Source: Margaritispora aquatica
Taxonomy: Eukaryota; Ascomycota; Leotiomycetes; Helotiales; Discinellaceae
Direction: 5' to 3'
DNA: 64,000 bases
NCBI GenBank assembly: GCA_007644065.1
Contig: VJWN01000040.1
Coordinates: forward strand, 1-64,000
Positions 1 through 64,000 of the stretch are shown piece after piece. The position numbers and the translations under genes were made by a program. Under the pieces are notes generated by a model. The model made no database searches and had not been told where the DNA came from. It was given only the letters and a program-made list of their open reading frames with translations. Position 1 is the stretch's first letter. The number at the start of each line of letters is the position of its first letter.

Positions 1-244
1 GGGAGCCAGAACAAGCCCCTTGAGAGCTAAAATGGCCGCTTAGTGCATGCTTAGGCTGACTCTGCCGTCTAATCAGGTTACTTAAGCTGAGCTCAGGCCG
101 AGCTCAGGAATACTCACCCTCGGCTCAGGTTAAAGCGGCAGCTGCTCACGTCCAAACACTAAAACAGAACCAGTGAAGAAAAAGTTAAGTCTGACCTATA
201 TAGAAGTCTATTCAAAGTTCGTACAGGAATTAGACCAAGTTCAG
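1..244. other. Intergenic, left edge
   Basis: I see no coding signal here. It is presumably the 3' flank of the leftward MFS transporter gene. Confidence 0.5.
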
Positions 245-2072
245 TCATCTCGGTTCCACCCCTTTTCTGACCTTGCCACCAGAAAACGAGTATGTCAGCA
301 AAATACTAAATACGTGCAAGCTGACAAGAGAAACGCATAAAGCCGGCCATCCAAACCTAACGTTCCAAAAGCCCCCCCAGAATGGCCCCAATATAGCCCC
401 GATTCCATAGCCAATGCTATGGAAAGAATAAGCGCGCGCAATCACATCTGATGACTTGAATCCGCTTTCTGATGACCGCGCCATCTCGTCTACAGCAAGT
501 GAAACTTCCACTAAGTTAGGAGTATATATCAGGCCGTTCGAGAGCCCGAATAGAAGCATCAGGCAGCAAAGTAAAATCTTGTCTAATGAGGTATTTTTCG
601 TCACGATACAAAAGGCAAACCAGATAGCTGTCCCAGTAATCCAACCTAGCATCGTGATATTTCTAGGTCCGTTGCGATCGGTCACACGACCGATGTAGGG
701 ACTGATGATGAACGAAGGGCATAGAAGCATAAATAAGAGCCCGGCCTCCGCAGGTGTCCAATTGAATAGGGTGTTCACGTAAAGGGGTAGGACCTGGAGA
801 TGTTTAGTAAGAATGATTTAATGTTGCAGCAGGTCTTACGCTTTCCAAGGATGTCAACAGTACGCCACAGATTATTGCTGCCCATATGGTTACCAGAAGT
901 CGTGGGTTGGACAACAGTGCTAGAGCCCCTGGTAGAGCTAAGGCAGGAGAACTTGTATCGCTTGGCTGGTTTGTCGACATAGCCGCCTTTGGATCCTCGG
1001 AGCTGTTAACCTGATCCTGTGCTGCAACAACACCCAAATCGCTACAGACCAGGGTCGAATCATTATTCGTGCCATAAGAAACAAAGTCCGTTTGTACTAG
1101 CCACTGCTCTGCAAATTTCCTTTCGATCATGACCAATCGCAAAATGATATCGAGACCCAGCACAACATACGCCATGCCAAAGACAGCGAAATGCCCAGCA
1201 AAATCAAACACTAATCCACCCATTGATGGACCACACAACATACCTGCCATCATTGCGATAGATTGCCAACCCATGGATTCTCCGGAACTAGTTGCACCCA
1301 TTGTGTCTGTCAGTAGCGCCATTCCTACAATATGGACAACTGATCCCGAGGCTCCCTGGATTGCTCGCGCTGCGACTAAAACAAGAGGGGTGGTTCCAAA
1401 GGAGTACATGGTTGTTGATACGGTGAGTGCACAGAGACTGAGGAGCAAAGGCCCACGGCGGGAAGATGTTCGATCGGCGAGGTACCCCACGGTTACTATG
1501 CAAGTGAGATTATGAGCTCTAAATGAAGGGCAAGCTTATGCTCACGTGAGGTAAATAGGCCTGCGGCTGCGTATGAGCCAAGTAGTATAGATATCCACTT
1601 CTGAACTACCAGATGAGAAGAGTTAGCACAGTACAGTAATTATAAGGGAATGCTAACCATCATCAGGAGCTACATTGGCTCGATTTACGAGAGTGTTTGG
1701 GATGATGGGAATTATCTAGATGACTTAATTCACCACATCCTGCAAAGACCAGAGGATATTTCTACGTACTAATGTGTACAGGAATGTATCCTAAATTGCA
1801 CAAATTAACTATGTTTAGGTTAGTAGAGAAGTCTTGCACACGTGCTTACAGTAAAGACGGCTACACAAACAACAAAAAGAATAAAGGATTTCGAAGATCG
1901 GAAGGATAAACAGCATGGCTTGGCAGATCCATTGAAATGTTGCAGCTGGGATTTGAGGAGCGGAGCATCACGTAGTGACTGTGATAGTGCTCTTAATAAG
2001 TAGTACGTTCAGGAGTTCTAGCATTGTTGTGCTCACCTGACTAGCAAAGACCTCGGGAACCTCCATAGTCAT
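245..2072 (-). CDS. MFS transporter (DHA1-like), 7 exons
   Basis: Predicted plasma-membrane drug/metabolite exporter of the major facilitator superfamily; the substrate is unknown. Reconstructed exons on the minus strand are 2037-2072, 1850-1945, 1770-1790, 1658-1715, 1546-1605, 840-1495 and 245-793. All junctions are GT-AG and phase-consistent, giving about 491 aa. The third exon is only 21 nt and encodes DTFLYTL, restoring the conserved stretch after the first helix (AVFT-DTFLYTL-IIPIIP). Family landmarks are the loop 2-3 motif GYLADRTSSRRG, the helix 4-5 region (AARAIQGASGS) and the second-half motif GRVTDRNGPRN. The long acidic loop near the middle separates the two six-helix halves. It is divergent from the Zn2Cys6 regulator gene starting at 3389, so shared control is plausible. 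The first two exons rest on splice signals alone and are the least certain. Confidence 0.85.
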
Positions 2073-3388
2073 TGTGTGTAAGTCCGTTTTGAATCTCTAT
2101 ATAAAAAAAAGTAAGAGAGAGAAATAATCTTCTCACTTTGATCAACTTTAGGAAGCACATTCGAATTATATATCCCTGATGTTTTGTTTTTGTTTTAAAG
2201 AGCTCCACGTCCTGTTAGTAGGCTGACACATTGTATTACACTGACCTTGGAGATAGCAAATGAAGTTATGTGGCGTTCATCAGTGGCTGGACATAAATAA
2301 AACTTGTGTGATCCCAACTGAATCATCACAGGGATCTTTCCGCTGTACAGGGGTAACAATTGTAATACTTGGTCGACATATCTAATCCCAATCAAGTATT
2401 AAATAGGTAAGTTCCAGAGCGCTATTAGCGAGGAATTCTTACAGATATGGAAACTATCAAAAGCAAAGTTATAATTTTTACTCCGAGTACCGTACTTCGT
2501 ATTCAACAAAATAAACCCAACTAAATATTCTAGACATTCCTACTAAAGTAAGGGATTCTGATTAATAAAGCAGTCAGATTCCTCGAAATACTACTTGATC
2601 AGGAAATATACCACCAGTGTTTTAACTGGACTATTTCCCTGGTATACTGGTAGTAGACACACTTCACTCTACCATTCCAGAGAGATAGCGCCTTCAATAT
2701 TTTCGTGTTTACCTATGGAGGTGCTGGGGGTGTGTGTCTATAACATATATATAGTTGTCAAGCTGATTTCGGATCAACCGAAATTATTGTGTCTTTTGGA
2801 TACATAAGTACTTCATCATCGGGTAAAATATGTAAGATTTTCCTTATCTCTATTAATAACCATATGATACAGTTTAGATCTCTAATTATTGCAGGGATAG
2901 CAAAAAAGATGAACGCAGTACCCGAACCCCACAATATGCTCAAAGAGGGTTAGTGGCCCCTGTCCACTTACATTCTGATTCCGCACCTTTGCCGTGTGTA
3001 TCCGTCTCCAAGGGACCGACCAAAAGTACCTTACAGACACAACAACCTCATTCTCATAGGTACGGGTACTTTCTTACTTTCGTACTACTGTTTGCTATGC
3101 TAGACAATACTAGACAATAAAGTCCAGCATATCTAACATACAAGGTACTTACAATTGCAATTCCAGCACTACCTCCGTACCTAGGTTTGGACACATCCCG
3201 GTTGTTATATCATCCGTCTCACGTTCCGTGTTATGTTACAACAAAGAAAATGGTAAAGAAAAGTACCGGCACTTGATCCGAGGTATCGTAACACGATACG
3301 AGAAAGGGAATAAGACGGAGATTGAGATTGAGATTGAGACTGAGACTGAGACTGAGAGAGACGGAGGAGGACGACAACAGGCATTCCA
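2073..3388. promoter_or_regulatory. Divergent intergenic region between MFS and Zn2Cys6 genes
   Basis: About 1.3 kb, AT-rich, without a convincing reading frame. It separates two divergently transcribed genes and must hold both promoters. Close to the regulator start there is a short purine repeat (GAGATT then GAGACT units, about 3319-3360). No operator can be named from sequence alone. Confidence 0.45.
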
Positions 3389-6300
3389 ATGTCTTCAGAG
3401 CGTCCAGCCAAACGAGTGAGGCAGGCATGTGAGCCGTGCCGGTGAGTTTTCCGTCCTCTTTTCTTTCGTTTTTCTCCCCGTCAATCCAACCGTCCTCCGC
3501 CTCCGCTCACAATTTTCTCCGTGTTCCTTCCCCCACGACCACTCCTCCCCGCCTTGTCCTAAAGGATCCTAAAGGAGATTTGCTCCGGAAAATAAGCAAT
3601 TGGCTAAGAGTACCACAGGAGGAAGAAATCCCGCTGCCCCGGTGAGAAACCCGTTTGTTCGCACTGCGAGCGCCTGAGGCAGACGTGCTATTATGCCGCG
3701 CCGGACTTGGAAAGGGATAGGGATAGGGAGAGGGATGGGGGCGAGAGTGAGAGGGAGAGAGGGAGGGGGAGAGGTGAGAGGAGTTTCTCGCCGACGCCCG
3801 GTTTGGTGCGCGCGCTTGGTGGTGGTGGGGAGAGAGTTTTGGTGAGTTTTGAGTTTTCTGTTGTTGCTTCTTGATTGGGAGGTAGGGGAGTGGAGGGGAT
3901 GTCTGCGATGAAAACCGGAAAATTTGGGTGAATTCAATGATGATGGAAGACTAGAAGAAAATGGGAATGGATGAGAATAGGAAGAGCGTGCGAGGATGAA
4001 GAGAGAAGCGAGGAGAGGCGGATCAAAGATAAAAACTGACTTTTGGTAGGAAGATAGACTCAAGTATGTCGAGTCTCAGCTTGCAGAAGTACTAGCGAAT
4101 CAGTCGAGTCTAAATCGCAGTGCATCAAGTCAAGTACAGGAGTCACCAGTAAGAGGTGGAAATGCACATTCAAGTACGAGTGCAAACATACATCGGGCCA
4201 GGCAACCCTCCAGTCCAAAGCCTCCTGAAGCGTAAGATTTAACTCACACTTCATAGCTCCCACTTACACAAAACAGAGTCGAGCTTCCCCCATGGGATGA
4301 GATAGTACGTGCAGCAGAGACGTACCTTTTGTACTGCGACTGTCAGCCACTGCCACTATTTCATAAACCTTCATTTATTGAAACTTTGAGGGACAGGCAG
4401 ACGGAAATCCTGTTCGCCCTCTTAGCTCTGACATTAAGGTTCTCGGCGCCCTCGGACTTCCCACATCGTCAAGAGGAGCGCATTGCGGCGTACTTGGAGG
4501 CTGCGAGGACGATATGCTGTAAGAAAATGTTTGATGGTGTGGTCGATTTAGCTACCATACAGACATTGATCTTACTCACCTTGGTTGATTTTACTAGTAT
4601 GCACACTCTTCTCCCTCATTGCTCAAGATTCTCGCTTAAACAAAATACAGACGGCCACACCAAACGCGCAAGCATATTCACAAGCATGGCCATGTCCCTC
4701 GCCCAAAACGCCTCCCTAACCACCGAATCACCACACCTGCATCGTCTCCCCGCCCCCGAAAAAGAAGAACGCCGTCGGTGCTTCTGGTCCCTCTTCCTGC
4801 TCAAGCGACTCCACGGCGCCGACTTCATCATCCTCGATTTCGCAGCCGAGGAGAACTTTCCCTGGTATCCCGAGACGACTGGCACCCTACCTAATGCTTT
4901 GCTCGCTGCAAGTGCTACTGGAGCAGACGCAGAAGGTCTCTCGGACAAAGGCATCGTCGCTTACGCCATCCAGCTCTCCTCCGTCTTCTTCAAAACAACC
5001 CGATACGCCTGGCGACGAGGCACGCCGTCCCCCGTTCCGCCCTGGAGCGCCAGCTCGGAGTACACGCTCATCCTAGCCTCACAGATGGAATTCGAGACAC
5101 GAATGCCATTCTCGCATCGTTTTGCACCAGCCAAGTTCTCATCCCGCCCACTGGAGGAGTTGGATGCGAACCGTGACTATTGGGGTCCTTGGCTGTTTGT
5201 CCAGTTCCTGTATCATGCCAATTTGTGCCTGTTGACGCATCCGCTGCTGATGAGTTTGAGGCTTAGGAGCCATAGGGGCGTGTTGCCGGAGATCTTTCTG
5301 CAGAGTCTTGGGGAGATGGGCGGCGCGAGTGCGGAGTGGGTGGTGGGGTTGGTGGATATGGTTGGAGGGAAGGGGTTTAGAGTTACGGGTTTGTGGTTCT
5401 TGTTTTCTTCTTTCTTTGTATTCTCATGTTCATGACTTGGCTTCGAGTGCAGTGGTAGCTTTGCAAGCTGTTTGGATTATTACTCCACTTCGCCTCGCTT
5501 AAGCTTTCGCTTTCTGTATACATACACAAACATGGATGGGGCATCCCCTTGCGTACTCACTAACACAACATCCAGATCCCTTCCTAGGCTACTGCGTCGC
5601 CATCGTAGCGACCATCTACCTCCAAGAAAGCTATTCCACAGGCAACGGCACCGACGGCCTAGAAGCAGACGAGGAAAAGCGAGGGGCAAAACGAGAGCGT
5701 TTTGGGAAATGTCTCGCTTTCGTGAGAGGATTTGGTGGACAGTGGCCGCATTTAGGTCGGATTGTAAGTTTTCATCTCTATTTTGTTTCATTTTCCTTCT
5801 ACCATCTTACACGGCCATCCGTCACTCTCAATTACAAATACATATGTACACCTACACCTACATCTATTTCAGAACACTTTCGCTAACACCCAAATCCCAA
5901 CTCAAAGGCAGACAAACTCCAACACCTCTCCACAACCGTCTCCTCCGCCAACGTCGCCTCCGAGGAACCCACGCGGCAAAACCGCAAACTCCTCATCGAC
6001 CTAGGTCAGTTCTTCGAGATCCTCGAGTACTCGTCTTGTTCGGAGCTGCCTGGGTCAGCGAGGAAGTTGTTTGACCCTAGTTTGTTGGGTTCGGGGATGG
6101 GCGGGAGTAGTGGTGCGGGTGCAGGTAGTAATGGTAGGAGGAGGGAGAGCGAGATCGCGCAGACTAGTGTCCTTCCGGAGCCGACGAGGGTCGAGAGGCA
6201 GGAGTTTAGCAGTACGCCAATGGGGACGCCAGCGGGGAGTGTGGGTGGTATCGGTACGGTTGGTGGTAGTTTCGTGGGTGGAGGAGCGGGCGATTCGGGG

Positions 6301-6692
6301 TTGGGATTAAGTACCAATATGGGCAGTGTAGGCGCCGAGGTGAGTTCCATTCCAACTCTGTCATGTCCTTTCCAACACGGTAGGAGCGCATAACTCAAGT
6401 GTACACTAACACCGCCGCCCCACCAAAATAGAGCACAATAACCACCCCCTTCGCAACAATGATGAACTATTCCGAAGACGAGCTGGCCGTGCTGGCGGAG
6501 AGTTTCTTCCACCAAACGCAGACGCAGAATCCGGCGCAGGATGTCATGGGCTTGGGCATGGGCTTGGGTTTGGGAATGGGTGGGATGGGAAATGGCATGG
6601 GGAGTGGGAATGGCGGGGCGAATGGAGGTGGCAATGGTGGTGGGCATGGTGGTGGTGGAAGTGGGAATTGGTGGAGTATGCGGTATATGTAA
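3389..6692 (+). CDS. Zn(II)2Cys6 transcription factor with fungal-specific middle homology domain
   Basis: Nuclear DNA-binding regulator. Eight exons reconstruct cleanly: 3389-3441, 3619-3841, 4050-4231, 4277-4596, 4651-5388, 5576-5763, 5908-6339 and 6432-6692, giving about 798 aa. The binuclear zinc cluster lies at residues 14-41 (CEPCRRKKSRC ... CSHCERLRQTC) and is itself split by intron 1. A short amphipathic linker (KYVESQLAEVLANQ) follows, as expected for a dimerisation element. The fungal-specific regulatory domain then spans roughly residues 155-560; landmarks are PLFHKPSF, NGHTKRASIF and VTDPFLGYC. The C-terminus is Gly/Met-rich low complexity. The 54-nt intron 4597-4650 is a multiple of three without a stop, so the reading frame runs through it. 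Target genes are unknown, but the divergent MFS gene is the natural candidate. Confidence 0.88.
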
Positions 6693-7192
6693 GATCTTGA
6701 GGATGAAGTACAGAAAGAGAGAGGGAGAGAGGAAAAGATCCCTGGCCAGTCAAGCGCCTAGACCGTGAGAAATACTGAACCTACCTTACCTCACTACTCG
6801 ATCTCCTTGGGAAATAGACACAACTATCACTCACATCCTGTTAGTAATGTCCCCAATCTCATTATACCCTGTGCTGTGAAATTGAAATTGTATCACTCAC
6901 TGAGTAGCAAGGTAAGTAGTTTGTGACCTTGACCAACCAGCTCGTTAGATTTCCAATTGGATCTGTTCTTTCCATTCTGGACTCTATTGATCGGGTTATT
7001 TATCTCAAGTCGGTATTGGCATCAATATTATTTGCTCTTTCTCTTCTGGGTTTATTTACCTATATGACAATGCGTAGTTGATTTGTGAAGCAAGTACATA
7101 AATATCCCCTCTTCCTTTTTATCTATTATATTTGAATCACCATCTCAATCATCCACACATCCACCGTAGTACCTTGCCTTACCTAATCCAAG

Positions 7193-7310
7193 TACGACGA
7201 CGAAGACGACGACGACGACGACAAAGCCAGTCAGTCAGTCAGTCAGTCAGTCAGTCAGTCAGTCAGTCAGTCAGTCAGTCAGTCAGTCAGTCAGTCAGTC
7301 AGTCAGTCAG
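7193..7310. repeat. Compound microsatellite (ACG)n then (CAGT)n
   Basis: An ACG run (about 7193-7222, one imperfect unit) is followed by about 20 near-perfect CAGT units from 7228 to 7310. Long, almost uninterrupted tetranucleotide runs are usually length-polymorphic. Confidence 0.95.
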
Positions 7311-7623
7311 GAAAAGCAGCAGAGAATACAATAGCTCCAACAATCAACACAACGAATACCATGAAGAAGCTACGAAAGAACCATGAAGAAGCCAAACACA
7401 GAAAATTTCCCCGTTTCGTTCGCATTTTTACCAACTACCTACCTACCTACATACCTACATACCTACATACTAGGAAACCACCCCAAACCCAAAATAAAAC
7501 AAACCATCGTCTCGCTTATCAACCCCAAACAGCTCGTCTGATATCTAAGGTAGGTAGGTACTCACTCGTCGCCCACACTTCACACGCTAATGTCTCCTGA
7601 CCTTTCCTCTCCTCTTATTTCAT

Positions 7624-7666
7624 CTCCTCTCCTCTCCTCTCCTCTCCTCTCCTCTCCTCTCCTCTT
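7624..7666. repeat. (CTCCT)n microsatellite
   Basis: Perfect pentanucleotide run ending in a T-tract. Confidence 0.93.
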
Positions 7667-8182
7667 TTTTTTTATCTCATCACCTCTTCTATAATTGTCA
7701 TTTAATAAAACCCAATATATCCATATTTAGCTCCAGCTCCAGCACCCGGATCTCAGGATCTGAGGGAAACTTTTCAACGGAGATGGTACCTATCTATCTA
7801 GGCATCTATATACCTTTTCACAGAGGTACTGACTGGCTTACTCACCTACTCACCTACTCACCTACTCACCAATTCACCAATTCACTACACCTCTACACAC
7901 GACACGCTTCACACCTCGCAATTCACACCTCGCAATTCACACCTCGCAATTCGCAAGCACAAACACAATGCAACGCAGCACGAGATGAATACAACAAGAA
8001 CATGACATAGCACAAAGCGAGCACAACCGAACCTACCAGTCAGTATCAGTATCAGTACCGATACCGCTACCAATGCCATAGTGCCGTAGTGCGGTATTGG
8101 AGTGGAATAGAGTAGAGTGTGCGTATGCTTGCTTGCATCAATCATATTAGAGAGACTCGAATGGATCAATGGATCAATGGAA

Positions 8183-8219
<37 letters not shown>
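8183..8219. repeat. (AGAC)n microsatellite
   Basis: About nine perfect AGAC units. Confidence 0.93.
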
Positions 8220-9038
8220 TACAGGCAGATGGTTATATGTCTAGCTATCTACCTTACTTACCTACCCTAGGTATCTCAGGTAGGCAAAATCCACAACCAC
8301 AACCACAACCACACCAACACCCAATTCCCAGTTCACCAAAAAAACCAAGCAATCAAGCAATCAACCCGCCAATTCAAGCCATCCCAAGTCAAGGTGCCAA
8401 ATCAAGCCATGACAAGTCAAAGTACCAAGTCAAGAATATACAATATACTACTAGAGTACAAACTCCGAGAGTACACCAGTAGCCCAGTACCCCAGTACAA
8501 CAGTACAAGCACACAAGGTACATACATACATGCGTACAGTACAGTACAATACAGTACATATATACATTATCTCCCCTCTCACTCTCCCCAACCACCCTAT
8601 ATACTCACTCACTCAATCTCCAACCATCTATCCAGCCAACCAGCCAGCCAACCCTATATCCGCTCCCACCACGAAGATGACAAACTAAAAAAGGACACAT
8701 TTTTACTCCCTTCCCTCTCGCTCTTTCTCCTTCCTGATTTGATGGTGATTTTTGATATTGATATTGATATTGGTCATGCCGTCGTCATACACACTACCTA
8801 GGTAAATAGCGCTTTCCGGAGCACCTGTTTTGTTTTGCGTGTGTATGTGAAATGTGAATGTAACGTGTAATGTGTGGTGTAAGGGTGTTAGCATTGCATT
8901 TCCCTTTAACACTCCTCCCCCAATTCTCCAAGCTTTCTTCCTGTGTGGCACTGGTTTGAATTCCAATCCAAATATCCAGGCAATCCCCAAGTATCATTGC
9001 TGATCGACCAGGAAGCTAGTGACGGTCCTCAAGCCTGC

Positions 9039-11276
9039 CTATGACTTCCCAGCCCCCCTAACCAAACGCATCCACTCCTCCTCCGACAAGCGTCCCACTC
9101 CCTCGGCATCCAAGCCCTCCCTAACGACCCTCTCAAGAGCTTCCTGCGTCTCACAACCAAATATCCGTCCCTCAAGAGCCGTCAAAAACGCTACCGCTGC
9201 CCTGACTAACAGCGCATCGCCCTCGAAAACCATGACATCCCACAGGCGCGTCACGTTATCGAGACCCAGATTCGCCGTGCCCATCGATGTGAACCAGTCG
9301 TGCATGTACATATCGGGCCTGAGATCGAGATTGTGTGCTGTGAGATGGGCTGCGAGGCGGGGGGACTTAAGTCCAAGTGTTGACATAAGGAGTGTGTAGG
9401 CGCGCGAAGCAGCGTTGATATCCGAGGTGTGGAAAGAGAGTGGCAGTGGTCGGTTGAGAATATTGGAAAGAGCGCAGAAGGAGGAAGAGGAGTCGGGGAG
9501 GTTGAGAAGGAGAAGCGCGGCGATGGTCTGGATTGTGTTAGTTATGATTTGACAAAGTGAGGAGAAAAAACGTACGCTTGTCCCAGGCACGTATCCAACA
9601 TCGCTCCTATACATAGCGTATGCCTTCAGCACATTAAGTAGAGACTCATGAAGTGGACCATCTGGTTGAAAGATCTTCAACTCCGGGTATGTCTCCCGTG
9701 CATCATGATTAATCCTATCCAACCATCCCTTCTTCTTCTCTTCCTCACTTGACAATCCGCTACCCTTCTTGATCGTAGCCTCCAAAGCCTTGGCTCTCCT
9801 CAATGCAGCAGTGTACGAAGCATCCGAAAGTCCCAATTCATTACCAATAGCTTTTGCCCAAACCTGGCCACGACTGCGAGGAGCAACGCCTCTCCACCAC
9901 AGCTCTCGTGACCGTTTATTCCGTGGGTTTGTGACCTCATTCCAATTAGGTAGAACATGCTCTTCCCAAATCCTTAGGAGAGAACTCGCTGTATCATCTC
10001 TGCACGTAACCTGGGCCTTTTTCTTCTCTTCCTTTTTGCGTTCCGCTTCCAATGCAGAAGCCATCATCTGCTGGTATTCCTTCAGATGTCGTTTCTCCTC
10101 TGCCGGATTCTTCGGTGGTAACCAAGAAGGACGCGTCCGTGATAACACCGCCTCCTTCTCTTTCGATATCGGTAGGGGATCAATCATGATATCCGTCCTC
10201 CTCAACGGTGGTAGTTCCGCCAGGGCAGAGCGTATGCGAGCCTTCTCACTCGGCGGACGATTGGCAGAGCTATAGCTCCTGCGCAATCTTGGATCATCCT
10301 TCTTCTCTGATTCTTCAGCATGTGCTTCCAATGCCTCCGTCAAGGCCTTTGCCTCCTCACTCAATTCCGATAAAGCAGCTGTCCAGCTCTTGGCTCTGCC
10401 ATTCGGGTATGTATTGTGATTAATCGGGAATTGTCCCATGCTCGACACACGTTGCATCCCCGGTTTGGGAGAGCGTAACTCGCCTTGCTCAGCAGGCCGT
10501 GGTGATGTGCCATTTCCAATGCTCCGGACCTTGGGAGACTTGGGTGGTCGTTCTGGACTTGTCGATGTCGAGGCAGACAGGCTTAGACGCTCTGATTTTG
10601 GCCTGGGAGACATGGGCACATTCTCCAAGAAGCACTCATCTGGAACATCATCACCGTCATCCAAGTCATCACATTCCTTCTCTAACTCCGCCACCGTCTT
10701 TCTCTCTCTATTAGCCTGCCAACTCCCTCTCCGTGTTTTTAAAGCATTATTCGCAACATTCGACCTCAGGAGATTCGGACTGCTGCTTCGATTCCGCTTC
10801 ATGATGGGCAACGATGGTGCGCTGGGACTGGTGAATCCCCTTCTCGACATGGCGGTGCCATTGGCCACTGGTAGCAATCCCAATCCCGCCGATGTAGCAT
10901 TCCTGATCTGCCCTCGCAGACTCGGGTAGGTCGGCCTCGCCTTGTGTCCAATGGTCAACTCCCTCTGCACCCTATTGCCATTCGTGGTCGCCATTGGTGC
11001 GCGTTTGCGTTGTTGGGCAGCATTCCTCAGGTCTGTCGCATATGTCGCATCGTATGGGTTACTGGTGGTCTTTACGGCAAAATCCCCAATCTCCGCCTCG
11101 GCCCTGGACTCATCGTCGAGGCCAATGTCCTCGAAGTTGCCCACGTCCGTGAGGATGTTGTTGTCATCGGATTGGTATGAGGAGTGGAAGGAGGAGGATT
11201 TGGACGACTTGGAACCCGTCAGGTCGGGAGGAGAGCCAGGCATGGGGGAACGAGGGCCAATGTCATAGGCTAACAT
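9039..11276 (-). CDS. TBC (Rab-GAP-like) domain protein, probable pseudo-GAP
   Basis: TBC domains normally accelerate GTP hydrolysis by Rab GTPases in membrane traffic. Two exons (9576-11276 and 9039-9527, with a 48-nt intron carrying no in-frame stop) give about 729 aa. Residues 1-430 are disordered and Ser/Pro-rich. The TBC domain follows at about 450-700, including RELWWRGVAPRSRGQVW, KIFQPDGPLHESLLNVLKAY and IAALLLLNLPDSSSSF, and most resembles the TBC1D12/14/16 type. The two catalytic fingers look substituted. In the arginine-finger motif IxxDxxR the finger position is Glu528 (INHDARE), and in YxQ the Gln is replaced by Pro564 (GYVPG). This suggests a Rab-binding scaffold without GAP activity. 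The frame stays open upstream of the chosen ATG for about 40 codons without another Met, so a spliced 5' exon may be missing. Confidence 0.85.
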   Translation of the reverse strand: MLAYDIGPRSPMPGSPPDLTGSKSSKSSSFHSSYQSDDNNILTDVGNFEDIGLDDESRAEAEIGDFAVKTTSNPYDATYATDLRNAAQQRKRAPMATTNGNRVQRELTIGHKARPTYPSLRGQIRNATSAGLGLLPVANGTAMSRRGFTSPSAPSLPIMKRNRSSSPNLLRSNVANNALKTRRGSWQANRERKTVAELEKECDDLDDGDDVPDECFLENVPMSPRPKSERLSLSASTSTSPERPPKSPKVRSIGNGTSPRPAEQGELRSPKPGMQRVSSMGQFPINHNTYPNGRAKSWTAALSELSEEAKALTEALEAHAEESEKKDDPRLRRSYSSANRPPSEKARIRSALAELPPLRRTDIMIDPLPISKEKEAVLSRTRPSWLPPKNPAEEKRHLKEYQQMMASALEAERKKEEKKKAQVTCRDDTASSLLRIWEEHVLPNWNEVTNPRNKRSRELWWRGVAPRSRGQVWAKAIGNELGLSDASYTAALRRAKALEATIKKGSGLSSEEEKKKGWLDRINHDARETYPELKIFQPDGPLHESLLNVLKAYAMYRSDVGYVPGTSVRFFSSLCQIITNTIQTIAALLLLNLPDSSSSFCALSNILNRPLPLSFHTSDINAASRAYTLLMSTLGLKSPRLAAHLTAHNLDLRPDMYMHDWFTSMGTANLGLDNVTRLWDVMVFEGDALLVRAAVAFLTALEGRIFGCETQEALERVVREGLDAEGVGRLSEEEWMRLVRGAGKS

Positions 11277-11779
11277 CGCATCTTCGTAGACAGATGACGA
11301 TGAAGTCAGAGTTCTCCTGAGGGAAGCTATCTTGGCGGCGGTGGACGAGCGGTGAAAGATGTTGTAGTTGGGATCGTTTCAACTGAACGATGCGGTGATA
11401 CTTTTGGTAGTGACGGTGGCCGTGAACGTGACAGTGCCCAGCCCCTTAATTGTTGCCCTTGGGATGGGATGAAGTCTGGAAGTCGCAAGAAGCGCGCGAC
11501 AAAAACGAAAGCGAGTGGATGGGTGATGTGATGGTTGAAGGGTGAATGATTGACAGGTCCGGTTCAACGAACGAAAGATCCAAAGATCGAAAAAATGAAT
11601 ATAGAAATTCAAAACGAATGATAGGGTGGGTGTATGGGTGTATGGGTGTATGGGTGGTTGGTGGTTGAGAATTGTTTATTTTGTTCGAGTGGTGGAATTA
11701 ATTGAGAAGTTAAGGTCAAGTAAGGTAGGGTTCAGGTATCTGGTTGGGGTTTGCTGTAGAAGCTGTGGGTGAGTTTGAG

Positions 11780-11810
11780 TTGAATTGAATTGAATTGAAT
11801 TGAATTGAAT
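11780..11810. repeat. (GAATT)n microsatellite
   Basis: About six perfect TGAAT/GAATT pentamers. Confidence 0.9.
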
Positions 11811-11894
11811 GAATGTAAAAGAGTTGGATAAGAAGATAGGTATAATAAGATATAAATGAAGGGAATTGGATTTTGGAGAATTAATTATCCTGAC

Positions 11895-11895
<1 letters not shown>

Positions 11896-11924
<29 letters not shown>
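11896..11924. repeat. (GAT)n microsatellite
   Basis: About nine GAT/ATG trinucleotides. Confidence 0.9.
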
Positions 11925-11925
<1 letters not shown>

Positions 11926-12114
11926 GGGTTTTGGGTCGAGGTTGAGGTCGAAGGTCGAAGGTCGAAGGTCCAGGTGTAGGTGAAAGGTGAAAGGGTTTGA
12001 AAAGGTAACGGGGAGGACGGACAACGGGGGGGTGAGGGGGGGAGGTGGTGGTGAAAGATGAGGGTGGAAGGTCGATCGGATTGATCGGAGGGGAAGGGAA
12101 GGGAAGGGAAGGGG

Positions 12115-12155
12115 GGTGGGTTGGGTTGGGTTAGGTTAGGTTAGGTTAGGTAGGT
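12115..12155. repeat. GGGTT/TTAGG telomere-like tract
   Basis: A run of GGGTT units grades into four TTAGG units. It resembles, but is not identical to, the TTAGGG unit used by most filamentous fungi. It is embedded in other G-rich simple sequence. Confidence 0.7.
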
Positions 12156-14350
12156 TGGGGTGGGTAGGAAGGAAGAAGTTCAGATTGTGCTTGTGCTTGT
12201 GCTTGTGCTTGTCTGTGTGTCTATGCTTGTGCTAATGCTAATGCTAAATAATGCCTGTCTGTATCTATCTGCTGTTTGTCTGCTGTCTGTCTACTGTCTG
12301 TCTGCTGTCTGTCTACTGTCTGTCTACTGTCTGTTTACTATACATCTGTCTGTGTCGGGATCTGTGCCTGTGCCAATGGCTTTTGTCTGTGTGGTGATGA
12401 TGTGGTTCATGTGGTTTCGGTGGATTGGATGTGGATTTTTTTATGGATTTGTGGATATATGCCTGAGTCCCATGTGCTTGTCTTGCTTGTCTTGCTTGTC
12501 TTGCTTGTCCTTCCTTCATCTCACGGCTCACTGTTGTCACTGTTGAATTTGCTACTGAATTACTACCTACTGAATTGAATCTTTCTTGGAATTTGCTTGA
12601 GCCAGAGCCAAACCTAGACCTAGACCTAGACTCAGACTCAGACCCAGACCCAGACCCAATCCATATTGTAATCTAAACAACAGGGGCAACGTTGGGGCAA
12701 ATGGGAGATTGAAAAAGGAGATGAAATGAGATGAAAAGAGATTACAAGAATCCATTCGACAGGATAAAATTTGGGATAAAATGAACCAGGCCCTTCCCCC
12801 CCTAGTCAGAACTGACGAAAGCTGATGAATTGACCAACTGGACGGGAGATCATCTAGATTTATGCAAGCGAATAAGAGGGGATGATAAGATGACGAGATG
12901 ACGAGATGACGAGATGACAACATTGACGAGATTGATGAGATTGATAGGAAGAATAAAGAATAACCAACCTTGGAATTGTTCTACAGTATGTACTGTACTA
13001 TACTGCAACACCAGTATGCATATGCATGTGTAGGATCCAGATTGGTAATGTTCTTGGATAAGGGGAGGAGGACCCACTGATATATAAATATATACATATA
13101 TAAATATATAAACAAAAGATAATACAGGTAATAAAAAGATGAAAAAAGATACAATCGAGCTAAGGTACAGTACCTTTGGAAAAATAGAAAATATTATAAT
13201 TGTCCAAGATATCCATCCGTTCGGTGTCGGCGATTAACATCGACGGGATGTCTTGTCTTGTCTTGCTTTTACTTGGTTTTTATTCATTGAAGGTGTCATT
13301 GTCACTGTCACTATCACTCACTACAAGGTAGGTAGGTAGGTATTGCCGTACGAGCTAAGACAAAGGGACCCTTTTTTTTTCTTCTTCTTTCTTTTTTATC
13401 TTTCTTTCTCGAGAAACAAGGTCAAGTCAAGTCCAAGTTCTGCAGTACAGTAAGGTAGTAAGGTAGTACTAACAGTCGAGATAGAGCGGGAAGTTATCAG
13501 GATCCTGTTCTGTGCAGGAACCAAGGTAGCTAGCTACCTTGGCTTCTGTTACCAAGGGCGTCATCAAAGTTTTATTATCAACCAGTCAATGGAATGGATG
13601 GGATGAATAGACGGAACAAAATCAAGTTAACCAAAAGCTAAGCATTCATGATGGAATTCTTGGTTTTTGCTTATACTTCTATCATTCGATGATTCTATAG
13701 GACGAGAAGTGAAGTTGAGTTGAACCTCAGCTAAGCTAAGCGTACAGATAGTACAGACCGTTCAACGGGTCGTCAAACGGGTGTAGATATCCAAACCTAT
13801 CATTCTCTTTCTCTCCCCTCCTCCTCCTACTTACTATACTTGATCTGTGTTCTCGTCCTCATCCCACCAATAATCACACTTAGTATCTTTGACGATTCAT
13901 GATCACCACTCTTCCATCCCACATGTTTCGAACATCAGACATTATACATTATACATCATCACACACCTACAATCCGACCTTCCCCTCCATATATGTTACA
14001 CTACCTTCGTATTATATGTATGATTGTATGTACAATACATACATACATTACAGTCTTACAATCCCATCCAATCCAATTCAATTCATGGTAAACTATAAAC
14101 TATAAACCGTTCACCCCTCACCCCTCACCCCTCACTTATCATACCATACTACGCCATACAAGTAAGTTAACCTAATCTCCAACAGCCTCGACACACATCC
14201 ATCCCCTAAACTCTTACTCTCATACAAACGCCATCGTCACACCATTAACCCATCAACCTACCATCCCCAACCATCCCCTCTCATCTCATCCCATCAAACC
14301 CCACCCGCAAAACCGCGTAAATCCCATCCAGCCCGTCTTTTTCTCCCGTT

Positions 14351-14381
14351 CCCTCTCCTCTCCTCTCCTCTCCTCTCCTCA
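14351..14381. repeat. (CTCCT)n microsatellite
   Basis: Same pentanucleotide unit as the tract near 7.6 kb. Confidence 0.9.
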
Positions 14382-15631
14382 TTCTTCACTCCTCACTCCT
14401 CACATTTTCAAGCCCCCAGTCCGACCACCATCAAGCCGCCCCAGCCAGCCGTCTTGGCTACATACCCTCTTTTGCCGCACCATCATCACTAGTGAGTCGC
14501 TAGTCTAGCCAGTTGATCCAGTCGATCCAGACGATCTAGTAGATCCACGAGGTCAACTGTCCAGTCAGGTCAAAGGTCCAGTCTATTACAGTCCAGCCTT
14601 GTTTTTCACTTAGCTTAACTTACTCGAGCGGAGTAGGAGTAAGGTAGGTAGCTTAGCTTAACTTACAACTACCTAAGGGAGCTTAACATGAACAAACTTG
14701 ATATTAATCCACTTCGATCCTACATCTCACGTGCTTACTTACCACCTTACTACTTCACCTCCTACCATACCAACCTCAGTATTTCTCACCTCCCATCTAT
14801 CCAGCAATCCATCCAATACATTCATGATAAAGTAAAGCAAAGCAAAGGAAAGAAAAGTAAAGTAAACCCTCATCCATCCATTCACTCATATCTCATTCAT
14901 AATTCGTGGCCACCCTACCTAGTGTTTCCCTACCTTACCTCACAATCAGTCACCTCACCTCACCTCACAGTCCATCACCACCTCCGTCCATCAGTCAGTC
15001 ACCAGTCACTCGCACGTCTTAAAACAACACCCAAGACACTTACCTACCAACCTACCTACCTCTCAAAACAACACCCAAGACAAAGTCTCAAGGCAAGAAG
15101 TCTCACAACTCTCAAAATTTCCCAGCAAAAAAAAAGTCTCACTCGCAAACACCTCACACAGTCCACCATCCATCATCCAGCCCTCACAGTCCTCATAATC
15201 CACTCAAATACCACCCACACAGGCCACCAATCCATACGTACACAAGCAGAACAAACACCACAAACACACACACACCATCCAACTAACTCACTCAACCAAC
15301 TAACTTGACTCAGCCATGGGTGGGAAATCTCCGAGACCATCCTGTCTCTCCTTTGTCTCTGCTTGTCTCTCATAACATCCCTAATGTCTCTCAATACCTC
15401 CCTCCCTATGTCTCTCACGGCCCATCAAAAGTCTCACCCAAACCATCCATCCGTGCCAGCCATGCATTCTTTCTTCAGCAGAACAAGGAACACCTACTTA
15501 CCTTACCTTACCTTTCCTTTCCTTTCCTTTCCTTTACGGTAGAAGACATCCATCTCTCACACAAACACACACTCACACATAAAAAAAATAAAAAAAATAA
15601 AAAAAATTTCACAAGTACATCTGATCTGATC

Positions 15632-15656
15632 TGATGATGATGATGATGATGATGAT
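15632..15656. repeat. (ATG)n microsatellite
   Basis: Eight ATG/GAT trinucleotides after a short CTGAT run. Confidence 0.9.
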
Positions 15657-15794
15657 CTTGCATAAATATTGATACTAGACCAGGTCAGACCAGGCTAGGC
15701 TTTTTGCCAGCACATAACACTGCTGTCACCGCTGCCACTATCACTAAGTATCGCTATCGTCACCACCATCTCCCACCCTACAGTAAAAGCCAAA

Positions 15795-15808
15795 CCCCCC
15801 CCCCCCCC
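15795..15808. repeat. Poly-C run (14 nt)
   Basis: Homopolymer of 14 C. Its length is a likely sequencing uncertainty. Confidence 0.9.
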
Positions 15809-16757
15809 AAACTCGGTAATCGGTATGTCTGCCCACTCTTCACCGTCGCGGCGGTCAAGGTCAAGATCAAGGACAAGGACGAGGGGGGAAATTCATCATG
15901 AAAAATTCATAAACAACACAAAAATCACGTTTTGCAACAACATCTGTGAAACTCAATTGGTTTGGTTGATTTAAATTTGAGCTGATTTGTATTCATTTCA
16001 TTGATATCCCGCTCTTCAAAATGCTTCGAATCGCTTCGTTTCGTGTGGCTTGCTTTGCTTCACTTCCATTCACTTTACTTCGCTTGAGACATTGATGACT
16101 CGCTCGCTCGCTCGCACGCAACATCTAAGATAATTTCACATCCTCCTTTCCCCTTCTACTACCACATCGGCGTATGCAATGTAATGCAAACCATCAACAC
16201 CCATCACACACCTCACACGTCTAATCACTCCTCCAGTCCCTCATCGTAAATACATATTCGACCCATTCCCGAGTCCCCACCCTCCACCTTCCCACCCAAT
16301 TGAAACCCACTCCCCTTCCCTGCCCGTCCCTATCCCTTTATCCATGATGTGACACGATACAAGAATCAGAAATGACAACAAAAAAAAAACAGTCGACTAG
16401 AAGTAGCTTGCAAACAATAAAGAGCAGAAAACCTTTGAAAATGACCTTGGTCCCAAAAATATCTCAACCAGAGATTCCTCCAGCTTGACTCAAAAAGAGA
16501 AAGAATATTGCCTCTCCCCACAAAACATAAACAAATGATTCGCTTGCAGAGCAAAAACGCTCGCTCAAAGCCCTGCTCGAGCAATGGAAAACGGCTCTAG
16601 GATATCAAAGTGTGACTCCTGGAACGCCTTGCCGGACCTCTTTGCCTGGTTGAACCGTCTTCGTTCTTTCCATAATAGTAACGTGAACTCCGTAATTCGA
16701 ATATCACCCGTTTTGTTGTGAAACGCCTTTAATACATGACAAGTAACTTTGTCTTCT

Positions 16758-19700
16758 TCAATCCGTCGCTAATCGAGCAAAATGTTTACTCCATATCCAC
16801 CCAACTTGTTCTGTAAGATCGTCCTGATTTTTGGCAAGCCACAGTTCTCCTTTTTCAGCAATGACATCGAAGATCTGTTCTATGTTAGCTTCCATCTTGT
16901 GTAATAGAGATAGAAAGAATGCGTACTTCACCAGCCTGATAAGTCAAATAAGGGTAGCCAGCTTCCTGCTTGGTTGCGCTGATGTTAAACTCAAACAAAC
17001 TTGCTGCCAAATAGAGTACATTGAAGTTGCCTGATGTATTGCGATCCCGTGACGATGCTCTCGATGACCTCTGACTCTCGTCTGGTCCATCGTGCATTGG
17101 CATTGCAGAGTGGAAAATACCCGAATATGGACGACCTGACATTGGTGGTCCATCAACGTGATGGGATGCTGAATTGTACGTTGATCCAGATTCGCGTCGA
17201 TGCTGGGTATTGTAATCAGTACTCATGCGCATTGCCATTGCAGTATCAGAGGTGAAACTTCTTCCAGTGCCTGGTCTTGTCGTTGTTGGAGGATGATGAT
17301 GATGTCGTTGACTAGAGGTCGTATCGGGTGTCGCTGGAGAACCAGAACCAGCTCGCGAGTGGCCACTAGCATAAGCTTGAGGCTGGTAAGCAAACTGAGG
17401 AAGGCCAGGACCAGTTGTGCTGAACGGAGAGAAGGTAAATTGTCCGCTGAGCCTGTGAGAAAACTCCGAATTGGGAAGAACTGGTGACTTTTCGCTATGC
17501 ATAGATTGACCCCGAGAACGAGCGGATAAATCTGACGCTCGACCTTTGTCGTCATGTGTTGACTCTCTCGTCATAGTACCATTACCAAAAGATCCATTGA
17601 TAACGCCTAGCTCATTCAATCGAGCCTCAGTGTATTTGTAGTCTCGATTGAACATTTCCACAATCTCGGCTGCGTCCTTTGGCACCTGGGACTCTTCTAG
17701 AACGACACTCAACTTTTTCTGCCATATGTCCCACCACTCAGCTTGTAAATGAACCAGCTGAGTGCAGCATATATTGCCAATGATCTCGGTGAGAGACGAT
17801 AGTTTTGGCAACTCGAGCTTTAGCGTTTCATTCAATGCTTCATATTCGCTCACCAAGACAGCGAGTTTTTCGTCAATCTTTTTACCTTGGCCTTTGTGAA
17901 GTAAAGACTTCTCATAGTCATAACGACGCTTGTGTCGTTTCTTCATAGCTAGACCAGGTGGACCGTACAAAGCAATAATCTGTTCGAACGGTTCGATCAC
18001 CTTCTGACGTACTTTGTTTATCTAAAAGATGTCAGTCTTGAACTATAAGAGTCCCAATTAATGCTTACGTGATCTTCGAGTGCTACAGTCTCTACGTCTC
18101 GCATCGAAAGATTGAATCGAACCCACTTGCTCTCGATTTCAGGAAATGGGCTTGCTCCAAGGCGCATCATGAGTTCCATCGAAGACAGATATCTAAGGAA
18201 GCCCGTGACATAGGTCGTAGTTTCTCGTGTGTAGAACTCCACGTCACGCAGAACAACTTGTAGCCTGAGATAATCATCGCCAAATCTTTCATGCGCCTTG
18301 AGATAAGCTTCATCATCGTGAGGACGATTCGATGTGGTTGAAAGTTTTTCTCTTCTTCCAAATGCCTTTGCCAATCCAGAGCGAACATCTGACTCTTTGC
18401 GTTTCCGACCGACTATCTGTCCAACCATGTGAATTCGCTTCTTCAAAGCATCAATGTTGGCAAGCAGGGCACCAAGCTCAGTGCGTGCAGCTTGCAGAGC
18501 GAGGAAATCTGGATGATCGACGGGAGTGCTTTCCTTGATTTGAGTGAGAAGTAATTGATACCGAGTGATGCGCTGCACTGGTTTGACCAAGAGCGCATCA
18601 AGATCCCATGCTTGGGTTAAATCCTTCGCAACCAAATTGCATTCGCTAAGCCACACTTTGACGGCTCCGTCACTTTGCAAGGTCGCTAGCCTTGTGCTAG
18701 CAATTTCACTATTCTTGAGGTACTCAGTGTAAATCACCTGCATCTTCTTTAGATGCTTGCCAAAATTGGAGCCAATAAATGTCTGGCGATCCTTGTGATC
18801 GTCTGTATCATCAGATAGTGTAGCTGCAATAGATAGTCTATCTTCGTTCAAGGGCGAGACAGCGGATCCAGTCGTTGCGGTGGAAGGTGTGGTCCTCGTC
18901 TGCTGTCTTGATTTTGACGAACGTGGCGAGTAGACGCTTGAAGCTGCAGATTTTAGCTCGTCAAGGAACATTGTGGAAAATTGTACAATTTCATCCGTGT
19001 TTCTGAATATTGTCTTCACGTCTCCAGCATCAAGTTTCGGGCAAGCTTCTGCGGTCCCTTTGTAGATCTCTTCGACGACATTCATATCCTTGAGATAAAT
19101 CGATTCTGTGTCAATCAACTCTTTGATGACCATCTTACGATGGAAGAGACGTTTCCTATTCTTCTCTACAGCCTCCTTTTCCTCCTCTGTCAGATTTGGC
19201 GTTACGACAGGTGCTTTGAGAGATTTATCCGCAGCGCCATCATCAAATGATATTTGGGTACTAGACCTAGGAGTAGAGTTTGAGGCTCTAGCAGAATACA
19301 AATCATCACTGGCTCTTCTAGATTCAGTGTTTCGACTCGAGTCATACAAGCTGGATGGTGGACGTCTGTTGTAAAGACTGGGAGGGGGGGGTGTCCGTGT
19401 GGGTGGAGCCATAGATGTCCCCTCTGGAATGGGTGGAGGCACTGGAGGCGTGTACTCGGGCCACAGAGGAGTTGTGACAGTTACTGTACCAAACCCAGCT
19501 GTGGGATCGACATATCCAAGTCCCAGTCCTTCGCCTACATCCAATGGCAGTAGCTGATTTTGACTGAAACGAGAAACACGAGGTGATGGCTGCGGGCTAT
19601 AACCGTCATCTTTTGGAGGTACAACAGGCGATACTCTCAACTCTTTCGGGGGAGGTGTCGGGGCTCTTTCTGGCTCAAAAGATGGTGTTCCCGACGGATA

Positions 19701-22700
19701 TGAACCTCGATCTGAATACAGGTCATTTGTTTCGAGAGCATAGTCTGTCCATGACGACCGGGTACTGGAGCGAAAGGTACGAGGTGATACCTGGCCATCC
19801 CGAGGACTGTCATACGAGTGGGGGAATTTTGCTCGGATACTGCTGTTCATGACTCCAGCACCATCTGAACTTTCATACTCGATATCAGTTAAAGGAGTTC
19901 CAAGACTGTCATGACCACGATCACTTTCGGCAAATGAATCAGGCCTTAGAGCTGTACGCAGATTAGGGAGTTCAAGTCTTGGGACGTCATTTGTCTCTGG
20001 AACATGTGCATACTGCACTTCATCCTCAAACGAGATCTCGGGTGGCGCCTGTGCCTCAGAAGGACTTTCGAAGAGAACACTCTTGTCGAACAAAATCGGT
20101 CCCTCTCCTGGTGCTTGCGATTGCTCCTCCTCGCTCATGTATGAGTCGAGAGCATGAGACTCGCTTCCAGTCAGACGGGGAGGACTAGCGCTAGTAATAG
20201 TAGAAGCAAATACTGGCACGGACTCTTCATTAACAGCAACAAAATCATCGTGCTGCTGAATATCTCTTTGAGGCGACTGAGACCTAGTAAAGGCATCGTT
20301 TGTTGGAGTTACCTGTGGTCTATGGTCATCAACAGGTGTCGCATCAAGCATGATCTGGATTGATTCTTCGCCCAAGTCCATCTGTTGCATGCCAAAGAAT
20401 GCCTGTTCGGGACTGAGCTGCCTATCCAAGTAATTGACGTGACTGGTAAATCCATCAGGTCTCGAGGTCATATGGCTCAGGCGTGGAGCTTCAGTCTGAG
20501 GCTCATTATCAAACTCTGTTATTCCAGTAGCACAGGAAATGGCGGATTGAGGAACCTCATCCTCTTCGTCTTTGACGAAAGATCCGGGAATGCCCAGAGT
20601 CGGAGAATCTTCATTGACGAGCACAATCGGTTCCCTTCTTTCGTGATGACTGGCTTGAAACGAGGTATCTATGTGGAGGGGCTCAGGCGAGGTAATCTTG
20701 GGTGCTTCGTATAATTCGTTTGCAGGCGGGGTTTGTGGTCTCTCGGGCTCCGGCTCGTCCACCGCAATCTCTGTGGCCTGAGATAATGTTGAGCTTCGAG
20801 AATGCTGCTGTCGCTCATGAAGCCGGCGTAGGTTGTCCGCGCGAATCTGTTTTTGTTCGCTTTCATGAATAGATTTGGTGTATGCCCTTCGAATAGTCTC
20901 CCTTCGCGCCGCAAAATCTTGCGCTGTCAATTGAACATTTGGTATATTCCGCTCCTTTCTCTCTTTAGACTCCCCGCCTGCACGAGGATTGTCTCCACTC
21001 GTACGAGTGAGTTTCATACCAGTCCTAATATGTTGAGGTGATCCCGCTGGATCTGCGGTCTTACCTCTAGAAGTTGCTGATGACGATGCTGAGGAGACAG
21101 GTTGGCGAGGACGTGAGCTTCTTAATGGTGGTGACGTTTTCGGTAGTGGTGCAGATATGTACGCCTTTAGACTGGCACTGTTTGGATTGGGTTCTGCGGT
21201 TCCTCTGTTCTTTTCCCTATGTGAATGACGAGTCGGCGTCCTTGCTCGATTCGCAGGTAAATTTGACTGCCCACCACCTGAATTCCACGGAGCTGATACT
21301 GACGGCCTCCGAAGCTTCGCGTTTGCAATCGCCTTCGTTGCAAAGGGCGAATTGGCTCTCGTAGATGATTGGCTTGAGGGCATAGAATCGGAAGAATTGC
21401 TGTTCCTTTTCGAGGCAATAGGTAGTCGGGAGTGCTGTGCTGAAGATGTGGTAGGTGAGCCTGATGTCTGAAACGATGGGCTGACACCATTCATCGTGTT
21501 GACTTTAGTGTCTTGGAAGTCGCTATGATTACGATTATGCCCTGGAGAACGCTGCGGCTTGTTATTGGGTTCGACATCGTCCAGGGCAGGAGTTACGCCT
21601 AGGTACCAGGCTGTGGGTGAAGATGGGGAAACTTCAACATCAGACCTGCTCCGCTGATGCGCCCAAGAAGGGTGTAGACTTGAGTCCGAGGTTCTGCGAA
21701 CTGCTGCACGGGAAATTCCATAACCTACGTCCCCAGGACCTTGTCCCATGGGAACAATTTCGCCAAATAATGGTCGTTTCCCTGGAATGTGAGGAGCGGT
21801 AGGTGAGGTCGGTGATAGGTTAGTCATCGACTTCGAGGCTTGGAAATTGCTACCAGATACTGCATGCCGCGCTCGAGTTGCACGAGCAGCACCCGAAAGA
21901 GTATTGTTGGAATGTGTATCCTCCTCAACAAACCGTGTTCGTTGTGTAGTTTTGCTATTTGGGGGGGACTTTACACGGCCGATTCCCGGTTCCCTTGTGG
22001 CAGATCCCGCCCTTGATACAGTCGCCGTACTCTGATTATTTGCCGGCCTTGCTTGGTATCCCACTCTGTCCTTCATGTATCCTGGCCCACTCACTTCCTT
22101 TGTATTTATACGTCCTGGCAGCTTTCGAGTAGGTGGACTGCTGGATTCGTTGTTCTGATCAAACCGCTTCAACAAATCTTTGACACTCGGTTGGCGTGAA
22201 TTGGCATAACCGTTCAACGTGGTCGCACTCTTCGTATTACCAAGAGCAGGTCGGCTGTCGAGAGGTGAAGATGCTGAGCGATACGATGGTTTCAACGCAG
22301 TTCGTGCCTGTGGTAATGTCGGATGTTTGGGGGTGGTTCCATTTCCATTCGATCGCAGAGAGGACGGTGTCGGTCTTGAATCCGTGGATGTCGCCATGTT
22401 GTTTGAGGTGATATCTGTGTAGCTGCCCGTGGTCGTTTGTGCTTGTACACCTCGATATTCTCGATAGAAGTCGTCAGGGTCTCGATCCAAGCGACCATTC
22501 AGTCCAATGGGAGCATATCCGTTCAAGCTCGCAGCAGCCAAATTTTGCGAGGTGAGGGCATTAATCTTGGGAGGAAGCTGTGGAGATCTTTGTTCAAATT
22601 CGGGAAGCGGCGGTGGCGGAGGGTCGTATGTGTGTTGATGATGTTGCTGTAGTTGCTCTTCTGTTAGATTCGAGCGCCTAGAGTAGAAATTCTGGTCTGC

Positions 22701-22721
22701 TGCATTGATTCCGGCCTCCAT
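16758..22721 (-). CDS. DH (RhoGEF)-BAR-SH3 protein, Tuba/Gef1-like Cdc42 exchange factor
   Basis: Three exons (18069-22721, 16927-18021, 16758-16874) joined by 47- and 52-nt GT-AG introns give about 1954 aa. Residues 1-1180 are disordered, Ser/Pro-rich and basic. The Dbl-homology domain lies at about 1190-1430: KELIDTESIYLKDM is CR1 and VKPVQRITRYQLLL is CR3. A Ser/Thr-rich insertion sits inside it. A BAR-like coiled region follows (about 1435-1690: GRKRKESDVRSGLAKAFGRREK through KRHKRRYDYEKSLLHKG). After a disordered linker a C-terminal SH3 domain ends the protein (LYLAASLFEFNISA, AEKGELWLAKN, GWIWSKHFARL), and it is completed only by the last 38-codon exon. Proteins of this order (DNMBP/Tuba in animals; S. 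pombe Gef1 has DH and BAR-like parts) activate Cdc42 at curved membranes, so a role in polarity or septation is inferred. Confidence 0.9.
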
Positions 22722-24901
22722 CGCGGCTGCACATTGATCAGGCTTTTAGATGTCGTCCGGTAGAATTGATTGATGAGCTCGCCTCACCCTGACTGAGTCT
22801 TGTCTCTTGCCTCTGCTGTACCTTCTTCGCCTTACAACCTGACCTTACCTACCAAACGGCGGACAACAGACGACGTGACTGGTAAGTGCGTCCAGGTTCC
22901 GTGACGGTCAGGATGCTTCACGGCAGGGCAGAGGGTAGTTGGCAGTTGGGCAGTTTGGGTGAAGGATGATGGTGAATGGTGATGTCGACGGGTTCAGAGA
23001 TCCATGTAAAGTGTCAGAGGTCGTGGGCAGAGCTGAGTGGTTGTGGTGGGTGATTCGTTCAAGGCGGTTTGAGGATTTGACGTGGTCCTTGGGCTGCTTT
23101 GGAACCTTGCTGCTGGTCTGCTGCAGCGCAACTTCAAGTTGACCCAGTCCAGTCCAGTGCTCCACTCCACTCCACTCCCTCTCGTTTTTTGTTTGCAAAA
23201 GCACTGCAGCAGTGCAGGAACACCAAGGACAAGACCTGACCACCGGAACTGACCTGACCAGCCTGGGGACGACCCTTTTTGTTCTCGGTTGTTGCGTAAA
23301 TGATAGGATGTAAGTGCACACTTATTTCACACAAGCCGTCGCGATATTGGGGAGTATAATTTCAGCGCATCAGATAGATTTGCAAAGGAAGAAAACAGTT
23401 GAGCAGAGAGGAAATGGAAATTACACGCAGGCTGCCCAACAGGCCTGTGTTCCGGTCTGTGTAATTGAAGAACCGGGAATCAGAACCAGGGGAGGAAATA
23501 GATGCGATACGATACGATCTGGTGAGTGGGGGATAATAGATGGGGATGGGGATGGGGACGGGGGGGGCTCTTGTATGTAGGTAGGTAGACATAGGTATAG
23601 CGTAGGTCCAAAAATACAAGTGCAACTTTTGTTAGAGCAAGATCAAGTACCGATATCATAAAGCTAAGGTAAGGTAAAGGTAAAGAAAGGTAAAGTGGGT
23701 GGGAGAGCTGTACTCCAGTTTTTCTAATCCACAATCTCAACAGGTATGGTATGGTATGGTATGTTGTCCAACGATGCACTCACTATATAGACAGATGATT
23801 GAAATAATGATAACGGTGACACAAAGTTCTGTTCGCAAACTTTCATTCTTCTCGTATTTTCCCTCTTCAGCACCAGCACCAGCACCAGCACCAGCTGCAT
23901 AGGTAAGGTAGGTAAGGTATGCAGATATGTATGGACATCTGGACATATGGAGAGAATCCCAAAGTCCAAACTAATTTCCACCTTCAGAAGAAAGAAAGCT
24001 TGGAAGATCCAAAAAAGAAAAACGGTCATCGGCTAAAGTCAATCGCTGTCCGTCAAATACGGGGCCACCAAAATACCCAATACTGCTTGTCCATTGGTAC
24101 ATCTAAGCGCGTCAACCAATAATAGATATGCAGGTGGATAAGGCAAGACTGGGGGGGGACTAGAGAATGGTAAAAGTAAACATCCAGACAGGCTAGACAG
24201 GATCAAGACAGGAGGTCGTCAAAGACAGGAAACTTCCGAGAAGTCCAGAAGAAGAAGAAGAAGAAGTCGTCGTCGTCGTGGATGCATGCAAGGGGATAGG
24301 GATGGATGGATATCGATGCTGAAGGACAAGGACATCGCACCCCCTATCAGATTCCTCAGACTTGAGAGAAACACGCCGTTTGCAAGGCGACCAATCTCAC
24401 CTCTTCAACTCCCACCTCTTAACCCCTCAAGTCTCGTGTTTGCCGTTGCGCCGGATAAAAGGAGAAATCTTGTTCCATTAACTGCTGGTTCAGGACTCAG
24501 CTTGCTGTTGAACTGACCTGTTGCATTCCAGCAGCAAAAGGGCGCCTACTTTGCGCGTTCAGTAGCCTCCCGTGGACATCCAAACACGCTCATGTCCTAT
24601 TCGTCCAATCTTGCGTTTGCTAAGTTCGAAGCAATAAACCAAGAGAGGAAATGTGAATCATTTTTGGAACAATTTTGATGATTCCAAGACTGCCCACCAT
24701 TGGACATTATCATTAGACTGTTCTGGAGGAAGCACTTTTGCTTGGCCTCAATTCCCCCCCAAGGCTACTCCGCCAATAGTTGGAGCTGGCTAAGCTTATA
24801 CCATCGAATGTGTCTTTGAACTGTCAGAAAGCAACTCAGATCAGTGGGTGCAAGAAGATGAGGTTGAAGATCTGGTGACTGCAAAGTGGCATCTGAGCAA
24901 C
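22722..24901. other. Intergenic region between DH-BAR-SH3 and TERT genes
   Basis: About 2.2 kb without a supportable gene. The two flanking genes are divergent, so both promoters lie here. It contains a (CAGCAC)n tract near 23.87 kb, a GAA run near 24.25 kb, and several G-runs. Confidence 0.5.
23871..23897. repeat. (CAGCAC)n hexanucleotide tract
   Basis: Four CAGCAC units in a row. Confidence 0.9.
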
Positions 24902-27900
24902 ATGGCACGCAAAAGGAAGAGACCAAGCTCAAACAATAAATCAGTGGGCAATTCAAAACGACAAAAGACGAATGTAGACACAGTCGCAACACAAAAGAGC
25001 AAATCTTTGGTTATCAAGCAAGCTCTACTTGCTCAGTACTACCCGCAAGTTTTCTCGCTTCGAGAATTCCTGCTCTCAAAACTACCCAGAAATTCAAAAG
25101 TGCGCCGAAAGAAGATTGCAAACATAGGTTGTCGACCAAATGACAAAGAAGCCGAGAAGAAGCTTTCGATTTTCCTCGACCAGACTTTGATAGGTGTGTC
25201 AAAGCTTAGCGAATTGTCTACCGCGCAAGTATGGCAGCAGTGGACAACGTTCTCTCAGAAGGCTAATGACTCCATCTCGTTCGCCAACCTGAGTAGAGTT
25301 GCAGTTTTCTCCCAATCAGAGGTACGGTTTTCCTGTCTGGCTTTGTTGTGAGAGCTGCGAATTTTGTCGAGGAAGGTGTGAGACATCGCTAAAAACTACT
25401 TTAGATTGTCGACTTTGCTATCTGGCTTTTGTTCTCAAAAACATCCACATCTCAAGGCAGAAACCAGCATCTTCTGTGCCAGGGCTACCGAAAGGAGGTC
25501 ACTTTTCGATATGTCATTCAGGAAGAAAATGCTGGCTCAACCATACCAGGTGTTGCATCTATTTACCCGAATATCCATGTGACCTCGATGAAAGCATGGC
25601 CATGGCCTCAAGTACTTGCATTGATGGGTGGATTGGGGGAGAAAATGATGCTAGAGCTCTTGTTATATACAGGAGTGTTTTTGTCTGTAGGCAGTGGGCA
25701 GGGAACATATCATCAGTTGAGCGGTAGGTGTTGCTATCTTCGTCCATCAACCCGTAAGCATACATCTGCTGATTCTTGCAGGATTTCCTTTGAATGACCT
25801 GCATACCTTACATGATCAGAAATTTAAGAACAACGTGATTTCCACTTCAGGCACTATAAAACACAAAGAACCAAGACTCCCATCTAGCATTAACTTTGTT
25901 CGAAATCGCATGATGTACGCCCGGGCTGCATTAAACAGAGACGGTAAAGTTCGCTTTGGCTTAAGACATATTCGTAGGTTCTCGAACACGAGCAATGAGC
26001 ATGCATATACTTACAGGCTAGATGTTCTCAATCGATATCCTTACAAGCTAGGACATAAGCGAGAAGGAGCACAACGAGATGAAGCTCCTGCAGTCCATCG
26101 AAATACGATTCAGGTCATGATGTACATCTTTCCTAGGCAATTTGGCCTTCACAATCCATTTACCACAGATGTAGATCATCGAGAGACTGTTCAGCCCTTC
26201 AACGATTACACACTTCGAGAGGATGAAATCGCCAAGAAATTTCCAGACGACTCGGACCTCAAGATCCCGAAGAGACTTAGGGGCGAGGCAATACATTTGA
26301 TCAAGAGGTTGCAATTGAGACATAAACAGTGCCCATACAAGGAGCTCTTAGAGTACTATTGTCCAGTAAGAGGAATCATTCACTTATCAACTCATTACTT
26401 ACTGTGACCAAGCAAGCATCCAAGTTTAGCATCCCATGGCAAGAGCAAAGCTTGCCAGCATCTGCCACCTTCAAAACTCAGGTATCGGAAGCCATAAGAA
26501 GTACAAGCACTCAAATTGCTGCAATTGTGCCTAGTGCTCCCCCCCAAAAGATATCCATGATGGACCAATCGACTCCAAACTCACTCGTATCAGCGTTCTG
26601 CAGAGCAGTCTTAGCGAGAATAATCCCACATGATTTCTGGGGTTCTGGAGAGGCAGGACGCCAGAATGAGCATGTATTCCTCCACAATGTTGACCATTTT
26701 ATCCAATTACGAAGATTTGAAACACTTTCTGTGCACGAAGTCTCCCAGGATATCAAGGTAAGTAGCCAGAATCGCCACGATTATTGTAATTAGTCACTAA
26801 TGTGTATTTAGATATCATCTATCGAATGGCTTCGGCCTCCAGGCTCAAACGAACATATGTCCCAGTCCGACAGTAAGAAGCGATGGGAAATCTTCAACGA
26901 GTTTATGTACTATGTTTTCGACTCACTGCTTATTCCTCTCCTGAGGGCGAACTTCCACATTACCGAATCAAATGTGCACAGGTACAAAATATTTTACTTT
27001 CGCCATGATGTCTGGCGCTCTCTTGCAGAACCAGCACTTGCCTCTCTCAAGCTCACAATGTTCGAGGAGGTGAAGATAGACAAAGCCCAAAGGATTCTGG
27101 ACAAGCGCACCCTCGGGTTCAGCCAGGTCAGATTGCTTCCAAAAGAATCTGGAATCAGACCTATTATGAACTTGAAGAGAAGAGCACTAAAGCGAGGATC
27201 AAATAATATGCTTGGGCCAAGTATCAACAGTGTTCTAGCACCTGTTTTCAATGTGCTATCATACGAAAAGGTACGTTCAAGCTAATGCTAAGAATTTGGC
27301 TAACTTTTACAGAACCTCAATCCAGATCGTCTAGGCTCTACACTATTCTCAGTAGGAGATCTCTACTCAAAACTCAAAAAATTCAAGTCCTCCCTTGATC
27401 TATCAAAACCTCTCTTCTTCGCCAAAGTCGATGTTCAAGCTGCTTTCGACACAATACCACAAGCAGCAATCCTAAAACTCATCTCCTCACTGCCCTCAGA
27501 GACTGAATATCGGATTTCCAAACACGCCGAAATCAAGCCTGGCGACAATCATCACGCGGACTCGACAAGTAAGCCGATCCGCAGATTTACAGCTCTAGCG
27601 CACTCACCAGACGATTTCCAAACCTTCGAGGAGACACTAGAATCCGAGCTCGCCATCGGACGTAAAAATACCATCTTTATTGAGTCGATCGTGAACCAAC
27701 ACCGGGAAACAAGCGAGATTTTGAACCTCCTGGAGGAGCACATTCAGCAAAACATGGTGAAGATAGGCAAGAAGTTCTACCGTCAAAAGGAAGGTATCCC
27801 ACAAGGATCCGTCCTCTCCTCTTTACTCTGCAACATCTTCTACGCCGATCTCGAAGCCACGCATCTCTCGTTCCTCCACACAACCACCAACTTCTCATCA

Positions 27901-29754
27901 CCACCAAGCCTCCTCCTCCGCCTCATCGACGACTTCCTCCTCATCACCACAGACCCGAGCCACGCAACTCGCTTCCTACAAACCATGCACGACGGCCTCC
28001 CCGCCTACGGCGTGCGCGTTAACCCGGACAAAACGCTCGTCAATTTCGAGTGCACCATCAACGCGCGAAAGGTGCCGCGCTTGCTGGGGAGCGCGGCGGC
28101 TGGCGTCAAGTTCCCTTATTGTGGCTGCTTTGTCGATATGAAGACCCTGGATATCAGTCGTGATCGCCAGAGGCACAGGGGGATGGGTATGTTTTATCTT
28201 AGATTGCTGTTGCTTTTCTTTGTTTTGTGTTTTGTGTTTTGTGTTTTGTGTTTCGTCGATCGGACGGGGTGGTGTGGGTTGCGTTGTGCTTTGGGTGGTA
28301 CGTTGGCTGACATTTGTGCGTGCAAAAAGCAATTGTCGACTCTTTGACCGTCGAGTATTCAAGGGTTCCGGGGAAGACGTTTCAAAGGAAGATATTGAGT
28401 GAGTCCCCAGTTCACACCTTCCTTCCATCATTCCATCCTTCTTTCGTTCCTTCTATTTTCGCTTTTGTTTGTTTTCGTGTTTTGATTTAATGTAATTCTC
28501 GATCGGATGAATCGTTCGATGCATGTCTTGCGATCATCCTCCTCCTCCTCAATTTTCACCGCTATCTTGCAGATCCCAAATTAAAGCAAGGTGCTTTGGA
28601 AATGGAAACACGCAGGCTGTCGTACGAGAGGAGGTTTTCCTTATTTCTTTCCAATCGCACACACGCACAATCAATCGAACATGTCGGGATCGTATCACCC
28701 GACCATCTGGTTCATCATACCTTAGTCACATCACGTTAGGCAGACTTTGCGAGAAATGAAGGAGTTCTCGTCCTTTAGGTGCCCTCTCTATTCGTGTTAC
28801 GCAAGTGCCTATGTTAGAGAGATGATTTGCGGCTTGTGTCACCTCCCTACCTGTCTTTCCTTTTCACAAGGGATGATCGAGAAGTGGAATATCTTGTCAT
28901 GTGACTGTATTTGGACGCCAGAGGACCTTATAATTCTGAAATATAGTGTAGCCATCACATACGACCATAGACTGAGGAGAATTGGGCATCCCGTCCGCTC
29001 TGCCATACACAAGCCTCAGATCGGTAGATTAGTAGTTGGGTGGGTGACCACCAGCGAATACCTACTGTTGTATGTCTTCGCATTTTTGCTCTAATGAGCA
29101 GATAGAGACACACTCTCTATCTTTTTTTACCTTCTCCCTCTCCTTCGCCCTATCGCAATGTTCTATTTTGCCATAGATTACCAAACACAATGCCCACGAA
29201 CTATCTCCCTTCGTCAACATAGTTTTTAGTTATCCATTTCACCAATCTAGCCAGCAGGACGGAAGCACACACAACTAACACCCACATCCCCCAAAAAACA
29301 GATGCATTCAAAATCCAAGCCCACGCCATGTTCCTCGACACATCATTCAACGCCACCAAAACAGTTATCTCAAACATCCGCTCTGCGTTCGTGGAGACCG
29401 CCTTGAAGATGTGCGCATATATCGCCTGCTTGCCTGTGCGGAAACAGCCTGGGAGTGCGTTGATTATAAGTATGTTCCCCCCTCCTTCCTCACTTCCAAT
29501 TCCTCGCCCAACAGTCCCAGCTGAGCTAACGCCCTCTAGGGACTTTCCAAGCCCTCACCACCCTCGCCTACGTGCTCATCAAGTCGAAGGCAAAGAATCG
29601 ATCGTACCTCAAGGTAGGAGGAGGAGGAGGGTATCGCTGCTCGCTTAGTAAAGCGCAGGTGGGGAATCTGGCAGTCCAGGCGTTTGTGGAAGTATTGGCG
29701 GCCAGGCAGAGTCGGTATCGCGAGGTTTTGGAGTGGTTGAGAGGGAGGTTGTGA
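24902..29754 (+). CDS. TERT: Telomerase reverse transcriptase (TERT), 10 exons
   Basis: Catalytic subunit of telomerase, copying the telomerase RNA template onto chromosome ends. Exons are 24902-25321, 25405-25723, 25782-25973, 26022-26365, 26413-26757, 26812-27270, 27313-28186, 28330-28398, 29302-29469 and 29540-29754, giving about 1134 aa, normal for fungi. The N-terminus is basic (MARKRKRP), likely nuclear targeting. The TEN region includes RNQHLLCQGYRK and SGQGTYHQLSG; the RNA-binding region includes FCRAVLARIIPHDFWG and the T motif FHITES. Motif 1/2 is RLLPKESGIRPIMNLKR (about 645). Motif A carries Asp733 (FFAKVDVQAAFD), B' is GIPQGS (about 854), C is LIDDF with Asp899/Asp900, and E includes FPYCG. 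All three catalytic aspartates are present. The C-terminal extension (KILNAFKIQAHAMFLDTSFN) is reached only after a 903-nt intron holding a 5S rRNA gene. Exon 5's acceptor (26412/26413) is the least certain junction. Confidence 0.95.
28929..28933 (+). promoter_or_regulatory. TATA-like element upstream of 5S rRNA
   Basis: TATAA lies about 28 bp before the inferred first base of the 5S rRNA. Neurospora 5S genes are known to need a TATA element near -29, so the position fits a functional Pol III promoter. Confidence 0.6.
28957..29076 (+). rRNA. 5S rRNA: 5S ribosomal RNA gene, nested in TERT intron 8
   Basis: The 120-nt segment begins ACATACGACCATAG and ends GTTGTATGTC, and these termini pair as helix I over nine positions. 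The internal segments CCCGTCCGCTC and TTAGTAGTTGGGTGGGTGA, continuing into CCACCAGCGAAT, match the strongly conserved loops and internal control region of ascomycete 5S rRNA. Helix II is preserved (CTGAGG with CCTCAG). Some positions differ from the Neurospora sequence as I know it, for example GGGCAT for GGGCTT and AATACCTACTG for AATCCCTGCTG, so it could be a variant or ageing copy. It lies on the same strand as TERT. Single dispersed 5S genes are normal in Pezizomycotina; an intronic location in telomerase is not one I know of. Confidence 0.9.
29083..29087 (+). terminator. Pol III T-run terminator after 5S rRNA
   Basis: Five consecutive T on the sense strand, a few bases after the 5S 3' end, matching the RNA polymerase III stop signal. 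Confidence 0.65.
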
Positions 29755-31309
29755 GAGTTGCGGCGGTGGATGGGTAGGTGGGTGGAAGGGTGTGTTGGTA
29801 TTGTGTTAGTATTGTGTTAGTATTGTGTAAGATTACTGCCGTCGTTTTGAATGACGAGGTCTCGAGAACTACCTACCTTAGTTTGCTTGTAATGGACAGG
29901 TCAGGAGAGGTCAGGCGAAGAACGGTTGAATTCATGTGATGAGGTTACTTTACCCACTATATGATGATATGTAGACAAACAAGAATGTAATTAAATTAAA
30001 GTACATACACGACTTTAGTATAGACATGAGCATGTCTAATTAAGTAAATTCTTTCATTCAGAAGTATATACCTTTTTTAGACCGCCTTGCTTGCCTTTCT
30101 TTTTTGATTTCCCAACGAACATATATCAGATGAATAGGGGAAGATTATTTTATATCAGATATCTCCGTACATACATACGTACATACATACATACATACAT
30201 ACATACATACATACATACATACATACATACATACATACATACGTACGTACATACATACACGTGTACGTGGGAAGAGAAATATAAAATTTCTTCCATCGAA
30301 TCAATTCCCTAGTTATAGTTAACTAACTATATCTGTCTATCCATCCATCATCTATCCAGCCAGCTACCACTTCACTTCGCCTCACTTCGCCTCAATAGCG
30401 AGCGTAGAAGATAGCTATAAAGAAAGAAAGAAAGGGTGCACGTACGTGCGAACAACGAGTTTAGTGAGGCCCTAAAAAAGGCGATCACTGATCTTATCCC
30501 CAATCCATTTGCCAGTTCCAATTTCCAATTCCAGTGGTAGTGCTAGTCGCAGTCCCAGTTGCATTTCTAGCACAAACAGCAACGGTGCGTGTGTACCTAC
30601 TTATCAATCAATACCATGGAGGTAGAAGTAGATGTAGAAGTAGAACCTCATCTTCATCCTCAGCTCATCACCAAACACAACGCATTTCCTCACTCTTCTC
30701 GAGAGGAGGACAGCAGTTCGTTACTTAGGTAAGATATAAGATACACAAAAATAAAAATCCCGTATTTGAACCCACATTTCAAACTTATACCTGTGCTACT
30801 TCAAAGACTTGTTTCCCTCCTCCTTTTCCCTTCCTCTCACGAAAACAAAACCAATCATTCAATGAAGTCGACTATAAATCTCCACACCACCGCATTACCA
30901 CAACACCATATCGATCCTTATTTTAATACACTTATCTGCTTGGTCGGTGTGAGGTGTGAAGTGTGAGGTGTGAAAAATTGTTCAGATGGGAAGAGCCAGT
31001 CAGCTAAGAGACATGAAGAGCAGAGCATAGATACCATGGTTTTAGATTTGAGACAGAAGAAAATTCGCAACATATTTAGTAGTGGAGAGAGAAAGTCTAT
31101 TGCATATATCTAATTTAGAGTTCGATATCTAGGAACTAAAAGCATCGTGCTACCAAATCGTCATCAAGGTAATCATCAAGTCATTCCCTTTTCCAACGTG
31201 ACAACGCCATCGCCCAATTCCAACACTAGCCCGTTAATTGCAACCCTCAATTGTTACATACCATTGCTTATGTAGGTACTTTAGTTTATCACCAACCAAC
31301 CAACCAACC
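29755..31309. other. Intergenic between TERT and MFS gene (convergent)
   Basis: About 1.5 kb with no supportable gene. It holds a long (ACAT)n microsatellite and short TCAC/CTTC repeats. TERT and the following MFS gene converge here, so the region should hold two 3' ends and no promoter. Confidence 0.5.
30167..30260. repeat. (ACAT)n microsatellite
   Basis: More than twenty ACAT units with a few ACGT interruptions at each end. Confidence 0.95.
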
Positions 31310-33072
31310 TCACAAATCCTTATGGAAATTCGGCTCTCCCAACCTCTTCCTCCACGCCTCTCCCTTCACCATCAACGCCGCAATGGGCAGGAAAAACACA
31401 AACACAATCGCCGCGAACGTGCTCCACGCGCCACCATACCCAACCTTAGCCGCAAACGGTAGGGCGAAGTATCCCACGATGAAACTCATGCCTCTCGAGA
31501 GATTGAACAGAACGCCCGACTCAGGCGTTTGCGGCTTGTAGCAATCTGAGATATAAGAATACAGACATGTTGATGCGATCTGCAACCCAAATACACCGAC
31601 GCCCAGTCCCACGAGCGGCACGTACGGACTGTATTTGCCGACTGTTGTGCCGAAGATGATGAGACCGGCTGGCATGAAGATAACAGAGAGCGTGGAGAGG
31701 TACAGTCTCGTCTCGGGCTTACGATCTGTCCCCGTCCGGAGCGCGACGCGCAACATCACGTAATCGCTTGCTTTGCCCGCAAAGAACTCGCCTAGCACTG
31801 AGCCGATAGTTAAGGATGTGCCGAGCATGGCACCGATTGGGCCTGGCTTGAGCTGGTAGAAGTGTGTGTAGATGGTTGCGATGCTGATGGCGGGCATGAC
31901 GTTGATGAAGGTCCAGCCCCAGAAGTAGTAGAGGAAGGGAAAGGTGATGGAGGGGTACTTGAGCATTTGGAACGAGCGATAGAAATCGGAAAGCTGCAGT
32001 GTCCGGCCCGGAATCATGTTGCTCCGGAAGGAGAAGAGCATCTCCCAGTATGTGCGCTCGTGGGTGCGAGCCGCGAGGAATGCTGGGTCACGGGAGAAGA
32101 GCGTCTCGGGGAAGAGGAAGAGTGCGACTGTGAAGGATACTGAGGTGCTTATTGCACCGAGATAGTAATCCCATTGCCAGCCTTTGGCTTGACCTAAGAA
32201 ACCTCCGACTGTTGATTGTTAGTGGTGTTGATGTCGGTATTGGTAGGCGAGGAGTGACATACTGATGGCTGCGAAGTGAGCCCCATTTGTGATGAAAACG
32301 GAGTAAACACCAGTCTTTTCGCCTCTTTCATGCAAGAAGAACATATCGTTGACACATGTAGTGCCAATCGACATCATGCCACCAAAACCGAGACCACAAA
32401 GGGCGCGAGTACCGACTAAAGTCCTGAAATTAGGTGAGAGCCCAGATCCTATCCCACCTGAGATGGTGACAATAATTGCTAATAATGTAATCGGCCGTCT
32501 GCCGTACACATTGGTTAATGGGGTCCATATAAATGGTGATAGACCACCGGTGATAATGGCTGTGGTTGTACTGTAAGCGGCAATCTTGGAGCTGACCCCC
32601 ATTGCCTTTGCGAGAAGTACAAGCGATGGATTGACAAGCGCAGCATTATATGGGCCCAAGAAGGCCATGATACCGACTTGGACCAGAACCGCCCATTTGA
32701 GCCATGATGGCCAATTCTAGAGACAATTGCAATTAGTTCAAGTTGCATGAAAAGTTGTCGATCAATCACTCCATTAGCGACCGGTCCCGACAGCTCGGGT
32801 CTGGGGATGATGGACAGGAGACGGCACCGCGCGTGTTGGAAGATGGTACGAACCAGGGGATCATCTTTGAATCGACTCGGCTGGGGAACCAGCGGAAGTC
32901 CATCAGCCGCCAACTTCAATTGTGGTTCATCTGATGATGAAACTGGGTTTCTATTGCTGCTGTCTTTCTCGGGATCAAATGCGACATCGGCATCACCGTC
33001 GCGCGAAGAAGTCGAAGTCATATCGACGTATGTAACTTGTACGTTACCCTTGAGGTCATCCGTCATAACCAT
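31310..33072 (-). CDS. MFS transporter (DHA1 family), 3 exons
   Basis: Predicted proton-driven exporter in the plasma membrane; the substrate is unknown. Exons are 32854-33072, 32263-32716 and 31310-32208, giving about 523 aa. The N-terminus is hydrophilic and acidic, then DDPLNWPSW leads into helix 1. This DDPxNWP signature is typical of fungal DHA1 drug/multi-substrate transporters. Other landmarks are NVYGRRP (loop 2-3) and the TRALCGLGFGGMMSIG stretch. The cytoplasmic central loop carries PETLFSRD, and the second half ends with PIAALMVKGEAW. The first intron uses an unusual GTTCGT donor but is phase-perfect. A second Met six bases after the chosen ATG is an alternative start. It is divergent from the Zn2Cys6 regulator at 35050 and is a possible efflux gene of the peptide locus downstream. 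Confidence 0.87.
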
Positions 33073-35049
33073 AATCGAAAGCTAAAGTTCAGCTTCGACA
33101 CTGAGACAAAGAGATATATGAATTGAAAGCATTGCGACGAAGGACGAAGTCTTGTATGCCGGGACGTGAGGTAGGAAAGAGGCAAAGTGAATGGGAAGGG
33201 GAAGAAAGAGAGCCTTCCCCGAGGACTGGGATTATTATTATGACTGGGAGGCAAGCATACAGAATGCAGAGGTGGACTTGGGTGTACTCCGTAATGGACA
33301 TTATTTGCAAGGAGGGAAAAGTCGCCAGAAATCTCCAAGACGCCACCCTCTCTTGGCCTACAAGGAGCCAAGACAAATGGGCGGCTTTTGCCATAATAGG
33401 TTACCCGTGCGCTGGTAAGGTAGGGTAGTCGTACTGTATCTAAGACATGAAACGACGAGTTTAAAGAGGTGCATATAGGTACTGTACTGTACCGGTATAC
33501 AGAGGTATGTCCACCCAATTTCAAGTTCGAATGCATTAGCAAGCAGCGTGGAATTCCAACCAGCTTAATGCTCTTACGTCTGGATACAGAGTACCGTGCT
33601 GTGCTGTACAGTGAACATTCATGGTTCGATTATTATATGATGGTGATTATTGTCATGTATGAAAATGTAAGAGGAGGTCAGAGGCGATGCCGTGTGGAGG
33701 GTTGTCCCGTTCCGCTTATGCACCTGGTGAACCTTGAGCATCAAGCGGTTTGTCGGGTTGGTTTTTGATGTTGGTGTTGGGTTTTTTGCGTGCAGGCTCA
33801 ACATGTAAATGTACGGAGGCACGGAGGTACTACTTATTCTATTGAAGGTAATTCATTATGGCGTACTTGATGCATGCAACTAAAAAACCAACCATGCATC
33901 ACTTGCTAGAAAGAGCTTTGCAACCCTTATGACCTATGTATACGTACATGCTGGTATGAATGCTAGGTCTACTCCAAGGGATATGCTGAAAATGTACTTG
34001 AGTACGGACAGATGAGTGATCCGGAGTTTAACAAATTGTCTTCCGGTCATTAAGGGTACGTATAGAGAGCGAATCAAATATCATCCTCACAGCGAGATGT
34101 CCACTATTCTCGGTCCCGAATCAATGTTTCTATGAAGAACCCCGGTCATAGCACAAACATGGACTTACTCTTCTTCATCTTCTTCGTTGATTTCTATGGT
34201 GAGCCGAAAATTTCTTGTACCTCCTGGTAGTGATGTAGTGATGTAGTAATGTTTTTGCCTCAAGTCCTCCATCCACATGTCATTTACATATAGTGCACAA
34301 CCTGTTCTTACCAGCGAGCCGCCTTGCTCCCATTTCTCCCATTTCGGATGCGGGTCAGAAACTCAAACATCCTAGATCTGGAATGGGACGTAGATCCACC
34401 AATCAAGCATTTCTGAGGCTCTCTTTAGATTGCTTTAAGACTGCTTTAAGACTGCTTTAAGACTCCTTTGGCTTGATTAGATTCGGTTGGCATCGATAAA
34501 CGACATCATCGGTCTAGATTAAGCAGATCAAGGACATCAAAGTTGTGATATCGCATACCAACTAGTAGTTAGCTAGGCAGTTAGCAAGCATGACAAAGTA
34601 CTCGAGGCCAATTTGACATAGTCAACCTCTTCACCTCAGCCGAAAGACACAAACCTCTGAGATATATTCCCTTAAAACGCTGGACACCTCTTTTTGTATC
34701 TTGGCTGAAATACACCTGCAAAGCCCTGACGCAACAAGATTATCCGTGCCCAAACTGTACGCTAGCTCCGCATTCCCCAGCTCCACAAATCGTGATTCTG
34801 CACTACGCCTTTCCCCTCTGTCTTCTGCACACTGCACTGTGCACACCTGTCTGTCTGTCTTTGCCAACGTCTTTCTTTTCTTCTTCGCATCTTTGTCCCA
34901 CGAAGTCGCCAATCACAATACATGACCAGCGACCTTCATTCGTTTTGGCATACCGTTTCGCTAGACCCCACGTTTCTGGTGTCTTTCGATTGAGACTGTT
35001 GTCTTGGTCGGTCCGGGTGGTTGCAATCGTGACCTAAATACCGTTCTGG
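33073..35049. promoter_or_regulatory. Divergent intergenic region between second MFS and Zn2Cys6 genes
   Basis: About 2 kb without a believable gene, lying between two divergent transcription units. It contains a near-perfect direct repeat of GATTGCTTTAAGACTGCTTTAAGACT-like units around 34.43-34.47 kb (three copies of a 13-mer beginning GACTGCTTTAA). Binding sites for the adjacent regulator could lie here. Confidence 0.4.
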
Positions 35050-37587
35050 ATGGATCACCACGCCAAGGCAAAGAAGACGGGCAAGGCACGTATCCCCGAT
35101 CACCTTCGACGCCGTGCCCTGGTCAGTTGCGATCGTTGCAAGAAGCGTCGCATACGATGCTCACGATCCAGTGGTACCGATGCAAATGAAGCCTGCCAAA
35201 GTTGTCTCGAAGTCGGCGCGACATGTGAATCAACACTTCCACGGAAGACTCGAATATATGGTAGCGTGGAGACACTTAGTGTTCGGTACCGAGTTCTCGA
35301 TGCCCTGATGAAAGGACTGTATCCGCAGAAGGACACAAACAATATCGACGAACTTTACGCAATTGCTGAAGCAAATGGCATTACTCTCCCAACGTTCGAT
35401 GAGCAAACTGTGGCAGAGGAAGTGTTCAACCGGCCGCCGTCCAAAAATGCAGTGTCCTCTCCCCAGCATTCCGCTGACTCTGCGAGGAGTCCTTCAATCG
35501 CTTCGAAAGAGCAGGAAGTGATAGTTATACCAGATGGACCTCCGGACAAGGTGGTGGAAGAGAGATTGGTTCCCATGCCACACGGACCGTCCCATTATAT
35601 TGGACCGTCGAGCTCGTTTGGCTTCGTGTTGACAGTTCGGAATATGGTAGCAGATCTAACTGCAGCTCTGCGAACTATTCATCCAGATGATGAGCGGACG
35701 AAAATATCCTCGGAATTTGGTGGATCGAATTGGAGCAAGGCGCTTGAACCCATAGTGAAGGACGAGAGCGACTCATCCGAAGACAACATTGACCGGAACT
35801 TGATGGATGCGGGGAGCATTCCATCACGGAGGCCTCGCAGAACTTCACTTTTCCCAAACTCTGCAGAGACAAACTCGGTGAAAGAGATGAAGAAAGCAAC
35901 GCTGTTATCTTTATTGCCTGAGAAGGGGGTTACAGATACATTCGTTGAAGCATTTTTCGAGCATGTCCACCCAAATTATCTGCTTTTCCACCGACCGACT
36001 TTTCAGATGCGCTACGAAGCTATGTGGTTGCAATCTCATACACTCATGCGTGATGTTGAGCAGGGCTGGATTTGTTGTATCTTCATGATATTGGTCTTTG
36101 GAGCACAGGCACTAGTTGATCGCGACAAGTACCAGTCCACCCAAATTCAGCGACATTATCTCGCTTTAGTTCAAGCTCGAATGCATCAATTGATAAGTGC
36201 GACAACGTTGGTAAACGTACAAGCAATTTTACTACTCCAACTTTACCAGCATAATTGCACAGAACGCAATAGTGCGTTTATGCTTCTCGGATGCGCCTCT
36301 AGAATGGCGATGGCCTTGGGCATGCATCGAGAAGGGACATCTGGAGGATTCGATGAGATGGAAAAAGAAGTTCGAAAGCGTGTATGGTGGACAACCTACA
36401 TGTTTGAGCAAACGCAATGTGCTATCTTGGGACGACCATGTGCAATTGATGATACAGAAGTCAACATCACATTCCCAGACGAATTAATGCTCGATGGTGG
36501 GCAGTCAGTTCCCCAGGGTTATATAGAATATTCAGTACGGCTCTCAAAGATACTGTCTGACATCAGGAGAAAAGTATATGCTGCACCAACAAATCTCAAA
36601 CAGCAGGGAGATTCGCCTAAGATCAGCGTCGCCATACAATGTCTTCATGATCTTGACACTTGGCATCATAGTCTGCCTCCTTCGCTTCGGATGGAATGTC
36701 TCTCTTCTCTGCCCAAACACCGTAGAGCTGTTTGGCTCCTTCATATTCAGTTTCACCACACGCAATCCCTCGTCGCACGACCCTTCATCTTACGGAAGGT
36801 TGGAGTTCAACTTGCACGTAGGTTGGGTAGACATGTCAGATCTCAGGATTTAGACCAGGAGGAATTAGACTTGAGCAGTGCTTGCGGAACTTTCTCTCGA
36901 AAAGCTGCTATACTCATTCACCAAATGATCCTCTCCGGAATGTTTGATGGGGTTGCTTGGCTTGATGCATTTTTCCTTTACCAGTCCGTGTTCATTCTTG
37001 CTCTTGACTTCTTAGCTCGGCCGTGGGACGAACAAGACACACCGGAGGATTTGGCACGCAAAAAAGCCGTTCGTGATGTGATGGGAGCTTTGCAGAATGT
37101 CAAGCTGTGCCCAACTTACACCATCTTAACCCAGGTGTCGCTGCAACTCACAAAGATAGTTGGCATTTTAGATGCGAGAAGCGATCAACTGGTCAAGTCG
37201 GAGGAGTATCGCCGTTATATGGAACAGCAACAAGCTACCTTTACCTTTGATTATCCCCCACAGAATATGGCTGTTGGTCCAGGTGGTAATGTCGTACAAA
37301 ATTGGTTCCAAAAGGAGCCAGTCGATCTCCCCTGGGAATTGAAAGATTTCTTTGGCACCGACAGCTATATTGGACCTGCAACTAATGTCTCTGGTCAACA
37401 ATTTCCAGGTATGCCAGTCACCATTGGCGGTCAATTTCACCCGCAAATAGTGCCCATGATCCCAGAAGAGGATATGATCTCACCGATTCCACCACATACT
37501 GCTTACACACACTGGGGTGCAATGGACAGCCCTTTCACCCAACATCAGAGGAACGGCAGTATCCCCAGAGGTCCAGGGATGAATTGA
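35050..37587 (+). CDS. Zn(II)2Cys6 transcription factor, intronless, 845 aa
   Basis: Nuclear regulator in one uninterrupted frame. The zinc cluster is at residues 27-59 (CDRCKKRRIRC then CQSCLEVGATC) in a basic context. The fungal-specific transcription factor domain begins near residue 300 (EAFFEHVHPNYLLFHRPTFQ). It continues through the conserved SRMAMALGMHREG and RKRVWWTTYMFEQ blocks and GRPCAIDDTEVNI. The middle (130-170, 240-290) is Ser-rich and acidic and could be activating. It diverges from the MFS gene at 33072 and ends only 51 bp before the convergent FAD monooxygenase. That placement makes it a plausible pathway-specific regulator for the surrounding secondary-metabolite-like genes. 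Confidence 0.92.
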   Translation: MDHHAKAKKTGKARIPDHLRRRALVSCDRCKKRRIRCSRSSGTDANEACQSCLEVGATCESTLPRKTRIYGSVETLSVRYRVLDALMKGLYPQKDTNNIDELYAIAEANGITLPTFDEQTVAEEVFNRPPSKNAVSSPQHSADSARSPSIASKEQEVIVIPDGPPDKVVEERLVPMPHGPSHYIGPSSSFGFVLTVRNMVADLTAALRTIHPDDERTKISSEFGGSNWSKALEPIVKDESDSSEDNIDRNLMDAGSIPSRRPRRTSLFPNSAETNSVKEMKKATLLSLLPEKGVTDTFVEAFFEHVHPNYLLFHRPTFQMRYEAMWLQSHTLMRDVEQGWICCIFMILVFGAQALVDRDKYQSTQIQRHYLALVQARMHQLISATTLVNVQAILLLQLYQHNCTERNSAFMLLGCASRMAMALGMHREGTSGGFDEMEKEVRKRVWWTTYMFEQTQCAILGRPCAIDDTEVNITFPDELMLDGGQSVPQGYIEYSVRLSKILSDIRRKVYAAPTNLKQQGDSPKISVAIQCLHDLDTWHHSLPPSLRMECLSSLPKHRRAVWLLHIQFHHTQSLVARPFILRKVGVQLARRLGRHVRSQDLDQEELDLSSACGTFSRKAAILIHQMILSGMFDGVAWLDAFFLYQSVFILALDFLARPWDEQDTPEDLARKKAVRDVMGALQNVKLCPTYTILTQVSLQLTKIVGILDARSDQLVKSEEYRRYMEQQQATFTFDYPPQNMAVGPGGNVVQNWFQKEPVDLPWELKDFFGTDSYIGPATNVSGQQFPGMPVTIGGQFHPQIVPMIPEEDMISPIPPHTAYTHWGAMDSPFTQHQRNGSIPRGPGMN

Positions 37588-37638
37588 AAGATGTATAACA
37601 AAGGTCTATTACAGGGTATCATTATAATGGAACTAAGA

Positions 37639-39292
37639 TTACAAATATCCTCCATTGGCATGCCCATTTATGTGTCCTGAGTTGACATCTCTCAAGACGT
37701 TATAGGCATCATATCCAAACAGCCAATCAAGAAATTCCTTTCTTGACCGGATGTTCTCGTGCCCCGCTTGAATTCCTGGATGCTCTATGCAATACTGGTC
37801 TCGAGCTTGTTGCTTCGGTCCATCACCCATCTGTGTGAACCAGCGAGAGTCAATCGAAGCAGTTGCAACTCTAGCCGCGCGTTTTATCCTGAGACTCTCA
37901 TAGAGTAATAGAGTCTCGTGCAAAGTGGCAACATCTGGGCTATTCTCAAGAAGTCCGCCCAAAATAGCGGCATCTTCAATTCCCATTGCTGCACCCTGAG
38001 CAAGGTATGGTGTCATTGCATGAGCGGCGTCTCCGATGAGGCAGACTTTGCCAGATGGATGCACCCAACTCGGCAATTCCTTATGTGTGAAAAGCTATAT
38101 GGATTAGCAAGCTCTTCGGTAGTGGAATATTGATACATACTCTCCACTCAAGCACGTCTCCAACGTGTTCCAGCATCATTGTGATCCTGTTTCAGCTTAG
38201 ATCTTGCAAAGTCATTAGGTGAAAACTACATGCCTTGGATCCCAACTCTCAAATCTCTTCCTTACAGCCACCAAATCGCCAATCCTCTGATTGACTCCTT
38301 CGGGCATCCAGCCTTCAGCATCGCACCTGCTCAGTCAGCAATTATAGGCCATTTGTGAGGTATGGTACTCACGTAAAGACAAAATTTATCAGGGTATCAT
38401 GAGCACCTTCCAGAAGATAAGAGAGAGCCGTGCCATTCGGTCCCAGCCAGTGATTGTTCCTTGGAACGGTGATGATTTCTTCTAATTCAGGTATCCCATT
38501 CAACATTCTCGTCGGCATGGTCACACGATATACCATCTGCCCTGTTGGTACCGGAGGACTGGGTTTGCCGAGCACATATTCTCGAGCTATAGAATGGAGT
38601 CCTAGCGAGTTAGTCCTCGAATCATATGTAACGGAAGAGCACCGTACCGTCAGAAGCTACAATCAAGTCACTTTCGTACACCGCGCCTGTCTTAGTGACA
38701 ACAGACGGCGTTGCAGAATCAATTGAAACAACTCTCGAGTCAAGCTGAACCTCGCATCCTGCTTCTCTTGCGGCTTCCAACAACCCACGATGCAAGTCTG
38801 CTCGATGGATATGCCTAGTTCGCTTAGCGCCATTCCACGCCAAACAGTTCGTTTGAACTCACCAGTACGGAGACCCGTACTCCTCCTGCGCGGGCTGTTT
38901 CAGTGGAGATTCTACGAGGATTTTCCCGTCTTGCCATCGCATCATCCGCAGGTCGATGGGCTCGACGCAGTATTTTTCGATGTGAGTGTCTACGCCCAAG
39001 GCGCGAAGGATTCGTGAGGAGTTGGGGGTGATTTGGATCCCTGTGTGAGGTGAGATGTTAGTTTTAATGAGAAGAAAGAGATAAGTCGGTAGTAGCTGAG
39101 AAGGAATGGATGGAGTATGTGTGTTTCGAAAGGGAGGGGTTTAATGGCAGATGATGCACAGGAGGAGGGCATACCAGCGCCAATATAGCTAATCGAAGGT
39201 GCGCTCTCCAAGATTGTGACTTTATGTCCTGCTTTCGCGAGCGCGATGGAGACCGTTAGGCCAGCGAGACCGCAGCCTATTACTATTACGTG
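37639..39292 (-). CDS. FAD-dependent monooxygenase (class A, salicylate-hydroxylase-like), 5' end unresolved
   Basis: NAD(P)H- and FAD-dependent hydroxylase of unknown substrate. Seven exons reconstruct: 39175-39292, 38863-39040, 38648-38814, 38373-38586, 38234-38326, 38141-38186 and 37639-38094, about 423 visible residues. The N-terminal Rossmann motif is HVIVIGCGLAGL, followed by HKVTILES. A mid-protein DG motif reads VASDG and the second FAD motif is GDAAHAMTPYLAQGA. An in-frame stop precedes the first visible codon, so the start codon lies in an upstream exon that I could not fix. The intron at 38187-38233 has a GC-AG boundary. Such enzymes (e.g. ustF1/F2 in ustiloxin biosynthesis) commonly tailor metabolites, so this could belong to the nearby UstYa locus, but a catabolic role is equally possible. 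Confidence 0.88.
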
Positions 39293-42200
39293 CTTTTGAG
39301 CGAGGGTTATGTTAGCTTAGACTGTTCGGTTATATAGGTCGGCAACTTTATAGTGTAGTAAGTAGTTTCTAATGAGATTGTTTGAATAGAGTAATGCAAA
39401 CGAGTTCTGATTGAGAAAACAGGCGATCATCGTACCATGATTGCGAGGAGTGAACAATAAGTATGTAGGTAGGTGAACAATAAGTATGTAGGTAGGAGGA
39501 TCTGAAGTCGGTAATGGTCTGTACGAGTGCTGTCGTCCTTAAAGGATAGGAAGTCGAGTAGAGAGGATAGTGAGCAAGAGTAGTACGTACGCCACACTAA
39601 GGACGTTGATGCAGATCTGACGAGCTAAATATCTACTTGCATCACTTCATCCACGAGTTTTCCACGAGCAACGGAGGGGCGACCGTTGATGAAGTATATT
39701 TTTGACTTTTCCGTTTTCCGAGCGGGAGATTGTACACGGACGGGCAATGGCATGGGATGGGATGAGCCGGGGGGAGGACGACATGCAGGCACATCACCAC
39801 TTCAGATCAAGACCGGGCTAGATCACATCACTTCCCATCATATCATCTCATATCACTTCCTTCTTCCCTTCCTATCACCTATTGTGAATCTCACTAGCAG
39901 GGGAAGGAAGCTACGGAAACTATGTTAAGATCTTACAAAGAGCAAGGGCAAGGGCAAGAGCAAAAGCAAGTGACGATACGATTGAGTGCCGTGCTCGGTG
40001 AGAACTGCTGGGCGCGCGAACCGGAGGGGGAAGCGAGGTTGAAAGAAATATGGAAGTATCCTTCCTTTCTTGGCGTATAAATTACAGCCAGGTCAGTCCA
40101 ACGTGACTGCTTTATGGTATGCCACGGTATGCCACTCTCACCTCGTTTATTGCTGTACGAATACGGTCGTATGATTGAGGAGGGCGCTTGTGTGAGTGTG
40201 CGATTGTTTGCTTGTTTGTTTGTCTCGGATAGGAAGAGCTGAATGACGGACAACGTGGAGGTGCTCGGTTGTCAATATTTTCTTGTGGCGCAAGATATTG
40301 GTATCTATCTAGGTGGGTAGGTATCTATTTGTGTGTATATGGTGGTTTCCTGTTAGTTCATGGGTTGTCTCGTCTACTGAGAATCAGGTAAGGATGTGCT
40401 GAAGAACTCTCAACTTGGATCTGTTGGATTGGATGATGTTGTACGAGCTTGTTAGTGATATCTCATATTTTCGCTTCGGATTCGGATGGGTAGGTAAGTC
40501 AAAGCGTTTATTGGCACAAGTACCGCTGCCGGTGACAGATTCTTGTTGGTAGGTTGGCTGGTTGTGGGTGCTGTGGGTGCTGTGGTTGGAATAAGCTACA
40601 TATATTGGATGGTGGGGTCGAAAAATTCATGGCGGGGTGTGGTGTGGTGTTCACTGTGGTTGTTGGGCGGATGCATCGACCCGTCGGGTGGATGCTCTCG
40701 AGACATCGATCGAGATATCGTGATATCCAATATCGAATATGGTATTGAATATTGGATGTTGGATATTGGAGTTCGAAAACCAATCAATAACGTGGCGATT
40801 GGCAGATACACAAAGTATCTTGTGATCGAGATGGCATCTCGCTGGAAGATTGAGAGAAAATGGAAAATTACACCAACTCGCTAAAAATAGATACTTGGAT
40901 ATATGATTACACAAGAGCCTTCTCATTTTCCTGTGTATGTATATGGTGTGATGTTCTGATATTCTGATGTGGAAAATTGACGAAGCATACTGGTAAAAAC
41001 AAAATATTTGCTAGGATCCAAAGATAAAGCAAGATACCAATCCAAATATCCAAAACTCAATATCCAATACTCTACCAGCAAATCTCGGACCTCTTCCCCA
41101 ATCCGTTCCGGCACACATGTCCTCCATATTCACCAAATCGAGACAGCCTTAAATGCAAAATCAAACACTCAATTCAATATCCAAGGTTCACTGACCCACG
41201 ATGGAGGGTTCCAGTCCGGCTTTTTCCCACGTGAACTTCGGATGAACTGAAATGGGTCGATACTGCATGTGCGCATGCATGCGTTTTGTATGCAGCGAGG
41301 GAGCAGCAGGGGACGGACGTGACGGAACGGCTCGCTGCCAATGTTCCCCGGGTTGGTTTGGCACGCTCAGCTTCTCGCCGGCCAGCTAATCATGCTGTGC
41401 GCTTCGTGGGAGAGTGTTTCCCGCTTGGGATGGAGGTGCTGAATCAATGCACGGGTATGTGTTTGTGCTGTGGAAAAATTCGTAGTATATAGTGGTAGTG
41501 ATGGGAAAGGTGGAAGAGGACGGGGAAAGAAAGGATGGATACTTCCTTTCTTTTCTTTCCTTGTGTGAAGAGGCATGGTTGAGTGTTGGTGTGAGGTGAT
41601 GGGAGTGCGGGGGAGGAAATCCGGCGCTTAAGCTCTTGTCAGATTGAGAATTGCATCAAGTGAGGTGAGACTGTGGATGAGTAATGATAAGTTAGTGGAT
41701 GGCAGATGAGTCGATTAATAACTCCTACAAGGACTTTACGGAGGGTGTTATTTGAAATTTGACCTTAGGCAAGTTTTGCAAATTAATTGAGTAATAAGTC
41801 TGAACTTTCATTTTTCGAGAATGTCGAAAATCATCCACTTATCATTCCATGGCAAAAACAAAGTCGTCCGATTGAGTCGTCCTGATCCTCAGCTAATACA
41901 AAAAAGGATATTTTGGGCAAAATCAGTAAACTCAATAAACAGGATCTAACTGATGATCTTGTGGATTGGCAGTGAAGTGTTCTTGTGATGAACCGATCGA
42001 TATGCGAGATTTACAAGATCGACAATCACCAGAAGAGTATGAAGAAAAATATGACGTCGGCATATCCTCGAATTGTATTATCACTACCGAAGTATTGAAA
42101 TGCTGGTGAATTAAATGACGTGATTATTAAGTGATTACACACTGTGTACTTCTCCACCTCTGGGATTGTCTGTTGCTTTCATCCTCCCACCCGTAATCCG

Positions 42201-44198
42201 AAGTCAAATCATTTGCACGAGCCGAATATTTTTGAAACGCCACTAATTATACGATTTTCTTGTTTCCGCTACGGTTGTATTGATCAGGAGCGTGTGATTA
42301 TGTGTATTTGTGACTTCTGGTTCGTTTCGACATGTGGATGAGAAAATCGATCGTTTGTGGAGTACGCGAGAATCACGATTTAGGTGTGCTTGGACGTGCT
42401 GCTCAATACTTGATGTTATTATGTAATTCGGGGCTGAATCGATCAATATTGTGGGGTTAGATGTACTCCTAGCTTCAGGTTTGTGTGGATGTTTTGATGA
42501 AGGGTAAATCACTTGCAATATACGTGAGCAACTGAGTTAGGACTGTGGAGGATTAAGAAATGGGAACAGTATGGATATTGTATTGAACTTTGAGGATGGC
42601 ATATGATGGTATAGGATGGGTTATCGTTGTGATTGACACCAAAATATCACCTTTTTCACTTAGAGTTTCTCAATTGTGCTCGCTTGCGTTTTCGTTCCGG
42701 TTTCCTTGTTACAAGGTGAAAGTCAACGAGAAGATATTTGACGATATCCACTGTCGCTAGACAGCAAAGAAAGTTGTTCACAAAGCTGGAGATTTTTACA
42801 GGCTTTTAGATAAGCATTTCGGAATATCATAGCAATAATTATCTATTCATGCAAAACTGACGTTACTAATTTAAAAGTGAGAATGAGAGAAAATTGCAGC
42901 CTTTAGGAATGGCAAATAGTCGGAAAGTGAGGCACGGAAAAGCATTTCTTTAGCGAGAGAAATATGGAAACCTTGAGGTAATTGTTATACGCTTGAGTCC
43001 TTATTTGATGATTCTATCATAAATTCTAGTCCCTTGAGAAATATTTTCGAATTCACGAATAACTCTAGGCAGTTCGCGAATGGCCTAGGTTATCAATAGA
43101 AGAACTAGTCAGTTTGGAAGTAGGTTGGTTAATTCACGAAAAAGATACGTTTCATAACAGATAGTAGGCCCTCCACGAACTATCTTGTCTAACTACAAAT
43201 AGTAGTCTCATTACAATTAGGTTACTCTATTCGTGAAAACGCTTTATCCCTAGCGTGACCAAAACATATGTCACTTGACAGACGAATTTCAATTCTATTA
43301 AAGTGGTATCGATACAAAGCGAAGGATTGGATATATTCCTAACTTTAAATCTGTTTACAAGTCTTATGTTTTGATCAAGAGATAAATGTATTGTAATCGA
43401 TCTGAAAAAAACAGGTATAGAATATAAGGAATAAAGAGACAGGAGTAACTAAACATAATATCTAGCTGTACGAGATACATATAGCGCTTAAACTAATTAA
43501 TTATATAAAACTATGCCATTTTCACTCTTAATTTACCCATTTACGCTCGTGAAGGATACTTGTTGAGGGACTCCAAGGATTTCTTAGCTACTAAGACGAA
43601 TTCAGCGACGATCAAGTAACACACCTTAAGAAAATATCTACTATTTACTCAAAAGATGGAAAACTTATTCACAAAGCCAGACTTCCATCTACACCCGCTT
43701 TCTAGAAATTTATCTCAGAACATAGTAATCTTACTTCTGATGATTTGTTTAGGACTAAGGATGAATATTATACTCAAGAGTAAGTAAGAATAAGAGAAGA
43801 GAAGAACTGTAATCTTTAGATACAAGATATAAAAAGCATAGGGAAATGACAGATAGAGTTTGTTGGTTACTTTTCTGGGTATTTGGTTGTAGGTGTATGA
43901 GCTCTCACGTAGTTGTTCTCTTATGTTAGTATTGCCTTCCTTGGAATCTGAGTGAATAGGTTGAGTATGAGTAGTATAAGAAATTTCGAGCAAACTTTGA
44001 GAGACTCTTATGATGTACTGACACATTAGCTGATTCCAGATGACTCGTTATTCTATGCCAATTCACCTCGCTTAGACCAAGACTCATTCAATAGCACATC
44101 AGATCACATCGAAGCACACGTTCGGGAATCTAAGTATCAAACGTCAATTCAATATTTTCATTGCTAAATTCAACTAAGAAGTCCCACCCTCTCACAAG
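39293..44198. other. 4.9-kb gene-poor, AT-rich stretch
   Basis: No reading frame with domain character. Around 40.69-40.77 and 41.03-41.19 kb there are repeated AATATCC/GGATATT words in both orientations. From about 41.7 to 44.1 kb the sequence is markedly AT-rich with many stops in all frames, as in a repeat-induced-mutation relic, but I cannot identify a parent element. Confidence 0.5.
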
Positions 44199-45372
44199 CT
44201 AAGAAGGCCCAACAACACTCCTCAAATCATCGACCCTCCTCTCCTCGATCCACGCGATGGCCTCGCTCCGGTCCCGACACATATGTGGCTGCCCCAACTC
44301 CCTCGCATCAATGCTGCTCTTCATGCCCTCAAGCGTCATGTCTGCGTTACACAGTATCGACGTGCGCAGGTACTCGAAGCAGTGCGCGGCGTGCATGTCG
44401 TTGCGTGGCATGTCGAAGCCGAATTTGAGGTCTGCTGTTGAGTTGTAGGTGGGCGAAGAGGTCGAGGTCACGAGCTGGTGGTATGTGTCGATGGAGTAGT
44501 AGAGCTAGGGGTGGCGTGTTAGCTGGGTAAGTGGGAGGAGAGGGAGGGGAGACGAACGCAGTGCAGTGCGTGTGTCCAGCTTGCTTCGAAGATTGGTCCG
44601 TCGCGGATGGGGTCGTCGGTTATGGGATCGCCTAGGTTGGGGTAGTCTTTGTATTGTGGGAGGCTGACGCTACCGCTACCAACTATCGCAATTACTTATT
44701 AGTGCTTGGTCTCTAACTGCAGAGGAAGAGAGACTTACGGGGCATCAGCATGTCCCAGTTATGGCGAATAGCCATTCGGTTAGAGTCGTCCGTCATGTTG
44801 GGGAAGTAGAGTTCCTCTTCTGTCGTGAGGTGTGTGTACACATGGCTTGCTGTTTGACTGTCAGATGGTGTAGATATGAAGGAACAATATCGTGTGAATG
44901 AATCGTCAGTTTTGCACTTACTAGGCACATACAACCCATTGACATCACCACCCGTCTCTGTCTTCCCAACCGACCACTGCGTTCCCTCACTCCTATCAAT
45001 CGGTACCTTCCCCGCTGCCAGCTTCACGCCCACAACGCCATTCTCACCAAGCGGTCCCGTTCCCTTCAGCACGCTTCCCCATCCCGCCTCCATGAGTCCC
45101 GCTGACGGCAGTAACATCATGATGATAATACCCTGCAGCAAAACGATAGTGCCGAAGCGTATCCATGTCAGGATGACAGACAGTCGTTCAGACTTGGATG
45201 CGAGGTTGGAGCGTTTAGACAGGAGGCCTTCGTTTGCGAGTGTCGTTTCTGAGGAGGCGTCTTCGAGGTCCTCGTCTTGTTGATGGGATTGGTGGTGGTG
45301 ATGGTGTGAGGAAAGCGAGAGGGTTGAGGTCGAGTGGTGGAGCGACATGTATGGCGATTGTTTGGAGGACAT
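44199..45372 (-). CDS. UstYa-like protein (DUF3328), copy A
   Basis: Members of the UstYa family install oxidative crosslinks in fungal ribosomal peptides such as ustiloxin. Four exons (44922-45372, 44739-44849, 44558-44682, 44199-44504) give about 330 aa. A His/Ser-rich cytoplasmic N-terminus is followed by one membrane helix (about 68-90: WIRFGTIVLLQGIIIMMLL) and a lumenal domain. The two diagnostic HxxHC motifs are present: HALHC in exon 3 and HAAHC (HAAHCFEYLR) in exon 4. The C-terminal Cys motif reads PHMCRDRSEAIAW. It is more divergent than copy B, and its first motif is visible only after joining exons 3 and 4. Same strand as copy B and about 1.5 kb downstream of it. Family membership is firm; the crosslinking role is inferred. 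Confidence 0.85.
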
Positions 45373-46915
45373 GGTTGAGGGTTTTCGCTATTGTATAAAC
45401 TCGATGTGATGGTTAGTATGCCGCGAGATGGATCAATCTCTATCTCTCTGAGTCTAAAGAGAGAAGATGCAATGTATCAAACGAACAATCCCTCACAATC
45501 CAAGGTATTGTTAAGAGTAGCTCTGATCTAGTACACCAACAAGCCAGTGATTATAGAACAGTGTACAAAGGCAAAAAAAGGAAACCAGTCCTCTACAATA
45601 TTAAAATAGAAACAAAAAAACGCAAGTATCAACAGTGTCTAAAGAGCCGAAACGAATGAAGTGAAGATAATCGGATTGGAACTCGCAAATCGTCAAGACT
45701 TGGATGCTGTACAGAAAAATCGAGCACAGTGGAGGAGTAGGAGGAGAGCACACAGACACGACTGACAACAGATCTCAACGGCGCCGTCACTCGAAAGCCC
45801 AAGCCTCAGGTCCAAGCAAGCTACTCGCATCCTCCCATGTATGCGAATTTGTACGCAGCGTATAGCATAGCAACGCTCAAACCGTCTAAAATGGCCTCAA
45901 ACGTGACATCGTTCCGAGCACCAGGGACGACCGTCTACACTTGCCAATTGCCCTATCTCCTACCTAACTAGTAACTCACAAAATCCCATCCATGTCGCAC
46001 AGAAATGAGACGAGACACGACTAGACAGGCTCGGTGAGGAGGACGGGGCGATCGAAACATGCGGACGTACAGATGGACGGATTGACAAAATGAAATGCAA
46101 CTTTGACACTTGACAGCTCCACCCGCTTCACATGAGGCGCTCATGGCGACAAAACAAGCTGTGTGGCGTGCTGCTGGGTTGTGGCTCGTGGCTCGGCCGT
46201 GGTCGTGGTGCTTGGTGAGGCTTGTTGGGTTTGAGGTTGCATTGGGAAGCTTGGAATAGGCTCGAGATACCTTGTTTTGGTGGAACGAATGAATTGGATG
46301 AGATTGGATTGGATGGATAATGGATGATCTGGCTTGGTATGGATTGAGTTAAGGGGAGAGAAGAGGCAGAAAGAGATGAGACAGGCACCGTTTGACAGGT
46401 GGGTTGGGGTGGGTTGGTGGAGCCGAAACGGACGACGACGGACGGGGTTAAGCGAGCAGAGACGAAAGGTGGGGAATGCTCAGGGGTTAAACAAATGTGG
46501 CGGACAGGGGATGGGACGGATAGAAGACCTGTTTTGAGAAAAGGGAGAGGAGGTGGGTTGGAGTTGGACACGAGAGAGGAGGAAAAGGAAAAGGGGATGT
46601 TGTGTGGAAATAAGGATTAAGAAAGTTGGGGAGCATAGATTGGGTGGGAGTGGGTAGTAATATATTGGATTTAAGGTTACGTGGTGGAGGTGAAGTATTT
46701 CATGCTTAATATGAGATAGGCAGATGTTGAATAAAGGTGTGGATTGACATGAGAGCGTGGGTTGCTGTTCATGGTTGAAGCTCTCAATTTCTTCAAAAGC
46801 CAAAACATCGACCCCTTACTTATGCACTTCAGTCGAGGTTTCCAAGGATTAACACACCTGCAAGAGATTTCTGGATTGTGAACAACATGCTATATTCTGA
46901 AAGTGCTTTCTGTAT
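45373..46915. other. Intergenic between the two UstYa-like genes
   Basis: About 1.5 kb. A 147-codon frame at 46128-46571 (minus) is Pro/Ser-rich low complexity and I do not accept it as a gene. The promoter of copy A should lie near 45.4-45.7 kb. Confidence 0.45.
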
Positions 46916-47913
46916 CTAATTTGGACTGACATCTCCCCTCTCCATATTACCAACTGAGTTCTCCAACGCCCAATCACGCACGCGATCAAAGTTCCTGCAC
47001 TGATGGAAGGAGTTGAGTTCTGGCCAAGGAAGTGGGTCATCCTCGAGCATGTAGAAAGTGAAGACACCGACATCTGCGTTGCACTGAACGTTCATGCGAA
47101 GGATCTCGAGGCAGTGATCTTTGTTTATCTGTTAGCAGGCTGTTTATTGCAACAATTTGTCTAAAGAATGACTTACCAGTGTGCATCTGCAGCTCCTCGT
47201 CGCCACCTACGAAATTGCCGTTCCCGAGCTCAGTGTAGTACTTCTTGTACGTCACCTGGCGCAGGAGGTTGATACAGTGGAGCTGGTGGAAGACCTCGAG
47301 ACCAACACGATAGCCTTCGACACCAGTCTTTGGGTGCTTGGCTCTGAGGTGTGTTTTTGGCATGCCGATGATGTCGAGCTCGGCATCGGTGATGACTTGG
47401 TCACCAACTATGGTTTCGTCAGATTCTGCTCTTCTGAGCGAGGTAAGATAAATGAACTCACTGTCATATGAAATAGCGTGCCATGCTTTGTCTACCTCAG
47501 GTCCAGCTCCAACGTACGGAGACCCTTCACCCATCGTAGCATTAAATTTGACTTTCTGGTACTCAACCGCCTTTGCTGCTGGTGCTGTTTGGATATTAGT
47601 CTTGTACTGGCTCCAAGGAGGCGAATTGTCACTCACAATACGCAGAAAACTGCTGGACATGCTCTAACGTCGACGGCCTTTGAAAGAACGAAGCCACGAA
47701 CATCGTACCAGACAACATGAACAGCGCCGCGTGCACAACCCAAATCCACCTGCAACTCATCACTGACCGGCTGGCTCGTGGCCTCGTCAGTCTAGCATCC
47801 TCCTCATCCTCCAAAAGCGTATCATCTGAAGTCGAAGTCGACGCCCTCCTGGCATCGAACAGGACCTCCGAGAACTTCTCGTCGTCCTTAACTGGTTGGT
47901 ATTTAGAAGCCAT
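46916..47913 (-). CDS. UstYa-like protein (DUF3328), copy B
   Basis: Canonical member of the family. Exons 47637-47913, 47462-47584, 47177-47407 and 46916-47118 give about 277 aa, the usual length. A cytoplasmic acidic N-terminus is followed by a single helix (WIWVVHAALFMLSGTMFVASFF, about 55-76) and a lumenal domain. Both HxxHC motifs are perfect: HQLHC (VFHQLHCINLLRQ) and HTDHC (HTDHCLEILR). The typical ending FHQCRNFDRVRDW follows. For the second intron I prefer 54 nt (47408-47461), giving YDIGDQVITDAEL, over a 36-nt alternative that is too short. It lies divergently 1.7 kb from the repeat protein at 49585, as UstYa genes lie beside precursor genes in dikaritin clusters. It likely acts in the secretory pathway on a peptide substrate. 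Confidence 0.92.
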
Positions 47914-49584
47914 TATCGCACCGAATAAAAATAATTACACCGGGTAATTGTCAAGAAGTGAAAAGTAAGAGAGAAAGATACAAGCAAGTAAGTGAATGAA
48001 CGAATGTGCTTGACCAGAAGCAATTGTCAAGAACTCAAAAGAGAGAGAGAGAGAGAAAAGAAGAAAGCGAAGCAGAATGAAGAGATACCAAGCATGAACG
48101 ACCGAACATAAAAACGAGGGAGAGAGGGAAACAACTCAGGGAGACGCTGATACAGCCACTAACTGAGTCGTGCGATCCGATGGCTTGGGAAGAGAGTGAG
48201 GTGCGCAAGCAAGTACACGCGAGTTTCATCTGATGGCAAGCTTTGAGTTCTGCGACGCCTCATCGCAACCGGGCGAGATGGGATGAGACAAGCTTGAACC
48301 TCGAGGAATTGACGAGGTGCGTCCGAAAACCAATCTGGATGCATTTTGTATGTAATTCTCCTGAATTGGGAGGAAATGGCTCATGAATTGCCGTGAAACA
48401 TCCTTGTGGAGAAAATGTCCGGCGGTGGGGCCGTCCCTGTGCTCTACTGTGCTGCAATGAAGTGGAGTTGAATGTCGGAGATTTCTTGATTGGATTTAAT
48501 TCAATTTGGAGTCAATATGTGCAAGGCGTGTTGTTGTGTTGTTGTGTTGTGATTAACTAATTCATGTTAATTCCGGAGATATCAACTTGGAAAGGTTAGT
48601 AGGTTGTGTGAAAACACTCGATAGGCGAGGGAAATTCTAGACGAGTTGCATGAATGAGCGACGACGTATTATCGCATTGATGCCCATTTCCATTTCCTTT
48701 TCCATTTCCATTTCGTCTGAAGTAACGATGGGCGTCATCGTGGAAGTTGAGAGTTCTTTTGCCGCTGTCAAGATTAAAAGTCAAACTTAAAGTCCAAACA
48801 CCAGCCTCAACCGCCCAACCGAGGTTTCACAACGAAGATGCAACAACTCCTCAACCGTTGGAATCCAGGATTCCGCATGACTTCTCCCCATATTTGTGAC
48901 ACGTTCCCAATCGTCCGAAATGTCATGGTCACTCCCATACACCAGCCACAATAGAATCTCAGACATCGTCCGCGAGATCTTGCCTGCCTTTATACGCCGA
49001 ATTCGTATATCGGCTCCACCTCCCACCAGCAGCGGGTGACAAGACTCCATTGAGCCTTATGGAAACTCCCTAGGAGTTATCACTTTATCGGCTGTGATGA
49101 AGGAAGTGTCCACTAGATGTAACTAGATGCTGTGATTCGCTGACCATGGGTGCTCAATCCTTCATAATCGACTTGGTGGCTTCAGATGGTGGAGCTGGGC
49201 AGTCTATCAAGCATCGCTCGTCTCGAGCTTAATTTTGCGTGTGAAGCTTACTGTAAAGCATGCCTGCATACTGTAGCATACCTACTCGTACCGTACTGTA
49301 CACGCAACCTGTCCGCCTCCTCTTTTCTCTCCCGCCTCTCTCTCACTCCCCTGTCCCTATTGCCCCCCTCCCTAAAAGCTAAAACCAAACCAACGAGTGA
49401 GGAAGCAAGCAAAGCAGTTCGTATAAGAGACGCCGCGTCCTCTGGTAACGTTCTCAAACTCACTCACTCATCCCACTCAGCTCATTCTCCATTCTCTCAT
49501 TCCTTCTTTCCACTTTTTTCTTCTTTCATTCCATTCCATTCGTTACTGCCGGCCAGTTCAATCTTTTTTATATAAACTTTCAAC
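47914..49584. promoter_or_regulatory. Divergent intergenic region between UstYa copy B and the repeat protein
   Basis: About 1.7 kb holding both promoters. A pyrimidine-rich stretch (about 49.31-49.55 kb) and TATATAAA at 49569-49576 sit immediately before the repeat-protein ATG; that TATA is too close to the start codon to be its core promoter unless transcription starts elsewhere. An 87-codon minus-strand frame (48787-49050) shows no recognisable domain. Confidence 0.45.
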
Positions 49585-50648
49585 ATGTACACTTCAATCT
49601 CCAACCTTCTCACCCTCGGCCTCTTGGCCTCCGTTCCTTTGACCAACGCCTACGCTATCCCACTGTCCCAGCAGGTTGCGAGACGGGATGTCACCGCTTC
49701 GCCTGTGGCGTGGGTCCGCTCGCTGATTGACGCGAGGCATCACACCGAGAAGCAGATCGCTGCTAAGAAGGCCAAGGCTGCTGGCACTGCTCGCGATGTT
49801 GAGGTCGAGGCTCGGGAACCCCGTGTGTCACTATCCCAGCTTTGGATTTAAGTCCTCAAACTAATTGGAACTTTCTAGATCACACTGAGAAGCAAATTGC
49901 AGCTAAGAAGGCGAAAGCTGCTGCCAACGCTCGTGATCTCGAGACCCGAGAGCCACATCACACAGAAAAGCAGATCGCAGCAAAGAAGGCAAAGGCTGCG
50001 GCAGGAGCTAAGCGCGATGTTGAAGTAGAAGCCCGTGAGCCTCACCACACTGAGAAGCAAATCGCGGCAAAGAAGGCCAAGGCCGCTGGCACTGCCCGTG
50101 ATGTCGAAGCTCGTGAACCTCACCACACTGAAAAGCAGATTGCTGCAAAGAAGGCCAAGGCTGCTGCTTCAGCCCGCGATGTCGAGACCCGGGAGCCACA
50201 CCACACCGAGAAGCAAATCGCAGCAAAGAAGGCAAAAGCCGCCGCAGGAGCCAAGCGCGATGTCGAAGTTGAGGCTCGCGAACCTCACCACACCGAGAAG
50301 CAAATCGCAGCCAAGAAAGCCAAGGCTGCCGGTACTGCCCGTGACGTCGAGGTAGAAGCACGCGAACCTCACCACACTGAGAAGCAGATCGCAGCCAAGA
50401 AAGCCAAGGCAGCCGCCTCAGCTCGCGACGTTGAGATCGAGACCCGCGAACCCCACCACACCGAGAAGCAAATCGCCGCCAAGAAGGCCAAGGCTGCAGG
50501 GACTGCTCGCGACCTCGCTGCCGACGAGGCGTTGGAGGATGCCGAGGACTTGGAGGATCAGGAAGATTTGGAGGATGAGGAGGAGGCGGAGGACGAGGCG
50601 GACGCTGCTGCTGAGGCTGCTGCTGAGGCTGCTGCTGCCTCTGCGTAG
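49585..50648 (+). CDS. Secreted nine-repeat protein, candidate Kex2-processed / RiPP precursor
   Basis: Two exons (49585-49822, 49879-50648) give about 335 aa. The intron lies inside the second repeat, between the two halves of its first His codon. Residues 1-24 are a signal peptide (SISNLLTLGLLASVPLTNAYA). A dibasic ARR-D site follows at 33-34. Then come nine copies of HHTEKQIAAKKAKAA, joined by spacers of the type GTARDVEVEAREP, ASARDVETREP or AGAKRDVEVEAREP. Each copy contains KK; only two spacers contain KR. The tail is strongly acidic, then Ala-rich. Exporting repeats flanked by basic sites is the layout of fungal peptide precursors (UstA-like, or pheromone-like with X-Ala/X-Pro spacers). 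No Tyr, Phe or Trp occurs in any repeat, unlike known UstYa substrates, so the product is unknown. A secreted structural or Lys/His-rich protein is the alternative. Confidence 0.8.
49738..50513 (+). repeat. Nine tandem coding repeats of 78-87 bp
   Basis: Units are 26-29 codons, because spacers come in shorter (e.g. DVEAREP) and longer (KRDVEVEAREP) forms. The 15-residue HHTEK... block is identical in all nine copies at protein level, while codons differ between copies. For example, the block begins ACC-GAG-AAG-CAG-ATC in copy 1 and ACT-GAG-AAG-CAA-ATT in copy 2. Confidence 0.92.
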
Positions 50649-51333
50649 GCTTGAGCTGAGGTGTGGAAAGTAGGAGAGGAGATGTACATGCTGAGTTTTC
50701 TGGGGGAAAGGAAAGGGGACTCTTGTTTCTGGGGATTGATTCCGTAGAGATGGGAGGGAGGATGAGATGAGGATAATTTTATTGCTTGAGCTGAGTTTGA
50801 GTGTCTTTTGACTTGCATGTGATTTTGGGTGTGTGAGGTGTGGTGAAGGTAAGTGGGGAGGGAACAGTCAGCTCGGCTATCTTTGTGCTCCATCAAACGA
50901 CAGAGTTGAGATGCGTGGCAGTTGAGTGACCATTGCTTCTGACATATATTTCCGCCCGCTAAATGCGAGGCGCTTGACCCGTTGATATTGATTGGTCTTT
51001 TGGTGTGGTTGTTGGACTGTGAGAGGTTTTCTGATATTGTCTTGTTGTGATTCACGTCCTGTAAACTGCACCCTCCACTGGATCGCTTGAGCGAAAAATG
51101 AGGTAAACCCATCCCGAAGAGAAAGAAGTATGCATTTTTGAAGTGTGAAGTCTGGGAACTTCTTCAAAATCAATCTTAAAATTTCACGACAGAGGTAGAG
51201 AAGCAAAGTTGAAAGTTCGAGCAGCGAGAGGACACTGTGAAATTTCAGAAGTATTTGATACAAACGCGCCTCTGAGTGGGTTCTTACATCTTTCCTATAT
51301 TAAAGTCATCCGCATATCTCCTCCAAATTACGT
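50649..51333. other. Intergenic between repeat protein and permease (convergent)
   Basis: About 0.7 kb shared by two 3' ends. No gene is seen; open frames on the minus strand continue from the acidic tail of the repeat protein and are shadows. Confidence 0.5.
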
Positions 51334-53032
51334 TCAACGTCCTACAACCTTCAACTCAATGCTTCTAGTGATAACATATACAATTCCACCAATAGCAGCA
51401 GCCTATCACGAAATTAGCATCTTCCAAAACGCAGGAATGGAAGACTTACAAATTCAAACCCGACATCTGCACCTCCAATGGCCTTAGCAATAGGTCCGAC
51501 CAACCACGTCTGGTCAGCTCCCATAAAACCACCGGTAATCCCACAAGCCCACGAGAACAGCGCAGCGACACCCACCGGCAGCTTCCCAGGCGTATCCCAA
51601 ACATCAACATTATACCCAATTTTCTGTCTAAACACAAAATGCTCAAGCAGGACAATACACGCGAAAGGCGTGCACCAATACGACAGCACATTCAAGAAAT
51701 TCTCCAGCGTGGTCACGAAGCGATCGCGCAGGACGCACGAGATGGTCAGCGCAATCGCGAAACCGAGCAACGTGGTGAGAATGCGAGGAATCTTCTCGGT
51801 CCATGATGAGATGGCTTGAACGGAGAGACCGAACGAGTAGATGTTGGGAATGTTGGCACCGACGATGGAGAATGCGAGCAGGACCTCGATGAAGCGGCCG
51901 AAATTGCGGACTCCGACACCGTGTCCTGCGAACACAGATCCAACAAGTCCACCAATGCCACGCGAGTCGTAGACGTCAGAGAAGCCGAATGCTGGGTCTG
52001 GGTTGGAGATCAAGCTGGCGAGTGCGACGCCGACGAGGAAGCCAAGCGTGGAGCCGATGTAGATGCCTCCGAAGGTCCAGAAGAAGGTACGCCATTTGGG
52101 TGTGGAGGAAGGCATGTAGAGCGAGTAGTCTGCTGCTAATGGGACCCAGGTGATTCCCCAAGAGAATACGAGGGCGCCGAAGGAGAGACAACCCAGACGG
52201 GCATCATCGCCTTTGGTCATTGGCACTCTAACGAAGTGTGAGCCGCCGAAACCGCACACGATGATGGTGATGACAATCAGGGCCATCCAGCCGTAATGAT
52301 CATAGAAGTGAATTGCCTTGTAGCCGAGAAAAGAAATGATCAAGGATCTAGTGACTTGTAAGCATTTGAGTTTAATTAAATTGTGGTGTGATGGTAACGT
52401 ACACAGTGAGGACGAGGATAATCGCTACTACCAGTGGCAGCTTTCCATCAGCTGCATCAAACAGGATGCCACCTCCTGCTATGGTGTTGATAACAAGCCA
52501 GCCGATACAAGTGATTGCATTCAGCAGCACAATGACCTTGCTAGCATAGAATCCGAAACTGTATCGAGTGATAATCATACTTCGCATTCCTAAGCGTGGT
52601 CCAAGATAAGACATAACAGCCGGTCCAAGATCAGCTAGGAAGTTGAAGAAGATGATGGTCAGGAAACTGTCCCACCATCCAAGACCGAAAAGGAGAGGTC
52701 CCAGAGCACCAGTTGTGAACGCCGAGTAATGGAAATTGGCAGTCGTCCAGACAAAGAATGTGCCTGTAATCATGAGTTGCCGATTAGCTTGAGCTTGGGA
52801 TCTGAAAGCACTTACTGTGAGGTTTTTGGTTCACATCACGAGCTTCTTCAGGCAATTGTTCAACGCCAATTGTCTCTGCACCGAGCTTCTCACTCAGCCA
52901 ATGGACCTTACTCCAAAAGGTAGGGACCTCAGCGAACTCTCGCAAGTTGTTAACATGACCGACCTGACCCTCACGAGGACCAGAGTCGGTCTGGTACAAA
53001 ACCTGTTCTTGTCCTTTCTCGTCGATGCCCAT
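51334..53032 (-). CDS. NCS1 purine-cytosine permease (Fcy-like)
   Basis: Proton symporter for nucleobases (cytosine, purines or related compounds) in the plasma membrane. Exons 52816-53032, 52403-52763, 51450-52347 and 51334-51402 give about 514 aa with roughly 12 membrane segments. Typical sequence blocks are TTANFHYSAFTTGALG, ADLGPAVMSYLGPRLGMRSM, the RYSFGFYASKVIVLLN region and DYSLYMPSSTP. The short last exon supplies the conserved ending VYVITRSIELKVVGR. I chose the Met of MGIDEKGQ; a Met 11 codons upstream is also in frame. It converges on the repeat-protein gene. A role in that locus is not implied by the family, so it may mark the cluster edge. Confidence 0.9.
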
Positions 53033-54520
53033 TTTGTATGTTATGAAGGGAAGAGAAAAGAACAAAGGTCTGAGAATGGGAATCGAAAGATGTAAGTAAG
53101 AGGTCCAGACTCACAGCCCCAGATAGGTTATCGCACAGGATGATCTACCCCTGGTCATACAGAAGTGGTGGTGCAAGGTATGTATCTTCATCCATTTCAT
53201 GAGTGGGGAAGGCTTATTCGTAGCAAGCATGACCAAGTATATAAAAGAATGGGAGAATCACTGCAGTCGAGGTTTGATGGTACTGTACTTGGTACTGTAA
53301 TAACACTCACAATGAAGGTGAGCAAATGTCCTCTCTCAAAGATACACATAGGTTCACCATCCATCATCCCAATCTAACTGTAAATCGCGAGGCGATATGT
53401 AACCTCAAGAGATCCATTATATGCCGAATAAAAATACCAATTCTTTGCCCCAAACAAGTAGGCTTCTCGAAGGAATACTTCGTATCGGCTTCTTTGGCGG
53501 CAGGGTATCAAGTCTAATATGTCTCAGACCTCTTCTCCCCACATGGACTGCAAGTTAATGCAAACGGATAAGAGACAAGATGGCCTAGATTTTTGACACA
53601 ACAAAGGTGTAATCATATGGTGGGTACAGCAGTATCTTGGCTGTGTCCGGATCATCAATCATCACGATGAGGCATGAGAGTGATCTTTCCATTGATGATG
53701 TGTTGCCACTGTGAATATGATATCTAGAGTTGAAATTAATACCTCGATTGAAGATTGGGTACTTCTGTACGCCGAACATCAGACCGAGATACGAGCGGAG
53801 ACATCGAGATAACGTTGGCCGTGAGGAGAGTCGGGTGTTCCAGCAGTTTGTAAAATAGATGCGAGTGAAGTCCTAGAATTCGTCCGATGTTCAAGATCTC
53901 TGTGTTACTCGGCCAAGAAGCAGTATTGGTATATATATGTGCACTTCATTTGTTGAACTGTCAAGTTCATCTGGTTTGTGTGTTTGTTTGTTGTACAAAC
54001 CATGAAAATTGATGGAAGCAAAGTACCTTAGGGAGGGAGGAAGATAGCTCCTTTTTGGGATTAGTGTGAAACCAAGAGGTATCATGTGATCTATCTAGGC
54101 GGTGAATATATTTAGCTCAACATTCTCCGGCAAAATTCCACTTGCAAGCGTGACCTATGACCCGTGACCTGCTGTCAAGTCAATCACCTCGAAAGCTTGT
54201 TCGTTCCACTTCACGCTGATACCTCCAGAAATTGTGAGGTTCGAAGCGTAAATGTCCTAACTCGCATAGAAATCAGGAGTTTCCGGTAAGACGATTGTAT
54301 TGTTTCGGATTGCCTCCTTGGTTCAAAAGGTAAGGTAGGTATCTTCCTTGTTTCGATACTATGCATTCTTACGGGATAACAAACCATGTGATCTTTGAAT
54401 GCATCAGGGACAAAGACAAAGATTCGATAAGACTGACATATATATCTATTCCTTTCTCTTCTATACGCACATCGTCGTTATGGCAATTCAAGATCGTTTT
54501 CCTAAAATCAAGAGGTTGAC
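53033..54520. other. Intergenic region 5' of the permease
   Basis: About 1.5 kb, no supportable gene; must include the permease promoter. Several short frames lack domain signal. Confidence 0.45.
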
Positions 54521-55641
54521 ATAGCTCCTAGCATTCCCTTCACAAAATTAGCGGAAAAGTATACTCATCCTACTGGGAAATACCATCGACATATTGCAAA
54601 CACTGGAAGCTCAGACTTAACACCAGTCCTACCGGATATTCTCCCATATATCAGGAAGAGGGCAAACAGAGAGAAATATATCGGAGCTCTCTGATTTTGA
54701 AGCCACGAAATCTCCATCACTATGACATTGACGCTTTCGCACCTACCTATGGAGTCCCACTTGGTTGGATTCGAGATGCACCGGTAGTACTAAATCCTGG
54801 TGCTAGTATGCCAGTAGGGTTTGCTGTATCTCCGTATCTCGAGGGATAGATGGAAGGTGGATCGCCCAATAGCTGTTCCACGCTTCTTGTTACCTGGAGG
54901 AAAGTCCGGGTATTGGGAAGTGTGCAGGTCGTATCGAATGTGGTAGAATCATGACTGACCTCTCAGGCGAAAAATGATATCGTGTGGGCAATCTTAGAGC
55001 CTGCTTTGTTGATCGCATCCCAGTTCCTAACTATTTGATCCAAGCCAGTCAGCGGCTTTGGAGCTTGTAGTGAGGTGCCAAGCGCAGCTTTATATCAGAG
55101 TACCTGGTTCAATAAAACGAATGAAAACTATCACAGGGCGAAATATAGTCATCCTGTCCCAGTGCTCGAGCCCTGCTGACGACGATGATTATGCTTTGTT
55201 TTTGAGAATATGTCGGCTGGATCACGATAGATACCTTCAAAAGTATTTCTCGGACACGGATCTCGACACAATGGTTATTGCCATAAACTGGCGGCTTCAT
55301 GACTGTCGGCGACGAGGGTTCGATCCTCCAATCAAGGTTTTTGTGTCAGACTTGGTTAAATTACTCATTGTTAGATGTGAAATGGAGCAAAAGTATTTCC
55401 GGTGAGTCGCTCCTACAAACAAGACAGCAAGCACCACGTTAGAGGTGGAGAAGCTAATCCTCGCTCAATGAATAGAATCGGACCAAATGGTGTTGTACGC
55501 AAGATCCAGGCAGACTTTGCTAGTATATTTTACACCGTGGAGGACCACAAGCTCAGGGATGGGGCGTATGTTAATACCGCGAAGGAATTGAGATTGAAGG
55601 ACGAAGCTGAAGATAGCTCTGACTCTGATAGCAGTAGCTAA
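54521..55641 (+). pseudogene. Decayed or mis-structured hypothetical gene
   Basis: Coding-like stretches follow each other in changing frames. They read IPFTKLAEKYTHPTGKYHRH, then PRNLHHYDIDAFAPTYGVPLGW after a TGA, then PRFLLPGGKSGYW after a TAG. Next is AKNDIVWAILEPALLIASQF, followed by another in-frame TGA. The last part (55058-55641) is better preserved: it reads DYALFLRICRLDHDRYLQKYF through VSDLVKLLIVRCEMEQKYFR, then an intron of GTGAGT type (about 55402-55476) to IGPNGVVRKIQADFASIFYTVEDHK and an acidic-Ser end. Some stops might be removed by introns, but the first TGA has no donor near it. I do not recognise the family. A relic of a Pezizomycotina-specific gene is the most likely reading. 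Confidence 0.45.
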
Positions 55642-56656
55642 GCAAGAGGTCTTCAGTTTGCTTTGGCAAGGTGGAGGGACTCTAATAATTTGTGGTAGGA
55701 AGGTATGAGCATGATGTTTGATGGCGCAAGCATCACTCAGTCCAGGCATGGTTTTGGTGGTGGTTACCTTACCTGGGTTTCAAAATTATTTCCGAAGGGT
55801 TTAGCGATATTGCGCGCCAGAAACAATATGGAGAAAACAACCAAGCTAGATCTTGTCTATCGTGTTCAGTCATTGTACAGCGGCACTAGAGAGGCTCGGC
55901 GTCATAATCATTTATTGTACTCTTAGCAACTTCTTTAATACCCAAGATATGGTACTCAAAAGATTTAAATTAGCCCTGTTTAATCGTGAATATCGACCCA
56001 AATGGAGGGGATGGCTGCAATTCGCATTTGTCCGCAACTACCGTAGGCAATGCTATTCTATATACAGTAGACCAGAGGGCGGCAGTAGATAAAAGCTCAC
56101 CTTAACTTCTGCATATATTGGGAAAGTTCAATTCATAACTGCGAGAACGAAGAGAAAGTGAACCCCAGTCCCAAATTGAAGATGAAATTAGCTAGTATTG
56201 TGAGATGAAAGCTCACTTTTGTGTTAACTTAATAAATTACAGGCCAAAGTTTATGACCGGCTTTTTCGGCATCATTTTCAATGAACGAGTTGGGGATCAA
56301 AGAAACATTGATTATCTGTAATAAGTACTTTGATGCGAAAAATATATTTGACTTTTGATTTGGTGCTTAGTTTGCCATTTTATTTGATTCTGTTGAAGTG
56401 ATATATATATGCACGTAGACACATAGGTACACAAACAAACGCCACATTCACCCCACCAATGCCAAGCAAGGTGAACACCAAGCGAGAGCAAACCTCAAGG
56501 CACCACTTCACTTCACCCCACCACCACTCCCTGCCTCCATGTTTTATTAGCTTTGTTCGTTTCCTACAATATAACTCAACTTTAATACAATAACTTTGAA
56601 ACAACTTCCACAAAATCAAGTACACCATCACGCAAAATAGCAACCTCATCGGCACA
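55642..56656. other. Intergenic, possibly with further gene relics
   Basis: Two overlapping short frames at 55705-55926 and 55853-56092 have mixed composition (HGFGGGYLTWVSKLFPKG; NREYRPKWRGWLQFAFVRN). They could be fragments of the preceding decayed gene or of another one. Neither has a recognisable domain. Confidence 0.35.
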
Positions 56657-58310
56657 ATGAATCCTGAAACCACAGATACTCTCGGCGCTGCCCGACCTCC
56701 AAAGAAGACCATCTCACCTACAGAACTCGTACCCTTCCCTATTCCAGTCCTAGCAGTCAAGGGTGCTATCTGCTTCAACTGCTTGCAATATAACGCCAAG
56801 GGAGAGATCTTGAGTCGATGCAAAGGCTGTTTGCGTGTTTCGTACGTTTTCTACTTCTCAGCTTCCCCAGTCACGAGTTTGTTTTCACATTTCGAGATTT
56901 CTGATTTGATATTTTGAAGCTGATTAAGAATTATAGCTACTGCTCATTGGAGTGCCAGAAGGCGGATTGGAAGAAAGCTCACAAGAATGTCTGTGTTGTG
57001 CTGCAGGAGATCAATAAGCTTGACGCTCCCTGTGGACCTAGGACTTGGGAGGAGTATCGTGGTGATATGGTTAGTTAAAAATCACTCTTTCTCAGCGCTT
57101 TTTGCAATGAACAAGAAAACTGACTCGTATCTCTAACAGTGGATGAGAATTGATGCCTTCCGAGCTCACCCCAAGAAGCTAAAGATCAACGAAGAGAGAA
57201 TCTTACAGTACATCCCTCACCTGTTCCCCCTTCAGAGACAAACAATCTAAAAAACCCAGATACCAATCTCACTGCGCAACCTGCCACCGCAATGTCCTCC
57301 AACTCTCCCCAACATCCAAACTCCGCATTTGTGAAACCTGCAACCTCGCCCACCACTGCAGCACCTGCACGCCTTCCACCCACTACCAGCACTGCCCACG
57401 CTTCGCTCAAGTCGCACTCTCTGAGCGGTTCGCCATCTCCCACTTCCTCACCTCACTCCAACCAAACGTCACGCTCTTCACGGAAACGCCCCGCGAAACC
57501 TACATGCCGCTCTCGCAAGCCGCGTCCTGGAGAGACTACTACACTGTTGTATCCGACCAAGGCGCGCACTTATCCGCTCTCCTCACACCAAGCCTCGACC
57601 CCGTCAATCTCCCCAAGGAGTATGGCGAGGCGCAAAAGATGCTCGATATGTCATGTGCCCTCAAGGCAGGCACCGACAAACTAAGCATGATGCTCACGAT
57701 CCTCGCAGGGCTCGAAGCCGTCTTCACCACTTCGCTCGAAAGCAAAGAGAAGCTCACACTGCATCTCATCGGCGCCACGCCCAAGGAACTCGACGCCCTA
57801 ATGCTCTTTGAAGAACTGCTCCACTTACTCCCCAACCTGAAGGCTCTACACACAATCTTCATCGGTCCTGACCTCCCACCACCTTCTTCCCCAGGCGTCA
57901 TCACCCTCGACTGCTGCGAGCCATGCACGAAACTCAACCGCGTCCGCACAATCACCATGTTCAAGGGCACTTACACGTCCTACATGCGCTCCCTCGACGT
58001 TTTCCGAGCCCCTGACCTCGGTGTCTTGTTCCACACAGGGCATTCGCAAGAAGCTATCGATTCCTGGGCTCCTGCAATTAAATACCTAGCGCAAGCACCG
58101 TTCCCGAGCGTCTTCACGTGCTACAATGGGAAGGAGATGGAGGAAGAGGTTGCGGGCTTGGAGAAAATGGGTGCGCGGTTCTTGGTTAGAGGCGAGAGGA
58201 ATAAATGGGCTGGGTTGAGGATGTTGTTGGAGGTTGCGGAGAGGGAGGAGGGGGCCGTATTTTGCATGAATTTATTTTGGTATGTCGTTGCTGCTGCTGA
58301 AGCGAAGTAG
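56657..58310 (+). CDS. MYND zinc-finger protein, MSS51-like
   Basis: Exons 56657-56841, 56937-57069, 57140-57207 and 57260-58310 give about 478 aa. An MYND finger at about residues 36-77 has the expected Cys pattern (CFNCLQYNAKGEILSRCKGC and YCSLECQKADWKKAHKNVC) and is interrupted by intron 1. A second Cys/His cluster follows after intron 3 (CATCHRNV, CETCNLAHHCSTC). The large C-terminal domain (YYTVVSDQG, LHLIGATPKELDAL, VLFHTGHSQEAIDSW) resembles the C-terminal region of yeast Mss51, a mitochondrial COX1 translational regulator. Many fungal genomes hold several paralogs of this fold, so a mitochondrial role for this copy is uncertain. Intron 3 as drawn (52 nt, acceptor CCCAG) restores a frame that otherwise breaks. 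Confidence 0.85.
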
Positions 58311-59310
58311 GTGACCGGTTGGTGGATGGTGGTTGTTTGGTTTGAGAGAGCATCGGAGCGCGTTGAGCTAAGGACATGGTCATGATCGAGAGTGAGGGTC
58401 ATTAAATTCCAGTCGACTCTAATCGCCTGAACACTTGTATCGAGCGGTCGCCTAACTACTGTGGCCGATGCTAGGCCCTGTTATCGGGACTCTACTACAA
58501 GCTTACTTGTTTGCTTGTCGATTTGCTAGGTAACTGCTACAAAACCACATGCATGCAGCTGCCCACCCACCCGTAGAAGTAGCAGAATCTCACTCACTTA
58601 CTTGCTTGTACAATACATACATAACACACACGAAACCCATACAAATCTAGAGCCGCCAGCACATAGTTGGCTTCTCCAGAACTCCAAATTAGCACTTCCA
58701 CTTCTACGGCCACTTCCACAACCAAGACCCCCCGAGCCTCGCTTATGCCCCTGCCTATTTTCAAGAACAAATATGAAGCAGTATCATGCCTTTGGAGATG
58801 GTGAGCGTGGTAAATATGGCAGCGAGCCAAGTACTTACCCTAGTTAGTTAGTTAACTGGACAGACAGAAGGCTAAGTAGCTAAGTAGCTATAAAAACAGC
58901 TAGGGACGAGCTACAAAGCCATGGTGGCGAATGTAAACGAGAATAAAAAGATTGACATTAGGAGCCAACTCGAATCAAAGTGGCCGAACTAACTGAACTG
59001 ACCCGAATCGAAGAAATATAGACAACCTATGCCCATGACATAAACTATGAAACCGGGTTGTGCGACAATAAAGCGTCTTGCTCTGATGTACCTCTAAAAT
59101 AGATGTCATTCGTGACTCTTTTTGGCTTGACTTTGCTTGGTCTGGTTACTGAAGCTGAGTAGAGTATAGCACAGCAAAACAAGATAAAACACACCAAAGT
59201 AGAACAATGTACTGTTTCAATACACTCATACCAACACACCTCACGTCTCTATTCTCATGATCCAACCTCTATCCCAACTTTCGCCTCTAAACCCTCTCTA
59301 TGCCAGCCCC
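58311..59310. other. Intergenic between MSS51-like and ligase genes (convergent)
   Basis: About 1 kb, no supportable gene. Confidence 0.5.
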
Positions 59311-61156
59311 TCACAACTTCCCCTTAAGTCCCTTCTCCTCCTCCTCCTTCGCCTTAGCCTTCAACACCCGCCTCAAGATCTTGCCACTAACACTCTTCGG
59401 CACCTCATCCACGAAGCGCACGCCCCCTCTAAGACGCTTATGCGACGCGACCTTCTCACCAAGCCACTTGACAATCTCCTCCTCCTTGCCCTTCCCGGCC
59501 TCGACGCCCTTGCGCGGCACCACATACGCACGCGGCACCTCTGTCGCCTGCGCGTGGTCCTCAACCCCGATGACGGCCACGTCGTCAATGTCTGGGTGCG
59601 AGATCAGGATGCCCTCGAGTTCGGCGGGCGGGACTTGGAAGCCTTTGTATTTGATGAGCTCCTTTACGCGGTCCGTGATGTAGAAATTGCCCTCTTTGTC
59701 CTGGAAGCCCACGTCACCGGTCTTGAAGTACCCGTCGTCCGTGAGGGCGTTCTTGGTGCCCGCTTCGTTGTTCAGGTAGCCCATGAAGATGTTGGGGCCT
59801 TTGATCCACAACTCGCCCGTCTGGCCGGCAGGAACCTCTTTGCCGTCCTCGGACATATACATGGCTGTCATATTAGGCACTAATTTGCCTACCGACCCGA
59901 TATTAGTGTTCCATGTCTCCCAAGGTTGGAGGTGCGTCGTTGGCGAGGTCTCGCTGAGCCCGTAGCCCTGCTTGATGGGGATGCGGAGGCGTGTGTATAC
60001 AGCGTCGACGAGGTCTTTGGTTAGCGGGGCGGCGCCGGAGTTCATCATGCGTATGCTGCTGAGGTTGTATTTGCTGATGAGTGGGTGTTTGCCTAGTAAG
60101 AGGATCACGGGAGGTACCACGTAGGCGAATGTTATTGTGTGAGTTTGTACGTGTTGGCAGAACTTCTCTAGGTCGAATTTTGGCATTACGATTAATGTAA
60201 GCCCTGCGTGGAGGGCTTGGTGGATTAGACATGTTAGGCCCTACATATCATCAGTTGTGTCTTGAATACCTTAGAAGCAGAGGAACGTACGTAGATGTGG
60301 AAGAATGGGAGGAAAGCGAGGACTTTGTCGCCCTGGTTGTTGGGTCCACCTTTCCAGCTTAGGTTTCCACCCTCACCAACTTCTATTTGCAATAGATTCG
60401 ACACGATATTCCGATGACTGAGCATGACACCCTTGGGATGACCAGTAGTTCCTACAGATCTCGTCAGCGACCCAGATAACCTTGAACCGCATCTCGCATC
60501 ACATCGCAAACGCTTACCAGAACTATACACCAAGAACGCCAGATCCTTCTTAGCATCTACCTTCGTCTTTCTATACCGTGATGTGCCAGCCAGGTTCTTC
60601 ACCGCGCTAAAGTGCTTGCACTTGAACGTCGCGTCCCTCTCGTCCCCAATCAGGATGATCATGGCCTCATCAATGCCGACCTTCTTGCACGCCGCCTTCG
60701 CGTTATCCAGGTACGCCTTCTGTGTGACCAGCATGCGAGCTCCGGAGTCTTTCAGCTGGAACGCCAGCTCGTCGACCGTGTAGCCTGGGTTGGCGGGCGA
60801 GAGGATACCTCCTGCCCAGTGGCAGCCCCATGTTATGGCGGGCGTATCGATACAGTTGGGTGTGTAGAGGGCCAGAACATCGCCGCGCTTCCAGTCGTAG
60901 TTGGATTTTAGGCCGGTACCGAAGCTGAGCGCTGTGCTACGTACTTGCGCGTAGGTGTATGAGCGGTTGGTGTCGGGGTCTACGTATATTACTAGGTGGG
61001 AGTGTAAGTATACTGTGTACATGGAACATATACATCTGCGAGTGTAGTTGACATACCTTTGTCGTCTGGAAACTGTCTATCCTTCCTCTCAAACAGGAAC
61101 GTCCAGATGTCAACATCTGGGATATCCAGTGACGGAAATGTAGATTCTGTGGGCAT
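59311..61156 (-). CDS. Acyl/aryl-CoA ligase, 4-coumarate-CoA-ligase-like
   Basis: AMP-forming adenylating enzyme, converting a carboxylic acid to its CoA thioester through an acyl-AMP. Exons 61057-61156, 60518-60991, 60291-60451 and 59311-60240 give about 554 aa. The P-loop-like motif YSSGTTGHPKGV is completed across an intron. GYGLSETSP (core motif), GYFKTGDVG and the hinge DRVKELIKYKGFQVPPAELEG follow. The catalytic C-terminal Lys is in the motif PKSVSGKILRR. The protein ends in GKL, close to the peroxisomal PTS1 consensus, so peroxisomal location is possible. Fungal relatives include phenylacetyl-CoA ligase and 4CL-like proteins; the substrate cannot be told from sequence. Confidence 0.92.
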
Positions 61157-63041
61157 CTTGTTCTACTGTGTCTTACTTTCCTCACAATTCTCTGTTCAAC
61201 AAAGTCTTACAGTGGTCTTCCAATTGCGCCTCAAATCTCAGTCTTGAATCAACTGTGTCAAGTTCAAGCCAACAATAATAAACGCAATTAACAGATCAAA
61301 CGGCGGAATCCACTCGACGTATAAACTTAAGATATGGTACACAACGGAGCAAAGAACGATTCCAGAGACGACGTTGAAAGTAGCGCCCATTATGATTAGG
61401 AGCGGGAGGTTGTGTTTTGGAGCTTGACTGCTCGAATGACCTAAGGGGCAGCAAATTCCAGCAATGTGATTCGTTTGTTACACTATTTTGGGGCTGAAGA
61501 ACTTGGCATTTACATACATACTACTGTATATCTCCGTCGTACTTTGTGGGGAAATTCCATAATCCCCATTGAAAACTCGAAAGATGGGGTTTACCGAGCC
61601 GAGGTTTAAAGTGCTGACCGAATTGCCGTGATGGATTAACTTTCATACGTAACGTAATATATGGGGATGGAGATGGGAGTTAAACATCCACACACAGTAG
61701 TGGTGTTATATGCTATGATTCTTGATCGATGTTGTCGCTAACAGTGTTTAAGAACACTAATCCACCTTTTCTCTAACAACATAACCCTCACTCACAGCAC
61801 AACATAAGTAGACTTTTTTTTTTTTTTTAGAGAGCAAGCCAAGCAGTTGATTCACTACAAATATAAGTTTTGACCAAATCTATGCAGCAACCAACACAAT
61901 ACCCAGACTCCCCATTGCCACGAGATCTGTACATAAGGAACATCCCCAGCCATCCTGTCCATTCATCAGCCAGACGTGCTCGCACCGTCGACAGCTAAAC
62001 CGAAAACACAAGAATCTCTATCCAGTTCTCCACCATCCTCACCCCCTCCCCGTGTGTTCATCCCAGCTTCAGGCGCTCATGGGCCTATATCAAGAAGGCG
62101 CGGGCTTTTCCGGTATTCCATACTTCATAGTACGGACTACCATCTAGAGACGTGACCAGCCACCCGCCGCACGTTTAAGCGTTCCACATGTACGTTTTTC
62201 AGTCGAAATTCGGGGTGTCAAAATCCGCAGAATAACATTGACTAGATTCCTCCTCGGCCGAGTCCGAGATGCTGGCTCCGGAGCAAAGTCATGGTTGGGA
62301 AAACCATGCTTACTATCACGCTTATCTCCTTCAGAAAGGATTCCGTTACTGTAAAACCTGTCAGTTCGTCATATGTCAGGAGGAAAAGGCATACACACCA
62401 TGCAGTTATTGGTCGACGTTCACACACCACTGGGCCTGCCGTCCAGTGAGCTCCAACAACGACCAACCTCCATAATGCATAGACTGAACTATACACCTTT
62501 CTTGTACCCCTTGATGCTCCCATGGCGCACACCAAAGCTAGTTGAACACGTTTGACAAAAAAGTCGCAATGACACCCCTTTACTGCTGGCGCAAGTACAA
62601 GTCCCTTGTAGCAATACATGCCTACCTATAGGCATCTATCGCCGCGAGGGATTTGAAGCACCCAAAACAAAAATAACCCTAAACAAAGCCAGCCTTTGGC
62701 CTGGTATCCTATCCAAACACCAACGCAACTAACGCTTGACATGCATATCCACAAAGATACATAATCGCTCATAAGCACATGAATCCGTGAGCATAGAAAA
62801 CGCCAGCAAAAACGACCAAAGCACCCAAATCCCCCATTCCCCACTGTGGTAGGCTGCTTCCCACCAGAGTGGGCAGTTTAATGTCATACCCAGGACTAGT
62901 CGACACGCTCGCCTCAGAACATGCTTATTTATGGATCAAAGAGAATGGATATATTTCAAAAAACCAACGATGCTAAGAATGTCATGCTAGCTCAACGCTT
63001 TTGGGTATCATACATAACTTCATCAAAAGAGACATCCTGTC
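61157..63041. other. Intergenic region 5' of the ligase
   Basis: About 1.9 kb without a supportable gene. A T-run of about 14 lies near 61.82 kb. A 68-codon plus-strand frame at 62269-62475 contains several Cys/His but is too short and isolated to accept. Confidence 0.45.
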
Positions 63042-64000
63042 TCAACCAAAGAACTCGCCTGCCACAAGGGTTTCCCATGGCTTGCCCGTCTCCCACACGC
63101 GCTCCATAAGGGTTCGGGCCCTGTGAACTTGACTCATTCCAAGTCTCTGGGCACTTTTCATTCTCTCGAGGATATCAGCTCGCTGCTTCTCGTCTTGGGT
63201 ATCGCAACCAGCAGTAAACATAGGAAATAACAAACATCCTTCGGCATTGCTGCCTTTTCTAACTTTACAAAGAGCCCCAAAAGTCGCTCGGACCGCACTC
63301 TGTACGTTTGGATGAGCCGAAGGCTTACCCAAAATGCGACGCTGAAGATGTACATGGCCAGCCCAGTGAAAGGCCTCATTGGTGGCGGCCATCTCAACGT
63401 TATCCCACTGGTAAGCGGCCTCGCCAGATGCTTGCATGTGTGTGCAAGGTGTTGAGGGCGCAAGACGTGAGTCTATTAGTTCAGCTTCTAGTTGAGCTGC
63501 CTGGGCTCGTAAGTCTTCGGAAGGGGTCCATTCGAGAGCGTCTCCAACAATCGGTTGGATGCGCTGACGATCACATTTCTGAGCGAGGGCCGCAATTTTG
63601 GCGAGAATCCGAATACATTTGCTCGTAAATCCCAGAACACAATCAATCTCGTAGTCAGTATCAGCCTCCACATGATAATCCAAAACCCAAGTCTGGAAAT
63701 AGAGTTAGCGGTAGGACCTGAGAGCAAGAGTAATCTGATCTTACTGAAGTTGGAGAGTTTCTTCCTCCACTTAAACTGCCAAGGACATCCAAGTATGCAA
63801 ACCATGACCATAGGAATGAAGAAACTTCATCGTTTCGACCTTGCACTCGCATCCCTTTGGGACCGCCTCTCAACACGATCATTTGACGTGCCATATCAAG
63901 ATGACTTTGCCAGGGAACTGTAACGCCAAATGCGTTGGGAGATATAATTTCGAGCGAGGCAAGCATGATTGCTGCTGCAAGTGTAGAATTTGTAATGATC
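63042..64000 (-). CDS. Fungal-specific transcription factor (Fungal_trans_2-like), 5' truncated by window
   Basis: C-terminal half of a regulator whose N-terminus, and presumably its Zn2Cys6 cluster, lie beyond the right edge. Two exon parts are visible: 63745-64000 (open to the edge) and 63042-63692, joined in phase across a 52-nt intron. Landmarks are SHLDMARQMIVLRGGP, SSFLWSWFAYLDVLGSLSGGR, the DCVLGFTSKC block after the junction, and AFHWAGHVHLQRRILGKP. This order is typical of the Fungal_trans_2 (PF11951) domain of C6 regulators. The zinc cluster itself is not seen, so the DNA-binding part is inferred from the family. Confidence 0.82.

What the first reader, a model, noticed from the sequence alone, without database searches (positions are those of the whole stretch)
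44199..50648. Possible undescribed ribosomal-peptide locus: two UstYa-like genes beside a secreted nine-repeat precursor
Seen: two DUF3328 proteins with paired HxxHC motifs, and 1.7 kb away a signal-peptide protein with nine identical 15-residue units between basic and acidic spacers. Known: UstYa proteins plus a repeat precursor define dikaritin clusters (ustiloxin, phomopsin, asperipin). Inferred: this is a RiPP locus. It differs from known ones because the repeat lacks Tyr, Phe and Trp, so any crosslink would have to involve His, Lys, Thr or Gln.
Basis: partly seen in the sequence, partly recalled or inferred. Interest (0 to 1): 0.92.

Follow-up and report, generated by a model that had tools for sequence, protein, structure and literature searches.

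The report
Fungal repeat-peptide gene with oxidase pair
A fungus carries a gene for a secreted protein that is probably cut into nine near-identical small peptides starting with two histidines, next to two copper-type enzymes that probably modify them; the same gene set occurs in distantly related fungi, and what the peptide does is still unknown.

Summary
Two intact UstYa (DUF3328) genes, each with two HxxHC motifs, lie beside a divergent gene (1,671 bp away) for a 335-aa secreted-type precursor with nine identical HHTEKQIAAKKAKAA units. Relatives carry HHTEAQIAAK. Locus tags put precursor and UstYa genes side by side in two lichen fungi and in Ciborinia. This is very probably the di-histidine repeat-protein type G-3 catalogued by Umemura in 2020 (57 of 64 with DUF3328), so it is not wholly undescribed; my searches of the held papers showed no chemistry for it.

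New here: in 122 of 123 repeat units of 21 precursors, the stretch between the last Arg and HH is empty or made only of X-Ala/X-Pro dipeptides, as alpha-pheromone precursors have for the peptidase Ste13. Mature peptides should thus begin with a free His-His; in the window all nine would be 18 residues. Best reading: pheromone-style trimming plus oxidation of a non-aromatic peptide by paired copper enzymes. That these enzymes act on the HH peptide, and where, is inferred. A Trp-containing module in 15 of 20 relatives, absent here, is a rival substrate.

The parts
44199..45372 (-). g1: UstYa/DUF3328 oxidase gene, exons 45372-44922, 44849-44739, 44682-44558, 44504-44199; 330 aa; one hydrophobic helix, HALHC and HAAHC
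   Evidence: splice model; PF11807 51.8 bits; motifs; 65 homologs at E<=1e-20
46916..47913 (-). g2: UstYa/DUF3328 oxidase gene, exons 47913-47637, 47584-47462, 47407-47177, 47118-46916; 277 aa; one hydrophobic helix, HQLHC and HTDHC
   Evidence: splice model; PF11807 185.2 bits; motifs; 171 homologs at E<=1e-20 (120 listed)
47914..49584 (.). 1,671-bp shared intergenic region between the divergent g2 and precursor genes
   Evidence: coordinates
49585..50648 (+). precursor (Kex2-processed-repeat-type) gene; exons 49585-49822 and 49879-50648; 335 aa
   Evidence: the only copy found in the own genome
49823..49878 (+). intron of the precursor gene (GT..AG, contains CTAAT); splits the first His codon of unit 2
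49585..49656 (+). predicted signal peptide, residues 1-24 (cut after NAYA judged by eye)
   Evidence: most hydrophobic windows span residues 8-27; no signal-peptide program was available
49738..49782 (+). unit 1 HHTEKQIAAKKAKAA, directly after IDAR
49822..49922 (+). unit 2 (bases 49822 and 49879-49922)
49956..50000 (+). unit 3
50043..50087 (+). unit 4
50121..50165 (+). unit 5
50199..50243 (+). unit 6
50286..50330 (+). unit 7
50370..50414 (+). unit 8
50454..50498 (+). unit 9
50499..50645 (+). GTAR and then an acidic, Ala-rich C-terminal tail of the precursor

Best explanation
This is a three-gene fungal ribosomal-peptide locus. The precursor enters the secretory pathway by its signal peptide. 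In the Golgi a Kex2-type protease cuts after Arg (KR shortly before 2 of 9 units, otherwise a single Arg), Kex1-type trimming removes the C-terminal basic residues, and a Ste13-type dipeptidyl peptidase removes the Glu-Pro in front of eight of the nine units (the first unit directly follows Arg), releasing nine 18-residue peptides HHTEKQIAAKKAKAA-(GTA/ANA/AGA/ASA) with a free N-terminal His-His. The two membrane-anchored UstYa proteins, most likely binuclear copper oxidases in the same compartment and possibly working as a pair, oxidise the invariant HHTE-QIAAK part. The product is secreted. Shown from sequence: gene models, repeats, dipeptide ladder, near-invariant core, adjacency in distant species, presence of Kex2-like and Ste13-like genes elsewhere in the genome (a Kex1-like gene was not looked for). 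Inferred: actual processing, copper chemistry of these two proteins, that the HH peptide is their substrate. Open: which atoms are modified and what the peptide does. The near-invariance of the core over at least three classes of Ascomycota (class names recalled) speaks for a signal or metal-binding role more than for a diversifying toxin.
For: Adjacency: of the 10 named precursor hits, 5 have a listed g1 or g2 homolog in the same species on a contig of the same length; by tags Varicellaria MMC14_001557 (precursor)/001556 (g2)/001555 (g1), the gene order of the window; Icmadophila MMC33_002123 (precursor)/002125 (g1); Ciborinia NHQ30_010197/010198 (g2); Xylogone 902211/902212 (g2), where the numbers look like protein ids and may not be strictly positional. 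The fifth, Talaromyces stipitatus, is only 'same 4.0-Mb contig' (g1). g1 and g2 carry consecutive tags in five further species (Venustampulla, Chlorociboria, Hymenoscyphus, Verruconis, Fonsecaea monophora). Core: 101 HHTE units from 18 relatives, positions 1-4 invariant, 5-10 (AQIAAK) 99-100 of 101 each. Dipeptide ladder: 122 of 123 units of 21 precursors; of 103 non-empty spacers 102 are perfect, against a mean of 46.8 and a maximum of 63 in 2,000 within-spacer shuffles; 16 of 17 distinct spacers perfect. All nine window peptides would be 18 aa after removal of C-terminal K/R. Own genome has one P_proprotein (Kex2-type) gene and two DPPIV_N loci. The DUF3328 enzyme CctR is a membrane-bound binuclear copper oxidase using its HxxHC pairs (PMC12435403, parts 1-2 of 3 read). 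In the g1 and g2 orthologs the two HxxHC motifs lie on two helices (models of low to middling confidence).
Against: No expression, proteomic or chemical data. 7 of 9 units in the window have no dibasic site within 14 residues upstream, and 7 of 20 relatives (P0003, P0004, P0005, P0010, P0018, P0019, P0020) have none at any unit, so canonical Kex2 cleavage is not assured. 15 of 20 relatives also carry a Trp-containing module (DEFGPWDSTEDEFGSW-like) that could be the true oxidase substrate there. 5 of 10 named precursors show no same-contig UstYa hit (lists hold cluster representatives and show 120 of 171 for g2, so this is weak). 7 of Umemura's 64 G-3 precursors lack a DUF3328 neighbour. No tyrosinase or S41 peptidase match on the contig. 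The g2 sequence and the g2-ortholog model matched nothing solved; g1 was not searched.
Confidence: 0.6

Rival explanations
1. The HH peptide is an unmodified linear signalling peptide (alpha-pheromone-like Kex2/Ste13 product); the UstYa pair sits beside it for another substrate.
For: The X-Ala/X-Pro ladder is typical of alpha-pheromone precursors (PMC6339444, PMC9769878, passages); core conservation over distant fungi fits a receptor ligand.
Against: Adjacency of precursor and UstYa genes in distant fungi. Umemura reports mating-factor precursors almost never have DUF3328 neighbours (three exceptions), whereas 57 of 64 G-3 do.
Confidence: 0.17
2. In the family the UstYa pair modifies the Trp-containing DEFGPWDSTEDEFGSW-like module; the HH units are recognition or spacer elements, and the window has lost the real core.
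For: 15 of 20 relatives carry the module with 2 Trp per copy; the known crosslinks summarised by Umemura are made on the aromatic ring of Tyr (PMC7329392).
Against: The window lacks the module and keeps both UstYa genes intact; Ciborinia lacks it and keeps g2 next door. A search of the own genome with the module joined to HH units found only the HH units of this precursor. The core is free of amino-acid change in nine copies.
Confidence: 0.13
3. A typical dikaritin cluster (ustiloxin/phomopsin kind) with a Tyr-based macrocycle.
For: Signal peptide, repeats, two UstYa genes.
Against: No Tyr, Phe or Trp in the repeat region; none of 22 tyrosinase matches in the genome lies on contig C35.
Confidence: 0.03
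4. Chance neighbours: a repeat-rich secreted protein (structural, amyloid or wall protein) beside unrelated oxidases.
For: KEPs and UstYa genes are each common in fungi; 22% of KEPs have a DUF3328 gene among the 15 closest genes (PMC7329392); this genome has UstYa matches at about ten other places.
Against: Close locus tags in lichen fungi and Ciborinia and the same gene order.
Confidence: 0.04

Closest known systems
KEP type G-3 (di-histidine) of Umemura 2020, PMC7329392
   Same: HH-containing repeats, 57 of 64 with DUF3328 genes nearby; 15 of its 20 genera recur (3 of them, Talaromyces, Botryotinia and Cladophialophora, with an HHTE precursor)
   Different: Probably nothing in kind; the passages and section part I read give no product, no Ste13 ladder for G-3 and no enzyme mechanism. 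The window's units carry Lys instead of Ala at position 5. Identity with G-3 rests on HH and genera; its logo was not seen.
KEP type G-8 (di-histidine) of Umemura 2020
   Same: HH, DUF3328 in 45 of 49; the Sporothrix and Microdochium relatives have R-(E/A)P-HH(A/T)G units with the same X-Pro step and may belong here (Sporothrix is a listed G-8 genus, Microdochium is not)
   Different: Beyond HH the core differs (HHAGKKTG, HHTGGQNN)
Dikaritins (ustiloxin, phomopsin, asperipin-2a, epichloecyclin, victorin)
   Same: Secreted repeat precursor plus UstYa oxidases with double HxxHC
   Different: No aromatic residue in the repeats, no tyrosinase or S41 peptidase match on the contig, Ste13-type dipeptide ladder present
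Ascomycete alpha-pheromone precursors
   Same: Signal peptide, repeats, basic site followed by X-Ala/X-Pro dipeptides before each peptide
   Different: Core unrelated to pheromone families in Pfam; UstYa pair adjacent
CctR, cyclochlorotine hydroxylase (PMC12435403)
   Same: DUF3328 membrane protein with paired HxxHC
   Different: Acts on a non-ribosomal cyclic peptide; no repeat precursor

Membership tests
Dikaritin RiPP locus | UstYa/DUF3328 protein(s) with two HxxHC motifs | tested here: met
   Two genes, PF11807 51.8 and 185.2 bits; motifs in both
Dikaritin RiPP locus | Secreted precursor with repeated cores | tested here: met
   335 aa, nine units; signal peptide judged by hydropathy only
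Dikaritin RiPP locus | Dibasic Kex2 sites between repeats | tested here: inconclusive
   KR/RR within 14 aa upstream of 2 of 9 units; single Arg elsewhere
Dikaritin RiPP locus | Aromatic (Tyr) residue in the core for the ether crosslink | tested here: not met
   No Y or W from the first unit on, no F in the protein
Dikaritin RiPP locus | Tyrosinase and peptidase in the cluster (original five-gene definition, as told in PMC12048977) | tested here: not met
   0 of 22 tyrosinase and 0 of 4 S41 matches on contig C35, 177 kb; other peptidases and methyltransferases were not searched. The later definition asks for DUF3328 only.
Dikaritin RiPP locus | Cyclic product | not testable with these tools
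   Needs mass spectrometry
KEP type G-3 (Umemura 2020) | Repeats with di-histidine | tested here: met
   9 of 9 units
KEP type G-3 (Umemura 2020) | DUF3328 gene among the 15 closest genes | tested here: met
   g2 at 1.67 kb, g1 beyond it
KEP type G-3 (Umemura 2020) | Matches the published repeat profile | not testable with these tools
   Figure and supplementary tables not available; genera overlap 15 of 20
alpha-pheromone-type precursor | X-Ala/X-Pro ladder after the Kex2-type site | tested here: met
   Window 9 of 9 (8 with EP, 1 with no spacer); family 122 of 123
alpha-pheromone-type precursor | Known pheromone core | tested here: not met
   HHTE core; Pfam gives no pheromone family, only a DUF7282 hit below its cut-off
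Copper-dependent DUF3328 oxidase | Copper binding and O2-dependent oxidation | not testable with these tools
   Motif and helix placement only

The most novel reading that the evidence does not exclude
A class of fungal ribosomal peptides, spread over several classes of Ascomycota with an almost unchanging core, in which alpha-pheromone-type trimming exposes an N-terminal His-His and a dedicated pair of copper oxidases modifies a peptide without any aromatic residue (at His or an aliphatic neighbour), giving a conserved copper-binding or signalling peptide. As far as I recall it would be the first ribosomal substrate of UstYa proteins without an aromatic residue, and it would link mating-type peptide processing with RiPP chemistry.
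Probability: 0.3. Interest if true: 0.8.

Novelty: new variant of a known kind. Interest (0 to 1): 0.52.

Why it matters
A 2022 review names only five reported dikaritins (PMC10512285, passages), while 1,758 KEPs with DUF3328 neighbours were predicted in 2020. This type is among the ten most widespread there by genera and unlike the known ones: no aromatic residue here, a conserved rather than diversifying core, and pheromone-style trimming. It gives an exact, testable prediction of the peptide ends (18-mers starting His-His), which is what a mass-spectrometric search needs.

Tried and rejected
Scans of viral and prokaryotic contigs for g2-type relatives, and of viral contigs for the HHTEAQIAAK motif, gave none, as expected for a fungal family. 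Foldseek of the g2-ortholog model gave 104 matches at E <= 10 and none at E <= 0.001; the g1-ortholog model was not searched because its confidence is low (mean pLDDT 60.8). Antimicrobial-helix idea: the mature 18-mer is not unusually amphipathic (42.6% of shuffles reach its moment; a relative's peptide 97%). Other copies in the own genome: only the two exons of this precursor and one weak match (E 0.019, contig C45); of ten stretches around the other UstYa matches only L021 and L029 hold frames with a 6-residue word three or more times. Mirror-tree of g1 and g2 distances over 19 taxa gives r = 0.82, 0 of 5,000 permutations reaching it, but four taxa (Botrytis, Rhynchosporium, Talaromyces, Rutstroemia) pair two species or strains of a genus and shared species history alone can produce such a value, so I do not count it. 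The Zn-cluster factor, FAD monooxygenase and MFS genes at 31-39 kb were considered as cluster members and left out: about 4.9 kb separates them from g1, whose open frames were listed but not scanned with Pfam. Literature: 'HHTEAQ' and longer forms in 0 papers of the held library; 'DUF3328' with 'STE13' in one. Lichen paper PMC12048977 and Trichoderma paper PMC7099791 (passages) do not contain 'HHT'; the former found no repeated precursor in its two DUF3328 clans. The 2025 JACS paper on a copper-dependent DUF3328 macrocyclase is known to me only from a reference list; it is not held.
Full report
What is there. The window lies in a 42.4-Mb genome in 49 contigs, on a 177-kb contig; close g2 homologs are from Hyaloscypha (82% identity), Cadophora (79%) and a Mollisiaceae strain (91% over 75% of the length), so it is an ascomycete, probably of the Helotiales (order recalled). 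Three genes form the locus. On the minus strand g1 (45372-44199) and g2 (47913-46916) each have four exons, with hand-chosen GT..AG introns of 52-72 bp, and encode UstYa/DUF3328 proteins. Both keep one hydrophobic stretch near the N-terminus and two HxxHC motifs. Divergent from g2, 1,671 bp away, the precursor gene (49585-50648, one 56-bp intron) encodes 335 aa with nine exact HHTEKQIAAKKAKAA units. Between units the spacers vary; within units every one of 236 pairwise base differences is at a third codon position. Since units were picked by exact protein match, the fair statement is that the protein contains nine units and no variant one.

Relatives. A search of 5.8 billion proteins gave 20 relatives of the precursor (only the 7,992 candidates sharing most words were scored). 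Eighteen carry HHTE repeats, two (Sporothrix, Microdochium) carry HHAG/HHTG repeats; one of the eighteen (P0019) looks like a mispredicted frame. In the 101 HHTE units of relatives the first four positions never change and positions 5-10 read AQIAAK in 99-100 of 101 each; from position 11 on they vary. The window's Lys at position 5, in all nine units, is not seen in these relatives.

Adjacency. Names given by the sources contain locus tags. Varicellaria rhodocarpa, a lichen fungus, has precursor, g2 and g1 homologs with tags 1557, 1556, 1555, the same order as in the window. Icmadophila has precursor 2123 and g1 2125. Ciborinia has precursor 010197 and g2 010198. Xylogone has precursor 902211 and g2 902212 (numbers that may not be strictly positional), with a g1 homolog on a contig of the same length. 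Talaromyces stipitatus has precursor and g1 on a contig of the same length, 4.0 Mb, which is weak. So 5 of the 10 named precursors show a same-contig partner, four of them with close numbers. The other five show none, but the lists contain cluster representatives and the g2 list shows 120 of 171. g1 and g2 have consecutive tags in five further species.

Processing. I measured the stretch between the last Arg and each HH in the window and all 20 relatives. In 122 of 123 units it is empty (20 units) or consists only of X-Ala/X-Pro dipeptides (mostly EP, EA, DP, and ladders such as DAEPEAEP or DAVADPEAEA). Of 103 non-empty spacers 102 fit, against a mean of 46.8 and a maximum of 63 in 2,000 shuffles; among 17 distinct spacers 16 fit. 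The one misfit is a first unit with no Arg before it. Units within a protein and related proteins are not independent, which the distinct-spacer count only partly meets. This is the signature of the Ste13 dipeptidyl peptidase in alpha-pheromone precursors, and Le Marquer and co-workers write that STE13 is not predicted to process ustiloxin and phomopsin precursors (PMC6339444, sections 9, 10 and 16 and passages read). It implies that the mature peptides start with a free His-His. In the window, removing the C-terminal basic residues leaves 18 residues in all nine cases. The genome has a Kex2-type gene and two DPPIV_N loci. Against canonical Kex2 cleavage: 2 of 9 window units have a dibasic site within 14 residues upstream, and 7 of 20 relatives have none at any unit.

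Enzymes. The DUF3328 hydroxylase CctR is a binuclear copper, O2-dependent enzyme; alanine mutants of its HxxHC residues were inactive, and a study cited there places it at Golgi, endosome and vacuole membranes (PMC12435403, parts 1 and 2 of 3 read). AlphaFold models of g2 and g1 orthologs (mean pLDDT 69.4 and 60.8) put the two motifs on two helices, in line with the CctR model described there. Two HxxHC motifs are found in 85 of 104 g2 homologs and 55 of 61 g1 homologs of at least 200 aa. The g2 sequence has no match among solved structures and the g2-ortholog model none at E <= 0.001; g1 was not searched. DUF3328 enzymes are credited with hydroxylation, halogenation, macrocyclisation and isomerisation (PMC12435403) and desaturation (PMC10512285, passages), so lack of aromatic residues does not by itself force a His, Lys, Thr or Gln crosslink. 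His crosslinks do exist in other ribosomal peptides: noursin, a bacterial lanthipeptide, binds copper through one (PMC10206099, passages).

What is known. Umemura 2020 (PMC7329392; outline, part 1 of section 6 and passages read) sorted 7,878 KEPs and found a di-histidine motif in types G-3 and G-8. G-3 has 64 members in 20 genera, 57 with DUF3328 genes and 7 without. Fifteen of those genera recur, among them Talaromyces, Cladophialophora and Botryotinia with HHTE precursors. I take the window locus as G-3, without having seen the logo. No product is described in the passages I read; 'HHTEAQ' occurs in no paper of the held library, and only Umemura's paper there contains both 'DUF3328' and 'STE13'. 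Subscription papers are mostly missing from that library.

Rivals. In 15 of 20 relatives HH units alternate with a DEFGPWDSTEDEFGSW-like module that contains two Trp. The UstYa pair could act there. The window lacks the module but keeps both enzymes, Ciborinia lacks it but keeps g2 next door, and a search of the own genome with a query holding the module returned only this precursor's HH units, which favours the HH unit as substrate without proving it. A purely linear signal peptide is the other serious rival.

Verdict. The family is catalogued but, as far as my searches reach, chemically unexplored. What the evidence adds is a predicted peptide boundary, pheromone-style trimming in a UstYa-linked precursor, and a core that hardly changes between distant Ascomycota.

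Noticed in passing
own genome contig C5:621122-622420 (+), L029:6423-7721: A 433-aa open frame with repeats like LGGLTGLLAR followed by X-Ala/X-Pro dipeptides and Gln (for example EAEANPEPQ), about 1.5 kb from another UstYa match (C5:619305-619642) and about 14 kb from a tyrosinase match (C5:606555-606884): a second candidate repeat-peptide locus.
   Followed up: partly
P0018 (Sporothrix) and P0020 (Microdochium): Precursors whose repeats share only the X-Pro step and HH with the window (HHAGKKTG, HHTGGQNN); they may be type G-8 and part of one larger di-histidine family.
   Followed up: partly
relatives of the precursor (15 of 20): A near-duplicated acidic Trp module (DEFGPWDSTEDEFGSW-like) alternates with the HH units and is absent from the window, Botryotinia and Ciborinia precursors.
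   Followed up: partly
window 27304-29645 (+): Reverse-transcriptase domain (RVT_1) and a below-cut-off TERT_C match: possibly the telomerase reverse transcriptase gene.
   Followed up: no
window 31313-39316: MFS transporter, Zn-cluster transcription factor and FAD monooxygenase side by side, possibly a separate small metabolic cluster.
   Followed up: no
window 42500-44000: AT-rich stretch (33-38% GC) without a recognised gene just beyond g1.
   Followed up: no
own genome contig C48, L021:7322-8140: An open frame with a 6-residue word repeated three times on both strands, a few kb from the best UstYa match of the genome; it looks like a plain DNA tandem repeat.
   Followed up: no
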